DNA of 61,149 bases from Bacteroidota bacterium (lineage in GTDB: Bacteria; Bacteroidota; Bacteroidia; NS11-12g; UBA9320): assembly GCA_016124755.1 (NCBI GenBank), contig WGNA01000023.1, forward strand, positions 1 to 61,149. The letters run 5' to 3'. Below, piece by piece: positions 1 to 61,149 of this stretch. Position 1 is the first letter of the stretch, and each line of letters starts with the position of its first letter. The notes beneath the pieces were generated by a model. That model had not been told where the DNA came from and made no database searches. It was given only the letters and a program-made list of their open reading frames with translations. The translations under genes were made by a program, and so were the position numbers.

Positions 1-324
1 GGCTTTTAAAACCAGTTGTTCAACCTGTTGACTGCTAAGATTTCGCTGAGTGTAGTATTTGAATGCTTCTGAATCCGGTTTCAGGTACTGATCTATGATG
101 TGATCCTGAAAGTACTGATACGGATCTCCGAAGTGGTCAATGATGGCATCTTTAAATCGTTGGGGAAGAGTTTCGTATTCAACTTCTGCTGGTCTGCCTT
201 TCGACGAACGTATTTTTACTACACCATACCTTCGTTCTGCATCCTTATATTGATAAAATGTTAATCCTGCAGACTCCCAGTCATTCACATCAATATAAAA
301 TATGCCACCTTCCCCGTATCTCAT
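1..324 (-). CDS. Probable MuA-like DDE transposase, N-terminal part only (cut by window edge)
   Basis: An open frame of 108 codons runs from ATG at 324 off the left edge with no stop. It was too short at the edge to be listed by an ORF caller, but it overlaps the stop of the upstream gene by ATGA, so translational coupling supports the start. The protein starts MRYGEGGIFYIDVNDWES and contains LPQRFKDAIIDHFGDPY near residue 53. That pattern resembles, from memory, the N-terminal region of Bacteroidota Mu-type transposases, where a 'LP..YK..I...YGDPY' segment precedes the catalytic core. The DDE residues would lie outside the window. Its place as third gene of a leftward operon opposite a CI-like repressor matches the Mu order (repressor, ner, A). 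The assignment is an inference from context and weak motif similarity; a phage replication protein is the alternative. Confidence 0.5.
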   Translation of the reverse strand, partial: MRYGEGGIFYIDVNDWESAGLTFYQYKDAERRYGVVKIRSSKGRPAEVEYETLPQRFKDAIIDHFGDPYQYFQDHIIDQYLKPDSEAFKYYTQRNLSSQQVEQLVLKA

Positions 325-518
325 AGCTGCTCGACGGTAGGTCTGCCTTCCGGGAAGAAGTGATTGTCTGCATTGATAAAGCCGACGTACGTACCTTTTG
401 AATCAAGTCCGCGATTGGCTAATTCTGCCTTGGCAAGGAGAACGGGATCTATTGAACCATTGGCAATACTCAACAAAAGTTCAGTAGTAGTGAGTTGAAA
501 GATCTCGGCAGGTTTCAT
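321..518 (-). CDS. Small conserved phage/element early protein, unknown function
   Basis: This gene encodes 65 residues. Its ATG at 518 overlaps the stop of the HTH gene (ATGA) and its own stop overlaps the start of the next gene (ATGA), so all three form one coupled leftward operon. The N-terminal half is helical (TTTELLLSIANGSIDP), followed by ELANRGLDSKGTYVGF. Short proteins of this kind occur between regulator and transposase in Bacteroidota Mu-like elements as I remember them, but no biochemical role is known to me. No membrane segment or Cys motif is present. Confidence 0.6.
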   Translation of the reverse strand: MKPAEIFQLTTTELLLSIANGSIDPVLLAKAELANRGLDSKGTYVGFINADNHFFPEGRPTVEQL

Positions 519-748
519 GATTCTACTGCCTCATTAAGTTGTTTGAGAATCTTGATCAACTCGTCCTCACCGGCAAGTATGGCCTCACACATGGCTACAA
601 TCTTGGGGTTGAATCGCTTATTTTCTACATTCAAAACAGAGTTGATGTAGGTTTCACCATAACCGGTGACTTTACTTACCAATCGTTTATGGTGCGGAGT
701 AATACGCTTGGCCAGTTCCGGGTTTTTAGTTCTATTTGTATCGTACAT
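515..748 (-). CDS. Small HTH protein, Cro/Ner-like regulator
   Basis: This is the first gene of the leftward operon. I chose ATG at 748, giving 77 residues. The frame stays open to a TTG at 784, but that start would lie inside the palindromic operator. The segment HHKRLVSKVTGYGETYINSVLN (around residues 19-40) followed by NPKIVAMCEAILAGEDELI looks like a compact helix-turn-helix of the kind found in phage Cro/Ner proteins. It is transcribed divergently from the CI-like repressor across about 54 bp. The expected role is to turn down the repressor and early promoters and favour the transposition or lytic state. The function is inferred from fold pattern and position. Confidence 0.55.
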   Translation of the reverse strand: MYDTNRTKNPELAKRITPHHKRLVSKVTGYGETYINSVLNVENKRFNPKIVAMCEAILAGEDELIKILKQLNEAVES

Positions 749-769
749 CGCAACAAATGTATTTAACAA

Positions 770-795
770 TTTTTGAATACTCAAAAATATTTGAG
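770..795. promoter_or_regulatory. Operator between divergent repressor and early operon
   Basis: Two overlapping inverted repeats fill the gap between the divergent genes: TTTTTGA-ATAC-TCAAAAA (770-787) and CTCAAA-AATA-TTTGAG (780-795). They share the central half-site, giving three regularly spaced TCAAA/TTTGA half-sites just upstream of the repressor ATG at 803. This is what a cooperative CI/Cro-type operator looks like. Binding itself is inferred. Confidence 0.6.
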
Positions 796-802
796 CATAT
801 AA

Positions 803-1708
803 ATGGAACTACATGAAAAAATTTTTGCGGTCTTAGATCACTTGAACATCACGGCCTACCGTGCCGCCAAAGAATTAGGCACTTCCGATGCTGTTTTGTC
901 AAAAATCAAAAAAGGGCAAACACCAAGTGCTAAACTTTTAGAAAGTATTGTTCAGGTGTATAATGTCAATCCTATGTGGCTTATGACTGGTAAAGGGGAA
1001 ATGTTTTTGTCAACCGCTTTACAACAGGTACAGAAGAATATTGAAAAGATTAACAGTTCACAGGGTTATAGAAAAGCGCAGGAGCTTTCAATCACAAATG
1101 ATCCAAACCCTGTTGGTGAACTCGATCAGAGGATAATCACAATTGATCAGAAAGACGAATCCGGAGCCAACGTAATGGTGATTGACACCAAAGCTGCTGC
1201 CGGATGGCCAGGAAACATCAATAACAATTCATTCTACAATGAACTTCCTCAGTTCAAGCTGCCACTATTCCGATTGGGAGACTATGCCTTAATTCAAATC
1301 AGGGGTGATAGCATGGAACCCACCATATACAATGGTGACTGGCTCCTTACTTCCCAAATTCACAATTTTGACGATATCCGGGAAGGATATGTTTATGCGG
1401 TACTGTTATCAGATGGGTTTGTAGTTAAAAGAGTATTAAATCGAGTTCAAAAGCGCGGAGCTCTCGCGCTGAGATCAGATAATGAAACGTACTCAACCTA
1501 CGATGTAAAGGTGACCGAGATACTGCAAATCTGGAAAGTGGAAATGAAGTGGAGTGCGGTATTAAAAAATCCCAAGGATGACATCCGGGAAGAATTAAAA
1601 ATGCTTCGAACAGATATGGATATGCTGATAAATCATGTGATCATGAGGCAGGCAGATAGTCAATCACTCTTGGATGCAAAAACACTTAAATCGAAAACAA
1701 AAAAGTAG
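803..1708 (+). CDS. CI/LexA-type phage repressor with HTH and S24 autopeptidase domain
   Basis: The protein has 301 residues. Residues 5-60 form an XRE-type helix-turn-helix (AYRAAKELGTSDAVLSKIKKG). Residues 125-255 form a LexA/CI peptidase S24 domain: the likely self-cleavage site Ala133-Gly134 sits in KAAAGWPGN, the nucleophile Ser170 in GDSMEPT, and the general base Lys209 in VVKRV. The C-terminal 35 residues look helical. All catalytic parts are present, so RecA-stimulated self-cleavage and SOS induction of the element are expected from family knowledge. It is transcribed away from the early operon and toward the presumed element end, as in Mu. It should bind the 770-795 operator and hold the element dormant. 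Confidence 0.85.
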   Translation: MELHEKIFAVLDHLNITAYRAAKELGTSDAVLSKIKKGQTPSAKLLESIVQVYNVNPMWLMTGKGEMFLSTALQQVQKNIEKINSSQGYRKAQELSITNDPNPVGELDQRIITIDQKDESGANVMVIDTKAAAGWPGNINNNSFYNELPQFKLPLFRLGDYALIQIRGDSMEPTIYNGDWLLTSQIHNFDDIREGYVYAVLLSDGFVVKRVLNRVQKRGALALRSDNETYSTYDVKVTEILQIWKVEMKWSAVLKNPKDDIREELKMLRTDMDMLINHVIMRQADSQSLLDAKTLKSKTKK

Positions 1709-2176
1709 CATTCAAAATGGCTCCCCAATAACTCACTTGCCACACTTCAATGACAAATTAAATTGGATCCCCAAATGGATCTCCAATTGGATTTCCATTG
1801 CCACCCCATTATCTATTTTGTCACATATCAATGACAAATTGAAATGCCACCCCATTTGCCACCCCATTTGCCACCCCATTCAAAATAATCACCCAAAACC
1901 TACGGCTCCAACCATCACATAAAATCACATCAAACAGGCCAATATTCAAACGCTATTTGAACGGCATTTTTACAGCAAATAAGCGGGTTTAAACCTTATG
2001 TGGTAGTTTACCATTCAAGTGGCATTCAAAATCGAACAGCGGTAAACCGTTAATGGTACTTTTTGAACATTTGAATTTGAAAATGAAAAACGGCAAAATA
2101 TGCTAAGACTCTTTATTTACGGGTGTTTCGGCCAATTTCGGCCAAATATTAATATTGATGTTTGAATTTGAAGCCC
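1709..2176. repeat. Repeat-rich presumptive end of the Mu-like element, no gene
   Basis: There is no convincing gene in 468 bp. The first part (1710-1885) is low-complexity: a GCCACCCCATTT unit is repeated in tandem around 1845-1878, and CAATGACAAATT occurs twice. The second part carries two direct copies of TTTGAATTTGAA (2070-2081 and 2161-2172), a tandem TTTCGGCCAA pair (2126-2135 and 2136-2145), and scattered CATTCAAA/TTTGAA words. Clustered repeats at the repressor-side end fit transposase-binding sites like those of Mu attL. This is an inference; the opposite end lies outside the window. Confidence 0.45.
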
Positions 2177-3901
2177 TTAGTCGCTTCCGCAAATGTTTTT
2201 CGCCACAACTCTTATGTCGCCTTCCTGCTCGAACAATGATATTTCATTTCCGGTCTGGTCGTTATTCCAGGTTGTTACTCCGTCGGATATTCCGCTGGAA
2301 ATGGTGCGCCGTTGATTATGGCAGAGAATTAAAGTATCCGGTAAAAGAATTTCCGGAATAAAGCGGTGAGAGATGCGAATTGAATCGGTTCGCACACAAC
2401 CATTGAGATTAAGTGTAACTGAATATTTCGCAGCATCTTTTACAAATCTCGATTGCGCATTTGAACCATTGTCCCACAGAATTTTTAAATCCGGATTGGA
2501 GGAAAGTTTTAATTCAATTGAATCTCCGAAGCAAATTGCGGTGTCGTTACCGAGGTCGAGATCCGGTGATTCCAGTTCCGAAAGTATGTGATCATCCGAA
2601 TCCCTTCCACAACCGTTTTCCGCATAAACAGAATAGGTACCTGCACTTTGAACCTGTCGTGGATTATCCGTTGAACCGTTCTCCCATTTAAACGACTGTC
2701 CGTTTGGTGAAATAATAACCGAGAGTATGGCAGATTCTCCATCGCAAAAAGTTGAGGGTCCGTTGATGCTTACTTCCGGCGTTTCATTCGCTTCAATCTC
2801 AATGGTATCGCGGGCAGAACATTCTCCTATCCAGGCTTCCAGCGAATAAATGCCGGATTGTTTAACTGTTCTTCTCGGATCAGCAGATTTGTTTTCCCAT
2901 TGTACTCCGTCGTATCCGCTGGTAAAATCAAAGGAAAGCGAACTTCCGTTACAGAGGAGTGTATCGCGGCCCAGATCAATAGCAAAGGACTTCGATACAT
3001 CAACCTGAATCGTGTCTTTTACCGGATTTCCGCAGGCATCTTTGAAGGTGACGATGTATGTCGTGCTTTCCCGGGCATTGCATCGCGGATTGCGAATTCC
3101 GGCGTCTGAAAGATAGGTTGCAGGAGACCATTCATAAGAGTTGTTCAGACTTTCACGTGCACTCAGAATAATCTCTTTTCCTTCACAAATGCTGTATTTA
3201 TGGCGAATAATAATGTCGTCGCGCAGGCAGGCGATCTGAATATTATTTGCACCACCGGTAGCAGAGGTAAAACCCCAATACACTTCGGTAACACCTTTAA
3301 AAATAGAATTCACCAAATCGACCTGTGTTGTAATCCGCTTGCTGCAATCGAACCAAATTTCCAGTGTTTTGGAAGAAGGTTCCCAGGTTATACGTACGAG
3401 ATGGTTCTTGCTGTCTTCTATGTTGGAACCGTCTGGCGCAGCCGTTACCGGACTGTGAATTTGATTGCTGCCCGTGTGATCTACACTTCCGTTTTTAAAA
3501 ACTGCGATATGGTCCTGTGTAAGGTCGCCATAATTACCGTTGTAATAGGTATCGAATTCAATTCCGAGACTGGGCGAAAACCCTTCAAAACCAATTCCGC
3601 CTCCCAGATTTCCAAGAGCAGAAGTGCCAACCGTTTGCATTACGAAAACGATTCCATCGGCACCTGCATCGTTTGTCCCGAAATTGAGATTGAATTCGAG
3701 ATCCAACGGTTTTGTAAGATCAATTTTATCGGCATACCAGACCGAACCGTTCTGGTTGTTTTTCGCGTCTGTTAGTCTGTAACAGGATCCGCCGGTTGCT
3801 CTGGCAGTTCCATTCGTAAAATAGGTTTGAGCGCAAACGATATTAACCCAACAAATGAGGGACAATAAGAATAGTTTCCGGATTGCGCACATTCGACTCA
3901 A
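2177..3901 (-). pseudogene. Secreted L-type lectin / Ig-like surface protein, probably 3'-truncated by the element
   Basis: The remaining frame has 574 residues. A signal peptide (about 1-25, ending VCAQ) precedes a bacterial legume-lectin-like domain at about residues 26-230 (SVWYADKIDLTKPLDLEFN, ADGIVFVMQ, SLGIEFDTYYN). Several Ig/PKD-like adhesion modules of about 80 residues with paired Cys follow (CEGKEIILSA, CNGSSLSFDF, CDGESAILSV, CFGDSIELKL). Family members normally finish with a gliding-motility-type C-terminal sorting domain for T9SS. Here the frame stops inside the last module, right after KNICGSD, where the repeat-rich end of the Mu-like element begins. I therefore call it interrupted. 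The product, if made, would be exported to the periplasm but not sorted to the surface. Confidence 0.6.
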
Positions 3902-3967
3902 AAGTACGCACGGATATTATCCATCGGTGAAAGCGCAGGTAAGTTAAACGTCGGTCGCGGTAAATAA

Positions 3968-4210
3968 TCAGTTTATGGATTTGCGTACCTTTTGGGTGTA
4001 ATCCCTGAGCGAATCTTTCAACTCTCGCTGGTTGTGTTCCATGTCGTGCTGAATCCAGATTACCGCCAGAATGTGTGTGAGTTGTTCTCCCTCGTCGGCA
4101 CCGGGAATTTCGATGGCGGGCTTTTCTTCATTGAGTAATGCCTCTTCCGCTGCCACCAGCTCATGCATGGTATGTTTACCCACGAGTGCCCGAATTACTG
4201 AAACCTGCAT
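3968..4210 (-). CDS. Small conserved protein paired with thioredoxin
   Basis: This 80-residue protein starts one base beyond the thioredoxin stop (4212), so the two genes are surely one transcript. It is highly charged and helical with no signal peptide or Cys residues. A conserved-looking core reads EIPGADEGEQLTHILAVIW. Short proteins of this type (I believe the DUF6952 family) sit beside thioredoxin or peroxiredoxin genes in many Bacteroidota. That supports a role linked to thiol-redox balance, but no activity is known. Confidence 0.6.
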   Translation of the reverse strand: MQVSVIRALVGKHTMHELVAAEEALLNEEKPAIEIPGADEGEQLTHILAVIWIQHDMEHNQRELKDSLRDYTQKVRKSIN

Positions 4211-4211
4211 A

Positions 4212-4529
4212 TCAATTGAGTTTATTTAATAAGTCAACAACCCGATCTTCGAGGCTGGTTGCAGAGCCTTCTACTAATTCTCCATTTTTAAAAACCGCGA
4301 AAAAAGGAAGATTATCCACGCCGGCCATTTTCCGGGCTGTGGGATTTTCTTCGGCGTTGACATCCAGAAATGTTATTCCGTTAAATCTATCGTCGTCAGA
4401 CAAACGGCGGAATTTGGGTGCAAACAATTTGCAGCTTCCACACCAGTTGGCAAAGTATTTCACCACTACCTTTTCATTTTCATTCAGCGTTTGCTGAAAA
4501 CTTTCATCGGTAACTACCTGTACACTCAT
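4212..4529 (-). CDS. Thioredoxin family protein
   Basis: The protein has 105 residues, the size of a classical thioredoxin, and no signal peptide, so it is cytoplasmic. The redox motif WCGSC is at residues 29-33 and the cis-proline partner at Pro75 (NLPFF). The active site has Ser in place of the usual Pro (CGSC, not CGPC), which is common in thioredoxin-like proteins of this phylum and would shift the redox potential. It should reduce protein disulfides or serve as electron donor to a peroxidase. It is the first gene of a two-gene operon with its own promoter. Confidence 0.85.
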   Translation of the reverse strand: MSVQVVTDESFQQTLNENEKVVVKYFANWCGSCKLFAPKFRRLSDDDRFNGITFLDVNAEENPTARKMAGVDNLPFFAVFKNGELVEGSATSLEDRVVDLLNKLN

Positions 4530-4563
4530 TTTTAAGTTTTTGAAGGGGTTTAAAATCCGGCCG

Positions 4564-4594
4564 CAAAATTATCAGCGGAACTTATCGATTCAAA
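4564..4594 (-). promoter_or_regulatory. Bacteroidota-type promoter for the thioredoxin operon
   Basis: On the minus strand TTTG (4594-4591) is followed by exactly 19 bp and then TAATTTTG (4571-4564). This matches the Bacteroidota primary sigma consensus TTTG-N19-TAnnTTTG. Transcription would begin about 30 bp before the ATG at 4529. Confidence 0.75.
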
Positions 4595-4598
4595 TTTT

Positions 4599-4893
4599 AT
4601 GATTTTATAAATGAATTGCTTTAGACAATAACTAACCAACATCTGCAAGCTAGTTATTCAGGTTGGCTGCAAAATCAAGTTAACAAGGAACTCACCTTAT
4701 TCATGTTCACTTTATCTAGATTCTATCCATATGGGTTAAGTTCAGATGATTCATTACCATTTTTTTATACTCAAATTCTTTGGATATTGCGCAAGCATAA
4801 TGCAGTGGTTTTGATCAGCCATTAATAATTAATAATTTTCATGTTCAAAAAATTTCCCGAACATTATCTGTAACCAATAAAAATCTTACACAC
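4599..4893. other. Intergenic region without a recognised feature
   Basis: This AT-rich region lies between the divergent thioredoxin operon and the DUF2652 gene. It should hold the promoter of the rightward gene, but I see no clear TAnnTTTG near 4894, no strong hairpin and no open frame. Confidence 0.5.
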
Positions 4894-5997
4894 ATGATTC
4901 AAAAAGGGTATTTTGTTATTACTGATATCACCGGTTATACTTCGTATTTGTCGAAATCAGAATTAGATCACGCACACGAAATTTTGCAATCATTATTCGA
5001 AGCTCAAATCAACCAGCTTCAACCACCGTTTATCATTTCTAATTTCCAGGGAGATGCGATCCTTTCTTATATTCCCGAAGGCAATATATTGAATAATCAA
5101 ACCATTATTGAACTCATCGAAAACGTGTATTATTCCTTCATGGAAAAAAGGGAATTGATGCGTATGAATACTACCTGTACCTGCAATGCATGTAAGAACA
5201 TTTCAGGTCTTGATCTGAAGATTTTCATTCATTATGGTCAATTTATTATTCAACAAATAATGGATAGAAAAGAGCTTGTGGGACCAGATGTTATTACTGT
5301 GCACCGAATGATGAAAAACCGGGTAAGGGAAGAAACCGGTATCACCGCTTATGCATTGTTTACGATGGACGCTGCCAAAAAATTAGATTTAAAAACAATG
5401 TGTCCAGAGGTTGTGAATTATTCAGATCAATACGATCAAATAGGTGAAGTTAAAATGCTCGTTCATTCTCTCCGGGAAATGTGGTTACGAGAAAAGGAAA
5501 AAAACAGAAATTGTGTGCTTAGGGAGGAAGCATGGGTTAAGAGCGAATTTGAAGTTGAAGTCCCTCTTGCATTCGTGTGGGAATATATTACAAATGCCCG
5601 CTTTAAAGTGCAGTGGTTAGATTTTTTAAGTGTTGTGCGCACAGATGATATGGGTGGAAGAATTATGGAAGGATCCAGCTTCCATTGTTCCCACTCTGAT
5701 ATGGAATTCAAATACAAAATGATTGACTGGAAACCGTTAGAATATCTCACATGTCATGAAATCGGCCTTAATAACATTGTCTATGATAAAAGCTATGTGG
5801 TTAAACCCACAGAGAAAGGTACTTACTTCGGATGCTATGTAAAATATCCGGTGGAAGGTCCGGCAGAAGAAACTTATGAAATGATGCAGGCTGGTTGGGA
5901 TGCCACCTATGGCAATCTTAAAACAATGGTGCAGGAAGCATATAATGAAGAAAAAAAGAATATTTACGAGCCATTGGAAAATCCTAACTCGGATTAA
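4894..5997 (+). CDS. DUF2652 protein: nucleotide-cyclase-like domain plus SRPBCC domain
   Basis: The protein has 367 residues and no signal peptide. The N-terminal half has the pattern of the DUF2652 family, related to class III nucleotide cyclases: FVITDITGYT (Asp11) and FQGDAILSY (Asp54) sit where the two metal-binding Asp residues of cyclases lie. A Cys cluster CTCNAC follows near residue 93. Residues about 205-350 look like an SRPBCC/START-type cavity domain (EEAWVKSEFEVEVPLAFVWEYI, ending with GWDATYGNLK). Whether it makes a cyclic nucleotide is unknown, because the purine-specifying residues of cyclases are not recognisable. It appears to be a single-gene unit. A ligand-sensing role for the SRPBCC half is inference. 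Confidence 0.75.
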   Translation: MIQKGYFVITDITGYTSYLSKSELDHAHEILQSLFEAQINQLQPPFIISNFQGDAILSYIPEGNILNNQTIIELIENVYYSFMEKRELMRMNTTCTCNACKNISGLDLKIFIHYGQFIIQQIMDRKELVGPDVITVHRMMKNRVREETGITAYALFTMDAAKKLDLKTMCPEVVNYSDQYDQIGEVKMLVHSLREMWLREKEKNRNCVLREEAWVKSEFEVEVPLAFVWEYITNARFKVQWLDFLSVVRTDDMGGRIMEGSSFHCSHSDMEFKYKMIDWKPLEYLTCHEIGLNNIVYDKSYVVKPTEKGTYFGCYVKYPVEGPAEETYEMMQAGWDATYGNLKTMVQEAYNEEKKNIYEPLENPNSD

Positions 5998-6241
5998 TCA
6001 AATGATCTTTTATTTCTACCATGAGTAGATTTTCGGAATGTAAGAGCTCTGTCGGCTGTAACAAATAAGCGATTTGTAATCCGCCTACCCTATTAAAATT
6101 AATATATCAAAATATAGACGTTGATGAATTCTCCGACTCGTCAGGTTAACTGTGAAAATCGAACCAAATAGAAATGGGTTCATAATGTTTTCAAAACCAT
6201 TCGTCAGTAATTCCTCTAACTTGCGGGCGCAGTTTAAATCT

Positions 6242-7891
6242 ATGTTAACAAAGAGATCATTATCGGTTCTTCTTGCGGGTTTTGCCGTATTAATTCTGAG
6301 TTGTAATCAGAACAGAACCCCTCCTGTTAATTACTTTTCAGATTCGTCGATGCAGACCATTGCAAGTCTGCAGGATCAGCGAAATGCAAAAGACCTCATT
6401 CATTACCTGAAAGCGAAACACGCTATGCACAGGATTGCTGCGGCGAAAGCCATGGGAAATATTTGTGATACCGCTTCCATTTCTTTTTTAAATGTTGCCA
6501 TGCTCACCGATCAGGAAAAAGATGTTCGGAAAATGGCTGCCTGGGCTCTCGGGCAATACCGGGATTCTTCGATGTGCGGAAAACTGTGTCACGCAGCAAC
6601 ACTCGAACTGGATGAAGCAACACTTGCCTCTATTCTGGAAGCGATCGGAAAATGTGCCGATGAAGAAGGCGTGCAACTGCTCTCCGATTTTCGTCGGGTT
6701 GAAGGTATAATGGCGGAAGGTCATGCAGCCGGAATGATGAATGCCCGTAGAATGGGAAAATCTCCGACTGGTTTTTTCGCGCATTGTAAGCGATATCTTG
6801 ATGACGAAAAATCAACTGCTCTAACCAAAATGTATTCGGCATACGCAATTAATAAGCTGCCTTCGGATGGCGAAGATATTTGCAGTTTGTCGGAGAATTG
6901 GAAAGCGAAAAATACAGATCCGGATGTTTTGGTCGCATTGAAACGAATTTGTCCGGAAACACAACCGGCAACTGAACTTAAGCCTTTTGATGCTTCTGCA
7001 ATCGACACGTCACTCGCACCGTATCCGTTGTCGACATTGCTAAGAAGCTTCTCCTATTCAGAAATACCGGCACGGGAATATTTAGAGAATCTGGCTCAGG
7101 TACATCGTTACCAAATCGTGAGAACCACGGCGGCTGAACTTTATTTCGATTCTTATGCAGATGCGGATTCCATAGACGGAGCCTTGAGAAGTTTTTTGAA
7201 GTATTGTCTGATTTCAAAAGATCCGGCATTAATTAGTCTGGCGGCAAATTATGTTACCAAAACTGCCGGTCGTTTTAATTACAATTTGAAACGCAATATT
7301 CCGAGCATGCTAAGTTATGTTCGGTCAACGCTAAAGTCGCCTTCGCAGTGGGAAACCATTCTGGACGTTGAACAGGCCATTGCCGCACAAAAGAGAAAAA
7401 CATTTGTTCCGCCGGTGGTGCCGTATAATCATCCGGTTGACTGGGAAGCGGTAAAGAAAATTTCGAAAGATCAACAGGTCGTACTTAAAACCAACAAAGG
7501 TGAAATGGTGATTCAATTACATGTTGAACAGGCACCCGGATCGGTTTGGAATTTTATTAATGAAGTAAACGCCGGACATTACAACAACCGGTATTTCCAT
7601 CGGGTTGTTCCCGATTTTGTGATTCAGGGCGGTTGCCCGAGAGGCGACGGATGGGGTTCTCCCGACTGGTGCCAACGAAGCGAATTCACACCTTATCTGC
7701 GATACAAACGCGGTTCTGTAGGACTGGCTTCGGTTGGAAAAGACACCGAAGGCGTTCAGTTCTTTATTACGCACAACGCGACTCCGCATCTCGATGGCCG
7801 ATATACAATCTTTGGAGAAGTAATCGAAGGGTTAGACGTAATCGACAAGATTGAATTAGGTGATCAGATTATATCCATTAGTCTTCGATAA
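6242..7891 (+). CDS. Lipoprotein with HEAT-like repeats and C-terminal cyclophilin peptidyl-prolyl isomerase
   Basis: I start at ATG 6242 (549 residues). It sits just after a TAACTTGC -10-like box near 6220 and directly before a lipoprotein signal peptide ending VLILSC. The frame stays open to a GTG at 6152. Residues about 30-390 are helical HEAT-like repeats (RIAAAKAMGNICDTASISFL, VRKMAAWALGQYRDSS). The last ~150 residues are a cyclophilin domain: VVLKTNKGEMVIQLH, FHRVVPDFVIQGG, GVQFFITHNATPHLDGRYTI. The catalytic-type Arg (FHRV) and QFFIT are kept. The protein should sit on a membrane facing the periplasm and help fold exported proteins, with HEAT repeats holding a partner. The fusion is known in Bacteroidota; the partner here is not evident. 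Confidence 0.85.
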   Translation: MLTKRSLSVLLAGFAVLILSCNQNRTPPVNYFSDSSMQTIASLQDQRNAKDLIHYLKAKHAMHRIAAAKAMGNICDTASISFLNVAMLTDQEKDVRKMAAWALGQYRDSSMCGKLCHAATLELDEATLASILEAIGKCADEEGVQLLSDFRRVEGIMAEGHAAGMMNARRMGKSPTGFFAHCKRYLDDEKSTALTKMYSAYAINKLPSDGEDICSLSENWKAKNTDPDVLVALKRICPETQPATELKPFDASAIDTSLAPYPLSTLLRSFSYSEIPAREYLENLAQVHRYQIVRTTAAELYFDSYADADSIDGALRSFLKYCLISKDPALISLAANYVTKTAGRFNYNLKRNIPSMLSYVRSTLKSPSQWETILDVEQAIAAQKRKTFVPPVVPYNHPVDWEAVKKISKDQQVVLKTNKGEMVIQLHVEQAPGSVWNFINEVNAGHYNNRYFHRVVPDFVIQGGCPRGDGWGSPDWCQRSEFTPYLRYKRGSVGLASVGKDTEGVQFFITHNATPHLDGRYTIFGEVIEGLDVIDKIELGDQIISISLR

Positions 7892-7923
7892 TTATTAAAA
7901 CTTATGAATTAACCTATGGTCTG

Positions 7924-7957
7924 CGCATTGGTAAAAACAATAATTATTTCCAATGCG
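7924..7957. terminator. Bidirectional terminator between convergent genes
   Basis: An inverted repeat CGCATTGG (7924-7931) / CCAATGCG (7950-7957) encloses an AT-rich loop. It overlaps the last codons of the leftward DUF1761 gene and lies 33 bp after the rightward cyclophilin gene, so it can end both transcripts. Confidence 0.55.
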
Positions 7958-8369
7958 AAAGAATCAACGCAACAACCAGAAGCGATACGAAGTGGTATCC
8001 GGTATTAATACCAAATAACTTCCACGACTTTCTTTCCCATACTGTGGATCCAAGATCGTTAGGAAAATAGAATCCCAGCCAGGTAAAAATGGCCGCACTC
8101 AATCCGGTTCCGAGAGCATTTGATGCATCCGAACCCGGAACAAACGACCAGGCTCCCATGTTGTGTGCCAGTACCCACGACATGAGAAAATTGCCGATTA
8201 TCATAAAAGCCATTCCTTTCATTAAAACTTTGGGATCCGGTTTTTCATTCATATCGTATCCCATTTCCCGTCCCCAGGCTTTTCCAAAAAGCGGTGTGTA
8301 CCAAAGAAAACCGATAATGAAGTTGACAACAGTTGCAACAACAACAGCCAAGTAATTAATTTCGAGCAT
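7944..8369 (-). CDS. DUF1761 family integral membrane protein
   Basis: I start at ATG 8369 (141 residues), because a TATCTTTG promoter box lies at 8402-8395 just upstream and makes the longer frame untenable. The protein has four hydrophobic segments. The family signature GFLWYTPLFGKAWGREMG follows the first helix, and FTWLGFYFPNDLGSTVWERK and NTGYHFVSLLVVALIL mark the last two. DUF1761 proteins are small inner-membrane proteins of unknown function. The gene stands alone and converges with the cyclophilin gene. Confidence 0.85.
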   Translation of the reverse strand: MLEINYLAVVVATVVNFIIGFLWYTPLFGKAWGREMGYDMNEKPDPKVLMKGMAFMIIGNFLMSWVLAHNMGAWSFVPGSDASNALGTGLSAAIFTWLGFYFPNDLGSTVWERKSWKLFGINTGYHFVSLLVVALILSHWK

Positions 8370-8474
8370 ACATTGTTTTATTAGAGGAGTCAAACAAAGA
8401 TATTCGGAAAGCCGGTACACTCACTATGGCAACGTTTGAAATGTTTAAACAATCCGGATCAAAGTTTTACCCGA

Positions 8475-9977
8475 CTAATTCTCTACTTTAATAAAGGAAC
8501 ATTTAATTCCATTCGCACTCAAAAAATAGAAGCCGGGAACTAAGGTAGACACATCGATACCAAATAAAGCAGACCCCGATAAAATCGCCTTTCCGTTGAG
8601 ATCAAGAATGGTGTATTCCGAAACACCACGAGCATAAATTACATCCGTTGCCGGATTCGGATAAATTTTGAAGAGCCTTTCACTATGTATTTTTTCGGTC
8701 GAAAGCGATGTAATAATTTCCCATGCACCAATGTCTAATTGATCACCTAAAACTCCGCGTTGCACAAAGATGAAATCTTCCTTAACCACTGCTAAAACCG
8801 AATTGGTTCCGGCATCAACTGTCGGGGATTTTTTTGTCGGACTCAGATCTCCATTAGCCAGATCTGTGAAGAGATCCGGAAAATCGGTATCGGAAACGAG
8901 CACCGAATTCCCATCATAACCGCCTGCTTTCCAAGACTTCAAATCAATTGCGGAACCATCACCGGTAAAACTCATTTTATTCTGAAGCACGTTGTAATCG
9001 CTTTTGAATCTGGTGGTGTCTTCCACCGTTATACAACCTCGCCAGGCATGCTGATTTATAATTACATTATTGAGAATTTCGGTTCCTTCATTGGCTCCTT
9101 CCATTACCAGAATCCCCCAACGTCCGTCAGTCGGCACCACAATCGTATTGTTATAAATCAGGATGTTATGCGTAACGTCTCCCCCGTCCTGTTGAAAAAG
9201 TGCAACTCCCTGCGCATTATGATTATTCCAGATCACGTTGTTATAAATTTTCGCTCCTACCACACCATCCATATTAATTCCGGAAGCGCCATTGTTGTCG
9301 TGCAGAAAATTCCCGTAAACCTGAGCATCGCTGATAATTCCGTCTCCTCCCTGACTGATATCACCGTTCATGTGAATGCCGGTGGCTTTATTATTAAAAC
9401 ACTCGTTGTACCGGATAACCGGGCGGTCGCCGCTGTTGGAAACATAAATCCCGTGTTCCTTTAGCGAACCCGAACAAACATTATTTTCAATTAGGATATC
9501 GTCGGTAAACCCGGTAAAGATTGCGCGCATTGCGTTCTTGTCGCAACTGCAATTTCGAACCGCACAGTTGTTGGCGTTCACCAAACGTATTCCGTTTCCC
9601 GCGCCTCCCATGTTGTTCACAACAAATCCGTCGATCACAATATGGTTTATGCCTTCGATGTTGATGCCGTCTTCCCGCTTTGCGCCTCTTTGAGTGATGT
9701 GCGCTCCTCTATCAATACTAAGAAAAACAATGGGCGCCGATGCAGTTCCACTGTTCATCCGGTCGTCGAACCCAACGTAATTACCTGGATGAACAAATAC
9801 CGTATCTCCTGCCACGACTACATCTGCAGCATGCTGAATAGTGACAAAAGCGTTTGTGAGAGATAATCCGGAATTGTTATCGTTTCCGGAATTACTCACG
9901 TGGTAACCGGTTGCCATTCCGGTTTTAACATTAAAGCACAACAAAGCCAACAAGAGGAAAAACAAGTTATGTCTCAT
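8475..9977 (-). CDS. Secreted right-handed beta-helix protein with T9SS sorting domain
   Basis: The protein has 500 residues. A signal peptide (about 1-22, ending GMA) precedes YHVSNSGNDNNSGLS, the usual opening of DUF1565-type parallel beta-helix proteins. Coils of about 22-25 residues rich in N-N-V/I patterns then run to about residue 330 (ILIENNVCSGS, AKIYNNVIWNNHNA, ILIYNNTIVV). The last ~75 residues are a type A T9SS C-terminal domain (LFKIYPNPATDVIYARG), so the protein should be secreted and attached to the cell surface. The fold resembles pectate or alginate lyase families (PL1/PL6/PL9), but I see no catalytic signature that fixes a substrate. A TATATTTG box (10015-10008) precedes the gene. 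Confidence 0.8.
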   Translation of the reverse strand: MRHNLFFLLLALLCFNVKTGMATGYHVSNSGNDNNSGLSLTNAFVTIQHAADVVVAGDTVFVHPGNYVGFDDRMNSGTASAPIVFLSIDRGAHITQRGAKREDGINIEGINHIVIDGFVVNNMGGAGNGIRLVNANNCAVRNCSCDKNAMRAIFTGFTDDILIENNVCSGSLKEHGIYVSNSGDRPVIRYNECFNNKATGIHMNGDISQGGDGIISDAQVYGNFLHDNNGASGINMDGVVGAKIYNNVIWNNHNAQGVALFQQDGGDVTHNILIYNNTIVVPTDGRWGILVMEGANEGTEILNNVIINQHAWRGCITVEDTTRFKSDYNVLQNKMSFTGDGSAIDLKSWKAGGYDGNSVLVSDTDFPDLFTDLANGDLSPTKKSPTVDAGTNSVLAVVKEDFIFVQRGVLGDQLDIGAWEIITSLSTEKIHSERLFKIYPNPATDVIYARGVSEYTILDLNGKAILSGSALFGIDVSTLVPGFYFLSANGIKCSFIKVEN

Positions 9978-10064
9978 CTCAGGTAATTTAAGTTATCAGA
10001 GTTTAAACAAATATATCCTGTTCAATGAATGATTGATGCCGTGGATTAAAATGTTGATCAACCA

Positions 10065-10092
10065 TTGGAATTCGCAATCAATAGTTATTTTG
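10065..10092 (+). promoter_or_regulatory. Promoter of the TMEM175-type gene
   Basis: TTG (10065-10067) is followed by 18 bp and TATTTTG (10086-10092), a close match to the Bacteroidota promoter. The ATG at 10118 follows by 25 bp. Confidence 0.5.
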
Positions 10093-10117
10093 CAATGGCT
10101 TAAAAAAACCGGAACAT

Positions 10118-10705
10118 ATGCAAAAGAACCGACTCGAAGCCTTTAGCGACGGGGTAATTGCCATCATCATCACGATCATGGTTTTAGAAATTAAAGTGCC
10201 GCACGGAAATGAACTGAAAGATCTCGTTTCTGTGATTCCAGTTTTTCTTAGCTATGTAATGAGTTTTGTCTATCTGGGAATTTACTGGAATAATCATCAC
10301 CACATGTTGCATACGGTGAATCGTGTAACCGGAAGCATTTTATGGGCAAACCTGCATTTACTTTTCTGGCTTTCACTCGTTCCTTTTGTAACCGCCTGGA
10401 TGGGTGAAAATAATTTTAGCGCCCAACCGATGGCGCTCTACGGATTTGTTCTTTTAATGGCGGCCATTTCTTATTTTATTTTACAGAACAAAATAATTAA
10501 ATATCACGGAGGAAAGGATTCGCTGTTGCAAAAAGCAATTGGCAACGATATTAAAGGAAAAATGTCACCGGTTATTTACATTATTGCGATTGCATTTAGT
10601 TGGGTTAATGCCTGGATTTCGGGAGCATTATATATTTTAGTCGCGTTGATGTGGCTCATACCGGATTCGCGAATTGAAAAACAAATTCAAACGCAGGAAA
10701 AATAG
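10118..10705 (+). CDS. TMEM175-family (DUF1211) potassium channel-like membrane protein
   Basis: The protein has 195 residues. The family signature RLEAFSDGVIAI is at residues 5-16, with the FSD motif at 9-11 on the first transmembrane helix. Six hydrophobic segments follow, with WNNHHHMLH after helix 2-3, as in bacterial TMEM175 homologues. These proteins assemble as K+-permeable channels in the cytoplasmic membrane. The single six-helix repeat matches bacterial members, which work as tetramers. No operon partner is evident; the TPR lipoprotein downstream follows after 89 bp. Confidence 0.85.
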   Translation: MQKNRLEAFSDGVIAIIITIMVLEIKVPHGNELKDLVSVIPVFLSYVMSFVYLGIYWNNHHHMLHTVNRVTGSILWANLHLLFWLSLVPFVTAWMGENNFSAQPMALYGFVLLMAAISYFILQNKIIKYHGGKDSLLQKAIGNDIKGKMSPVIYIIAIAFSWVNAWISGALYILVALMWLIPDSRIEKQIQTQEK

Positions 10706-10794
10706 ATTTGAGAAGCGAAAATCCAATAATGAAGAACGAAGCACAAAAAGCATATAGACAACCGAGTTATAGTGTAAGCACATAAAAACAAAAC

Positions 10795-11568
10795 ATGAAA
10801 AATATATTTATCCTCATTGCCATGGTGGCGCTTGCCTCTTGTAGTCAGATTAACCGGTATTCCAATACCATTGATAAGAATTCGGAAGGCATTAATTATA
10901 TGAACCAGAATTTGTATGAAAAAGCCATCAGTTCTTTTCGGGAAGCGCTGGCTTTGCATCTGAACGACAAAGAAGTCCTCAATACGATTTACCGGAATAT
11001 GTCGATTGCTTTTTACCAAACCGATCAGTTGGATTCAGCTGTTAAATATTCCTTTAAAGCGGCCTCACTTTATCCGAAAGATTCTTACGAGTATCTGGTT
11101 AATCAGGCGGATGCACTTACCATGAGTGATAAGGTTGACGAAGCGTTGGTAATGTTGCATCAGGCATACGAATTAAACCCGAAAGACATAGCCGTAAATA
11201 ATTCACTCGGACTCATTTATCTCGGAGAGAGTGGAGATGAGTATTACGATCCTGATCAGGCACTCGAATACAATCTGAATGCGTATAACATCAATAAAGA
11301 CCGGGCGACGGAAGGCGTGTTAGCTCTGAACTATTTTGAACTTGATAATTATGAAAAAGCCCGATATCATTATTATAAAATTTCCATTGAATACCCCAAT
11401 GATGCTGAGAATTTATTCCAGTTAGGGCTTACCGAATTTTACGATGGTAAAACCGAAATGGCGATGAACTATTTCGAACGTGCCGTTAAAATAGATCCCG
11501 AATATCAGGATGCGGTTGATGATGTTTTGGAAGAAGTGACAGAATCTGAAGAACCAAATCAAGATTGA
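10795..11568 (+). CDS. TPR-repeat lipoprotein
   Basis: The protein has 257 residues. A lipoprotein signal peptide ends VALASC (Cys16). At least five TPR units follow, for example NYMNQNLYEKAISSFREAL, DSAVKYSFKAASLYPKDSYEY, DEALVMLHQAYELNPKD and TEMAMNYFERAVKIDPEYQ. The C-terminus is acidic. TPR lipoproteins form scaffolds on the periplasmic face of the envelope. No partner is specified by the neighbours. Confidence 0.8.
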   Translation: MKNIFILIAMVALASCSQINRYSNTIDKNSEGINYMNQNLYEKAISSFREALALHLNDKEVLNTIYRNMSIAFYQTDQLDSAVKYSFKAASLYPKDSYEYLVNQADALTMSDKVDEALVMLHQAYELNPKDIAVNNSLGLIYLGESGDEYYDPDQALEYNLNAYNINKDRATEGVLALNYFELDNYEKARYHYYKISIEYPNDAENLFQLGLTEFYDGKTEMAMNYFERAVKIDPEYQDAVDDVLEEVTESEEPNQD

Positions 11569-11661
11569 ATTTACTTCAACTGAAATCTTTTTATGCTTTC
11601 CGGTTTATCTTTCGAACCTGATTTTTCAAGAGTCTGAAATCAGATTTGAATTAAAATAAAT

Positions 11662-12354
11662 ATGAAAACATGCATTCTCACCCATGCCGAATTACAGGAT
11701 TCGGATGTAACGGCTTACGAAGACATCCGCACCCCGATTGTTGAGCTTATAAAACGGGATTCTCCCGGATTCAAAAAGGGTGATTTTGTATCTACTTTGG
11801 AATTAAACAAGTACCGGCAGCTTTATTTAAAACACCTGATCACGAGTGAGAACCGGGAACTGAATCACCTTGAAAAAGAAGTACTGAATGCCATTCACAA
11901 CAATGAAATATTATCGGAGAATATAGAACCGGATCTTCAGGAATCGCTCACCACCGGACAAAAAATCGCCGATAAAATTGCGGCTTTTGGTGGTAGCTGG
12001 ACTTTTATAATTACGTTTTTTTCTTTTCTGATTTTATGGATGTTGGTGAATATTTTCGTGTTGGCAACCAAGCCTTTTGATCCATATCCATTTATTCTTC
12101 TCAACCTAATTCTAAGTTGTCTGGCGGCGATTCAGGCTCCAATTATTATGATGAGTCAGAACCGTCAGGAACAAAAAGACCGTTCACGTAACGAACACGA
12201 TTTTAAGGTAAATCTGAAGGCTGAATTAGAAATACGTTTGCTGAATGAGAAAATTGATCACATGGTGATTCATCAAAATAAACAGCTCTTAGAGATTCAG
12301 GAGTTGCAACTCGATTATCTGGAACAAATCGTTAAAAATGAAAAAAAGTACTGA
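11662..12354 (+). CDS. DUF1003 family membrane protein
   Basis: The protein has 230 residues. A soluble N-terminal region of about 105 residues precedes the DUF1003 core: TGQKIADKIAAFGGSWTFI, a first transmembrane helix at about 112-135, FDPYPFILLNLILSC with a second helix, then QAPIIMMSQNRQEQKDRSR. A C-terminal coiled-coil-like tail follows (LNEKIDHMVIHQNKQLLEIQ). The function of the family is not established. The stop codon lies inside the first copy of a 67-bp direct repeat. Confidence 0.85.
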   Translation: MKTCILTHAELQDSDVTAYEDIRTPIVELIKRDSPGFKKGDFVSTLELNKYRQLYLKHLITSENRELNHLEKEVLNAIHNNEILSENIEPDLQESLTTGQKIADKIAAFGGSWTFIITFFSFLILWMLVNIFVLATKPFDPYPFILLNLILSCLAAIQAPIIMMSQNRQEQKDRSRNEHDFKVNLKAELEIRLLNEKIDHMVIHQNKQLLEIQELQLDYLEQIVKNEKKY

Positions 12355-12463
12355 CGAATGCCATCTTGTTAATTGAATTAAAGAATAAGTATCGGAAGGC
12401 ATTGTCAGCATAAAATACTGACGAATGCTATTTTGTTAATTGGAATAAAGAATAATTATTGGC
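12351..12463. repeat. 67-bp direct repeat with terminator-like stem after the DUF1003 gene
   Basis: CTGACGAATGCCAT with about 45 bp of following sequence (12351 on) recurs 67 bp later (12418 on). In the first copy CTGACGAATGCC can pair with GGCATTGTCAG (398-408 of this kilobase), leaving a one-base bulge, so the unit may also act as a terminator. The first copy contains the DUF1003 stop codon. A related GACGAATGCCAT word recurs at about 33029. Confidence 0.55.
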
Positions 12464-12498
12464 AGACTTAGGTTGCCTTTTTGAGAATTCGATTTTTT

Positions 12499-12526
12499 AT
12501 CCGCCGAAGCTTTAGCGCAGGCGGAT
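12499..12526. terminator. Hairpin of the ATCCGCC/GGCGGAT repeat type, between convergent genes
   Basis: ATCCGCC (12499-12505) pairs with GGCGGAT (12520-12526), with T-rich sequence on both sides. It lies between the convergent DUF1003 and GH106-like genes and could end both transcripts. The same palindrome recurs at 28718-28745, so it is also a dispersed repeat. Confidence 0.6.
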
Positions 12527-12539
12527 TGGTTTTGGATTT

Positions 12540-14546
12540 TCAAAAAAAGCTCTTCTGCATTTCCCTCGGTAGTACCACAGGATCCTTTGGAACAAAGGAG
12601 ATGTCAATAAAACTAAGTTCGCCTTTTGAATCGATTTTAATCATCACGCTCTGGTATGGTTTGAATTCTATTTTTCGTGTTACAGTTTTCCCATTAACAC
12701 GAAAAGTTAAGGTATAGAAATCTGATTTTTTCATGAGCGACTGTCCGGAATAAATCGGATATTCCAAATTTGCAGAAAGTCGTTGCGCTAAAAAAATATA
12801 ATGTGTGCTGTCGCTCTCAACCCGACACCAATAGGGTGGAATACTGTCTCCTTCAATCAACGGCGGATGTAAAATAACTTCTCCAAGGTCTGAAGAAACA
12901 TTGGGTAAAGATTTTAATTCATTTAACCAATTTCCATAATTTTCGTCTTTGTTTTTTCCGGGTTGAATAGGTGAACTTTTTAAACAAATTTTTAATCCCG
13001 ATTTAGCTAATTCCAAAATTCTCTTTAAAGCCCGTACGTCCAGATATTTTACATCTACATACAAAGAAGAAAAAGCAGCATCTCCTACTGAGAGTTTTCC
13101 ATTTCTAAATTCCGCTTCTTCCAGATAGTGCCGGTTAATCCACAAAGGATGATATTTTTTTAGTTCCTCATGTATTTCCACATACCGCATTTCGTATTCA
13201 CCCCAAACAAAAACACGTTGTTTTTCCGGAGGCAATGCACCTTTCATCACCGCATCTTCATAAGGAATATAAACCGCCACATCGCTGTAGGTTTTTCCAC
13301 GTTGCAGAATATTGGAAACCTTTTCCATGTAAGAATTAAAAGCCGGAAGTTCCGGAGTGAGACTACCTCCCGGACCGAAATACGTAGTTGCAAAAAATTC
13401 GATCGTATCGGAACCTTCGGGATTATACGGCATTCCATGATAAAAATGTTGATTTACACCCTGAGCAAAAAGTGCATCGGCGACCATTTTGCAATCTGCC
13501 GTATTTTCTTTTTTGAGATATGTCGCTTTGAATCCATACATGCAAGTGAACGTCTCACTCGAAACCATGCGCCGGGAAGAAAGACAAGCCGCAGAACTCA
13601 CAATTCGAGAATAATCAGGATTGTTGAGCATGGCTTCGGTTTCGGGAATATCGACGAGGCCATAGGTTGTCATTACATCGGTGGGAGAAGCCAGACACTG
13701 AACTCTTGACCACGCCCCTAACCTATGGCACGTTCGAACATACGGCTTGTAAAATCCGTTGGTAACATATTCATCCAGATGCATCATGTAATCGTACCGC
13801 ACATTTGGAAATGAATCTAGTTGTGCTTCCATAAAAGGTAAAATGTCGTATCCAAATTTCGACTGGAACGATTCCTCAAATCCGGGTGTCCAGACTTTAA
13901 GTTTCGAATTCATTCGTATTTCCCATGAATCCGTAAACAGCGCCGGTTTGTGACCTTTCAAAGGTTCTATGAGCGCATCAGAAACCGGTTTGGCGAACAG
14001 GTTAAAGGCATTGCTGTCGCAGTGATTTATTACTAATTGTTTTTCGGGCCAGCACCACGCAAACGTTAGCCATTGTCGAAAGGAAGTATCGCCGTAAATC
14101 TGTGTTCCGTATTCTTTGGGTATGTTGCCGCCGGCGATCGGCCACGAACTCCCGAAGGTAAAGTCGCAGGCAAGTCCGATCGAATCAGCGTATCGCTTGG
14201 TGTATGCTACGATAGCAGACCATTCCGGACTAAGCCATTTTTGTGCAGTTGTGTCTTTTGGATAGAAATGATGGTGGTTTCTCTGATAATCCAATTGGTA
14301 CCGGTAAAGCGGATAAACCCACGCGATTTCAACGCCTCCGAAATTATTTGCCTTCGCCCAATCGAGCTGGTATTCTACGTCCTTTTCTTTTATTTCCGTT
14401 GCGAACCACCACCAGCGGGTGCAGGGTTTGGAAGTCTGATAAAATGGCAAAGGAGAATTTTTTAAGAATTGTGCCCGTGCAGATAAATTTGAAAAGAGCG
14501 CAATGAGAGTGAAGAATAGAACGAAGTTGCAGCGCGTCGGTTTCAT
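12540..14546 (-). CDS. Secreted glycoside hydrolase, GH106 (alpha-L-rhamnosidase)-like
   Basis: The protein has 668 residues with a signal peptide ending SARA. Motifs in GH106 order: CTRWWWFATE and NNFGGVEIAWVYPL near the start, FTFGSSWPIAGG, DSWEIRMNSK with WTPGFEESFQSKFGYD, DIPETEAML, SSETFTCMYG, and GVNQHFYHGMPYNPEG. The acidic residues in DSWE, PETE and SSET lie where family catalytic or metal-binding acids are expected. It is shorter than most GH106 enzymes (often around 1000 residues) and has no T9SS domain, so it is probably periplasmic. The likely substrate is a rhamnose-containing polysaccharide or oligosaccharide; this is family inference. No SusC/SusD genes lie nearby. Confidence 0.7.
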   Translation of the reverse strand: MKPTRCNFVLFFTLIALFSNLSARAQFLKNSPLPFYQTSKPCTRWWWFATEIKEKDVEYQLDWAKANNFGGVEIAWVYPLYRYQLDYQRNHHHFYPKDTTAQKWLSPEWSAIVAYTKRYADSIGLACDFTFGSSWPIAGGNIPKEYGTQIYGDTSFRQWLTFAWCWPEKQLVINHCDSNAFNLFAKPVSDALIEPLKGHKPALFTDSWEIRMNSKLKVWTPGFEESFQSKFGYDILPFMEAQLDSFPNVRYDYMMHLDEYVTNGFYKPYVRTCHRLGAWSRVQCLASPTDVMTTYGLVDIPETEAMLNNPDYSRIVSSAACLSSRRMVSSETFTCMYGFKATYLKKENTADCKMVADALFAQGVNQHFYHGMPYNPEGSDTIEFFATTYFGPGGSLTPELPAFNSYMEKVSNILQRGKTYSDVAVYIPYEDAVMKGALPPEKQRVFVWGEYEMRYVEIHEELKKYHPLWINRHYLEEAEFRNGKLSVGDAAFSSLYVDVKYLDVRALKRILELAKSGLKICLKSSPIQPGKNKDENYGNWLNELKSLPNVSSDLGEVILHPPLIEGDSIPPYWCRVESDSTHYIFLAQRLSANLEYPIYSGQSLMKKSDFYTLTFRVNGKTVTRKIEFKPYQSVMIKIDSKGELSFIDISFVPKDPVVLPREMQKSFF

Positions 14547-14683
14547 CGGCTAAAAATAGACAAAATTGGAAGTTCCGGACTTACACAGGAAAATGGGATT
14601 GATTTAAACTCAAAAGACGTAGTAGATCATTTACTGTGAGCGCAAGTCTCTACGCAGTTCATTGTCAATGTTATATTTACCGC

Positions 14684-15958
14684 GTGAAACGATCATTTTC
14701 AAGACTGCTGATCATTCTGATCTGTATTGCTTTCGGTTGGTTTATCGGTTATTTGAGACTTCCGTATACAAACAGCCGGTTGGCATTCGGAGTCGGTTTT
14801 TTATCGTGTATCGTTCTCATTCTTTTCATTTCCGCCATCCGATTGGTTTGGCGAAAAAATTCGGGTTTGATCAAATGGATTTCAGAAAAACAGAAAACGG
14901 AAAAATCCTTCAATCCGAACCGAACGTATGCTTTTTTATGGGTAATGGTTTCGGCGTTTATTCTGCTGAGTGCATTGGTGGTGATATTGGCAGTTCGCGG
15001 TCAGAAACAATCCTTTCAAGCACAATTGAACCGGCAGTCGGAACGGATTTCCGAACTCACTGTAATTACTGAATCACTCCGCAAAAGCAATCAGTTTTAC
15101 TTGATGAACAATGTGCTAAACAAAGTTGATGACGAATTAAAAAACAATCCTTCCCGAAAATTAACACCCGAAACCATTGCAAGGATTGCCGCACTTTGCA
15201 ACGGATTTAAACCCTACAAAACATTGGAAGGCGACACGATTTCTTCACGGGAATTAAGTCCGGAACGCGGTCAGTTATTAATTGCTTTGTGTTTATTAAA
15301 ATTAGATACATCCACCTTTAATGCGATAAAATCTAAGGCATCATTCGCCAAAGCAGATTTACGCGGTGCCGATTTGCAGAACGCGGATTTGAGCAAGATT
15401 GACCTCAACGAATCTGATTTAAGTTTCGCGAATCTGAAACATTCCGATCTTGATCATGCCAACTTGATTAGAGTTCAGTGCATCGAAACTCGCTTCGATA
15501 GTGCAAACCTCTCCTTTGTCATGATGAGAAATTCAACCATTAATAACACTTATTTTAATGGTGCTATTCTGGCGAATGGCAATTTCAAAGGATGTAATTT
15601 TCAAAATGCCCAGTTCATTGCGGCAAATCTCAATAATACTAATTTCCAATGGACAAAGATGCAAGGCTCTATTTTGAGGAACGCTACACTGATTGGAGCC
15701 GATTTTATTCGATCTGATTTAACCAGAGCAGATCTATCCGAAGTCAATTGCAGCAGAGGCAAATTATCTATGGTTATATTTAAGGAAACTAATCTGGTTA
15801 ATATCAAATTAGATACAACCGAAGTACAGGAAAACTGGCTGGAAGTTCTTGCTGAAGCGAACGCCAGCGGTGGTGCAGATATCATAAAGGGATATTTGGT
15901 AGTCAAAGACACATCTTCGGGTTCCGCCGCTGATATCTTCCATTTAATACGAAAGTGA
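14684..15958 (+). CDS. Membrane-anchored pentapeptide-repeat protein
   Basis: I start at GTG 14684 (424 residues, VKRSFSRLLIILIC), because a TATATTTA box lies just before it. The frame stays open to 14636. Three hydrophobic segments lie in the first ~115 residues, followed by a coiled stretch and then about 30 pentapeptide units of A(D/N)LXX type (FAKADLRGADLQNADLSKID, through ADFIRSDLTRADLSEVN). These form a right-handed quadrilateral beta-helix, cytoplasmic or periplasmic depending on topology. The role is unknown; related proteins sense or block partners. Nothing here suggests gyrase protection. Confidence 0.75.
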   Translation: MKRSFSRLLIILICIAFGWFIGYLRLPYTNSRLAFGVGFLSCIVLILFISAIRLVWRKNSGLIKWISEKQKTEKSFNPNRTYAFLWVMVSAFILLSALVVILAVRGQKQSFQAQLNRQSERISELTVITESLRKSNQFYLMNNVLNKVDDELKNNPSRKLTPETIARIAALCNGFKPYKTLEGDTISSRELSPERGQLLIALCLLKLDTSTFNAIKSKASFAKADLRGADLQNADLSKIDLNESDLSFANLKHSDLDHANLIRVQCIETRFDSANLSFVMMRNSTINNTYFNGAILANGNFKGCNFQNAQFIAANLNNTNFQWTKMQGSILRNATLIGADFIRSDLTRADLSEVNCSRGKLSMVIFKETNLVNIKLDTTEVQENWLEVLAEANASGGADIIKGYLVVKDTSSGSAADIFHLIRK

Positions 15959-15978
15959 TATAATGAAAATCTCATAAA

Positions 15979-16932
15979 TCAGATTTTCCCATTTTCGTCC
16001 CGGTACGGAACTCCCTTTGAAACAACGGCAATTTTCTCACAAAAACGCATTACCAATTCATCTGTCTCGTGATACGGTGTGAATCCGATATTGAAAGACC
16101 AAGCGTAAAAGTCCTGCATATCATTGAGATAATCCGAAAGAAGTTTTGGCGTCCAGATAGTTTCTTCGGTAATTTGGTATTTCTTTTTTAATCTGGTTCC
16201 CAGATCCTGCCCCAATTTATTATTAATTATATCGACATAATTGTCAACCGGATTATTATCCGGATCGGTGAGTTGGCTTTCTTTAAACAAACCCGAAATA
16301 AGCTCCGGCATGTTTTCGCGCTCGTGCATGTCGGCAATAAATTCAGCAACCTCCTCCGAAAAGAAAGTCGTAATAAAAGCCTGCGCGGTAACATGATTAA
16401 AGGTATTGATATAACCCTTTTCAGAACTATCGCGCTCTGTGAGATAGGCTAATTGCGGTGTATTAATATTTTTCACCGACTCCAATGCCAGATCGTAAAA
16501 CGCCACATCTCCTTCTCCGAAATACGAAGGGCGGCGACGCGAAAGTTTGTAAATTTTGTTTAGATCAACACGGTTTGAAACGGCCAATGGTGACTCAAAC
16601 AACAACCCGACACGATACCAGAATCCGCTGTCAACTGCCTTCACCAAATCCCGCTGACGCAACCCCGAATGCAGTGCACATACCAATTCTTTTCCGTCGG
16701 CTTTATAAGTAAGCTCCACACGGGAATCATCCGGAAATGTATCTCCGGCAGCAGAATCCGGCACTATATGTTGCACCTGAATGGCTGATTCAAAATCTTC
16801 CAAAGACGAAAACCGGCTGGCCAACAATGCCCGCATCCACTGATCAGAATCCGGTGGTTGTGACATCTTTTGTCCGCACCCGATAATCAGGGTATGGAAA
16901 AAAAATACCCAAATAGCGATTCTTGTCTTCAT
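15979..16932 (-). CDS. Lipoprotein of unknown function
   Basis: The protein has 317 residues with a lipoprotein signal peptide ending HTLIIGC (Cys19). I do not recognise a family. The body is mixed alpha/beta with a segment RVELTYKADGKELVCALHSG and a helical C-terminal half (LLSDYLNDMQDFYAWSFNIG). The stop is 18 bp from the convergent pentapeptide-repeat gene. Its start overlaps the first bases of the longest frame of the divergent GH28 gene, which argues for the shorter start of that gene. Confidence 0.65.
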   Translation of the reverse strand: MKTRIAIWVFFFHTLIIGCGQKMSQPPDSDQWMRALLASRFSSLEDFESAIQVQHIVPDSAAGDTFPDDSRVELTYKADGKELVCALHSGLRQRDLVKAVDSGFWYRVGLLFESPLAVSNRVDLNKIYKLSRRRPSYFGEGDVAFYDLALESVKNINTPQLAYLTERDSSEKGYINTFNHVTAQAFITTFFSEEVAEFIADMHERENMPELISGLFKESQLTDPDNNPVDNYVDIINNKLGQDLGTRLKKKYQITEETIWTPKLLSDYLNDMQDFYAWSFNIGFTPYHETDELVMRFCEKIAVVSKGVPYRDENGKI

Positions 16933-17015
16933 CCGGTTGCAAAGATGAACAAATATCCAAAGTTGAATTCAAATGGAAAATTCTGTACTACAAGGAATTC
17001 CATAAATTGCCGGCT

Positions 17016-18497
17016 ATGAAACGCATTCGATTTGGGCTGGTACTCTTTTTAATTCTGAATATCAATTGGATTTATGCAACGGATTTAAACATTGCGGATT
17101 GGGGTGCAAAAAGCGATGGAACAACACTGAGCACAGCTATTATTCAGAAGTTGATCGACAGCGCGAACAACGATGGAGGTGGAAAAGTAATTATTCCAAA
17201 AGGTCGCTTTTTAACCGGAAGTCTTGTAATGAAATCGGGAGTGGAATTGCATTTAGAGAAAGGTTCGGTTTTACTGGGAAGCACGGAGATTTCTGACTAT
17301 TTCGCAATTTCCGAAAATAAGTGGAAGGCACTGATAATGGCTGATGGAATAGGCGATTTTTCTATCACCGGAAAGGGAACTATTGACGGACAAGGGCGAA
17401 CTCTTGCATTAAAGATCGATAGCCTTTTTTACGCGGGACAATTAGATAGTTCTTTATATGAATTAAAGGAAAGACGGCCGGTTGCGCATGCCCGTCCAAT
17501 GATTTTTCAATTCGTTAAATGCACCCGAATTGATATTGTGGGTATAACGATTCGCAATTCTTCTACGTGGGTTCAGAGTTACGATTTATGTTCTTATATT
17601 TTAATAAATGATATAAAAGTAGAGAGCAATGCTTATTGGAATAATGACGGAATTGACATTCTCGACTGTCGGGAAGTAATCATTATTAATTCTACCATTA
17701 ATTCATCGGATGATGGCATTTGTATTAAGTCGTATTACCGCGGGCCGGATATTCATGTGAATTGCGAAAAGATCGACATTGTGAATTGCAAGGTACGTTC
17801 GAGTGCCAGCGCTGTAAAATTGGGTACATCTTCCTTTGGAGGATTTAAAAATATTAGAATTAAAAATATCGAGGTTTACGATACGTACCGTTCTGCAATC
17901 GCGCTGGAATGCTGGGAAACCGGGAAAATGGAAGACATTACGATTTCTAATATTAAAGCAAAAAATACCGGTAACGCTGTTTTTATCCGGTTGAGCAAAC
18001 GCCCCAAATTCGATCGCTTTCCGATGGGTTATCTCAAAAACATTAAAATTAGTGATGTAAAGGTGGAGGTTCCTTTTCTGCAACCGGATATTAAATATGA
18101 TTTCCCGGGGCCATCACTGCCATTTTTCCACAATGTGTTTCCATCATCTGTTACGGGTATTCCGGGTTTTAAAGTTGAAAATGTGGTGTTGGAAAATTTT
18201 AAAATTACCTATCCCGGCGGAGGAAACCCGGCGTACGCAAACATGCCGGTTTCAAGAGCTAAAGATGTACCTGAAAAAATTGCTGATTATCCGGAGTTTT
18301 CCATGTTCGGCGAACTTCCTGCCTGGGGTTTTTATGTTCGGCATGTAAACGGAATCACTCTAAAAAACATCCGGCTTAAAATTAAAAATCCGGATTATCG
18401 TCCGGCTTTCGTTTTTGAAGATGTCGAAAAACTTGTTTTGGAAAATGTCATTGTAAAAGGCGATAAAAAGCCGGTTTGGAAAGTGGTTTTAGAGTAA
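17016..18497 (+). CDS. Glycoside hydrolase family 28 (polygalacturonase-like)
   Basis: I start at ATG 17016 (493 residues), which begins the signal peptide MKRIRFGLVLFLILN ending IYA. A longer frame from 16923 would overlap the divergent gene. The opening LNIADWGAKSDGTT and GGGKVIIPKGRFLTGSLVM are typical of GH28. Catalytic Asp candidates lie in NNDGID (about residues 208-213) and SSDDGICIKS (about 229-238). SASAVKLGTSSFGGFKNI follows, and a clear GHG motif is missing, as in rhamnogalacturonan-type members. It should hydrolyse pectin or a related uronic-acid or rhamnose polymer in the periplasm. No T9SS domain is present. Confidence 0.8.
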   Translation: MKRIRFGLVLFLILNINWIYATDLNIADWGAKSDGTTLSTAIIQKLIDSANNDGGGKVIIPKGRFLTGSLVMKSGVELHLEKGSVLLGSTEISDYFAISENKWKALIMADGIGDFSITGKGTIDGQGRTLALKIDSLFYAGQLDSSLYELKERRPVAHARPMIFQFVKCTRIDIVGITIRNSSTWVQSYDLCSYILINDIKVESNAYWNNDGIDILDCREVIIINSTINSSDDGICIKSYYRGPDIHVNCEKIDIVNCKVRSSASAVKLGTSSFGGFKNIRIKNIEVYDTYRSAIALECWETGKMEDITISNIKAKNTGNAVFIRLSKRPKFDRFPMGYLKNIKISDVKVEVPFLQPDIKYDFPGPSLPFFHNVFPSSVTGIPGFKVENVVLENFKITYPGGGNPAYANMPVSRAKDVPEKIADYPEFSMFGELPAWGFYVRHVNGITLKNIRLKIKNPDYRPAFVFEDVEKLVLENVIVKGDKKPVWKVVLE

Positions 18498-18503
18498 AGG
18501 GAA

Positions 18504-19194
18504 GTGCGATCTCAGATCGACGAGGTTCGATCGGATCCGGGAAACATGCATTGCGTGACTTTGCGGTTAAATAACCGCCTTCGCCATTTCAAGATCAAAA
18601 TAAAAAAGCAATTTTCACAGTGGCTTCAGCGGGTAAAAAAGCGCGATCTCAGATCGACGAAGTACTATCGGTTGCGAATCGTAAAATCATTTAAGGCGAG
18701 CTTCATCCATCATTTAACTGTAGATTCTAACCGCAGATTAACGCAAAGGAATTCGCAAAGGAACGCAGATTTAAATTCAGCTCAACCAAAACAGAATGCT
18801 ATATCTAAGTGCGATCTCAGATCGACGAGGTACGATCGGTTGCGAATCGAAAAATCATTTAAAGCGAGCTTCATCCATCATTTAACTGTAGATTCTAATC
18901 GCAGATTAACGCAAAGGAACGCAGATTTAAATTCAGCTCAACCAAAACAGTATGCTGTATCTAAGTGCGATCTCAGATCGACGATATACGATCGGATTCG
19001 GGAAACAAACATTGCGTTACTCTGCGAAAATCTTTGCGTGACTTTGCGGTTAAATACCCGCCTTCGCCATTTCAAGATCAAAATAAAAAAGCAATTTTCA
19101 CAGTGGCTTCAGCGGATAAAAAAAGTACGATTTCAGATCGACGATTTACGATCAGACATTAATTCGTAAATCGTCGATCAACCCTCTAAGATTA
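18504..19194. repeat. Intergenic repeat block, several families, no gene
   Basis: Three kinds of unit alternate. GCGATCTCAGATCGACGA followed by a tACGATCGG-like end recurs at about 18506, 18642, 18810 and 18966. A ~130-bp unit (TTGCGAATCG.AAAATCATTTAA ... CGCAGATTTAAATTCAGC) occurs twice, around 18670-18800 and 18838-18955. A ~90-bp unit (GTGACTTTGCGGTTAAATA ... CAGTGGCTTCAGCGG.TAAAA) occurs at about 18556-18640 and 19037-19120. A long open frame through the block is a by-product of the repeats, not a gene. Confidence 0.8.
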
Positions 19195-20196
19195 TCAATT
19201 GGGTTCTTCCAATGTTCCGTCGGCATGCAGAGCAAACCTCTTTCGGTTTTTATCATGCGCCATTTCCTCTTTAGGCCACGGCCATCCCCCAAATTGTGTT
19301 CTCCTGTAATCCGCAAATGCCTGTTGAATTTCCATTTCTGTATTCATCACAAACGGACCGTATTGCACCACCGGTTCATTGATCGGTTTTCCCTGGAGAA
19401 ACAAAAGTCGGGACGGTGTCTTACCATTTTTAATTATCGCCGGAATATCTGCCTGCAACCGAACACAATGATTAAAAGGAATTTTAGATTCCCCGACCAG
19501 CAACGATTCACCTTCATAGAAATACAACATACGGTTTGCCTCGGCAGATGCCACAGGAATTGTCCAATCCGCACCGGCTTCCATATCGATTGTCCAGACC
19601 GCAACTTCATGATCGGGATTTGCCGCCCACGAATCAGGAGTGGGTGAAGGTGCCTTAATGTTGTTGATTTGTCCGCCGATAATGCGGATGTGCACTCCGT
19701 TTTCCTGGATCTCCGGAATTGCATTATTCCACAACATTTTAAAATGCGGTTCCACAAATTTGGAAGCTTTCGGGAGGTTTAACCAGATCTGAAAAATCTC
19801 CAACGTATTTTCCGAATCATCATTAAGCATCGGAAACATTTCGGAATGCAAAACTCCTTTTCCCGCCGTCATCCATTGCACGTCGCCAACCGAAAATCGT
19901 CCGGCAGCTCCGAGGGAATCTGAGTGATCCACCACACCCTGATTGGCGATGGTAATGGTTTCAAAACCGCGGTGCGGGTGGTACGGAAACCCTGGAATAC
20001 GCGATCCGTGATACATTCGCCAGCCGTCTTTTATGGTAAAGTCGTTCCCGATATTTCTACCAGCCAAAGAAGCCGCCGGTTCCAGGTTTCCGTTTCCTTT
20101 CGGATAGTCGTCGTGATGAAATACACAAAATAAAAACGGGTCTAAAGTTTTCCAGGGAAAGCCTAACGGTTCAATTGATAAAACAGGATTTTGCAT
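19195..20196 (-). CDS. Pirin family protein
   Basis: The protein has 333 residues and no signal peptide. It has the pirin bicupin fold with all four metal ligands in the N-terminal cupin: His73 and His75 (HPHRGFET) and His117 and Glu119 (GVLHSEM). The C-terminal cupin lies at about 215-300 (YFYEGESLLVGES). Bacterial pirins are iron-binding; some act as quercetin dioxygenases or regulate metabolism. It appears monocistronic, with a CATCTTTG box about 25 bp upstream of the ATG. Confidence 0.85.
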   Translation of the reverse strand: MQNPVLSIEPLGFPWKTLDPFLFCVFHHDDYPKGNGNLEPAASLAGRNIGNDFTIKDGWRMYHGSRIPGFPYHPHRGFETITIANQGVVDHSDSLGAAGRFSVGDVQWMTAGKGVLHSEMFPMLNDDSENTLEIFQIWLNLPKASKFVEPHFKMLWNNAIPEIQENGVHIRIIGGQINNIKAPSPTPDSWAANPDHEVAVWTIDMEAGADWTIPVASAEANRMLYFYEGESLLVGESKIPFNHCVRLQADIPAIIKNGKTPSRLLFLQGKPINEPVVQYGPFVMNTEMEIQQAFADYRRTQFGGWPWPKEEMAHDKNRKRFALHADGTLEEPN

Positions 20197-20232
20197 CTTC
20201 AGTATTTGCGATTTTTACATGCAACAAAGATG

Positions 20233-20541
20233 AAAGATAATGGTTCAGATTCTTCCGTTGACAAACATTTTGAGATAATATTTGGTGAATAAAAGACTAC
20301 ATTTTGTGAATAATCGAATGTATTTATTTACATCATTCGGAACGCCGTTAAATACGTATGTTTTGTAATGCAAATCTTACCATCTTTAAATAATGGTTAT
20401 GCGAAAGTTGAAATAATTATAAGAATCGAATTGCGGCAAAAAAGCTTTCTTAAATATAAATGGAGTCAGTCACCATTTCAAAAACAGGGCGTTACCGAAA
20501 AGCCAAATGAGTAGGACCACCACTATTAACAACAAAAAGAA
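20233..20541. other. Intergenic region without a recognised feature
   Basis: This AT-rich region lies between the divergent pirin and aquaporin genes. It must hold the aquaporin promoter, but I see no convincing consensus, hairpin or open frame. Confidence 0.45.
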
Positions 20542-21219
20542 ATGAAAAAAAATGTAGCTGAATTTCTGGGAACCTTTTGGTTGGTTCTCGGCGGTTGTGG
20601 CAGCGCCGTATTGGCTGCCGGTTTCCCGAACGTTGGAATCGGACTTCTTGGAGTTTCCTTAGCATTCGGATTAACAGTTTTAACAATTGCTTATTCATTG
20701 GGGCCGATTTCCGGTGCACATTTAAATCCGGCGGTTACTATCGGATTGTGGGCCGGTGGGAGAATCTCGACCAAAGAGATTCTTCCGTATGTTATTTCCC
20801 AGATTTTAGGGGCAATATTGGCAGCCGGAGTGCTGTATGTAATTGCAACCGGCAACGGATCCGACATCGGGGATTTTGCTGCGAACGGTTACGGAGATCA
20901 CTCGCCCGGTAATTACAGTATGATGGCTGCAATCGTATCGGAGTTCGTGATGACTTTCGTTTTTTTAATTGTGATTCTCGGATCAACCGACGACAAAGCT
21001 CCCAAAGGATTTGCCGGATTAGCCATAGGTTTGTGTTTAACGCTCATACATTTGATCAGCATACCGGTGACCAATACTTCTGTAAATCCGGCCAGAAGCA
21101 TCAGCCAGGCACTATTTGTCGGTGACTGGGCACTCTCTCAATTGTGGTTATTTTTAATTATTCCCCCGATCGGAGCCATCGCTGCAGGCATGGTTTATAA
21201 ATATTTGAAATCAGAATAA
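20542..21219 (+). CDS. aqpZ: Aquaporin Z-type water channel
   Basis: The protein has 225 residues and six transmembrane helices. The two pore motifs are NPA at residues 62-64 ([10 protein letters not shown]) and NPA at 182-184 (TSVNPARS). The opening [20 protein letters not shown] is the AqpZ type. The narrow-filter Arg follows the second NPA. It sits in the cytoplasmic membrane and passes water; short loops argue against a glycerol facilitator. It is a single gene followed by a strong terminator. Confidence 0.92.
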
Positions 21220-21243
21220 TTTTAATTTTAAACGCATGATTTA

Positions 21244-21284
21244 AAGCGGATATCAAGGCAGGATAGTCTTTGTATCCGCTTTTT
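21244..21284 (+). terminator. Rho-independent terminator of aqpZ
   Basis: A perfect 9-bp stem AAGCGGATA (21244-21252) / TATCCGCTT (21273-21281) is followed by a T run. It lies 25 bp after the aqpZ stop. Confidence 0.85.
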
Positions 21285-21567
21285 GTTTGGGAGAAATTGA
21301 GGATTCAACAGTCTTTATACACATCATGGATATAGTAAAGAAAAGAGTATTGGGTTAAAGCGGTTTGTGTGCTAAAGAACCACAATATTATTGTTGCTGG
21401 AGATGAAGGTATTTTTCCTACTCGTGACGATGAGATTCGCAAAAAGTATATTTCCAGAATTATTTACCGCAAATAGGTTTTGACTTCGCCGGATTTCGAG
21501 CCTTAAAAAATTGCTTTGAAATATCATCGAAGCGATGCATTTTAGCAGTCAAAGTCACTATTCACAC
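21285..21567. other. Intergenic region, possible short gene remnant
   Basis: No supported gene. A 35-codon open stretch ending TAG at about 21476 reads VLKNHNIIVAGDEGIFPTRD, which looks protein-like but has no recognisable family or promoter. It may be a decayed remnant or chance. Confidence 0.3.
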
Positions 21568-22023
21568 ATGAAATACAAATTAACAGTTAACCAATTGTTG
21601 TTGGTTATTGCATTGGCAGTTTCCGGATTTTGGTTCGCAGGTTGTAAACCGGAAGATCCAAGTCCATCCATTGTTTCCCTATTTTACGCCGAAGAATTGG
21701 AAATTAGCGCTATGCATAAAGTTGGCGATTCATCCTGTCCGCAAACGCTTCCTTCCATTCCCATCGATCTAACGATAAAAGGCGGCGATCTTCATCCGGA
21801 TTCCATCGTTGTAAGTTCAGAACATTTTGCTATCAATGCATTCTTTTCGAGTGGTGAACAATCGGTAGGTTCTGTCGGGTTTGAAGACAGCGAATCTGTA
21901 AAGCTTCAATTTAACTGTGGCACCCAGGATTCTTTTGAAGGAAAGGTTAAAATCACCTATTATAAAGAAGGTAAGGTTATCGATGGAGAATCGGTCACCG
22001 TGAAGATGACGATAGAGAAATAG
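21568..22023 (+). CDS. Lipoprotein of unknown function
   Basis: I start at ATG 21568 (151 residues), which begins the signal peptide MKYKLTVNQLLLVIALAV ending FAGC. The body is beta-rich with two Cys (SSCPQTLP and FNCGTQ) that may form a disulfide. No known domain is recognised. It carries its own very strong terminator, so it is monocistronic. Confidence 0.7.
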   Translation: MKYKLTVNQLLLVIALAVSGFWFAGCKPEDPSPSIVSLFYAEELEISAMHKVGDSSCPQTLPSIPIDLTIKGGDLHPDSIVVSSEHFAINAFFSSGEQSVGSVGFEDSESVKLQFNCGTQDSFEGKVKITYYKEGKVIDGESVTVKMTIEK

Positions 22024-22063
22024 CGTATCAGGTCTGCGGACTTTCCGAATTTTTAATTGGAAA

Positions 22064-22111
22064 AAATTGATTTAATTCCGAAGCTGAACAGATTCGGAAT
22101 TAAATCAATTT
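22064..22111 (+). terminator. Strong rho-independent terminator
   Basis: A perfect 19-bp inverted repeat (22064-22082 with 22093-22111) has a 10-base loop, and T-rich sequence follows. It ends the 21568 lipoprotein transcript. Confidence 0.85.
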
Positions 22112-22231
22112 ACCGTTTTTTAGTATCTGAAAATATTTTATTCTGGGTAAAACAAGAAGCCCCAATTCCCTGCATGTCGAAATAATTTCCCAAATTTGAT
22201 TGTTACTTCATCAAAAAGAAAAGATCAACAC

Positions 22232-22900
22232 ATGAAAACAATCAAACAAACTATCATCGTCTTAGCCCTGATCTTGTCCGGTTTTTCTTCAGGTTTTGCT
22301 ACACTCGACAGCTCGGGAATCGTTAATAAAAAATGGACCGTAAGCACTATTCTGGTTAATCAATCTACGGATGTGTTTTACGATCAGGTATTCATTAACT
22401 TCTTCGACGGCCTTGTAGTGAAACGGCACTTCGATAAAATTTCTGCGCGAATTGGTGTTGAATATTTTACGAACACTTATAAAACGGGAGATAACAAATG
22501 CTGTGACTGGGTTTTTGCCGAGGGTTACAAAAACGTTTCGGTTTATCGAATTGGAGCAGAAAAATCCTTTATTAGGAAGGGCCGATTCCAATCGTATCTG
22601 GCACTTGATGCAGTTTTCCAGAAAACGCACTCAAATCTTCATTTCTACGGGGATTATGCATATCCACAAACTATTACAAATTCCACCGGGTATGGTATTT
22701 TTACATCACTAGGGTTTGCTTATTCACTTTCCAGACAATTATCACTTGGTCTTGAAACCAGAGGAAAATTTCTGCAAACTCAAACCAAAAATGATTATAC
22801 CAATTACAACCCCTGGTATTCTGAAAGGCATACAGAGTCTAAAGAATTAATAAAATCAATGCAGGGTATCGGGGTTTTCACACTTGATTGGAATTTTTAA
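22232..22900 (+). CDS. Outer-membrane beta-barrel-like protein
   Basis: I start at ATG 22232 (222 residues), the first residue of the signal peptide MKTIKQTIIVLALILSG. The rest alternates amphipathic strands with turns (ISARIGVEYFTNTYKTG, VSVYRIGAEKSFIRKGRF, LSLGLETRGKFLQTQTK) and ends in Phe (LDWNF), as outer-membrane proteins do. It is small, probably an 8-stranded barrel. The function is not known. Confidence 0.6.
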   Translation: MKTIKQTIIVLALILSGFSSGFATLDSSGIVNKKWTVSTILVNQSTDVFYDQVFINFFDGLVVKRHFDKISARIGVEYFTNTYKTGDNKCCDWVFAEGYKNVSVYRIGAEKSFIRKGRFQSYLALDAVFQKTHSNLHFYGDYAYPQTITNSTGYGIFTSLGFAYSLSRQLSLGLETRGKFLQTQTKNDYTNYNPWYSERHTESKELIKSMQGIGVFTLDWNF

Positions 22901-22931
22901 AAGGAGTCCGATCTTAGTCCAACACCTCAAA

Positions 22932-25900
22932 TTATTCTACCAAAACCCGCACAGCTCCTTTTCCCGATTCTGTTTCCAGAATTAATAAATAAATACCTTG
23001 AGTAAGTCCCAGGTCGTTTGAATTTATCTTCCACAAATTGCCTCCTTTATTACCGGAACCTTTGAATACCGTAATTTCCTGACCGATGGCATTCGTGAGC
23101 TTTAGATGAATAAATCCTTCTGATTCCGATTCGAAATAAATGGTTGCCGATCCATTCACCGGATTCGGAAAAACCTTAAGTCGTGAATCTGCAAATGATT
23201 CTAAAGTTTTAATTCCAATATTACCAACCGTAACCGAATCCCACACTTCCGAAAAACATCCCCATTGATTGGTTGCGATCATTTTTGCATAGTACGATCC
23301 CGATTTTGAATAGGTGTGAACCGGTTGATGGTCCTTTGATGAATCGCCATCTCCGAAATACCAGTTAAAAGACATTCCGACCGTATCATCCGGAATAAAT
23401 TCTTTTTTAACCTGCGATAAATGAGTAACCGTGAAATTAACTGCCGGATTCGAATGTATTATGAATTGAGCAGACGTATCCGAACTGCACGATTCATAAG
23501 GTTGAACCGTCCGAAATGCAACCGAAAGGGTGTCTGCTTTTGAAAAGGTTTTAACAGGATTTAGCGCATTCGATGTATCATTATTTCCAAAATCCCAGTA
23601 CCATCTTCCGCCGGATTTCACATTTGCATTTCCATAAAACACGGCTGGTTCATTCGGACAAACAAAATCCGGAATCTGAAATTGAGCAACCGGTTTCGGG
23701 TAAACTCTAACTATTTTTAATACGGAATCGGAACAACCTGAGGGAAGTGTTTCAATAAGTAAAGCATTAAAGGCAAATGTGTCATGATACGCATTATAGC
23801 CATGAGTTGTGAATTGTGCATTTCCATCTCCGAAAAGCCACTTGTGCGATGTAACTTCACCAAACGTATCCGACAAATTGGTGAACATAACCACAGAATC
23901 CAGACAAGATTCGGAGAATTTGAAATCAGCCCCCGGACCATGATCAACGGAAATTGTTCTTTTAATTTCATCGGTACATCCATCAGATGCCGTTATTGCA
24001 TGTGTTACGGTAAACGTACCGGTATCGGAATATTGATGGGTAACATCAAACGAATTTACCTTTCCACCGTCGCCAAAATCCCAGAAAGAATTCATACTTC
24101 CATAATCGACATAAGACGAATCGTAAAATTCGACCGGCCATTTTCCAACACAAAGATTTTTTACACCGAATACCACAGTAGGCTTTGTTCTGATTTCTAC
24201 GTAGCGGTCGATGGAAGTTACACAAGAAGTTGCCTGTAACGACTGTACCTGAACCACAACATGAAGCGTATCGGGTCTATTAGCAACTCTGGAATAAATT
24301 TTAATGCGGTAGTCGTTTGCAGAATCCGCAGGCACATTAACAAACTGATTATACAACTGGTTTTGATCATCGCGGATTTCCACTGAAGCAACCGACCAAC
24401 TGATACCATATTGAGCAGATGATAAACCCTGCGGTGGTAAAATAAAATATTCGTTTGAATCCCGGGAACACACCTGATCCGGATCGTTTCGGGTGCCGGA
24501 ATTATACTTGCCATTAAAATTCATTCCTTTGGCAAAGGCAGCTCCTTGTGTTTTTCCAACATCCACTTTTTTAGTTATAGTTCGGGAGCAACCAGAATTT
24601 CCAGCCGTGAGTTTTACCGAATAACTTCCCGGTAATTTATATACATAATTAAAAGAATCCCGAAGTGTTTTGGTATTTCCGTCTCCAAGATCCCACTTAT
24701 ACGTGAGCTGCTGACTTGTATCTGCCGAATTAACAAAACGAATTGTATCACCCAGACAAATCGAATTTTTATCCAGATTAAAACTATTATTAAAGGTATC
24801 ATACACCTCTACATAATATGAATATTTGGTATAACAATAGTCGCCACCCAATTCGCTGATCACCCAGCTAAAATAGAATGCACGGTTTGCTTCCACTTTT
24901 TCCGGTTGAAAATAAATCCAGCCGTTGGAACTAGATGTCGGAGTAATTAATTTGTAGTGATCAGCTTCTTTTCCGGCTCGGTCTATCAACGAAACATTAA
25001 TTATTTCCCAGTCGGTTCCATAAGTTGACAATGGATGCCCCAATGTACTGATCGTAAAACCTAATGAATCACCGACGCACATTTTAATCGGATTTAATGT
25101 ATCGGGATAAACACCGGGCAGCATTTCGTGAGCTCCGATGGTAGGATGCGCAAGACATCGTAATTCGTCATCAAAATCGGTCTTTATTTTTAATTGAACA
25201 CCAGACGGACGAGAACCATATTTCAAATGCAAATCCTTTGAACTAATAAATTGCGGATCCTGATTTACAGAATGTGCATTTATTCCTGTAACAGCAGTAA
25301 ACCAAGAACTAAAAGAATTATAGATAGTCCCATCAACTACCGGAGGATCAACAGTTCTGGTTTCATATAGATTATAATCTAATGGAAAGTCGGTTGTAAA
25401 AGTTGTGGAGCTGAGGGTAATTACCTGACCGCGATAACCACGGTTCGAAAATATATTATTTAATATTTTAGATGAATCCACAATTTGTAATTCGAGGGTT
25501 GTAGCCCCGCTGTCACTCAGAAAACTATTGTGATAAATTTCCATGTGTTTTGCATAATAAGCCCGGAAAGTTGCCTCGAAAGTTCCGGTGGAAATCACCA
25601 TGTTATTCGTAATTTTCGCATTTACGCCGTTATGAACATAGTAGTTTCCCAGTCGGTTATAAATTCCATAGTATGCCGCATGAATGTAATTTGCATTTAG
25701 TGTAAAACCCGCACAAGCATCCATGGTAATTCCGTAAGAATTCGGATCGCGGTTGGTTTTGATGTAATTGTGATCGATTACAAATCCTTCTTCAGCCAGA
25801 AAATAAAGACCATAACGAAAGAAGTTTTCTATCCGGTTGTATTCAAAAACATTTCCGGTTTCAGTTTGAAAGGGAGTATTTCCGCTCATCACCGCGCCAT

Positions 25901-27392
25901 AATATCCACCACTGATGTGGCAATGTGCAATGCGGTTGCTATCTCCGCTATATCCGGTTGTTAGGGCTTCCCACGCTGCTCCCGAAGCTGCGATACCAAA
26001 TAATTTAATGGAAGTTGAATTCTCCGGCATAATAATCCGGCAACTGTCGATTGTATTAAAACTCGAATTCACTATATGAACACCGATTCCATACAGACTG
26101 TCCTGAACATCAAGTGTGAGATTTTTTATTGTGATATAATTCGTTCCCTGAATTAATATGTTTTGATGATCTGCATTTGAAGTTGCTTTTTGCTGAATCC
26201 AGACACTGTCGCGGTTAGTTCCATGTACCAAAAGCGTATTTTGAGCAGATGTTCCGGCTACGCGATCAAAGCGCACACTGCCCGAATATTTACCCGGATT
26301 AATTAATAATTCAACCGAACCGCATATACCAAACTCGGAAAGTTCTTTGGCGGCATCCACCGGATTTTTAAAATCAGCCTTGCTCCCTCCGATTGTATAT
26401 TTCCCATTCATCGCGGTTTTTAAAATCAGGTGCAATGAATCGTCGGAAGTAATGGTATCGTTAACACCGTTGGGTTTGGAGGTCCAGACTTTTACATCGT
26501 GTTGAACATCTTTCGGGAAATACCGGCTGCCGAGTTTAACAATGGCTGTGTTCCCCGTTTTGCTTCCGGTAATATCGACGGTTTTACTATAATAAATGGT
26601 TTTTTGAAGTGTGTCGTTAACCGACCAGTTCACCCGAACGCTGTCGATCGGATTGCCGCCATTGTTCACGATTTCCACTTCGATATCATAAGTACCCGAA
26701 CAAAATGCAATCGGAGAAATTAATTTACTTACACCTGCATTATTGTTTTTAGGCGGTTCAATGTCAAGTCCGAAATGTGGCCTGAACTTCCCCATGCTCG
26801 TGGGTGAAGATGAACTCGATGCGCCGTATACTCCGACATTTTTTGCGGCATTATCTCCATGAACAAAAGCACCGGAACCGGAGGAAACCGAAAGTTCAAA
26901 AACCAACGATTTGGAAGGATCGTATTTGAAGGCGGTTTGCAACGGAATTTTTAACCACTTCTGTGCTAATGTGTAGGAAAGAGAAAAGCTTTTAGAATAA
27001 AATACGGTGGTTAAACTGGTATCCCATTTCGTTGAATTCCATTGGGATGCCGTATCGATGTTTTGTCCGAGTTTAACCGTAAAATCCCCGAATGTTAGCG
27101 ATGGAGCGAGAATTACCCCGAGCTTAACATACACATAGGTTACGATGCCGGCATTAGCTGTTTTACCGCTTGCTGTACCATCGTCTGAAATGGAGTCGGG
27201 AGCGTAAATACATTGTATCTTGTTGGTTCCGGAGAAGAGCGGAAAGGCGTTATCCGAACCGGCAGAAACAGCGGTGTACCATTGCGGAGTTCCGGAGGAC
27301 TGGGCGAATATTTCACCAGACAACAAAATCAGAAAAAACAAAAACAGACCAACAGACTTTTGAGATCCGCGAGGAGTAAGGTTCAAAAGCAT
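22932..27392 (-). CDS. Giant secreted beta-helix/PKD surface protein with T9SS sorting domain
   Basis: The protein has 1486 residues. A signal peptide ends GEIFAQ. Order of parts: a ~200-residue beta-sandwich (FGDFTVKLGQNID); an adhesion module (SVNDTLQKTIYYSKTVDIT); a right-handed beta-helix at about 335-700 (YITIKNLTLDVQDS, NVFEYNRIENFFRYG); then at least five PKD domains with the YKWDLGDG / FWDFGDGG / WLFGDGN / WYWDFGNN / NWYFGDGD signature; finally a type A T9SS domain (LKVFPNPVNGSATI). It should be exported by T9SS and act on or at the cell surface, as an adhesin or glycan-binding protein. No catalytic motif is evident. Opposite strands carry only shadow frames. Confidence 0.85.
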   Translation of the reverse strand: MLLNLTPRGSQKSVGLFLFFLILLSGEIFAQSSGTPQWYTAVSAGSDNAFPLFSGTNKIQCIYAPDSISDDGTASGKTANAGIVTYVYVKLGVILAPSLTFGDFTVKLGQNIDTASQWNSTKWDTSLTTVFYSKSFSLSYTLAQKWLKIPLQTAFKYDPSKSLVFELSVSSGSGAFVHGDNAAKNVGVYGASSSSSPTSMGKFRPHFGLDIEPPKNNNAGVSKLISPIAFCSGTYDIEVEIVNNGGNPIDSVRVNWSVNDTLQKTIYYSKTVDITGSKTGNTAIVKLGSRYFPKDVQHDVKVWTSKPNGVNDTITSDDSLHLILKTAMNGKYTIGGSKADFKNPVDAAKELSEFGICGSVELLINPGKYSGSVRFDRVAGTSAQNTLLVHGTNRDSVWIQQKATSNADHQNILIQGTNYITIKNLTLDVQDSLYGIGVHIVNSSFNTIDSCRIIMPENSTSIKLFGIAASGAAWEALTTGYSGDSNRIAHCHISGGYYGAVMSGNTPFQTETGNVFEYNRIENFFRYGLYFLAEEGFVIDHNYIKTNRDPNSYGITMDACAGFTLNANYIHAAYYGIYNRLGNYYVHNGVNAKITNNMVISTGTFEATFRAYYAKHMEIYHNSFLSDSGATTLELQIVDSSKILNNIFSNRGYRGQVITLSSTTFTTDFPLDYNLYETRTVDPPVVDGTIYNSFSSWFTAVTGINAHSVNQDPQFISSKDLHLKYGSRPSGVQLKIKTDFDDELRCLAHPTIGAHEMLPGVYPDTLNPIKMCVGDSLGFTISTLGHPLSTYGTDWEIINVSLIDRAGKEADHYKLITPTSSSNGWIYFQPEKVEANRAFYFSWVISELGGDYCYTKYSYYVEVYDTFNNSFNLDKNSICLGDTIRFVNSADTSQQLTYKWDLGDGNTKTLRDSFNYVYKLPGSYSVKLTAGNSGCSRTITKKVDVGKTQGAAFAKGMNFNGKYNSGTRNDPDQVCSRDSNEYFILPPQGLSSAQYGISWSVASVEIRDDQNQLYNQFVNVPADSANDYRIKIYSRVANRPDTLHVVVQVQSLQATSCVTSIDRYVEIRTKPTVVFGVKNLCVGKWPVEFYDSSYVDYGSMNSFWDFGDGGKVNSFDVTHQYSDTGTFTVTHAITASDGCTDEIKRTISVDHGPGADFKFSESCLDSVVMFTNLSDTFGEVTSHKWLFGDGNAQFTTHGYNAYHDTFAFNALLIETLPSGCSDSVLKIVRVYPKPVAQFQIPDFVCPNEPAVFYGNANVKSGGRWYWDFGNNDTSNALNPVKTFSKADTLSVAFRTVQPYESCSSDTSAQFIIHSNPAVNFTVTHLSQVKKEFIPDDTVGMSFNWYFGDGDSSKDHQPVHTYSKSGSYYAKMIATNQWGCFSEVWDSVTVGNIGIKTLESFADSRLKVFPNPVNGSATIYFESESEGFIHLKLTNAIGQEITVFKGSGNKGGNLWKINSNDLGLTQGIYLLILETESGKGAVRVLVE

Positions 27393-27479
27393 AAGAGTGG
27401 ATAAGGGTTCCGCAATCGAAGTTGAGAAATTATCCGGGGAATTACAAGTGGAAGGGATTTAATGAGAATTAAAAGACGG

Positions 27480-27800
27480 GCAAGCGAGCTATTTGGGATC
27501 TCAGATCAACGATTAATGATCGGATTCAGCATTTAATTAAACGACGTAAATTGCGTTAATCTGCGAAAAACTTTGCGTGACTTTGCGGTTGAATACCCAC
27601 CTTCGCCATATCAAGATCAAAATAAAAAAGCAACTTTCACAGTGGCTGCAGCGGGTAAAAAAGTACGATTTCAGAACGACGAATTAAGATCTGATTTCCA
27701 AAAGATGTTAGGAAACGTTTCGCGTATTCGCGAAAACTCTGTGTCTCTATATTTAATATTCGATTTCAGATTGAGTCCGTAGCGGGGACGCTACGGACAG
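27480..27800. repeat. Dispersed ~90-bp repeat element plus flanking repeat and hairpin
   Basis: A copy of the GTGACTTTGCGGTT ... CAGCGGGTAAAAAAG element (about 27577-27662) is followed by about 135 bp that is nearly identical to 28510-28650. It ends in a perfect 10-bp stem GTCCGTAGCG (27775-27784) / CGCTACGGAC (27789-27798) with a GGGA loop. TTTGCG words recur at its left end. The open frame across it is not supported as a gene. Confidence 0.75.
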
Positions 27801-27883
27801 ATAGATCACAAATTTTTAGACTCCGTACATCAGCATGAGCTTCCTTTTTCTATTTTGCAATCGATAAAAATCCAATCACTCAA

Positions 27884-28396
27884 TTGAAAAGAAACTATAC
27901 CCTATTGGTATTCCTATTATCCAGTGTTTCGGTATTCGCTCAGGAAACCGGAGAAAGGGTGCACAGAAACCGCGATGGTCAGTCATCCTCATTTAATTAC
28001 ACAAAAACCAAAGTACTGCATCTTGGTTATAACGGATTTGGAAATCATTACGGAGAAATTGGCATTAGTTGGAACCGTCTCAAAACATTAAACGAATACC
28101 AGAAACTGAGGGCATTTCAACTCGGAGCGGAAGTCGGCTACAACAAAAATGTTTTGTTGGCGCCTAAAATCAGCATCTGGAGATTAGGAAACAAAACTCC
28201 ACTTTTAACCGGCCTGAACGGGTTGTATTATACTAATTTCATTGACCAATCCATTCGTATCAGACCGGAAATCGGATTTGCATTCAGATCTGCAATCAGA
28301 GTCCTCTACGGATATAATTTTCCTGTTAACGGAGGTGACCTGAAATTTATCAATAATCACAATATCTGTCTGAGTTTATTAATTGGTGAGATTTAA
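27884..28396 (+). CDS. Secreted, probably outer-membrane beta-barrel protein
   Basis: The protein has 170 residues from a TTG start at 27884, which begins the signal peptide LKRNYTLLVFLLSSVSVFAQ. A TATTTTGC box at 27851 precedes it. The body shows alternating strands (VLHLGYNGFGNHYGEIGISW, FQLGAEVGYNKNVLLAPKIS, IRIRPEIGFAFRSAIRVLYG) typical of small outer-membrane barrels. The gene sits between two near-identical repeat copies. No family assigned. Confidence 0.55.
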   Translation: MKRNYTLLVFLLSSVSVFAQETGERVHRNRDGQSSSFNYTKTKVLHLGYNGFGNHYGEIGISWNRLKTLNEYQKLRAFQLGAEVGYNKNVLLAPKISIWRLGNKTPLLTGLNGLYYTNFIDQSIRIRPEIGFAFRSAIRVLYGYNFPVNGGDLKFINNHNICLSLLIGEI

Positions 28397-28419
28397 AATT
28401 GGGGACAAATTTTGGATAA

Positions 28420-28660
28420 TAACATCGTGTGACTTTGCGGTTAGATACCCGCCTTCGCCATATCAAGATCAAAATAAAAAAGCAATTTTCACAGTGGCTT
28501 CAGCGGGTAAAAAAGTACGATTTCAGAACGACGAATTAAGATCTGATTTCCAAAAGATGTTAGGAAACGTTTCGCGTTATCTCGAAAACACTGCGTCTCC
28601 ATATTTAATATTCAATTTAACATTGAGTCCGTAGCAGGGACGCTACGTACAGGTACGATT
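28420..28660. repeat. Second copy of the 27.6-kb repeat element
   Basis: About 225 bp is nearly identical to 27577-27798, including the ~90-bp core, the CGACGAATTAAGATCTGATT segment and a decayed version of the GTCCGTAGC hairpin. Both copies have the same orientation and frame the small 27884 gene. Confidence 0.8.
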
Positions 28661-28717
28661 GGTGAATTATCTGCGTCTCTACGTGAAATTAATTCAATTG
28701 TTAAAAGGAAGCACATG

Positions 28718-28745
28718 ATCCGCCTTCGCTGTAGCTATGGCGGAT
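28718..28745. repeat. Dispersed ATCCGCC/GGCGGAT palindrome
   Basis: ATCCGCC (28718-28724) pairs with GGCGGAT (28739-28745). The same arms, with a different loop, occur at 12499-12526. It is followed by GC-rich sequence. The remaining region up to 29125 holds no supported gene. Confidence 0.5.
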
Positions 28746-29125
28746 AAGAAAGCAATCCCGCCCGCCGAGCCAGCAGCAGGCAGGAAAGCTCTCAACAAAG
28801 AAGCTACCAGCTTCAATTTTTATATACGATTTCAGAAGTTCAGTCGACGAATGATTTTGATGAATCATTCCGGCAAATCTGATCGTCATGGTTTATTCTG
28901 AAAGGTCTTTTATACTACAATCCGTGTTACTTAATAAAAACAGATCCTGAAATAAATTCAACTTATGCCGACTACTGCGCAGAGAATAAACTTTATTATC
29001 GATTCGTAAATTGGCATTCGTCTGTAGGATAAATTTTAAAAGAAAAATTCTCCAATTTAAACTGACAATGCCGACTTCAATCCTATTCATAGAGTATCAT
29101 ATTCACGATATTCGTCAATAATGCT

Positions 29126-29638
29126 TCAAGCTGCTCCTATCAACTGTTGTAAATCGCCGGAAATTGTTTGATTAACCATTTTGTTCAATCTGTTTTTGTC
29201 CAGATGTTTTTTAAATGCAGTAACTGCTCCATCAAAATGAATTTCAGTTAAAGATGAAAAATGTATTTTCAAATTTTTCGGGAGAGAGCGATAACGATTT
29301 GCCAGTTCGTGAATTCGTGCTGAGATATGTTCTGCTACCTTATGTAAACACAGTTCTTCCACAAACGAAAGTTGTGTTACAATAAAATCCAGCACATTTG
29401 CCTCGCTGGCATTCTCAATATGTTCACGGAAATCAAATTCTACCACATCACTTACCAGATCCCAGATTGAATCGCCCGTTGGAATCAGCAGGTGGTACTC
29501 GTAGACAAAACCTTTTTCCCGTTCACAACACGGCATGAGAATTACCGCCCGCTCACCGAAAACAATTGATTCAGAGACATAAGCCTTTATCATATTGTCA
29601 AAAGTACCGGGGTGGATTTCCGCAAAAATCACTACCAT
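29126..29638 (-). CDS. Protein of unknown function downstream of the NarL-type response regulator
   Basis: The protein has 170 residues with no signal peptide and no recognised domain. It is predicted mostly alpha-helical at the C-terminus (IHELANRYRSLPKNLKIHFS) with an N-terminal strand MVVIFAEIHPGTF. It follows the response regulator gene by 36 bp on the same strand, so co-transcription with the kinase-regulator pair is likely. The role is unknown. Confidence 0.55.
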   Translation of the reverse strand: MVVIFAEIHPGTFDNMIKAYVSESIVFGERAVILMPCCEREKGFVYEYHLLIPTGDSIWDLVSDVVEFDFREHIENASEANVLDFIVTQLSFVEELCLHKVAEHISARIHELANRYRSLPKNLKIHFSSLTEIHFDGAVTAFKKHLDKNRLNKMVNQTISGDLQQLIGAA

Positions 29639-29674
29639 TAGGTAATTTTATAATCCGATGAAAATCCGGATGTA

Positions 29675-30322
29675 TTAAGAAATAAAGTCCAGCTCTTTCG
29701 CTTTTGCCAGGATTTCAACCAGCCGGTTTGTTCCGAATTTTACACCGATGTTTTTGCGGTGCGTGCTCACCGTATGTTTGCTGATAAAAAGTTTTTCCGC
29801 TATTTCTTCTGTTGTCATTCCCTCCGAAAGCAATTCAAGAATCCGCAGTTCTCGTTTGGTGATTATTATTTTTTTCCCGGCTTCTTCAATTACAGGAGTA
29901 TATTTTTCATTCAATACGACTTTAATTTCCGGATCGTAATAAACAGAACCAGAAGCAACCGTTTCAATTCCTTCTCTTAGAACATTGTATTCTGCACTTT
30001 TTAAGACATATCCCATTGCCCCGGCTTCCACCATTTTTCGCACGGTCTTCACATCGCTGTGCATCGAGAGAATAATAATTTTAACGGCAGGACGAATTTC
30101 AATCGCTTTATGCAGAAATTCCATACCATTCATTTGAGGCATAGAAACGTCGAGAACTATCAAATCAATCTTATTCTTCCAGATAAAATCCAGTGCCACA
30201 TGCGGATCCGAAAAAACACCGCATAATTCTACCGATTCAATTTTTGAAACAAGAGATCGTAAACCGTCCAGAATCATCTGGTGGTCGTCAACAATTATTA
30301 CGTTGGATTTTTCAGGCAACAT
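29675..30322 (-). CDS. NarL/FixJ-type response regulator
   Basis: I start at ATG 30322 (215 residues), giving an 11-bp overlap with the kinase stop. The receiver domain has the acidic pair Asp12-Asp13 and the phosphoacceptor Asp58 (LIVLDVSMPQ), and Lys in GYVLKSAEYN. A LuxR-type HTH follows at about residues 145-205 (ITKRELRILELLSEG, TTEEIAEKLFISKHTVSTH). It is the output partner of the overlapping kinase and should bind DNA as a dimer once phosphorylated. Targets are not known. Confidence 0.9.
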   Translation of the reverse strand: MLPEKSNVIIVDDHQMILDGLRSLVSKIESVELCGVFSDPHVALDFIWKNKIDLIVLDVSMPQMNGMEFLHKAIEIRPAVKIIILSMHSDVKTVRKMVEAGAMGYVLKSAEYNVLREGIETVASGSVYYDPEIKVVLNEKYTPVIEEAGKKIIITKRELRILELLSEGMTTEEIAEKLFISKHTVSTHRKNIGVKFGTNRLVEILAKAKELDFIS

Positions 30323-32162
30323 CAGCAATCGGAATTTCAATGGTAACCGTAGTTCCCGACTGTTCGTGGCTGTCTATCCAGATTTTTCCATTAATCGATT
30401 CAATCCGGTTGCGCATATTAGTTAGCCCAATACCATCAGATTTATTATTCGAATTAAAACCTTTACCATCGTCTTCCACCATGGCTACAACCTGATTTCC
30501 GGATCTCGTCAGACTTATTTCAATGGTTTTGGCCTGAGCGTGCTTTAACGAATTACTAATAAGTTCCTGAATCACCCTGTATAACGCAATTTCCTGAGCC
30601 GGTGTGAGTGCATTCTCCATGTCTGTTTCATATAGTTCGGTTTGAATTTTTCCACTTGAATTAATAGAAGTAATTAAATTATTCAGCGCATCAGAAAGTC
30701 CGAAATCAGCCATTAAACCACCCGCCATATCATGCGATATTTTGCGTACTTCCGAAATGGATTCCTGAAGAATATTCTTAACGGCTTTATGGGCCTCCTG
30801 CGAGGTTTGTTCCAATTCGGGATGTTGTTCTTCAATGGCTCCGTAATTCAGCTTTAATGCACCGAGAAGGCTGCCAACTCTGTCGTGTAATTCTGTAGCA
30901 ATACGTTTGCGTTCCTTTTCTTCAGCGACAATCATAGCCTCAATCCGCTGACTTTCCTGATTGTGTACAATAGATTCAATTTTTTGCTCGGCTAATTCTT
31001 TATCCCTTGAGGCAACTCTTCGGGTAAGCCTGAGGTTTATTGCAATAAATATAGCGACCGAAACAGTCGCTATCAACAACAGAAAAAGTAGTTTTTGAAT
31101 GCGGCTCCGGTTTTTATTTTCTTCAGCTAATAATTTATTCTCTGCATCCTTTTCTGCGAGGTTGTATTTTACTTCGAATTCGGCAAAATCCTTAATTCTA
31201 TCAACTTTATATTTTCCCTCAAGTGTACTTACAAGTGTTTTATAAATTAATCTTTGTTCGTTCCACGATGAGGAATCAAGTAGTAACAGTTTATTTTTGA
31301 GAATGGCAGTTTTGAGATCAGCCAAATGGAAAGAATCAGCTAACAATATAGCAGTATCATATAATTTTAGTGCATTAACATTATCAAAATCATCTTTTTG
31401 CAGAATATCCGCCATATCAAGATACAACGCTGGTAAATCACCATAATGCTGGCTGTCTATCGCAACACTCAAAGCTCTTTTTAAATAGAACATAGCAGTA
31501 TCCCGATTGATATCCATTTGATACAATCCGTAATTTTTATATGCAAAAAGGAGAACTCTGGAGGTCGTTCGTTTTCTTTTTGCCCAATCCAAGGATTTTT
31601 TAAAATAATAACCAACGGAATCATCTTGACCAGCAATTGAGTGCGCGATGGCAATATTTGTATAGATCCCTGACAGATATTGTAAACTGTCATTAATTCT
31701 ATAAATCTTCAGAGCACTATCGTAAAACTGTAACGCAGATCGATCATCTCCCAGATGTTGATAAAGCTCACCAATATTAGAAAAAGATTTGGCTTCATCA
31801 ATCGGATTTGATGTTGTTCTTCTTATCTCTAAAGCCTGACGCTGCAGAATAATTGCAGAATCAAATTCACTGTCAATGTATTTACATATCCCTAATACGG
31901 AAAGTGCATTTGCCTCACCTTCCTTATATCCGATCAATCTCGATTTTTTAAGATTCCGATTTAAAGTAAAAATACTGGAATCTCTGTTCGATCGAATATC
32001 CTTGTGTGCAAGAGCCGTGGTAGAATCAATAAACCTGATGCTACCAGACTGATCCCGTTTAATTTCCTTTTCACATGATGTCAGAAGATAAATGCAAATC
32101 AGAAATAGAACGAAAAAATCAGGCAGCTTCCTGAGTGCGGTGTTTGCCGCCAACTTCTGCAT
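30312..32162 (-). CDS. TPR-containing sensor histidine kinase (HisKA_3 type), lipoprotein-like signal
   Basis: I start at ATG 32162 (616 residues), which begins a signal peptide ending IYLLTSC. The frame is open to 32213 but that would increase overlap with the upstream gene. Order: periplasmic TPR repeats (about 70-300: AKSFSNIGELYQHLGDDRSA), one transmembrane helix (LLFLLLIATVSVAIFIAINL), coiled coil, a HisKA_3 phosphorylation site in ATELHDRVGSLLGAL, and a HATPase domain with N-box ELISNSLKHA and DDGKGF. This is the common Bacteroidota layout in which the TPR region senses a periplasmic signal. It overlaps its cognate regulator. Confidence 0.88.
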   Translation of the reverse strand: MQKLAANTALRKLPDFFVLFLICIYLLTSCEKEIKRDQSGSIRFIDSTTALAHKDIRSNRDSSIFTLNRNLKKSRLIGYKEGEANALSVLGICKYIDSEFDSAIILQRQALEIRRTTSNPIDEAKSFSNIGELYQHLGDDRSALQFYDSALKIYRINDSLQYLSGIYTNIAIAHSIAGQDDSVGYYFKKSLDWAKRKRTTSRVLLFAYKNYGLYQMDINRDTAMFYLKRALSVAIDSQHYGDLPALYLDMADILQKDDFDNVNALKLYDTAILLADSFHLADLKTAILKNKLLLLDSSSWNEQRLIYKTLVSTLEGKYKVDRIKDFAEFEVKYNLAEKDAENKLLAEENKNRSRIQKLLFLLLIATVSVAIFIAINLRLTRRVASRDKELAEQKIESIVHNQESQRIEAMIVAEEKERKRIATELHDRVGSLLGALKLNYGAIEEQHPELEQTSQEAHKAVKNILQESISEVRKISHDMAGGLMADFGLSDALNNLITSINSSGKIQTELYETDMENALTPAQEIALYRVIQELISNSLKHAQAKTIEISLTRSGNQVVAMVEDDGKGFNSNNKSDGIGLTNMRNRIESINGKIWIDSHEQSGTTVTIEIPIADVA

Positions 32163-32469
32163 TTGTATAATTTTTAGAAGTTGATTCTGCTTTTGCAGGG
32201 TCGTTATCAACACTGGTGAGAATATTCAATGGAACACTTTCGGGCGGACAAACAACCGGTGCATCACATAGATCTATAGTCACCGGTGCTCCGGGACCAG
32301 TTGAAGAGAAATTCAGTTTAATCTCCGTTACATACAAACCTTCGGTTTGCTGTATCTCCGCATTCATAAAAACCAAACCCGGTTCAGGTTGAATCATCAA
32401 TGAAAAATGCGTCGGCGCCCCGCAAGGATCTCCCGCACTTTTAAAAATGGTGTAATTGACAGAACTCAT
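32119..32469 (-). CDS. Small protein of unknown function overlapping the kinase start
   Basis: The protein has 116 residues. ATG at 32469 lies just after a TAAAATTTTG-like box. It is beta-rich with three Cys (AGDPCGAPTH, TIDLCDAPVVCPP), and has no signal peptide. The 3' end overlaps the kinase gene by 44 bp in another frame, which points to a single transcript and coupled translation. I recognise no family. Confidence 0.5.
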   Translation of the reverse strand: MSSVNYTIFKSAGDPCGAPTHFSLMIQPEPGLVFMNAEIQQTEGLYVTEIKLNFSSTGPGAPVTIDLCDAPVVCPPESVPLNILTSVDNDPAKAESTSKNYTNAEVGGKHRTQEAA

Positions 32470-32589
32470 GTTGCAAAATTTTAGCTGCCCAAAGTTAACA
32501 GGCTAATTACACGGCATTCAACATTGATTTCTCCACATGTCGTGAATGCAGGACGAAGACATTATGAATTAAATAATGAAAAGAATTAA

Positions 32590-32640
32590 GGGAATTATGA
32601 ATTGGGGAATTCGGGAATTGGAGAATTGGGGAATTGGAGA
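32590..32640. repeat. Short tandem GGGAATT-type repeat
   Basis: GAATTGGGGAATTCGGGAATT-type units of 8-9 bp are repeated about five times. A 22-bp stretch of it recurs exactly near 33004-33025. It is non-coding simple sequence in a 1-kb gap. Confidence 0.65.
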
Positions 32641-33402
32641 AATAAGTCAGTATTTCAAATTAAGACATGAAGATATTTTAATGCTAAAAATCATGCGGTA
32701 AAGGATTCATAATTGTGCTCTTCCAAGACATTTGATTTAAGGCACAATGTTTCTCACCCATATTGTATTTGTAGGTGAACTTTATGTCGTTGTTTGAAAC
32801 TGAGGATCGATATTAAAAATCGAAAATTAAAACTCAGGCATAATTGCAAAAGTCTGTTGTATAATTCTTAGCTCACAAAGAATCCCCCGAAATTCATAAG
32901 TACTACATCTTTCTGAACTCAGTAAAGAAAAGGGTTAACAGACAAATGCCATTGATATACATGAAGACCAATGAATCGGTGGTTTAGCATTGTTAGAATT
33001 AATTGGGGAATTCGGGAATTGGAGAAGTATTGACGAATGCCATTGCACGTATCCTGTAGATTCGGATTCATTAACCAAAACAAATAAAAAGTTTAATGCT
33101 TCTCCGTTTGAATACACCAGGATTGTAAATTGGTTTGGGGATCGATATACGATCTCTTTTCTTCTCACTTTTTTCTTGATAAAAAAGTAAGCAAAAAATC
33201 AAGTCGGAAAGAAAGCTGCCCAGACTCCCTTTCTCATTTGTTGAAAATCAGGGGAAAGAAGTGTCAAGCACTTTCCCGATTTTCTACCAAATGACAAATT
33301 CCCGCCGGGGCTATTCCGCCTTTCCGACTGCCCATCCACGCGATCCTATTCTTGTTTTAAGATCCGCTTCGCACAATTCATTTTGTTCTATTGATACTAA
33401 AA
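32641..33402. repeat. Gene-free region with composite dispersed repeat (copy A)
   Basis: No gene is supported from 32470 to 33487. From about 33105 to 33250 the sequence matches 52204-52345 over ~140 bp (CCGTTTGAA.ACACCA, GGATCGAT.TA, CACTTTTTTCTTGA, AAGTCGGAAAGAAAGCT). From about 33360 GATCCGCTTCGCACAATTCA recurs at 37145. Short frames here on both strands are repeat by-products. Confidence 0.65.
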
Positions 33403-33433
33403 TTGAAGTGATCCGGAGGTTGGTATAATTTTG
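33403..33433 (+). promoter_or_regulatory. Promoter of the 33488 gene
   Basis: TTG (33403-33405), 20 bp, then TAATTTTG (33426-33433) match the Bacteroidota consensus and place transcription start upstream of ATG 33488 rather than the longer frame. Confidence 0.65.
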
Positions 33434-33487
33434 CGGAGAAACATTAAAAGTTTTCCTATATTTCCAACCTACAAAGCACACGATTCA

Positions 33488-34492
33488 ATGAAACTGAAAA
33501 CATCCATCCTGCTGGCAACTTTATTTTTAGCTTTCGCAAATCCGCTCTTTGCACAGGACGACGACGAAGAAGAAACAGAAGAGAAAGACACGGTGGATAT
33601 CACTTTTATTTACGACGACCCAACTCTGAATCAGTGGCACGCGTCATTAACGATCGATTGGATCAGATCTCAACAGAATACCATGTATCCTTTGCAGTTA
33701 GCCGGACGGTACACCACCAAAAACAAATTTGAAATATTGGGTAATTTTTCATTGGATTTATCAAAAACAATCCTAAAAAACTCCCTCGCACCGGATTTAA
33801 AAGAAGTTTTACCTCAAAGAAAAATTCTTGGATTTACCGGCGCCTTCGCTTTGCGGGACAGAACAATACGAGTGAAAGGTGATGCTCACATCGGTAGCAA
33901 AGGTGACACCTATTATTATACAAAATACTCCTTTAATGTGCGAAGAGTACTCGCAGCAACTGTCTCCTTCAACACCCAGACATTATGGTTCCACGAATCA
34001 ACCGGTAGCGATGCTTCCACCACTTCTCTTCCCGTTGAAGTTCTTGATCCTAAAAAACAAATTATAACATTCGATGATTTATATGGCACGCAGAATATTA
34101 CCACGATTGGTTTTGGTTTAAAGTCGTCCGGATTTTTTGCCCACAAATTTAAATACGCCACCAGAATGAATAAATTTAAGGGTACCAAAGAGGTAACAAT
34201 GTATTATAATTATGGCATTGAGGTGCTCTTCCCGATTGCACATTCTATGCATCAGAATTCTATGTACAGATCCGAAGATGAAATTAGAAGAGTAGATTTT
34301 TCCACTTTTGAAATTAAAAACATTTCACCTTCAAAAACCGGATATCGGTTATACTGGTTGGCGTTAAAAAAATCAAAGGGAATGTTTTATAAAATAGATG
34401 CCGGACTTTTTCCGGGACTTGGTGATACGATGTTATCCAGAGTGTACTTAAACATTGGTTTTGGTTACGCTTTCGGAAGTTTAGCTTCATAA
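33488..34492 (+). CDS. Secreted, probably outer-membrane beta-barrel protein
   Basis: I start at ATG 33488 (334 residues), after the promoter and at a signal peptide ending NPLFAQ. A short acidic run DDDEEE follows. The rest consists of alternating strands (WHASLTIDWIRSQQN, FEILGNFSLDLSKTI, IRVKGDAHIGSKGDTYY, VYLNIGFGYAFGSLAS), a barrel pattern of perhaps 12-16 strands. The function is unknown. It converges with the first of the paralogous secreted proteins. Confidence 0.6.
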   Translation: MKLKTSILLATLFLAFANPLFAQDDDEEETEEKDTVDITFIYDDPTLNQWHASLTIDWIRSQQNTMYPLQLAGRYTTKNKFEILGNFSLDLSKTILKNSLAPDLKEVLPQRKILGFTGAFALRDRTIRVKGDAHIGSKGDTYYYTKYSFNVRRVLAATVSFNTQTLWFHESTGSDASTTSLPVEVLDPKKQIITFDDLYGTQNITTIGFGLKSSGFFAHKFKYATRMNKFKGTKEVTMYYNYGIEVLFPIAHSMHQNSMYRSEDEIRRVDFSTFEIKNISPSKTGYRLYWLALKKSKGMFYKIDAGLFPGLGDTMLSRVYLNIGFGYAFGSLAS

Positions 34493-34524
34493 AAGCGAAT
34501 TATGAATTCCTGCTTTAACGCGGC

Positions 34525-35694
34525 TCAATGCAGCACCAATAATTTCCGGCTACCGATAAATTCTCCTTCTTTATAAAAAGAAATAAAATACGATCCTGCC
34601 GGGAATTCGCTCACATCTAATTGATTTCCGGATGTGTTCTCGCAAAATACAGAACCCCTCATATCTGTGACGGAATAAGTATAATTCTCATTTGCATCCG
34701 GGAAAATGATTTGCACATTCTCGTCAGACGGATTTGGATAGAAAGTAAATTCCCGTATTTCAGAAATTGAGTTTATTCCCACCGAATTTGCATCCAACCG
34801 GTTTTGATGAATATCAATTTCAATCGGCACATCCGTACTTGCACCATCGTAATAAACTGTAACGAGCGGACTAACTTCCCCCTTGCGGATAAACCGCGTT
34901 TCTACAGACGTAGAAAGCTGCCCCTGTGACAATCCGAATGCTGTAAGAATTGCGATCGAAGCCGGTTTGCCATTCAGATAAAAACTGTCGTACGTATCAA
35001 CGTGATAAACTGTTTGCAAAACATCAATTTCGAAATGTTGTCCGGATTTTAAATCGCGGACTTTGATTTTTCCCCAACCAACAACCGAGTCGGATATCAC
35101 ATTGGTGGTTCTTCTTTCGCCCGGAGAATTGTTGAGACCGGCTAAGGTTAATGTGATATTGAACGAAGTAGTGTGTTTACTGGTTACTATATAATTATCG
35201 TTGTGTTTTACCGGAAATTTCAATTCCGTTTCGGGTGTTGAATATGTAATTTTCTGAACGGGAAAAACTAATTTGTCGTTGCTATTACCCGTAAATGCAC
35301 CAATAGCAATGGTTTGTTCTGTTACGATTTCTTCGCCAATTGCCGAAAGGTGATTTGAGTTAAGTTCGCTTGCCTGAACTGCGTCGTAAGAAAGTCCACC
35401 TCCGAAAGGATAATAAATATCTTCCTGAAAACTTGCAGAAGGAAAATTCACCGAAGTATTGGAATTGCGTTCAAAAACTAATGAAGAGGCATACGTAAGA
35501 GAAGTAAGATCCCAGTTTCCACCAGACTTATGATCATAAATATCGGTGAATGAAGACAGGTCATACACCAGCCCGAACGTATCTCTGCCAAAAACCTGTG
35601 CAGAACTCAAATTATTAATAACGATTTGTGCCCGGGTGTCATAAGACTGTATCAGACATGTTAAAGTTAAAATGATAACGAAACTCTTTTTCAT
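34525..35694 (-). CDS. T9SS-secreted protein of a three-member paralogous family (paralog 1)
   Basis: I start at ATG 35694 (389 residues), the first residue of the signal peptide MKKSFVIILTLTCL ending TRAQ. The ~300-residue central domain shares with the other two paralogs: a SNDKLVFPVQK segment, FNITLTLAGLNNSPGER, DSVVGWGKIKVRDL, FYLNGKPAS, GEVSPLVTVYYD and IHQNRLDANSVGI. A type A T9SS domain follows (FTFYPNPSDENVQI ... SRKLLVL). I do not recognise the central domain. It should be exported across the outer membrane and kept on the surface or released. It is closest to paralog 3. Confidence 0.75.
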   Translation of the reverse strand: MKKSFVIILTLTCLIQSYDTRAQIVINNLSSAQVFGRDTFGLVYDLSSFTDIYDHKSGGNWDLTSLTYASSLVFERNSNTSVNFPSASFQEDIYYPFGGGLSYDAVQASELNSNHLSAIGEEIVTEQTIAIGAFTGNSNDKLVFPVQKITYSTPETELKFPVKHNDNYIVTSKHTTSFNITLTLAGLNNSPGERRTTNVISDSVVGWGKIKVRDLKSGQHFEIDVLQTVYHVDTYDSFYLNGKPASIAILTAFGLSQGQLSTSVETRFIRKGEVSPLVTVYYDGASTDVPIEIDIHQNRLDANSVGINSISEIREFTFYPNPSDENVQIIFPDANENYTYSVTDMRGSVFCENTSGNQLDVSEFPAGSYFISFYKEGEFIGSRKLLVLH

Positions 35695-35745
35695 TGAAAC
35701 AACCTTCTTAAACAACCAAAATTAGCAATTCCCTTCCGTAAAAAA

Positions 35746-35778
35746 GAATCCGCGCAGAGAACAAATCTGCGCGGATTC
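35746..35778 (-). terminator. Terminator of paralog 2
   Basis: A perfect 13-bp stem GAATCCGCGCAGA (35746-35758) / TCTGCGCGGATTC (35766-35778) with a 7-base loop is followed on the minus strand by a T run. It separates paralog 2 from paralog 1, so the two are transcribed independently. Confidence 0.85.
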
Positions 35779-35791
35779 CGGAATCATAATT

Positions 35792-36988
35792 TTAATGTGC
35801 AAGAATTAATTTTTGTGTGCGTACTGGCGTCCCGTTATTACAGATGGTGAGAACATAATTACCATTGATTAAATCGGAAACATCAACAGAATACAAATCA
35901 CCTGCATTGTCTTTAATTTCAACATTGCGAAAAACTCGTCCGTTTAAATCCGACACAGAATATGACCAGTTTCCGGACTGATCCGGAATTCGAAAATAGA
36001 TTTTGTCGTTTACCGGATTTGGAAAAACCATGATCGTACTCTCATTTTTTACAGATGAAATTCCGGTTGAATTCAGATCTAACCTATTTTGATTAATTTC
36101 AATTCGAACCGGTTTGCGGGTATCATTCCGATCGTAGTACACTGCAACAACCGGAGCTATTTCCCCATCGCGGTAAAAGTAAGTTGCCTTCTGCAGAATT
36201 CTTTCTTCTTGTTTGGTTCCCATTTTTGATAAAACACTATTCGACATGGGATTCCCATTCATGGTGTACATCTGAGTCCAGCTTTCATCGTGCTGAACCT
36301 GCAACACCGGAATCTCATACGTAACACCGGTAAACATGCTGGTAATTTTAATGTTGCCCCAGCCTCCAACCGTATCGATAATGGAGAAATAGGAAGTGCA
36401 TTCACCGGTTGCATTGCTGAGACCTTCGGAAGTAAGCGTTAAATTAAAATTGAATTTCCAGTTGTCTTGCGTGTACCAGATATTCATGATCGGATCAGCG
36501 TACTCCATAGGATAATGTATCCAGGTAACCGGATACTGGTTGGAAAGTTTTTGAGCCGGAATCACCAGATTATCATTTGCGTTGCCAGAGAACGGTAATA
36601 AAGAAAAAGTTTGTGAATCCATAATCTCAATCCGATCATAAACGATTTCAGAATAACCGGTGTCCATAACCTGGATAATTCTAAGGCCCAATGCACCATT
36701 AAAAGGATATATCGCATTCTGCACAAACAGGGAATTAGGGTAGGATCCGGTAGTGTCTTTAATTCGTTGACGCATCAAAGGAACGGATTCGTACTGTACA
36801 CTTCTAAAATCCCACAAAGCGTTGGATTTGCGCAGATTCAACGTGTCGAAGGAGGCCAGATTTTTAACAATACCCAAAGTGTCTGTCTCAATAAAGCGGT
36901 TCGATGCATACGGTTGAATCGTGACCTGTGAAGAAACATGCAAAGTAATACTGCATGCAGCCAACAGCAGAGTAAATTTGCCTTTCAT
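35792..36988 (-). CDS. T9SS-secreted protein of a three-member paralogous family (paralog 2)
   Basis: The protein has 398 residues. A signal peptide ends HVSSQ. It shares the family pattern: ETDTLGIVKNLASFD, GNANDNLVIPAQK, FNFNLTLTSEGLSNATGE, DTVGGWGNIKITSM, TYEIPVLQVQH, GEIAPVVAVYYDRND and INQNRLDLNSTGI. It ends with a type A T9SS domain (IMVFPNPVNDKIYF). It is the most diverged of the three and lies directly downstream of the LytTR regulator, 400 bp away. The molecular function is unknown. Confidence 0.75.
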   Translation of the reverse strand: MKGKFTLLLAACSITLHVSSQVTIQPYASNRFIETDTLGIVKNLASFDTLNLRKSNALWDFRSVQYESVPLMRQRIKDTTGSYPNSLFVQNAIYPFNGALGLRIIQVMDTGYSEIVYDRIEIMDSQTFSLLPFSGNANDNLVIPAQKLSNQYPVTWIHYPMEYADPIMNIWYTQDNWKFNFNLTLTSEGLSNATGECTSYFSIIDTVGGWGNIKITSMFTGVTYEIPVLQVQHDESWTQMYTMNGNPMSNSVLSKMGTKQEERILQKATYFYRDGEIAPVVAVYYDRNDTRKPVRIEINQNRLDLNSTGISSVKNESTIMVFPNPVNDKIYFRIPDQSGNWSYSVSDLNGRVFRNVEIKDNAGDLYSVDVSDLINGNYVLTICNNGTPVRTQKLILAH

Positions 36989-37394
36989 AAATAATAATGT
37001 TACGTCTAAAAATCATAATTTGTTAGACGAATATTAAAAAAAAGAAAAGCATTCTGTTGTTCAAAATTTAATTAATACGATGGAATGACAAATCATTAAA
37101 TGATTCTCATTATGGATATATCAAGATTGTAAATCAGTTTTGGATCCGCTTCGCACAATTCATTTTGTACTTTTAATTACTAAAATAGAAATGATTCGCT
37201 AGTTCGTGTAATGAAGCGAATAAACATTAATCATTATACCCATTACGGATAAATTCTTGGTATGTGATTGTTCTCAGGGGTACTTCTCGCCCGCAACCTA
37301 TGAACCTAAAAATCACTGGCGTATAATCGAAGCCCTCTGAATTAGAAACACGAAAAAACTGATCGGCTTCAGTGTATTAAAGAAGGTCGCGATA
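36989..37394. repeat. Gene-free region with a copy of the GATCCGCTTCGC repeat
   Basis: Around 37125-37215 GATTGTAAAT, then GATCCGCTTCGCACAATTCA and following bases match the 33130-33430 region. No gene or clear hairpin is seen. It separates the LytTR regulator from paralog 2. Confidence 0.5.
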
Positions 37395-38087
37395 TCACAG
37401 TTGATTTTTTAGATCGCCGTAGAATGTTTTTCCCACCGGAACCTTTATATCCTGTACAATAACTTCCGAACTATTAAGCGCGGTAATCCTTCGACGATTT
37501 ACTGCAAACGATTTATGCACCTGAATTAATCCATCGTCTACACTTTGAAGAAACTCCTTTAATGTCTTACGCTCTGCATATTTTTTATTTTGATCCGTAT
37601 ATATTTCAATATAATTTCCATCTGCTTTCACATAAAGTATATCGTTAATACAAATCTTTAAGAGAGAGCCGCCGTGTCTGATTAAAATAAACGGCTCATT
37701 CTCAACAGCCGTTACCGAAAGAGCTATTGCCAACTCGATTGACGTAAAAACATCGTTATTGTCGAAGGGCTTTACCACATACCCTTTTGGCAGGGTTTTC
37801 TTCACTCTCTCAACGGTGTCTTTATCCGAATGTGAAGTGATAAACAAAAATGGAATTCCAAAATCTCTATTTATGGTTTCCGCCAAATCTACGCCGTCTT
37901 TTTTGCCTTGTAGAACAACGTCGAGTAAACACAAATCCGGCATTTCCTGAAGAATAAGTTCGAGAGCTTCTTCGTAGCTGATGGCAATACCTGTAACAGA
38001 ATACCCCAGATCCTGTAGAATAAATTTAAGGTCGTCGGCTATTACCAGATTGTCCTCAACAATTAGAATACGTAAATCTTTTTTCAT
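37395..38087 (-). CDS. LytTR-type response regulator
   Basis: The protein has 230 residues. The receiver domain has Glu11-Asp12 and the phosphoacceptor Asp56 (DLCLLDVVLQG), followed by the conserved Lys in GYVVKPFDNN. A LytTR DNA-binding domain occupies about 130-230 (ILYVKADGNYIEIYTDQNKK, LKEFLQSVDDGLIQVHKSFA, VNRRRITAL, IKVPVGKTFY). Its ATG overlaps the stop of the upstream kinase (ATGA), so the two are translationally coupled. It probably controls nearby genes; the flanking secreted paralogs are candidates, by position only. Confidence 0.9.
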   Translation of the reverse strand: MKKDLRILIVEDNLVIADDLKFILQDLGYSVTGIAISYEEALELILQEMPDLCLLDVVLQGKKDGVDLAETINRDFGIPFLFITSHSDKDTVERVKKTLPKGYVVKPFDNNDVFTSIELAIALSVTAVENEPFILIRHGGSLLKICINDILYVKADGNYIEIYTDQNKKYAERKTLKEFLQSVDDGLIQVHKSFAVNRRRITALNSSEVIVQDIKVPVGKTFYGDLKNQL

Positions 38088-40039
38088 GCACTAATGGTTT
38101 CCCGGAACTGCACCACAAAACTTTGCTTGGGAGACGATAGTATTTTAAGGTTTCCGCGAAGCTGGCGGCTAAGATTTTTAACTAGCCGGAGCCCCATACT
38201 TGGCAGACTTTCGATTTCGAGATTATCGGGCAAACCAGTACCGTTATTCTGCAATTCCAACACATAACCGTGCTGTTCATTATCGTGATTCAGAGTAATA
38301 TTAATTTCACCATCACTGAGATTATTAAATGCATGTTTCATGGTATTGGTAACCAATTCATTTAAAATTAGTCCGAGTGGAATTGCGGTATCCATATCGA
38401 GAGAAATATCTTTTGCGTCTATATTCAAATGAACTTTTTTATTCCCCTCATTAAAATTCTTAACAATGTAATCGCACAGATCTTCAATATATTCCTGCAT
38501 GGCAATGGTGGAAACCGTATCGTTTAAATAAAGTTTCTGATGAAGCAGTGAAATACTCTTGAGTCTGCCCTGTCCGTCGAGCATTGCTTTCTTTACGATT
38601 TCGTCTTCAGATGCGCGGGTTTGAAGATTTAAAAGACTACTGATGGTTTGTAAATTGTTTTTAATGCGATGATGGATTTCTTTTAATAATAATTTCTTTT
38701 GATCCAGTAATTCAGCCAATTCTTTATTCTGACGACTTAACAACTCCCGGTCTTTCCGGCTGCGTTGCAAAAGACGGAACGACATGGCGGCAATTACAAG
38801 CGCCGTGCAAACCATGAGAATCAGAAATATGTTTCGCCAACGGGCTGCAGAAAGTTTTGCTTCGTTTAATCTGGATGCAGTTTCAAGCCGGTCTAAATCA
38901 TTTTCCTTTTTTTGAGTTTCATATTTAATCTGCATGTCTGCGATGGAGGCTGCCATTCCCTCATTGTATGTACTGTCTTTAATTCGGATAACAGAGGTCA
39001 GCAGTTCTTCCAGTTTATTTTTCTCTCCGAGTGCCGCATAGCATTTCGCCAGAACCGTTGAAATGCGAATCATTTTCTCCCGGAAATTAGTTTCTCTGGC
39101 CAGATCCATAGCCTTTTCCAGATATAACATAGCCTTGGCATTATCCCCTTTTAGTTGATTTCCCATCCCCAAGAGACAGTTGAGATCCATATCAACTTCT
39201 TTGTTGGACCGGTCTAACCAAAGACTGTCGGCATTATGCGCAGCCGCTAAAACCGCATCTCCGTCACCGAGGTTATATTGAGCATAACCGATATTAGACC
39301 AAACGGCAGTCATCCTTCCTTTACAATTGCACAACTCAGTTTGTTCAAGGGATTTGCTAAGCGAACTGAGCGCTTTTTTGTAATCCCCATCCTGACTATA
39401 CACATTTCCCATATTCATATAAATAACACCGGATGTGCTGTGGTCGCCTTTATCTAATGATATTTTCAAGGCTTCTTCGTAAACAGAAATGGATTTGTTT
39501 AACTGATTATTCTCGCGGTAAATTCTGGCCAGATCAACTAGATTTTTCGCTCTTTGTTCATCACCCAGATTTTGCTCGTCTATTACTTTTAAACTGTATA
39601 AAACAATTTCCAAAGCTTCATCCAATTTACCCTTTTTCTCAAGACAATATGCTGCACCAGAACAACAAACAACCACTCCCTTATAGTTTTCTGCATCCTT
39701 TAATAATTCAATTGCCAGCTTCTGTACTTCAAGGGCTTCGTCAATTCTGCCCAAAGGTTCATAAGTAAATCCCATCATCTGGAGGGCAAGTCCTTCCAGA
39801 TTTTTATTCCCGGCTTTTTTACCGGTGGCTCGCGCATTTTCAGCGTATTGTGCAGAGATTTGGTTATCGAGCGAATAATACTTTAATGAAATTTTCCGGT
39901 TGAGGACACTTCGCATTGAGTCGCCGGTTGCTTTTGAAAGTTGATTTTTGAGATCGTCGATTTCACCACTCTGGGCAAAAAGAGAAGAACCGAGTGCCAA
40001 CCAAAACAAAATAATACAGGTAAATTTCAGACGTAACAT
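38084..40039 (-). CDS. TPR-containing sensor histidine kinase (HisKA_2 type)
   Basis: I start at ATG 40039 (651 residues), beginning the signal peptide MLRLKFTCIILFWLALGS ending LFAQ. Seven or so TPR units lie in the periplasmic part (ALQMMGFTYEPLGRIDEALE, SGVIYMNMGNVYSQDGDYKK). One transmembrane helix (IFLILMVCTALVIAAMSF) and a coiled coil follow, then a HisKA_2 phosphorylation site in LKEIHHRIKNNLQTISSLL and a HATPase domain with ELVTNTMKHAF and NGTGLPD. It pairs with the overlapping LytTR regulator. A terminator lies just upstream, so it needs its own promoter or read-through. Confidence 0.9.
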   Translation of the reverse strand: MLRLKFTCIILFWLALGSSLFAQSGEIDDLKNQLSKATGDSMRSVLNRKISLKYYSLDNQISAQYAENARATGKKAGNKNLEGLALQMMGFTYEPLGRIDEALEVQKLAIELLKDAENYKGVVVCCSGAAYCLEKKGKLDEALEIVLYSLKVIDEQNLGDEQRAKNLVDLARIYRENNQLNKSISVYEEALKISLDKGDHSTSGVIYMNMGNVYSQDGDYKKALSSLSKSLEQTELCNCKGRMTAVWSNIGYAQYNLGDGDAVLAAAHNADSLWLDRSNKEVDMDLNCLLGMGNQLKGDNAKAMLYLEKAMDLARETNFREKMIRISTVLAKCYAALGEKNKLEELLTSVIRIKDSTYNEGMAASIADMQIKYETQKKENDLDRLETASRLNEAKLSAARWRNIFLILMVCTALVIAAMSFRLLQRSRKDRELLSRQNKELAELLDQKKLLLKEIHHRIKNNLQTISSLLNLQTRASEDEIVKKAMLDGQGRLKSISLLHQKLYLNDTVSTIAMQEYIEDLCDYIVKNFNEGNKKVHLNIDAKDISLDMDTAIPLGLILNELVTNTMKHAFNNLSDGEINITLNHDNEQHGYVLELQNNGTGLPDNLEIESLPSMGLRLVKNLSRQLRGNLKILSSPKQSFVVQFRETISA

Positions 40040-40081
40040 TCTCTTGTGATTAATTAATCTGATAAAAAAAAAGCAATAAAA

Positions 40082-40113
40082 AAGGCGGTAATGCCACATA
40101 GCACCACCGCCTT
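40082..40113 (-). terminator. Terminator of paralog 3
   Basis: AAGGCGGT (40082-40089) pairs with ACCGCCTT (40106-40113), and on the minus strand a long T-rich run follows. It lies 15 bp beyond the stop of paralog 3 and insulates the kinase gene. Confidence 0.85.
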
Positions 40114-40127
40114 CAAGAGAGAAAAAT

Positions 40128-41312
40128 TTACTGTTTGGAAAGGAACATCCCCTCTCCTACCGGCTGGTTGTTCAACAACACACGAACAATATAGCGGCCG
40201 GACGCTAAATCATTTACATTAATAAGTGTAGTGAATTCACCGAGCTCGCCGGTTTGAATTGCACGACCATAAATATCACTGATTTCGAAAGACCAGTTTC
40301 CGTTTTGTGCAGGCCTGTCGATGGTGAATTGATTATCATTTACCGGATTCGGATATACTTTTATTTCAGCAGCAAGAGCATTCAATACTTCAATACCCAC
40401 TGAATTTTCTTCGAGACGATCCTGCACAATATCAAATCTGTCGATGGTCGCAGAGGTGGCATCGGCATATTCAATTGCAATCAAAGGATTCACCTCATCT
40501 TTGCGAAAGAACTTCATGGTGCGATCGTTAACCGTGTTGTTTTGTGAGAGTCCGAAAGCAGCAAGCATTTGTGCTGGAGCCGGAGCACCACCAAGATAGA
40601 AACTATCAACCACAACTACTCTGTGGCTAACCTGCAAGACCGGAATATTATAAGTTAATCCAGTGTTGCGGTGTTTTACTTTTACCGAACCCCAGCCAAC
40701 TACAGAATCGGTGGTATTATAGAAAGTTTTACGCACTCCCTGAACGTTGTTTAAACCAAAGGCAGCAACCGTAATGTTGAATTTTGTTGAGCGTGAATTG
40801 CTGGATGTGAAAACATCACCGTAAGTCATTGGGAATTTTTGTTCCTTAATTCCGGAAGTATAAACAATTGTTTGCACCGGAAAGGTAAGATTGTCATTAG
40901 CTCCGCCAGTAAGTGCAGTTAATGGAATCACCTGTTCATCCTTTATTTCTTCACCCTGACTTGCCAAACCATTTCCACTTATTTTCACGTACTGTGTTGA
41001 GGTGTAAGAAAGTCCGCCGGCAAAAGCGTAAAAAATATCCTTTTCAAAAGATGCATCTGTAAAAGTTGTGCTGTTGGCGGCTTCCCGAGCCCATAGAAAA
41101 GCACTTGTATTGGTTGCCGTTGAAACATCCCAGGTGGCATTGGTTGCCGCCTTTCCCATCATGGCAAAATCGTCTTTGTTATTTGCTTTGATAAAGGTAT
41201 CTGTAAGAACTATTTTAGAACTAGTGATACCGTCGATGGTAATTTGTGCTTTCGCGCTAAAGAAGGAAGCGAAGACAAAAGCTAATGTAAATAAGGTAAA
41301 CTTCGTTTTCAT
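40128..41312 (-). CDS. T9SS-secreted protein of a three-member paralogous family (paralog 3)
   Basis: I start at ATG 41312 (394 residues; a second ATG lies two codons earlier). A signal peptide ends SFFSAKAQ. Family pattern: DIFYAFAGGLSYTSTQ, GGANDNLTFPVQT, FNITVAAFGLNNVQGVRK, DSVVGWGSVKVKHRNTG, YNIPVLQVSH, FYLGGAPAPAQMLAAFGLSQ, and EVNPLIAIEY. The type A T9SS domain is IKVYPNPVNDNQFT. It resembles paralog 1 over its whole length, pointing to a local duplication now separated by the two-component genes. The function is unknown. Confidence 0.75.
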   Translation of the reverse strand: MKTKFTLFTLAFVFASFFSAKAQITIDGITSSKIVLTDTFIKANNKDDFAMMGKAATNATWDVSTATNTSAFLWAREAANSTTFTDASFEKDIFYAFAGGLSYTSTQYVKISGNGLASQGEEIKDEQVIPLTALTGGANDNLTFPVQTIVYTSGIKEQKFPMTYGDVFTSSNSRSTKFNITVAAFGLNNVQGVRKTFYNTTDSVVGWGSVKVKHRNTGLTYNIPVLQVSHRVVVVDSFYLGGAPAPAQMLAAFGLSQNNTVNDRTMKFFRKDEVNPLIAIEYADATSATIDRFDIVQDRLEENSVGIEVLNALAAEIKVYPNPVNDNQFTIDRPAQNGNWSFEISDIYGRAIQTGELGEFTTLINVNDLASGRYIVRVLLNNQPVGEGMFLSKQ

Positions 41313-41472
41313 GTTCAATAGATGATAATTTGTTTTGCATAGTTAGGGAATAATATTGAAAGTCAAACTAATCTGTGATGAAAGTAGAAAAAAGCGCAAT
41401 GAAACGAAGTGCTTTCAAATTGTTGATTATCTGAACCCGGTGTTTTAAATTGTTGGCCCTAAAAAAGCCATT

Positions 41473-42093
41473 TTGAAAAACAGAAGTCTCGCGGTTCAGA
41501 TCGTGTGTATCATGATCCTGTTTTGTGGTTGTAATCGCCGGTACGCACACCTCACAGGCCGAAATCATATCCCGAAAGAAGCTAAAAAAAGTGAGGCCGG
41601 TTCCTATATTTATAATGACCAAAATCACAAAACTGAATTGAATCTACATGTGGATAGCCTTGGTTTTGAAGTGAAGAAAGTTGAAAAAATACCGATTGAC
41701 TTTGTGAATCTGAATCAACTTTCGTTAAAATCGCGATCAACCATTATTTCTGAAATTGAAAACAGATCCGGTTCAGAATCGCGTTTTCAAAAATCCATTG
41801 GCAGCATTCAGACGGTTTCCGGAATCCATAAAACCAACGGACGAGTAAATATTCCTGTTCAACATTTCAAACACAGATTAAAAAAGATGAGTTCCGTTCC
41901 GAAGCGCATATCCGGATCGGGAGAAGCGGTTAAAATTCTGATCTTCCTGCTCTTATTTGTTCTCATCATCTTCGGTGCAATTATGTGGGGACTCGCCTCC
42001 TGGAATTTCATCGGCTCCACCGGCTGCCTTATTATAATTGTTGTTGTTCTGGGAAGCATCTTATTAGCGATTATTGGCGCGGCGATAGGATGA
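41473..42093 (+). CDS. Lipoprotein with C-terminal transmembrane pair, unknown function
   Basis: The protein has 206 residues from a TTG start at 41473 that begins a lipoprotein signal peptide ending MILFCGC. A basic middle region has no known domain. Two hydrophobic segments close the protein (AVKILIFLLLFVLIIFGAIM and IIIVVVLGSILLAIIGAAIG). Small Bacteroidota proteins with this Gly-rich tail are common, but none has a known role. A 101-bp tandem array starts 7 bp after the stop. Confidence 0.55.
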   Translation: MKNRSLAVQIVCIMILFCGCNRRYAHLTGRNHIPKEAKKSEAGSYIYNDQNHKTELNLHVDSLGFEVKKVEKIPIDFVNLNQLSLKSRSTIISEIENRSGSESRFQKSIGSIQTVSGIHKTNGRVNIPVQHFKHRLKKMSSVPKRISGSGEAVKILIFLLLFVLIIFGAIMWGLASWNFIGSTGCLIIIVVVLGSILLAIIGAAIG

Positions 42094-42099
42094 GGGCGA

Positions 42100-42420
42100 T
42101 TTACGAGGTACGATCGACGATTTATGAACGCGGGCTCCGAAAACGAAATATCCCAGCGAACAAACCGATCTAAAATCGTAGATCTAAATTCGTAGATTCA
42201 TTTACGAGGTACGATCGACGAAGTACGAACATCGGCTCCGAAAGCAATTTATATCAACCATCAAACCGATCTAAAATCGTAGATCTAAAATCGTAGATTC
42301 ATTTACGAGGTACGATCGACGATTTATGAACGCGGGCTCCGAAAACGACATATAAAAGCGTTCAATCTGATCAAAAATGGTAGATCTAAATTCGTAGATT
42401 CATAAATCGTAAATCAAAAA
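42100..42420. repeat. Three tandem 101-bp repeats, GATC/CGAT-rich
   Basis: Units start at 42100, 42201 and 42302 with TTTACGAGGTACGATCGACG. Each contains GAACGCGGGCTCCGAAA or a variant, and closes with TCGTAGATCTAAA.TCGTAG. Units 1 and 3 are closest in the middle. ACGAGGTACGATCG is shared with the 18.5-19.2 kb repeats. The units are contiguous, so this is not CRISPR. Confidence 0.85.
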
Positions 42421-43545
42421 TTATCGTTTGAGTTTATTCTTAACCGGGAAAAAATTCAATTTACTTTTTCCGATATCTTTTGATGTTGCCACCGCAATAC
42501 CGCGCTGTTCTTTTTCATTTACAGCGGCATAAAAATGATATACGATTCCGTTCCATTTAATTACGCAGGGTTTGTGAGCATACTTTATATCGTATTTTTC
42601 AGATGATTTTATCAGGTCGTCGCCGGTCCAGTCGGTCCAGTGAATCAGGTCGTAAGAACAGGCAAACCGGTCAAAAGCCTCTTCTCTTCCTTCCGGCCAG
42701 AATGCACCGTAATAAAACATTACATAAACGCTGTCGATCTTCTGAACTACCGCATCACCGGTAAGTCCCATTCCGTGATCAAGAATCGGATTCCCGGGGA
42801 AACGATTCCAGCGAATCATATCATCTGAAGTCGCCATTCCGATTCGCTCCACCCAGTTTTTTTTATTAGACGTATCTCCAACTGCATTATAATACATCAC
42901 AAACGGATGTCCTGTAATTTCGGAACTGTCCCAAATAATACTGCTTTTATACAGCTTTTTATTTTCCCAGTCACCAATGTTTGAATCCGTTGTCTGCAAC
43001 ACGGGTTTTTCAAGTCGCTCCCACGCATTTGCAACCGCAGGATTTTCATCTGTATATGCCAGTCCGATCGCAAGTAATCCTTTTTCATACCCACCGGAAT
43101 TACTTCCGAAATACGACATCCAGTATTTATCGTTGTACGTTTTTAGATTATAACTACCGCCCCAGTTGTGATCGATTAGCGACGGATAACCCGCTGCCTG
43201 ATTCCAGTCCCAGCGACCTTCTTCGGTAAATGGAAGCACTTTCCCGAGCTTCTCCCAATCCAGCAGATTTTTACTTCTGGCCAGACATGTCTCATATCCT
43301 CTTCCATTAAAAACCAGATACGTCATATACCAAATGCTGTCTTTCCGAAAAATGGTTGCGCAGTCGATCATGTTCGACGTGTCTTCATGAATCAGAACCA
43401 GTCCGTATTTGAACGGGGTTTTTATTTCATTATAAATCCGGTTCATTTCGGCTTCCGGCACAACTTGATTCACCGGCGTCTGGGCAAATGTGCGGATGCC
43501 CGTTAGAAATAAACCAATCAGAATAAAAGTATTAAAATATCGCAT
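42421..43545 (-). CDS. Secreted five-bladed beta-propeller glycosidase-like protein (GH43/GH117/GH130-like fold)
   Basis: I start at ATG 43545 (374 residues), the first residue of the signal peptide MRYFNTFILIGLFLTG ending TFAQ. Repeated blade signatures include DCATIFRKDSIWYMTYLVF, CLARSKNLLDWEKLG, MATSDDMIRWNRFPGNPILD, YVMFYYGAFWPEG, FACSYDLIHWTDWTG and HKPCVIKWNGIVYHFYAA. These are typical of furanosidase-type beta-propellers. Asp in MIDCATIF and Glu in later blades could be catalytic, but the exact family is unresolved. No T9SS domain. It stands alone. Confidence 0.65.
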   Translation of the reverse strand: MRYFNTFILIGLFLTGIRTFAQTPVNQVVPEAEMNRIYNEIKTPFKYGLVLIHEDTSNMIDCATIFRKDSIWYMTYLVFNGRGYETCLARSKNLLDWEKLGKVLPFTEEGRWDWNQAAGYPSLIDHNWGGSYNLKTYNDKYWMSYFGSNSGGYEKGLLAIGLAYTDENPAVANAWERLEKPVLQTTDSNIGDWENKKLYKSSIIWDSSEITGHPFVMYYNAVGDTSNKKNWVERIGMATSDDMIRWNRFPGNPILDHGMGLTGDAVVQKIDSVYVMFYYGAFWPEGREEAFDRFACSYDLIHWTDWTGDDLIKSSEKYDIKYAHKPCVIKWNGIVYHFYAAVNEKEQRGIAVATSKDIGKSKLNFFPVKNKLKR

Positions 43546-43670
43546 CAACCGAATTATTCTCCGAGCCGAATCTAAGTAAATTTGAAATACACCCACTATG
43601 TAAAACCTGTGCAACGCAAGTCACCATTCGTGTATCTGTTTGATAATCCGTTTGTAATTTGCAATCGAAA

Positions 43671-44054
43671 ATGTTGTCGAAGTTCGCCAGTATTATCCTG
43701 TTGATTGCCGTCTGTCAGGGCGAGATTACCGGATTGATGTTTCTCGGCAACTACGCTTTACAACACGATAAATACGCAAAAGAATTTTGCCGGTTTCGCG
43801 ATAAACCGGATAATACCTGCAAAGGGAAATGCCATTTGAGCAAACAGCTGAAAGTTGAAAAACAACAAAATTCAGCTTCTAAAAATGTTCCGGTAACAGG
43901 TTTTCAGGGTTTTACTCTACCTCTCTTTCTTCAATCTTCCGGAAGGCTTGTTTTCCGAAATTATTATCGGTCGGTTCGTGTTACCTCGGATCAGTTCTAC
44001 CTCATTAACCGATACATCAACCGGATTGATCATCCTCCGGAATTGTCTGCATAA
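43671..44054 (+). CDS. Small Cys-rich membrane protein of a copper-associated Bacteroidota type
   Basis: I start at ATG 43671 (127 residues), because a TAATTTGC box at 43655-43662 would place transcription start within a few bases. The N-terminus is a hydrophobic helix (FASIILLIAVCQ). Then FCRFRDKPDNTCKGKCHLSKQL places Cys40, Cys50, Cys54 and His55 in a C-x9-C-x3-CH array able to bind metal. Similar small proteins with a 'C.GKC.L.KQL' motif are, from memory, neighbours of copper genes in Bacteroidota. It stands first in a run of genes leading to MbnP and MbnH. The copper link is inference. Confidence 0.6.
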   Translation: MLSKFASIILLIAVCQGEITGLMFLGNYALQHDKYAKEFCRFRDKPDNTCKGKCHLSKQLKVEKQQNSASKNVPVTGFQGFTLPLFLQSSGRLVFRNYYRSVRVTSDQFYLINRYINRIDHPPELSA

Positions 44055-44146
44055 TTCTTTTAAACTTTTTTATCTTATTCAATAAATACAGAAAACGTAT
44101 TTGTTGATTATTCGATTTATTAAAATTCAAAAACTAATTTTTAATT

Positions 44147-44923
44147 ATGAAGACAATCAAATTATCCGGCATTCTTGCCCTTTTTATAATGATCGTATTT
44201 ACACAAAGTTGTAAGAACGACGATGATAATTCAAACCCGACACCTACTTCAACCGATACTACAACCGCACATTTTCATCTCCAATTTAATCATGTGTGGG
44301 CCATGGCTGAATCTCCGTTCGCCCTCAATACCGAATTGATTCACCCGATGACCGGAGATACAATGAAATTCACCATGTTGCGGTATTATGTTTCTAATAT
44401 ACAAGTTAAAAAAACAGACGGAACCTGGTGGAGTGAAGCCAACAGCTATCATATAATTGATGTTTCAGATGCCGAACAAACCGAAATTGAAGTGGACGAT
44501 GTTCCGGAAGGAACCTATTCTGCAATCCGGTTTATGTTCGGGGTTGACAGTGCGCATAACGTTTCCGGAGCTCAGGACGGAGCACTTTCTGTTTCGGAAG
44601 GAATGTTCTGGAGCTGGAACAACGGATACATTATGATGAAGGCAGAAGGAACTTCCAATCAGGTTAGCGGCGGAAGTTTCTCGTATCACATCGGCGGATT
44701 TTCCGGTACCAACAACGTAGTAACTCAAAAGGAATTTTCGTTGGAATCATCACCCTTAACCGTCAAAGAAAATACGCATCCCGAAATTGTGGTGAAAGCC
44801 AATCCGGCGCGATTATTTCACACTGTGGGAAGTATGACCTCTCTCAGCGCTACGATCCACATGCCCGGAGCAACAACCACCCAAATGGGAAAAGACTTTT
44901 TCGATGCGGCGGTTTTAGAATAA
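44147..44923 (+). CDS. mbnP: MbnP family copper-binding lipoprotein
   Basis: The protein has 258 residues. A lipoprotein signal peptide ends FTQSC (Cys22), then an acidic Asn/Thr linker. Family features: HLQFNHVWAMAESPFALNTE, MLRYYVSNIQVKK, AIRFMFGVDSAHNVSGAQDG and MFWSWNNGYIMMKAEG with Trp155 and Trp157. In the studied MbnP a Trp is oxidised to kynurenine by the partner heme protein MbnH, creating a copper site; the Trp residues here are candidates. It is co-oriented with, and 6 bp or so from, the mbnH-like gene. No methanobactin precursor is visible. Confidence 0.85.
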   Translation: MKTIKLSGILALFIMIVFTQSCKNDDDNSNPTPTSTDTTTAHFHLQFNHVWAMAESPFALNTELIHPMTGDTMKFTMLRYYVSNIQVKKTDGTWWSEANSYHIIDVSDAEQTEIEVDDVPEGTYSAIRFMFGVDSAHNVSGAQDGALSVSEGMFWSWNNGYIMMKAEGTSNQVSGGSFSYHIGGFSGTNNVVTQKEFSLESSPLTVKENTHPEIVVKANPARLFHTVGSMTSLSATIHMPGATTTQMGKDFFDAAVLE

Positions 44924-44929
44924 ATTTCT

Positions 44930-45964
44930 CTGCATTTATTATTCAAAATACGATTCAAACAGATTACCTGCTTCCTATTTTTAGTTGCAGGTATTCTGTT
45001 GTTTTCGGGTTGCCGGAAGGATAATCTCACGATTGATATCGCTCAAAAAGAGACGGTTGTTCTGCCCGAACATTTTCCGCCACCGTTTTATTCAAATGAT
45101 CTAAATGCATTTTCTGCCACACGAATTAATTTGGGCAAAATGCTCTTCTTTGATCCCGTATTATCGGTCGACAGCACAATTTCCTGCGGCAGTTGTCACA
45201 ACAAATTATTTGCCTATTCTGATCGGGGCAGTTCACTCAGCACGGGAATAAATCAGCAAATAGGAATTCGCAATTCACCTCCGATATTCAATGTATTATG
45301 GAATAAAAGTTTTATGTGGGACGGAGGTGTGAATCATCTCGAATTTATGCCGCTCGCTCCGATTGAAAACGAATTGGAAATGGGTGAAAAGATCAAACAC
45401 GTAATTGCAAAACTCAACCGGATTCCTGAATACCGAAATCAGTTTAAACAGGCATACGGAATTGATTCGATCACTGATAAATATTTTCTGTTTGCCATGG
45501 CGCAGTTTCTCGGTTCGCTCATTAGTGCAAATTCTGCATACGACAGTGTTCAGCTCGGACTAAAACCATTTTCGGTTACCGAACAATCCGGTTACGATTT
45601 ATACAAACAGAAATGTGCCACGTGTCATGCCGAACCCCTTTTTACGGATTACAGCTTTCGAAACAACGGATTGGCAAACACATCAGATTCGGGAAGAATG
45701 CGAATTACATTGCTGCCGGAAGACCGCAATAAGTTCAAAGTACCGTCACTGCGCAATCTGGATTATTCGTTTCCGTATATGCACGACGGTCGATTCAAAA
45801 CTTTGCCGGAAGTTCTGGATCATTATTCTGAAAATATAATTTCATCACCAACACTCGATCCCGAACTAAAACCAATGTATTTTTCCGAAACCGAAAAGGA
45901 GCAACTTCTGGCTTTTTTAAAAACTTTGAACGATCCGGGTTTTGCAGGGCGGTTGAATCCGTAA
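44930..45964 (+). CDS. mbnH: MbnH / cytochrome c peroxidase-like di-heme lipoprotein
   Basis: The frame, open from the mbnP stop, encodes a lipoprotein signal peptide (FLFLVAGILLFSGC) upstream of the first ordinary start codon (TTG 44999). I therefore place the start at CTG 44930, or another rare codon nearby; this is uncertain. Two heme c sites are present: CGSCH (about residues 86-90) and CATCH (about 229-233). LGKMLFFDPVLS, RNSPPIFNVLWNKSFMWDGG and FKVPSLRNLDYSFPYMHDG are typical of the MauG/peroxidase superfamily. It should work in the periplasm and modify or oxidise the neighbouring MbnP. Confidence 0.85.
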   Translation: MHLLFKIRFKQITCFLFLVAGILLFSGCRKDNLTIDIAQKETVVLPEHFPPPFYSNDLNAFSATRINLGKMLFFDPVLSVDSTISCGSCHNKLFAYSDRGSSLSTGINQQIGIRNSPPIFNVLWNKSFMWDGGVNHLEFMPLAPIENELEMGEKIKHVIAKLNRIPEYRNQFKQAYGIDSITDKYFLFAMAQFLGSLISANSAYDSVQLGLKPFSVTEQSGYDLYKQKCATCHAEPLFTDYSFRNNGLANTSDSGRMRITLLPEDRNKFKVPSLRNLDYSFPYMHDGRFKTLPEVLDHYSENIISSPTLDPELKPMYFSETEKEQLLAFLKTLNDPGFAGRLNP

Positions 45965-46027
45965 ACATCGTAGGCAATCCGATTTTAAACTATTATTGAA
46001 TTCGGTATTAATATCCATTACCCTTTC

Positions 46028-47017
46028 ATGAAAAACAACCTGATTTACATTTCACTTCTGTGTTTCATTTTCATTATATCGTGTAAGAAAGATCCGGAAT
46101 ACGAAGCGAGCAACGGTATCAATTACCGGCAGGAAATGCGGGATTTTGTTCAAAATATCAGCGCTCATGCAAAGAGTATTCATCCTGATTTCGCCATTGT
46201 TCCGCAAAACGGTGTTCAGCTTGTAAGCATTAATGATGATGAAGCAGGTTTACCCGACCAGAACTATCTGAATGCGATCGACGGCATCGGACAGGAAGAT
46301 CTGAATTACGGATACAAGAAAGACAATCAGGAAACTCCCCGAGCCGACAATACGTGGTTGCGATCATTTCTGGATTTGGCTAAAAATAACGGGAACCTGC
46401 AAATTTTGATAACCGATTATTGTTCTACTCCATCAAAAATGGATAATTCATATAATCTGAATCACAACAATCGGTATGTTTCATTTGCGGCAGATCACCG
46501 GGATTTGGATAATATTCCGGCATACCCATCAAGGGTTTATTCCGAAAATTCAGATTCCGTCGCTAATTTACTTCAGGCCAAAAACTTTTTGTATCTGATT
46601 AATCCCGACAACCAATTCAGCAGCAAAAAAGAATTTATCGATGCTGTTAAAAAAACAAATTACGACCTCATTATTATGGATTTGTTTTTCGATGGAAGTG
46701 CTTTTACCGCTTCACAAATAGAGGAACTCAAACGCAAGAGTAACGGCGCAAAGCGAATGGTGATTTGCTATATGAGTATCGGTGAAGCAGAAGATTACCG
46801 CTATTACTGGCAAAAAAACTGGAAAGTAGATTCACCTGAGTTCATTTATAAAAAGAATCCGGATTGGGCCGGAAATTTCGTCGTTGAGTACTGGAATCCG
46901 GAATGGCAAAAAATTATCTTCGGAAACAACAATTCCTATCTCAGCAAAATAATGGATGCGGGTTTCGATGGAGTTTATCTCGATGTAATTGATGCTTTTG
47001 AGCTATTTGAAAAGTAG
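46028..47017 (+). CDS. GH114-like (MJ1477/TM1410 type) TIM-barrel lipoprotein
   Basis: The protein has 329 residues. A lipoprotein signal ends FIFIISC. Hallmarks: MRDFVQNISAHAKSIHPDFA, NYDLIIMDLFFDGSAF, MVICYMSIGEAEDYRYYW, WAGNFVVEYWNPEWQKIIF and AGFDGVYLDVIDAFELF, all in the order of this putative endo-alpha-1,4-polygalactosaminidase family. Acidic residues in SIGEAED and YLDVID are the likely catalytic ones. It may cut a galactosamine-containing exopolysaccharide; the activity is known only for distant members. The gene follows mbnH by 63 bp but is functionally unrelated. Confidence 0.75.
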   Translation: MKNNLIYISLLCFIFIISCKKDPEYEASNGINYRQEMRDFVQNISAHAKSIHPDFAIVPQNGVQLVSINDDEAGLPDQNYLNAIDGIGQEDLNYGYKKDNQETPRADNTWLRSFLDLAKNNGNLQILITDYCSTPSKMDNSYNLNHNNRYVSFAADHRDLDNIPAYPSRVYSENSDSVANLLQAKNFLYLINPDNQFSSKKEFIDAVKKTNYDLIIMDLFFDGSAFTASQIEELKRKSNGAKRMVICYMSIGEAEDYRYYWQKNWKVDSPEFIYKKNPDWAGNFVVEYWNPEWQKIIFGNNNSYLSKIMDAGFDGVYLDVIDAFELFEK

Positions 47018-47092
47018 GATTGTGACAAAAAGTAATAAAGAGAGGTTGATGAGAAATGTATATTGGGGACACAATAATAAGTTAATTGAAAT

Positions 47093-47445
47093 ATGAAATG
47101 TTTTAATCATTATGAAAAGGATGCAATTGGCATCTGTAAGAACTGCAATAAATGACTTTGTTCGGACTGTGCAACTGAAGCAGATAACGGCATTGCATGT
47201 CTGGTTGTGTTGAAGAAGTTAATCTGTTGAATGTGTTAAATCAAAAAAATGTTGCGACTTATAAAACGGCATCATCCGGAATAATGACAAATGTTTTGAT
47301 ATATTTTTTTTCAGGAATAATTTTTATCGCTTTCGGGATCCTTTATGAACGATTTTTGATTCTGTTATTTCCTCTTGGCTTACTGTTTTTAGTGGGTGCA
47401 ATCTTGAGTTATAGATTTGCAAAGAAATTTAATTGGAAGAAATAA
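47093..47445 (+). pseudogene. Broken B-box/zinc-ribbon membrane protein gene (nonsense plus frameshift)
   Basis: ATG 47093 opens MKCFNHYEKDAIGICKNCNK and meets TGA at 47153-47155. Reading on in the same frame gives LCSDCATEADNGIAC, the second half of a Cys-pair zinc-binding module. Then a second frame (ATG 47197) continues GCVEEVNLLNVLNQKN and two transmembrane helices ending RFAKKFNWKK. Together they make one family-length protein (about 117 residues) with Cys pairs CKNC, CSDC and C..GC, broken by one stop and one frameshift near 47195. Either a decayed gene or two sequence errors explains this. Confidence 0.7.
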
Positions 47446-47630
47446 CATCTCCAATTCGAAATCACAATTAACGATGAACACAATCATAACAAGTTCAAAA
47501 CAAATTATCATTGGTCACTTAAACTGCATTGCTGATTATACTAACCAAACTCAATATATTTCAATACTGCTCAAAGGTTTCAATTGTTTTAATATATTCG
47601 AACTTATACCTTACTATATTACACCGCTGC

Positions 47631-48119
47631 ATGACAAAACCCAATCTCCTTTTTCAGTTTTCCGCGATAATGTCAGTAATTGTTGCCTGCAATTCCGGCA
47701 ATTCCGGAAGCACTTCTGTGGCGAAACCATACATTCCGGTTGACAAAGACTTGTATGCGGAAATCCTGCGAATGGATAAAGAATTCTTTGATGCTTACAA
47801 CACGTGTAATCTGGAAAAACAGGACTCGATTTATTCAGACAGCATAGAGTTTTTCCACGATCAGGGAGGTTTGCTTACTTCTAAAACCGAAATTATTGCC
47901 GGCACGAGTCGAAACATTTGCGGAAAAGTCACCCGCGAACTCGTGGAAAATAGTGTTGAGGTTTATCCGATTAAAAACTACGGCGCAGTTGAAACCGGAA
48001 TGCATATATTTCATAATTCACAGGATCCCGATTCTAAATCTGATCCTGTAAAGTTCGTCGTGGTCTGGCAACATAAAAACGGGAGATGGATTATTTCTAA
48101 GGTGATTAGTTTGCATTGA
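47631..48119 (+). CDS. NTF2-like (SnoaL/DUF4440 type) lipoprotein
   Basis: I start at ATG 47631 (162 residues), where a signal peptide ending SVIVAC begins; the frame stays open to 47529. The body has the cone-shaped NTF2 pattern: ILRMDKEFFDAYNTCNLEKQ, DSIEFFHDQGGLLTSK, KNYGAVETGMHIF and FVVVWQHKNGRWIISKVISLH. Such proteins bind small ligands or act as accessory domains. The gene is 11 bp upstream of the alpha/beta hydrolase and probably co-transcribed with it. Confidence 0.75.
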   Translation: MTKPNLLFQFSAIMSVIVACNSGNSGSTSVAKPYIPVDKDLYAEILRMDKEFFDAYNTCNLEKQDSIYSDSIEFFHDQGGLLTSKTEIIAGTSRNICGKVTRELVENSVEVYPIKNYGAVETGMHIFHNSQDPDSKSDPVKFVVVWQHKNGRWIISKVISLH

Positions 48120-48130
48120 AAAACGAATAA

Positions 48131-48892
48131 ATGATGTCCAAATTCCTGTTGCTCCTTTTTATCACCAGTATGCTCGTCAGCGGATGTTCGCATAAACCTA
48201 AAACACCTCCAATCTCTTCCGGTGGTTTTACATTGGATACGCTCACTTTAACAGATACGATGCGGAACCGGGAAATTCCGGTAGCGTATTTTATTCCCCA
48301 AACTGCTCATTCGGCAGTGGTAATTTTTAGTCATGGTTACGCGGCAAATCAGCCGGCAAGTTATTTGCATTATTCGTATCTGACCGAATTTCTGGCAGCT
48401 CACGGTTATTGGGTTGTGAGTATTCAGCACGAACTTCCCACCGATAGTTTGATTCCCTCCACCGGTATCCCGCAAATTGTTCGTCGACCTTTCTGGGATC
48501 GGGGAGCGGAAAATATCCGGTTTGTAATTCAGGAATTAGAAAAAACACATCCGGAAGCAGACTTACAAAACCTCACATTAATTGGTCATTCAAACGGTGC
48601 AGATATGACGGCCTTATTCGCTGAAAAATATCCGGATGTGGCGACCAAAATCATAACCTTAGACAATCGCAGAATGGCATTGCCCAGAACTCAAAAGCTG
48701 AAGGTGTATTCGTTGCGATCATGCGATCAGCCGGCAGATGATGGAGTGCTGCCAACGAAAGACGAACAGGAAAAATTCGGCATCACCATTATAAAACTTC
48801 CGGCGACCCTGCACAACGACATGGATGATCGCGGAACAGAAAAACAGAAAAAGGAGATTGCGGATTATGTGCTTAAATTTTTGAAAGAATAA
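48131..48892 (+). CDS. Alpha/beta hydrolase lipoprotein
   Basis: The protein has 253 residues. A lipoprotein signal peptide ends LVSGC. The nucleophile elbow GHSNG puts Ser at residue 154. The oxyanion-type HGYAANQPASY follows the first strand (AVVIFSHGY). The C-terminal His is probably in LPATLHNDMDDRG and the acid in the preceding region. It resembles periplasmic esterase or acyl hydrolases of the dienelactone-hydrolase-like group. The substrate is unknown. Confidence 0.8.
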   Translation: MMSKFLLLLFITSMLVSGCSHKPKTPPISSGGFTLDTLTLTDTMRNREIPVAYFIPQTAHSAVVIFSHGYAANQPASYLHYSYLTEFLAAHGYWVVSIQHELPTDSLIPSTGIPQIVRRPFWDRGAENIRFVIQELEKTHPEADLQNLTLIGHSNGADMTALFAEKYPDVATKIITLDNRRMALPRTQKLKVYSLRSCDQPADDGVLPTKDEQEKFGITIIKLPATLHNDMDDRGTEKQKKEIADYVLKFLKE

Positions 48893-49041
48893 AGTCTATT
48901 CGCAGTCCAAAAGATAGTAAAACTTAATGTTGCGGACTATGTTCGTTTTCGCTAAAATTGGTGGTTAAATAAAAGGGGAAAGTTAAACATAATAAGATTT
49001 AGTAATCAGACTCATGCTTCTATATATAAACATTAAAACGT

Positions 49042-50211
49042 ATGACATTTAAAACATTAAGAAGTTGGGCTATTGTGATTTTCATTGCAAGTACTTTGAT
49101 AATCGGGCTTATTATATGGACGCTGGTTCAACTATTTTCCAATCCCGAATTAAGCCAAACCACATCCATAGTTTTCTGGCTTACCGTTTTACTCTCGGCA
49201 GGTTTGGTTATTTATCTAACATTAGGCTTAATGATCACAATCAGACGAAAATTCACGATTGAAGATAATAAAGTTAAACTTTCCGGAACATTGCGAAACG
49301 GGGAATTATTAATATCTGAAATTAAAGGGTATAGAATCTCCGATAAAGGAATTGTAATTGAATCTAATAACCTACTTAAAAAATCTGTCAGGATCAGTAA
49401 CTACATTGAAAAGAAGGATGAAATAATTAAATATCTTTCTGCCTCTTATCCGGATTTGGATCAACAGAAAATACATGCAGAAAATACGGATATCCGGCAG
49501 AATGGCGATTTTGGTTCATCTGAGCAGCAAAGAATCGATAAACTCAAAAGTGCTCAAAAGGTCGCAAAGACACTAAACATCACCGCCATGATTGTTGCAA
49601 TTGGCACCTATTTTATTGCACCTTATCATGATAAGTATTCATCTCTTGCGTGTATCTTTATTCCATTGACAGCACTGTTTTTCATGAAGTATTACAAAGG
49701 ACTTATTCGCATCGATGAGCGAAAAGATACCGCTTACCCTACAATCTATGCGGCTCTATTTATACCCGGCGTCTTTCTGTTTTTAAAAAATTTCAGAGAT
49801 TTAAATGTATTAGACAAAACCAATGTCTGGATTCCTTCTACGATTACATCAATTGCTCTAATTGTCGCTTTATTAATGGGTAACAAAGAATTCATTTTTA
49901 ATTCCTGGAAAGAGTATGCAAAGGTTTTCGGATTTTATATATCAATGCTTCTTTATAGTTATGGAACTATTGCTTCTTTAAATTGCCTCTTCGACAAATC
50001 CGACGGTGAAACGTATGTCGCTAGTATTTATGAAATGGAAATCAGTACCGGTAAAAATTATATATACTTATCACCTTGGGGACCGCTTACCGAAATTAAC
50101 AAGATTTCAGTTTCTAAGGCAATGTACCAGAAACTGAATTCAAACGAACAAGTAAAAGTTCTTCTCATGAAAGGCAAGTTAGGTATTCCCTGGTATAAAA
50201 TTGCTGAATAG
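49042..50211 (+). CDS. Multi-pass membrane protein of unknown function
   Basis: The protein has 389 residues. Two N-terminal helices (SWAIVIFIASTLIIGLIIWT, IVFWLTVLLSAGLVIYLTLG) precede a PH-like beta domain (FTIEDNKVKLSGTLRNGELL ... KGYRISDKGIVIES). Five further helices at about 178-330 follow, then a small soluble tail. The layout resembles membrane proteins with bacterial PH domains, but I recognise no named family. It appears monocistronic. Confidence 0.6.
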   Translation: MTFKTLRSWAIVIFIASTLIIGLIIWTLVQLFSNPELSQTTSIVFWLTVLLSAGLVIYLTLGLMITIRRKFTIEDNKVKLSGTLRNGELLISEIKGYRISDKGIVIESNNLLKKSVRISNYIEKKDEIIKYLSASYPDLDQQKIHAENTDIRQNGDFGSSEQQRIDKLKSAQKVAKTLNITAMIVAIGTYFIAPYHDKYSSLACIFIPLTALFFMKYYKGLIRIDERKDTAYPTIYAALFIPGVFLFLKNFRDLNVLDKTNVWIPSTITSIALIVALLMGNKEFIFNSWKEYAKVFGFYISMLLYSYGTIASLNCLFDKSDGETYVASIYEMEISTGKNYIYLSPWGPLTEINKISVSKAMYQKLNSNEQVKVLLMKGKLGIPWYKIAE

Positions 50212-50265
50212 AGTTGTTGCATCAATCAACCTTTTTCCTAAAATTGACGTGCATTAAAACCCATA

Positions 50266-50844
50266 ATGAAAAAAATTATCTCCTTCATGCATATCTCGCT
50301 CGACGGCTTTGTTGCGGGACCAAACGGCGAAATGGACTGGATAAATGTGGATCCGGAAATATTCGAGCACGTTGAAAAACGCATCAGCCAAACCGATACA
50401 GCGCTGTATGGCCGGGTTACATTTCAGATGATGGAGAGTTATTGGCCGACCGCTGCTGACAAACCGGATGCGACCACACACGACAGAAATCATTCGATAT
50501 GGTATGCCGGAGCCAAAAAGATTGTGTTGTCCAATACGCTACGTGCCGAGGATTTTGATAATACTAAAATTATCCGTCAGAATCTGGTGGAGAGCATTAA
50601 TTCCATAAAACAATCCAATGCTGATGAAAGCGATGAAATCTTACTTTTCGGAAGTCCGACAGCAACACATGCCTTGATTCAAAATAATTTGATCGACGGT
50701 TACTGGTTGTTCGTTAATCCAGTTTTGCTCGGAAAAGGAATTTCTCTTTTCACGAGCCTAAATAATAGAATAAAACTAAAACGCAGTCCGGAAACGCATC
50801 AATTTACCAATGGTGTAATTGAATTGAACTATCTGGTGGAATAA
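50266..50844 (+). CDS. Dihydrofolate reductase family protein (RibD C-terminal type)
   Basis: The protein has 192 residues. Signatures of the RibD-C/YyaP group: ISFMHISLDGFVAGPNGEMD, TALYGRVTFQMMESYWP, KKIVLSNTL, EILLFGSPTATHALIQNNLI, and WLFVNPVLLGKGISLF. These are NADPH-binding reductase folds without proven DHFR activity. The gene is alone and converges with a lipoprotein gene 15 bp away. Confidence 0.85.
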   Translation: MKKIISFMHISLDGFVAGPNGEMDWINVDPEIFEHVEKRISQTDTALYGRVTFQMMESYWPTAADKPDATTHDRNHSIWYAGAKKIVLSNTLRAEDFDNTKIIRQNLVESINSIKQSNADESDEILLFGSPTATHALIQNNLIDGYWLFVNPVLLGKGISLFTSLNNRIKLKRSPETHQFTNGVIELNYLVE

Positions 50845-50859
50845 AAAACCGAATGCTAA

Positions 50860-51414
50860 TTATTCAGTATCGCGGAAAGGAAGTGTAAAAGATCCGTCCA
50901 CTTCAACCACGGAATCGGCAGACAAATCTTTATATAACGCCAATAATTTTCCATTGAAAGTTCCGCTCATTAATTTGTTGTCGGTGTCGATTTCGGTAAC
51001 GGTAACATTCAGATTTCCTCCGCTTATGGTGCTTTGATACGTCATAGTTCCGTACTGAACCATCATAGTGGCGGCATCATTCTCGGCATCACCCGCACCG
51101 GTATAAGTTCCTTTTTCAGTTCCGTTTAAGAGAAGTTGCGCATATACTTTGGCAACTGTGTCTTCGCCGGAAATAAGCGTTTCCTTGGCAGCTTTATTCC
51201 GTTCTATCGTATCTTTCTTTTGCATTTCAACATTTTGTTGAGACTTATTTATTTCATAATTGGTTTTTTGCATAATCATATTCATTGTTACTGCTTTTCT
51301 GGCCTGTTCCGCATGGTCATCACCACAGGAACTAAAGACGAAAACAAGCGTCAAAAAGGGGATAATCCAAAAATTATTGAATGGAAGAAAATTAAAAGAA
51401 TGATACTTTTTCAT
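50860..51414 (-). CDS. Lipoprotein of unknown function
   Basis: The protein has 184 residues. A lipoprotein signal peptide ends LVFVFSSC. A charged helical segment (QKTNYEINKSQQNVEMQKK) follows, then a C-terminal beta domain with GTYTGAGDAENDAA and KLMSGTFNGKLLALY, a small calycin-like or DUF6252-like pattern. No clear function. It is convergent with the DHFR-family gene. Confidence 0.6.
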   Translation of the reverse strand: MKKYHSFNFLPFNNFWIIPFLTLVFVFSSCGDDHAEQARKAVTMNMIMQKTNYEINKSQQNVEMQKKDTIERNKAAKETLISGEDTVAKVYAQLLLNGTEKGTYTGAGDAENDAATMMVQYGTMTYQSTISGGNLNVTVTEIDTDNKLMSGTFNGKLLALYKDLSADSVVEVDGSFTLPFRDTE

Positions 51415-51596
51415 AAGGTGGCTTTTGATGTGATAAAAACGAAAATACCCGAAAAGTTAATTGCGAATCGTTGGGATTATGGAAAAAGAATAATTGGATT
51501 GAAAATCAATGAGATAATTTTACTGCAGGTCTAACATAGGCCGCAAATTCAAATTGAATGGATACTTTATTGAAGCGTAAAGTGTAATATTGATAT

Positions 51597-52184
51597 GTGA
51601 TTAGACTGGTTTTAAAACTCATATCAACAAATGCAATATGGAAGACATTCGTGGCTATTCTGATAATTCTTACTTGCCCAAGGAATACATTTTCCCAAAA
51701 ATCCTATTATAATCACACCTACCAAAGACCTTTAAACAGCGTACCTTCTAATTACTCAATTGATATTTCTGACTCTATTTTGGGGGCATCCGGGAAATCA
51801 TTTTTACATTTCTATTTAAAAGATAGTAAAGGCAGGCACATTCAATACGCGGAGGTCCATGTTTGGAGTTTGTCAGCAGATTCTTTACTATACAGTGATT
51901 CCACGGGAACGGCAAAAATGATTTTATCCAAGGGATATTACTCCATTACTATTGAATCAATACAATACGAAGATATAAAAATAGATAGTTTGCTTGTTAC
52001 GGAAAATTCCAGCACCGCTGTACATGCTTCCTTAGGTAATTCAAATCTCCTGGCAATTGCTATCATCCATAGCAAGAGAGCTTTAACCGAGGCGGAAATA
52101 GCAAGCATAATTTATGATCTGAGTACTGAACAGGAGAATGAATTAATTTTAAATAAAACCTGTTTTATAACGTGGGAAGCATGA
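51597..52184 (+). CDS. Secreted protein with carboxypeptidase-regulatory-like domain
   Basis: The protein has 195 residues from GTG 51597 with a signal peptide ending TFSQ. Residues about 70-140 resemble a CarboxypepD_reg-like beta-sandwich (FLHFYLKDSKGRHIQYAEVH, YSDSTGTAKMILSKGYYSIT), as found at the front of TonB-dependent receptors. Here no receptor follows. It may be a stand-alone domain or a relic. Confidence in the fold is moderate, in function low. Confidence 0.5.
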   Translation: MIRLVLKLISTNAIWKTFVAILIILTCPRNTFSQKSYYNHTYQRPLNSVPSNYSIDISDSILGASGKSFLHFYLKDSKGRHIQYAEVHVWSLSADSLLYSDSTGTAKMILSKGYYSITIESIQYEDIKIDSLLVTENSSTAVHASLGNSNLLAIAIIHSKRALTEAEIASIIYDLSTEQENELILNKTCFITWEA

Positions 52185-52203
52185 TTAATATAATATTGCT
52201 ACT

Positions 52204-52345
52204 CCGTTTGAAACACCAAGATTATTACTTGATTCTGGATCGATGTATAATTTCATTTTTCACTTTTTTCTTGACAAAAGGTAGGCAAAAAAAAGTCGGA
52301 AAGAAAGCTAGTCAAGGGCCCTTGCTCACTTGTTGAAAATTTGGT
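52204..52345. repeat. Composite dispersed repeat (copy B)
   Basis: About 140 bp resembling 33105-33250: CCGTTTGAAACACCA, GGATCGATGTATAA, CACTTTTTTCTTGACAAAA and AAGTCGGAAAGAAAGCTA, then TCACTTGTTGAAAAT. Same orientation in both copies. The inverted elements TTTTTTCTTGA and its partner may let it act as a terminator. Confidence 0.7.
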
Positions 52346-52417
52346 GTAATGTAGCGGAGGAAAATTTGATTAATTAATTCATCTTTAAACAGCACGATAT
52401 CTTATATTTTTGGAGTA

Positions 52418-52945
52418 ATGCCAGGCAGGTTTCAATACTTTTTGTTGCTTTCAATTGTATTATCAAGCTGTGATCATAAGTCAAAAAAGCAACTTCCGTT
52501 ATTGCCGAAAACAAATCTTTCAGACAGTATGTACTGCGGTAGTTGGCAAGTTACGAGTTCGTTTTTTTCATCGATACTTACTTTGCATGATGATCACACC
52601 TATAAGTTTGAAATAGGTCAATGCACGTGGAATGGTTGGTCAACTGGAAAATGGGGTATCACAAACGACAATATCTCCCTTTTAAGTGACGCTCCGGACT
52701 CGTGTATTTGTAAGTTGAATTATGGCAATTGGTGTGAAGTAGTTGACCCGGAAATAACGGACACCGCGAGGATGTCGTTTAAAAGTGTGAACGATTGCGT
52801 TACAAATCTGCAATCCTGTTTTATTCTCTTTGATAATGTCACTTTTTCTATGCGGAATGATACTCTTAAATTAGATCCAGACATTCTCGTACCCTGTTCA
52901 AGTGAAGATTTACATTTCATAAGATCAGCCCGACCAAATTTTTAG
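52418..52945 (+). CDS. Lipoprotein of unknown function
   Basis: The protein has 175 residues with a lipoprotein signal peptide ending LSIVLSSC. The body is lipocalin-like: MYCGSWQVTSSFFSSILTLH, YKFEIGQCTWNGWSTGKWGI and NDTLKLDPDI, with about eight Cys. The 'WSTGKW' and 'LTLHDDHTY' words are typical of small calycin lipoproteins in Bacteroidota. No known role. It is the first of three short co-oriented genes. Confidence 0.6.
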   Translation: MPGRFQYFLLLSIVLSSCDHKSKKQLPLLPKTNLSDSMYCGSWQVTSSFFSSILTLHDDHTYKFEIGQCTWNGWSTGKWGITNDNISLLSDAPDSCICKLNYGNWCEVVDPEITDTARMSFKSVNDCVTNLQSCFILFDNVTFSMRNDTLKLDPDILVPCSSEDLHFIRSARPNF

Positions 52946-52988
52946 TTAAGAACAATTTAATTTTTCCATTAAATTTCTTGCCCGAATC

Positions 52989-53264
52989 ATGAATATGAAA
53001 ATCTGGAAAATTATATTGGGTCTCTTACTTCTCTATGGCGGAGGTGAAGAATATGGTAGTGCAAGCCGACAACTTAACACCTTTCTTGACCCCAAAATGT
53101 TGCTTTTGGGGTTGATATTTTTTGCTTTGGGCGCATGGCTGATTGCTGCAGGTTTTTCAAAAACCGGTTTTAAATTGAAATCAATGCACACACTGAAATT
53201 TACGGCTCTTTCACTGGTTGCCTTTCTATTATTTGCGTTGAAAGGATTTTTTAGCGCACAGTAA
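52989..53264 (+). CDS. Small two-helix membrane protein
   Basis: The protein has 91 residues and three hydrophobic stretches (IWKIILGLLLLYGGG, MLLLGLIFFALGAWLIAAGF, LKFTALSLVAFLLFALKGFF). It sits 43 bp after one lipoprotein gene and 16 bp before the next, so co-transcription is likely. No family recognised. Confidence 0.55.
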   Translation: MNMKIWKIILGLLLLYGGGEEYGSASRQLNTFLDPKMLLLGLIFFALGAWLIAAGFSKTGFKLKSMHTLKFTALSLVAFLLFALKGFFSAQ

Positions 53265-53280
53265 ATAGTAATACATCAGC

Positions 53281-53745
53281 ATGTCATTAAGAGTTTTGGT
53301 CGTAGTAATTGCACTTAATGCGTTTTCATGTTCAAATCATCAAAACCAACAAGCGACTGAAAATCAACCCGCTTTCCCGGATAAAAATTTCTTCATCAAT
53401 AAAACCTTCGTTCATGGAGCAAACCATAATCTTACCGATTCGTGCACTTTTTATTTTGAATGCGATTGCTGTTTTGAATATTTAGAATTCAAACGGGATT
53501 CCGTTGTTCAGACAGCCTTTTGTGTTGAAAGAACAACGTATTCATCCGGAAGCTGGGAGATAGTTGATTCCATATTAAAAATTCATTTCAGCGGAAAAGT
53601 TCTCACAATGGAAGATGATGACTACACGGATGAAGTTCATATCGTTGAAGACACACTGATCGCTCCATGGACAGTAGAATATAACTCTAAAAGATGTCGG
53701 GATCACTGGATATTTACGAATGCCTCAAACAGCATGATTGAGTGA
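53281..53745 (+). CDS. Lipoprotein of unknown function, Cys-rich
   Basis: The protein has 154 residues with a lipoprotein signal ending LNAFSC. The body is calycin-like with SCTFYFECDCCFEYLEF, SSGSWEIVDSILKIHFSG and WTVEYNSKRCRDHWIF. Five Cys beside the lipid Cys may form disulfides or bind metal. The layout echoes the lipoprotein at 52418, which may mean a shared origin. Confidence 0.55.
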   Translation: MSLRVLVVVIALNAFSCSNHQNQQATENQPAFPDKNFFINKTFVHGANHNLTDSCTFYFECDCCFEYLEFKRDSVVQTAFCVERTTYSSGSWEIVDSILKIHFSGKVLTMEDDDYTDEVHIVEDTLIAPWTVEYNSKRCRDHWIFTNASNSMIE

Positions 53746-53927
53746 AAGTCTAATTGTTTTGATGCGATTGCGTTTGTCGAAATTTGGCGTTTTCTGATGG
53801 GTGTGTCAAACAAATATTTGAAAGGGTGGACTAAAAAATACAGCCGGTTGAACATGGAATATCCAACCACTTTTTTGTCTTAAAAAAATCAATTCAAAAA
53901 GTCCGTTGCTCAACCTATTTTTGGAAT

Positions 53928-55541
53928 ATGCACAGAACGATACAGCCCATCTTGGCTATGCTCACTATTATTCTTTTTAACGCGGCCCATGTTGCTGCAC
54001 AGCTACCTTCGGAAGCCTGGCAGATTGCTCTGGGCGGTTTTTCTTATGATAATCCACAACGCATTATCACCACCAAAAACGGGGATTGCATTCTGGCCGG
54101 AAAATCCAAATCAGGTAATACCGGTGATAAAAGCGACCCAAATAAAACCGAGGACGATATATGGATTGTAAGGATTGATAAGTATGGAAAGAAAATATGG
54201 GATAAAAGCTTTGGTACAACTGAGAATACGTTGGTGCTCGCAATCAATTGCATCTCTGAAACTGCGGATGGAGGTATATTAATCGGCATGACTTCCACGG
54301 CAAGTCCGGGTTTAGACAAAACAGCTCCGAACAAAGGAAGCGGAGATATGTGGTTGTTGAAATTAGATAAAGACGGCAAAAAACTTTGGGATAAATCTTA
54401 TGGCGGCAATGATGGAGATGGTGTTTCAAAAATTCTCCCACATAAAAATGGAGGTTATTTTCTTTTTGGTAATTCTTTTTCTCAACCTTCAGGAGATCGC
54501 ACAACTCCTTATTTGGGCAGCAGTACACGCGGAGATCTTTGGATTGTTAAAATTGACGAAGCGGGAAATAAGTTATGGGACACGGCCTACATCTCCGGCA
54601 ACAATCAGGAAACATTTGGCGATGCGATTCTTACTTCAGACGGGCGATATGCCATTGTAACCACTACCTTTTTCAATGATTGGAAACTGGATTTGGTGCT
54701 AACTTTTCTAAATGATGAAGGTCACAGATTATCGTTTCATCCATTTGGCGGATCTGAGAATGAACAAGCTTTCGGAATTGCCGAAATGGAAAACGGATTT
54801 CTTTTGGCCGCCTCCACAACCAGTCAGGGCGGCAGTGGTGATGTTACAGATAGTATGAAAGGCGGGAAGGTTTATCAGGATGTTTGGTTGGTAAAAACGG
54901 ATTTAAATGGAAAACTACTTTGGAATAAGCGATACGGGACAAGTTCTGCTGATTTGGCTGTTTGCATGGAAGCAGTACCCGGAAATAATGCAGTAATCGG
55001 GGTAAATTTTCCGGCATCCACGGGTGCACCCGATATCGATAATGATAAAAGCTGTGCGACCAGAGGAAAAACGGATGGCTGGATTTTATTTGTTGACAGT
55101 GCAGGCAATCTTAAGGATGATAAATGTTGGGGAACAACAGAGTTTGATAATATCAGTGATATCGCCACCTGGTCAGACAGCAGCGTAACTGTTTTAGCAT
55201 CGAGCAATGGCGGTATTAATAACGACAGAACCGCCGCATCCAAGGGTGAATCCGATTTTTGGGTTACCCGATTTGGCAAACCTGCAGATCCGGTTTCTGC
55301 CAAAGATTTGAATCTTGTATTTTCCGTGTATCCAAATCCTTGCAGCAGCATTATTCATGTTGATGTACCATTAAACTCTTCGTTTAACCTTTATGATCTT
55401 AATGGCAAGTTGCACCTGGAAGGTTGGTTAACCACCGGAAATTCTACCATTGATATTTCCCATTTGCATCCTGGTTTTTACACTTTAAAATTAAATTCAG
55501 AAGAACAGTGGGGAATGCATAAAATAGTGAAACCGGAATAA
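53928..55541 (+). CDS. T9SS-secreted beta-propeller-like repeat protein
   Basis: The protein has 537 residues. A signal peptide ends AHVAAQ. Six to seven repeats of about 60-70 residues follow, each with D(I/M)W(I/L)(V/L)K(I/L)D..GKK(I/L)WDK.(F/Y)G and a DGG(I/Y) word (DIWIVRIDKYGKKIWDKSFG, DMWLLKLDKDGKKLWDKSYG, DVWLVKTDLNGKLLWNKRYG). These predict a beta-propeller. A type A T9SS domain ends the protein (FSVYPNPCSSIIHV). A TATTTTTG box at 53916 is so close to ATG 53928 that the transcript may be nearly leaderless. Role unknown; secreted to the surface. Confidence 0.8.
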   Translation: MHRTIQPILAMLTIILFNAAHVAAQLPSEAWQIALGGFSYDNPQRIITTKNGDCILAGKSKSGNTGDKSDPNKTEDDIWIVRIDKYGKKIWDKSFGTTENTLVLAINCISETADGGILIGMTSTASPGLDKTAPNKGSGDMWLLKLDKDGKKLWDKSYGGNDGDGVSKILPHKNGGYFLFGNSFSQPSGDRTTPYLGSSTRGDLWIVKIDEAGNKLWDTAYISGNNQETFGDAILTSDGRYAIVTTTFFNDWKLDLVLTFLNDEGHRLSFHPFGGSENEQAFGIAEMENGFLLAASTTSQGGSGDVTDSMKGGKVYQDVWLVKTDLNGKLLWNKRYGTSSADLAVCMEAVPGNNAVIGVNFPASTGAPDIDNDKSCATRGKTDGWILFVDSAGNLKDDKCWGTTEFDNISDIATWSDSSVTVLASSNGGINNDRTAASKGESDFWVTRFGKPADPVSAKDLNLVFSVYPNPCSSIIHVDVPLNSSFNLYDLNGKLHLEGWLTTGNSTIDISHLHPGFYTLKLNSEEQWGMHKIVKPE

Positions 55542-55728
55542 AAGACTCAATTCGGAATGTCAATAAAACTGAGGGCTTGCAGCCTTCCCCTCCCCGGTTG
55601 AAAGTTCGAGAATTTGTGAATGCGATGTTCTCAACTACGTTCATTTAAGTGTTTAAGGTTCTAAGCGCAGGTTTCATTCTTCAGGTTAATATGGATTGTT
55701 GTAGTTTGCACTGCAATCCATTAAAATC

Positions 55729-56721
55729 ATGATCGAAACAAAATACTACCACAGTCTGATTAAAACCTTCCCGGAAATGCACGGGAAAAATGTGCTGATA
55801 ACCGGTTGTACTTCCGGAACCGGACTTGTGCTCGCCAGAACTTGCGGACAACTTGGTGCGAACGTTTTCATGCTCAATCGTCCGTCGGAACGGGCAAATC
55901 AGAGTTTACAACTTCTGCAAAATGAAGATGGTTCTAAGGCTCAATTAATCGAAATTGATCTTCAGAATTTTGAAAGTGTTAGTCAAAGCGGAACCCGGCT
56001 TCTGGAACTATTTGAAGAAGATGGAATTGATGTGTTATGCAATAATGCCGGTGTGATGGGATTGCCGGATCAAGCGACGAAGGATGGATATGATATTCAG
56101 ATTCAGACCAATCATTTGTCGCATTTTCTGCTGACCCATTTGCTTTGGCCTGCACTAAAAAAAGGATCGGATAAACGTGGAGAATCCAGAGTGATCAATC
56201 ATAGTTCGGGTGCTCGAAAAGCCGGAGGTCGGCCCATACTTGCGAAATACTTTGAACCCAATGGCGGTAATCTTGGTGGCGATCGTTTTCCGGGCATGCA
56301 GAAATGGATTCGCTATCAGCAATCGAAATTGGCGAACCTTCTTTTTACGTATGGAATGATGGACCGGGTTCCGCACGAATACCGGGATAAAGTGAAATTT
56401 TTAACGGCGCATCCGGGCCCGACCGACAGCGGTTTGCAAGCCAAAACACTCCATTCGGGAGGCAATGGTTTACTCGATAAATACATAATTCGGAAAACAT
56501 TAAAAAGTGCGCATTCGGTGGAAGACGGCACGAGTGGAATCGCCATTTGCGCATGTGGTTCCCATGTTAAATCCGGCGAGTTTTACGGACCAGCCGGAAG
56601 TGGTAAAGCCGGCCCGGCAGTTCTGTTGGAGGCAGAAAGAAATAAAGAAAGCGAGCAACTTTTGTGGGATCTCAGTTTAAAAGCAACTGGTGTTAAAGAT
56701 TTTTTCTCAACTGGTAATTAA
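55729..56721 (+). CDS. Short-chain dehydrogenase/reductase (SDR) family oxidoreductase
   Basis: The protein has 330 residues. The NAD(P)-binding motif TGCTSGTG is at 25-32, NNAG in LCNNAGVMG, the catalytic Ser in VINHSSGARK, and Tyr196/Lys200 in RYQQSKLANL. It has the length and insertion after the Ser strand seen in classical/atypical WW-oxidoreductase or retinol-dehydrogenase-like SDRs. The substrate is unknown. It stands alone, followed by the repeat array. Confidence 0.88.
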   Translation: MIETKYYHSLIKTFPEMHGKNVLITGCTSGTGLVLARTCGQLGANVFMLNRPSERANQSLQLLQNEDGSKAQLIEIDLQNFESVSQSGTRLLELFEEDGIDVLCNNAGVMGLPDQATKDGYDIQIQTNHLSHFLLTHLLWPALKKGSDKRGESRVINHSSGARKAGGRPILAKYFEPNGGNLGGDRFPGMQKWIRYQQSKLANLLFTYGMMDRVPHEYRDKVKFLTAHPGPTDSGLQAKTLHSGGNGLLDKYIIRKTLKSAHSVEDGTSGIAICACGSHVKSGEFYGPAGSGKAGPAVLLEAERNKESEQLLWDLSLKATGVKDFFSTGN

Positions 56722-56754
56722 AATAGCACAACCACTTTTTTGTTTTACGGAGTG

Positions 56755-57085
56755 AATTCAGAAAGAAAATTAACTGCGACTCTGCGTAAACTGGAGATGT
56801 TTCTCACAACGACGCAACGATTCATCTTCCTAAACAAATTTGGTAAATAATCAGATAATTCCTTCAATCAACTTTTGCGGAGAACACTTAGCTCAAACTT
56901 TTATTCTAATGAAAGAGAATACACCATCTTTACAGAATGCTTTTAGTAAGAAAATTAACTGCGTCTCTGCGTGAACTGCTGATGTTTCTCACAACGACGC
57001 AACGATTCATCTTCCTTAACTAAATTGGATAAATTCAAATAATTCCTTCAATCAACTTTTGCGAAGAACACTAAGCTCAAGATTC
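56755..57085. repeat. ~184-bp tandem repeat array, left part (two copies)
   Basis: Two units whose TAACTGCG landmarks are at 56771 and 56956 (185 bp apart). Each unit holds AACTGCGTCTCTGCGTGAAC, CACAACGACGCAACGATTCA, CAATCAACTTTTGCG and AACACTAAGCTCAA or variants. The second unit breaks off near 57085, where the sequence leading to the embedded gene pair begins. No gene. Confidence 0.85.
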
Positions 57086-57189
57086 ATTTCATTTGGAATT
57101 ATCATGTTTCTGGTTGACTGAATATTTTATAAATGAAAATTCGTTGTGCCTTTGTGAGAAAAAAACGAAATCGTTCCATCGTATTAAAA

Positions 57190-57774
57190 ATGCCGAATCC
57201 ACGCCAGAAACCACCCCGAACCGTGATAATCTTCCTACTTTATTTTGTCGACCTTTTCCTAATCGGCATCCGATTCCGAAATGAAAATGCGGAGGAACTC
57301 ACCTCGTCTTATTCATATTCATTCGGAGAATTGGATATTCTTTCGCAACTGAATATAGTTTCCATCATTTTGTTAATTGGCCTAACGCTGGTTTCAGTGG
57401 TAATTTCCAATCGGCATCTAACTGTTGAAGGATTGGTTTTAATAAATCTTGTTTCGTTATTCTATCTGAACGACAGCTATCTGACAGGGGCCAAATCAAA
57501 ATATTCAGGTTGTGATATGTCGGTTTGTAATGAGTTGGTGCTTTATCGGAATAACAAATTCAAGATTACCTCATCAGGTCAGATATCCGAGCAACGACGG
57601 TTTGGTAGCTATCAGATAATAGCTGATACGTTGTATTTATGTTCCGACATGGAAAGCAGAACAACAGATTCTTTCCACTTTACGAATTCTCAATTGGATA
57701 ATTCTCGTGTGATCGCGACCGATATGGAAATGTGGTGGTTTTATGGGTTAAATTCGAAATCAAATAATAAATAA
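57190..57774 (+). CDS. Small membrane protein with lipocalin-like C-terminal domain
   Basis: I start at ATG 57190 (194 residues); the frame is open to 57133, but the front part overlaps decayed repeat sequence. Three transmembrane helices (TVIIFLLYFVDLFLIGI, LNIVSIILLIGLTLVSVVIS, EGLVLINLVSLFYL) precede a C-terminal domain with two Cys (GCDMSVCNELVLY) and SGQISEQRRFGSYQIIADTL. It is embedded in the ~184-bp repeat array and coupled to the 45-aa gene that follows by 2 bp. Unknown function. Confidence 0.55.
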   Translation: MPNPRQKPPRTVIIFLLYFVDLFLIGIRFRNENAEELTSSYSYSFGELDILSQLNIVSIILLIGLTLVSVVISNRHLTVEGLVLINLVSLFYLNDSYLTGAKSKYSGCDMSVCNELVLYRNNKFKITSSGQISEQRRFGSYQIIADTLYLCSDMESRTTDSFHFTNSQLDNSRVIATDMEMWWFYGLNSKSNNK

Positions 57775-57776
57775 AG

Positions 57777-57914
57777 ATGGCATTAAGTGGTGAAAAGTAT
57801 CGCGGAAGGGATGATGGTAAAAAACAGGTCCCAGAATTCAATTGGGTTGGTTGTTTCACAGTTGTTATTCTGGCATTAATAATTTTATTTTCCATTCTCA
57901 ATAAATTTCAGTGA
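57777..57914 (+). CDS. 45-residue single-pass membrane protein
   Basis: ATG 57777 lies two bases after the preceding stop. The product starts MALSGEKYRGRDDGKKQVPE and ends with a hydrophobic helix (GCFTVVILALIILFSIL) and NKFQ. The tight spacing and clear transmembrane segment support a real small gene coupled to its neighbour. No family known. Confidence 0.45.
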   Translation: MALSGEKYRGRDDGKKQVPEFNWVGCFTVVILALIILFSILNKFQ

Positions 57915-57964
57915 TTTAATTAAAGTGGGTTTATCACCACGCTATTATTGTGATAATAGATGAA

Positions 57965-58790
57965 TTGATGTTTCACACAACGACACTAAGCTCAAGCTTC
58001 TTTTCTGATGAATGAGAATACTCCAGTTTTACTAAATGCACTCAGAAAGGAAATTAACTGCGTTTCTGCGTGAACTGCTGATGTTTCACACAACGACACA
58101 ACGATTCATCTTCCTAAACTAATTAGGTGAAAGTCAAATAATTCTTTCGATCAACTTTTGCGAAGAACACTAAGCTCAAGCTTCTTTTCTAATGAATGAG
58201 AATGCTCCATTTTTACCGAATGCTTTTAGTAAGAAAATTAACTGCGTCTCTGCGCGAACTGCTGATGTTTCTCACAACGACGCAACGATTCATCTTCCTT
58301 AACTAATTTGGATAAATTCAAATAATTCCTTCGATTAACTTTTGCCATGAACACTAAGCTCCAGCTTCTTTTCCTTTGAAGTAACAATGATCCCGTTTTA
58401 CAACATTAGAATTCACTGTGTCTCTGCGTGAACCGCTGATGTTTCACACAACGACACAACGATTCATCTTCCTAAACCAATTTGGTGAAAATCAAATAAT
58501 TCTTTCGATCAACTTTTGCGAAGAACATTAAGCTCAAATTTTTATTCTAATGAATGAGAATACTCCATTTTTACCGAATGCTTTTAGAATGAGAATTCAC
58601 TGCGTCTCTGCGTGAACTGCTGATGTTTCCCACAACGACACAACGATTCATCTTCCTAAACCAATTGGTTAAAAAGTCTGATAATTCCTTCAATCAACTT
58701 TGTAAACGAACACTTAGCTTAATATTCTTTTATTATGAATGAACATAATCCTGCTTTACTACATTTATTGAGGAAGAAAATGCTTGGTGT
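57965..58790. repeat. ~184-bp tandem repeat array, right part (one partial, four full copies)
   Basis: Unit landmarks (TAACTGCG or TCACTGTG/TCACTGCG) are at 58055, 58239, 58413 and 58597, so 184, 174 and 184 bp apart. A partial unit begins at about 57968, and a degenerate end runs to 58790. Units are roughly 80-90 percent alike by eye. Each has a TGCGT/ACGCA-containing front half and an AATGAATGAGAATACTCCAT-type back half. No gene is supported inside. Confidence 0.9.
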
Positions 58791-58861
58791 CGTTGTGTGA
58801 AATATCAAATGTATTTCCAGAAGTGATTATTATATCGCCATCTTCTCACTATCTTCGGTAC

Positions 58862-59227
58862 ATGGAATCACTCGACGACGGCTTGTTAAATAATGCTGAA
58901 ACTTTTCTCAGCGATATGATTCGCTTTTGGGAAAGCCGAAGACTTCGATATAATTTCTTTGTGGGTTTAACGGGTGTAATAATTCTAATTACATTCCGGT
59001 TTCCGATTAATTTATATAATACGGTCGGGTGTATTTTATGGGGACTCGCCATGAATGCCGCTTATACTATCCCTATAGTCGCAGAGTCGTGGAATTTCCA
59101 TTACCTGAACAATTATATTCCTTTCGAAAAATTCCGGAAGACTCTTTTTGTTCTGGGAACGATATTGAGCTGCGCCGTCAGTTTTGGGTACGGTTCCGTG
59201 TATGCAACTTTTTTAACCGCTATTTAA
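58862..59227 (+). CDS. Small membrane protein of unknown function
   Basis: I start at ATG 58862 (121 residues, MESLDDGLLNNAETFLSDM), since a TATCTTCGG box sits at about 58851. Upstream codons read through repeat sequence. Two or three transmembrane helices follow a basic, aromatic stretch (FWESRRLRYNFFVGLTGVII). It is 3 bp upstream of the methyltransferase gene and so likely in its operon. Confidence 0.55.
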   Translation: MESLDDGLLNNAETFLSDMIRFWESRRLRYNFFVGLTGVIILITFRFPINLYNTVGCILWGLAMNAAYTIPIVAESWNFHYLNNYIPFEKFRKTLFVLGTILSCAVSFGYGSVYATFLTAI

Positions 59228-59230
59228 ATC

Positions 59231-59842
59231 ATGAACAACCTTAGCAAAATTTACGACGAATTCGCCGATCAATACAAAGCCAACCGGGATGTATTTGATT
59301 TATCCGATGTATTTGAATCCTTTTACACTGAGCTAAACCAATCAACCGGATCTGTGCTCGACCTTGGATGTGGTGCCGGCGATTCCTTTTCCAAATTTTT
59401 TGTTCAGAGAAACTGGGAGATTACCGGAGTTGATTTTTCAGAGAGAATGCTCCATTTGGCCAATCAGTTTTTACCGGAAATGAAAACGATTCAGGGAAAT
59501 ATGCTCGAAGTGAATTTCCCGGATCAATCTTTCGATACGGTTGTTGCTATTTACAGTTTCTTTCATTTACCCTCTAAAGATCACAGGCAGATGTTTTCCA
59601 AAATCCGCCAATGGTTAAAACCGGAAGGAAAAGCGCTTATCACCTATGCCGGAACGGAATATACCGGAAGTGAAACCTTCGACGGAACCCGGCAATTCAT
59701 GGGTAAAGATTTGTATTACGGACATCTGTCAAAATCAGAAACCACAGAGTTGCTCAAAGATGTAGGATTCGAATTGCTTAATTCCCGCGACCGCACAATC
59801 GGAGGGGAAACATTTTGGTGGCTGACATTAGGAACGAAATAA
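59231..59842 (+). CDS. Class I SAM-dependent methyltransferase
   Basis: The protein has 203 residues. Motif I VLDLGCGAGD is at residues 42-51, followed by the acidic ITGVDFSERML, QGNMLEVNFPDQSFD and a post-I strand VVAIYSFFHLP. This is the Methyltransf_11/25 type that acts on small molecules. The target is unknown. It is within a short operon with the small membrane proteins on both sides. Confidence 0.85.
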   Translation: MNNLSKIYDEFADQYKANRDVFDLSDVFESFYTELNQSTGSVLDLGCGAGDSFSKFFVQRNWEITGVDFSERMLHLANQFLPEMKTIQGNMLEVNFPDQSFDTVVAIYSFFHLPSKDHRQMFSKIRQWLKPEGKALITYAGTEYTGSETFDGTRQFMGKDLYYGHLSKSETTELLKDVGFELLNSRDRTIGGETFWWLTLGTK

Positions 59843-59857
59843 TAGTTCCGGGTAAAA

Positions 59858-60403
59858 ATGGAGAATACAGCAACCGCAATACTCGAACGCACGAAACATT
59901 GCAACCTTTGCGATCACCAGATTCTTAATTTCAAAACCGGAACAATGTGCGCACTCACCGACGCCAAACCTAATTTTACCGGCACTTGTAAGACCATAGA
60001 ATTCCGGAATAAATGTGAAGAAGTTATCTCGGGGTTCGAAGTTGAATATGCATTAATTAATCGCAGGAAAACAGAAACATTGCTCTATTTTTTCGCAGCG
60101 GTTGGTGGCGGCATCGCGGTGATGGTTGTGGGATTTTTTGTCGGATTTATCATGAACAGCTTCCACATTTTTGATAAAATTAGTGTGAGCATAATGGGAG
60201 CCGGTTTGCTTCTTATACCTCCCGGAATCTATAAAATCACAAAATTTCGAAATGAAAAAAAGGTGGTGGAAGAGAACATTCGCAGAGTTCGGGAAGTGCT
60301 GAAATTATATTCGCTTGCGTATGTCTGTGAAGTTCAATACGGAAAAGAATTTGATGGCAAAATTCCTGCGTGGTGCGAAATTTCCTGGAGTAAACTAAAT
60401 TAA
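59858..60403 (+). CDS. Membrane protein with N-terminal zinc-ribbon-like Cys motif
   Basis: The protein has 181 residues. Residues 15-46 read CNLCDHQILNFKTGTMCAL and GTCKTIEFRNKC, a C-x2-C-x13-C array plus C that could bind zinc. Two transmembrane helices lie at about 77-100 and 108-130. The C-terminal part is soluble and charged (EKKVVEENIRRVREVLKLYS). The start is 15 bp after the methyltransferase stop. Unknown function. Confidence 0.6.
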   Translation: MENTATAILERTKHCNLCDHQILNFKTGTMCALTDAKPNFTGTCKTIEFRNKCEEVISGFEVEYALINRRKTETLLYFFAAVGGGIAVMVVGFFVGFIMNSFHIFDKISVSIMGAGLLLIPPGIYKITKFRNEKKVVEENIRRVREVLKLYSLAYVCEVQYGKEFDGKIPAWCEISWSKLN

Positions 60404-60408
60404 CAACC

Positions 60409-60924
60409 GTGCAAACCGAGCGACTTATATTACGGGAACTAACGAAAGATTTGTTTGAAACAATTGCAGATAAATCGATAGAAGAACAATTAATATTTTT
60501 CGGATTCATTAATCCGGAACAGGTTGAAAAAGAAATTAAAAAACTGCGATTGCGGCTGTATTCTGAAGAACGTTTAATGAAGCGTTTCGATCTGATTCAT
60601 AAAATTTCCGGAAGAAATATCGGTTCATGCGGCTTTCACAATTGGCTCCCGGAACACCGTCGGGCGGAAATAGGTTATCACATAATTGAAGAATTCCGGA
60701 ATCAGGGATTTGTTTCGGAAGCGATAAAAAAAATAATCCAATACGGATTTGAAACCATGAATCTCATGCGCATCGAAGCCTTCACCAGCCCGGACAATTT
60801 CATTTCTCAAAAAGTTCTCTACAATCACGGTTTTCAACAGGAAGGCTTGCTTCACCGGCACTATATCTCCGACAACACCATCCACGACTCGGTTGTATTT
60901 GGATTGGTGAAGGATGGGGGGTGA
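60409..60924 (+). CDS. GNAT family N-acetyltransferase (RimJ/RimL type)
   Basis: The protein has 171 residues from GTG 60409, six bases after the preceding stop. QTERLILRELT opens the domain, GSCGFHNWLPEHRRAEIGYH forms the central strands, and EEFRNQGFVSEAIKKIIQYG is the acetyl-CoA pyrophosphate loop and helix. NFISQKVLYNHGFQQEGLLH is the C-terminal signature. The acceptor is unknown; relatives acetylate ribosomal proteins or small amines. Confidence 0.85.
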   Translation: MQTERLILRELTKDLFETIADKSIEEQLIFFGFINPEQVEKEIKKLRLRLYSEERLMKRFDLIHKISGRNIGSCGFHNWLPEHRRAEIGYHIIEEFRNQGFVSEAIKKIIQYGFETMNLMRIEAFTSPDNFISQKVLYNHGFQQEGLLHRHYISDNTIHDSVVFGLVKDGG

Positions 60925-61149
60925 TGGTAGCTGTAACTGTAACTGTAACTGTAACTGTAACTGTAACGGGAACGGTAGCTGTAACGGTAGCTGTTACTGT
61001 TTCCGTCCCCGTTCCCGCCCCCAAGTTGATTCGCTTCGCTCAACATGACCAACGCTTTTATCAAAGGAATTGGGATTCTTCGCTTCCCTCAGAATTCTGC
61101 GCTCTCCGCTCTTTCGCTCTTTCCCCGTTACCGTTCCTGTTACCGTTAC
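60925..61149. repeat. Hexanucleotide microsatellite and low-complexity tail
   Basis: From about 60926 a GTAACT unit repeats at least five times in a row, then drifts into GTAACGGGAACGGTAGC and pyrimidine/purine-rich forms (GTTCCCGCCCCC). A GTTACCGTTCC-type stretch recurs at the right edge from 61125. No gene is supported; short minus-strand frames over it are Thr/Val-rich artefacts. Confidence 0.8.

Follow-up and report, generated by a model that had tools for sequence, protein, structure and literature searches.

A family of T9SS-exported proteins with a predicted barrel-like domain recurrently encoded beside sensor and regulator genes in Bacteroidota

In the genome of a member of the Bacteroidota (NS11-12g; UBA9320), genes for three related secreted proteins lie on both sides of a histidine kinase and a LytTR-type response regulator, an arrangement that raises the question of whether such a secreted protein is the output of the adjacent sensor, an input to it, or an ordinary neighbor. 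The window analyzed is a 61,149-nt stretch of DNA (assembly GCA_016124755.1, contig WGNA01000023.1), and relatives of its secreted proteins were examined by fetching 10–20 kb around each family gene and typing the neighbors by Pfam.

The three genes occupy positions 34525–35694 (P1), 35792–36988 (P2), and 40128–41312 (P3) of the minus strand. Their likely ATG starts are at 35694, 36988, and 41312, respectively, the listed open reading frame of P1 opening with a TTG codon at 35715. Each product consists of a signal peptide, a central domain of ~280 residues, and a C-terminal type IX secretion system (T9SS) tail, and the three can be aligned over their whole length. Identity over ~278 residues of the central domain is 39.6% for P1/P3, 35.7% for P1/P2, and 28.4% for P2/P3, and the most diverged paralogue, P2, sits on a long branch of the family tree. 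The open reading frames and these identities bear out the original prediction of three paralogous secreted proteins, and the motifs that it quoted align across P1–P3.

Export of these proteins is predicted from several features. All three have hydrophobic N-termini that, judged by eye, are signal peptides ending in Ala/Ser-Gln, before Gln. The T9SS tails ascribed to them earlier were recovered as Por_Secre_tail matches (E 5e-10 to 2e-9), and the C-terminal sorting domain scores 38–40 bits against a cut-off of 27 with PF18962 (Pfam) and 32–37 against a cut-off of 23 with TIGR04183 (NCBIfam). The genome also encodes the T9SS translocon protein SprA (SprA_N, E 4e-155). Together, the signal peptide, sorting domain, and translocon mark P1–P3 as putative type A cargo of the T9SS, for which secretion and processing of the tail would be expected. 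This genome has just three copies of the central domain; ~80 further matches are limited to the T9SS-tail part of the profile. A 353-residue secreted-looking protein without a Pfam or NCBIfam match is encoded convergently on P1 (33431–34492, plus strand), and farther away a gene for a secreted protein is followed by one for a di-haem-peroxidase-like protein (44147–45964, plus strand), which we take to resemble an MbnP/MbnH-type pair.

Between P2 and P3, on the same strand, lie a TPR sensor histidine kinase (38084–40099) and a REC-LytTR response regulator (37395–38087), joined by an ATGA overlap, as expected for the translationally coupled pair proposed originally. The kinase combines a signal peptide and TPRs with HisKA_2 (PF07568, 2.5e-25) and HATPase_c (PF02518, 3.5e-8) domains, and has a single hydrophobic segment, a putative membrane anchor, at residues 423–441. 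Its listed start at 40099 falls within the terminator that follows P3; a likelier start is the ATG at 40039, with which the signal peptide begins. The regulator contains REC (PF00072, 4e-19) and LytTR (PF04397, 3e-16) domains. A few kb from P1, at 29675–32213 (minus strand), another TPR sensor kinase, of HisKA_3 type, is encoded together with a REC-LuxR regulator, so that two sensor systems bracket the cluster.

Two terminator-like stem-loops divide the cluster, one of 15 pairs at the P3/kinase junction (40114–40081) and one of 14 pairs at the P2/P1 junction (35779–35745, minus strand like the first). They are the best two of 14 terminator-like sites, 6.4 being expected from shuffles, and correspond to the two strong terminators noted in the original prediction. 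The expected promoter region of P2 is a non-coding stretch of 406 bases (36989–37394), while the 160 bases upstream of P3 (41313–41472) are common to a divergent gene at 41473. These two regions have in common 12 of the 13 bases of AACAAATTATSAT, at -36 of P2 and -22 of P3, which could be a promoter element or a chance match. Upstream of P1 there are only 97 bases, and these contain the terminator of P2. The original prediction had suggested looking for a LytTR direct repeat shared by the upstream regions; a search for 9-mers spaced 20–23 apart upstream of 12 family genes found none above shuffles for P1, P2, or P3. The one candidate among the 12 regions belongs to a relative, at L068 (P 0.003, uncorrected for the number of regions).

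No family in Pfam, NCBIfam, PHROGs, or PADLOC matches the central domain above its cut-off, in agreement with the original failure to assign it; a phage or defence origin was rejected for lack of any PHROG or PADLOC match of weight. A contig profile search with the three window sequences alone gave no match, whereas one with a mixed alignment did. Relatives were found in 19 of 395 genomes sampled from the class (~5% of the sampled Bacteroidia), in 5 of 38 from the family, and in 8 of 394 from the phylum. P1–P3 look like members of an undescribed family of T9SS-exported proteins. The typical relative is a single gene of 390–450 codons with its own T9SS tail, and most genomes have one copy; higher numbers were seen in G417 (four, on different contigs), G353 (three), and L086 (three genes in tandem). 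In Hymenobacter the domain is located at the end of proteins of 670–690 residues. The three-copy arrangement of the window is local, since the family is elsewhere mostly single-copy and has one other tandem expansion, at L086 (positions 2997–13609), where two of the three genes have two central-domain copies each and the array surrounds an M43 peptidase with a T9SS tail. In the family tree, P1 and P2 are sisters and are joined by a homologue from genome G009 before P3 (support 100/99), so the duplication seems to be older than the split from G009. Between the window and G009, identity is 58% in the catalytic part of the kinase, 42% in its TPR part, and 41% at best in the cargo domain.

AlphaFold2 modeling of whole P3 gave a pLDDT of 87, and the tail of the full-length model matched T9SS C-terminal domains. 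This tail dominated the fold search, and the central domain (residues 23–300; 40413–41246, minus strand) was consequently modeled alone, with a pLDDT of 94.3 and a pTM of 0.88. The model predicts a strand-rich, barrel-like fold. Its top VIA-align matches are the Bacteroidales proteins 3fzx (BF2203; Z 8.4, 167 aligned residues, 4.1 A), which is titled YmcC-like, and 4fvs (BDI_3050; Z 8.1, 172 aligned, 4.3 A), with E. coli YmcC itself (2in5) at Z 6.5 (134 aligned, 5.2 A). Although these YmcC-like proteins are the best structural matches, they are only 5–8% identical to the domain, the next unrelated match, the NanC porin, scores Z 7.4, and Foldseek returned no match for the central domain at E <= 0.001. 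The YmcC-like fold is the nearest, weak match to the model; a Z near 8 may reflect no more than a common arrangement, and the match serves as a lead rather than an assignment.

These results bear on the coat or recognition system suggested in the original prediction, in which three co-regulated variants would form a surface layer or recognize partners. Three copies diverged to 28–40% identity in one place would suit such a system, as would the tandem genes of L086 with their doubled domains, yet most genomes have one copy and the fold searches found no coat-like or lectin-like match for P3. We regard this explanation as very unlikely.

Comparison of neighborhoods revealed that relatives adjoin sensors of several designs. 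A TPR-HisKA_2 kinase with a REC-LytTR partner, identified by Pfam, is found in the window and at L065, L066, L067, L069, L072, L094, L096, and L098, while a TPR-His_kinase and LytTR stand beside L068 and a Reg_prop/Y_Y_Y His_kinase and LytTR are divergent at L032. Elsewhere the neighbor is a 7TMR-DISM hybrid kinase with AraC output (L078, L085, and L093), a TPR hybrid kinase with AraC output (L103), a Reg_prop HisKA_3 kinase (L083, in Hymenobacter busanensis), or a TPR-LuxR protein (L091 and L092). The partner types are non-homologous between loci. Several other large neighbors had the size of kinases but proved to be a protease, FtsK, tRNA synthetases, CotH, and PKD proteins. At L066 (11333–12037) and L069 (11329–12033) the family gene adjoins an OmpR-type regulator, and the two regulators share 98% identity as against 75% for the two family genes.

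Gene order also varies. The order cargo-kinase-regulator, as for P3 in the window, recurs at L065, L094, L096, and L098; kinase-regulator-cargo is found at L066 and L069, and divergent arrangements at L067 and L072. At all five cargo-kinase-regulator loci, the cargo and kinase genes are separated by a stem-loop that differs in sequence (the stretch folded there gives -20 to -35 kcal/mol), which fits strong expression of the cargo with partial read-through into the regulators but is no proof of it.

After loci were collapsed at 60% identity, with the window left out, 43 non-redundant family loci remained, and at 13 of these the gene immediately next to the family gene encodes a sensor or regulator. 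This is a slight underestimate, as a 7TMR-DISM protein adjoining L097 was missed by the seed search. In a matched control, for which 60 regions surrounding T9SS cargo genes were drawn from six family-bearing genomes, 3 of 81 cargo genes (3.7%) had such a neighbor (Fisher p = 6e-5), a p value that is too optimistic because shared ancestry was not modeled and loci with an adjacent sensor cluster on the tree (12 label changes vs 17.8 when shuffled), so that the loci are not fully independent. Signalling genes fill 16.9% of slots at distance 1 from the family gene, 10.5% at distance 2, and 3.3% over distances 4–8, and the mean density of LytTR genes across 20 family-bearing genomes is 2.5 per Mb. 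HisKA_2 kinases number 1–7 per genome in eight genomes, in two of which the sole copy adjoins a family gene; this is an illustration and not a test because these genomes were picked for the linkage, and multiplied per-genome chance values were dropped for the same reason. About two thirds of relatives have no recognized sensor neighbor and partner types vary widely; the domain is thus not always near LytTR/TPR kinases, a point on which the original prediction had suggested a profile search. The linkage is recurrent, not obligatory, and the domain can work without a sensor. The original idea of a secreted family linked to its own sensor is backed by the comparison with control cargo and seems right in outline; a coat role and control by the LytTR regulator are hypotheses.

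The same clustering, and the many members without a recognized partner, would be expected if these were ordinary T9SS cargo genes that stand beside sensors through descent from a few old arrangements, with no functional link. We consider this unlikely, given the low adjacency of control cargo, the persistence of linkage across loci that differ in partner type and gene order, and a kinase tree, albeit poorly resolved, in which the partner kinases do not form a single clade.

The explanation that we prefer, with a probability of about one half, is that at loci like that of the window the family gene, encoding a soluble, barrel-like, T9SS-exported domain, is an output switched by the locally encoded sensor. 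The signal peptide of the kinase would direct the export of its TPR part, which would detect a condition in the envelope or outside; the HisKA_2 kinase would phosphorylate the LytTR regulator, which would activate its own P3-kinase-regulator unit and the P2 and P1 genes; and the terminators after P3 and P2 would ensure that the cargo is expressed far more strongly than the genes downstream. Once exported by the T9SS, P1–P3 would act at the cell surface or beyond it, their barrel-like domain probably binding a ligand or surface partner. A regulated output is favored by the excess of adjacent sensors over control cargo, the linkage to unrelated sensor architectures, its persistence through changes in gene order, the stem-loop at all five cargo-kinase junctions, and the TPR-LuxR proteins of L091 and L092. 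With neither a signal peptide nor a transmembrane segment, the latter look cytoplasmic and are easier to reconcile with a regulated output than with a periplasmic sensor that has the secreted protein as its physical ligand. The output reading is weakened by the missing LytTR repeat, the relatives without a sensor neighbor, and the clustered adjacency, and at P1 by the short upstream region occupied by the terminator of P2.

In the main rival reading the direction is reversed, and the exported protein passes a surface signal on to the sensor encoded beside it. This has a precedent in the role proposed for PorA (PGN_0123) of Porphyromonas gingivalis, a T9SS tail-bearing surface protein tied functionally to a two-component system: without PorA, PorXY-SigP output falls, and it is regained through a mutation in PorY (PMC7712824). 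Most partner sensors of the family have signal peptides, transmembrane segments, and extracytoplasmic TPR, propeller, or 7TMR-DISM parts, which would suit reception of such a signal. These sensor parts are, however, unrelated between loci, the L091 and L092 regulators appear to be intracellular, and direct PorA-PorY contact was not detected in the PorA study itself (PMC7712824). An input role is possible but doubtful. PorA also differs in having a FimH-like Ig domain and feeding PorXY-SigP, whereas the window family has a barrel-like domain, adjacent genes, and a LytTR-type regulator; PorA was not among the PDB matches listed for the P3 models.

Other TPR HisKA_2 kinase and REC-LytTR systems, found both in the window genome and in related genomes, have the same domain make-up, but the pair in the window differs in being bracketed by copies of the secreted family. 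The NCBIfam model for FimS, a TPR kinase of Porphyromonas, matches the window kinase over residues 107–625 (8e-18), although at 64 bits against a cut-off of 600 the kinase is not a FimS equivalent. No description of this pairing of secreted protein and sensor turned up in the literature searched.

For most T9SS cargo proteins, function and control are not known. The linkage of a domain that no family model describes to sensors of several unrelated designs offers a direct handle, pointing at each locus to a regulator that could be deleted and an output that could be measured. Tentatively, the repeated linkage of an exported, barrel-like family to non-homologous sensors might mark a portable extracellular module of Bacteroidota, in which a secreted protein and the kinase encoded nearby are joined in a feedback loop spanning the envelope. 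If the protein does feed back on its sensor, it would extend PorA, the single known case of a T9SS cargo in signalling.
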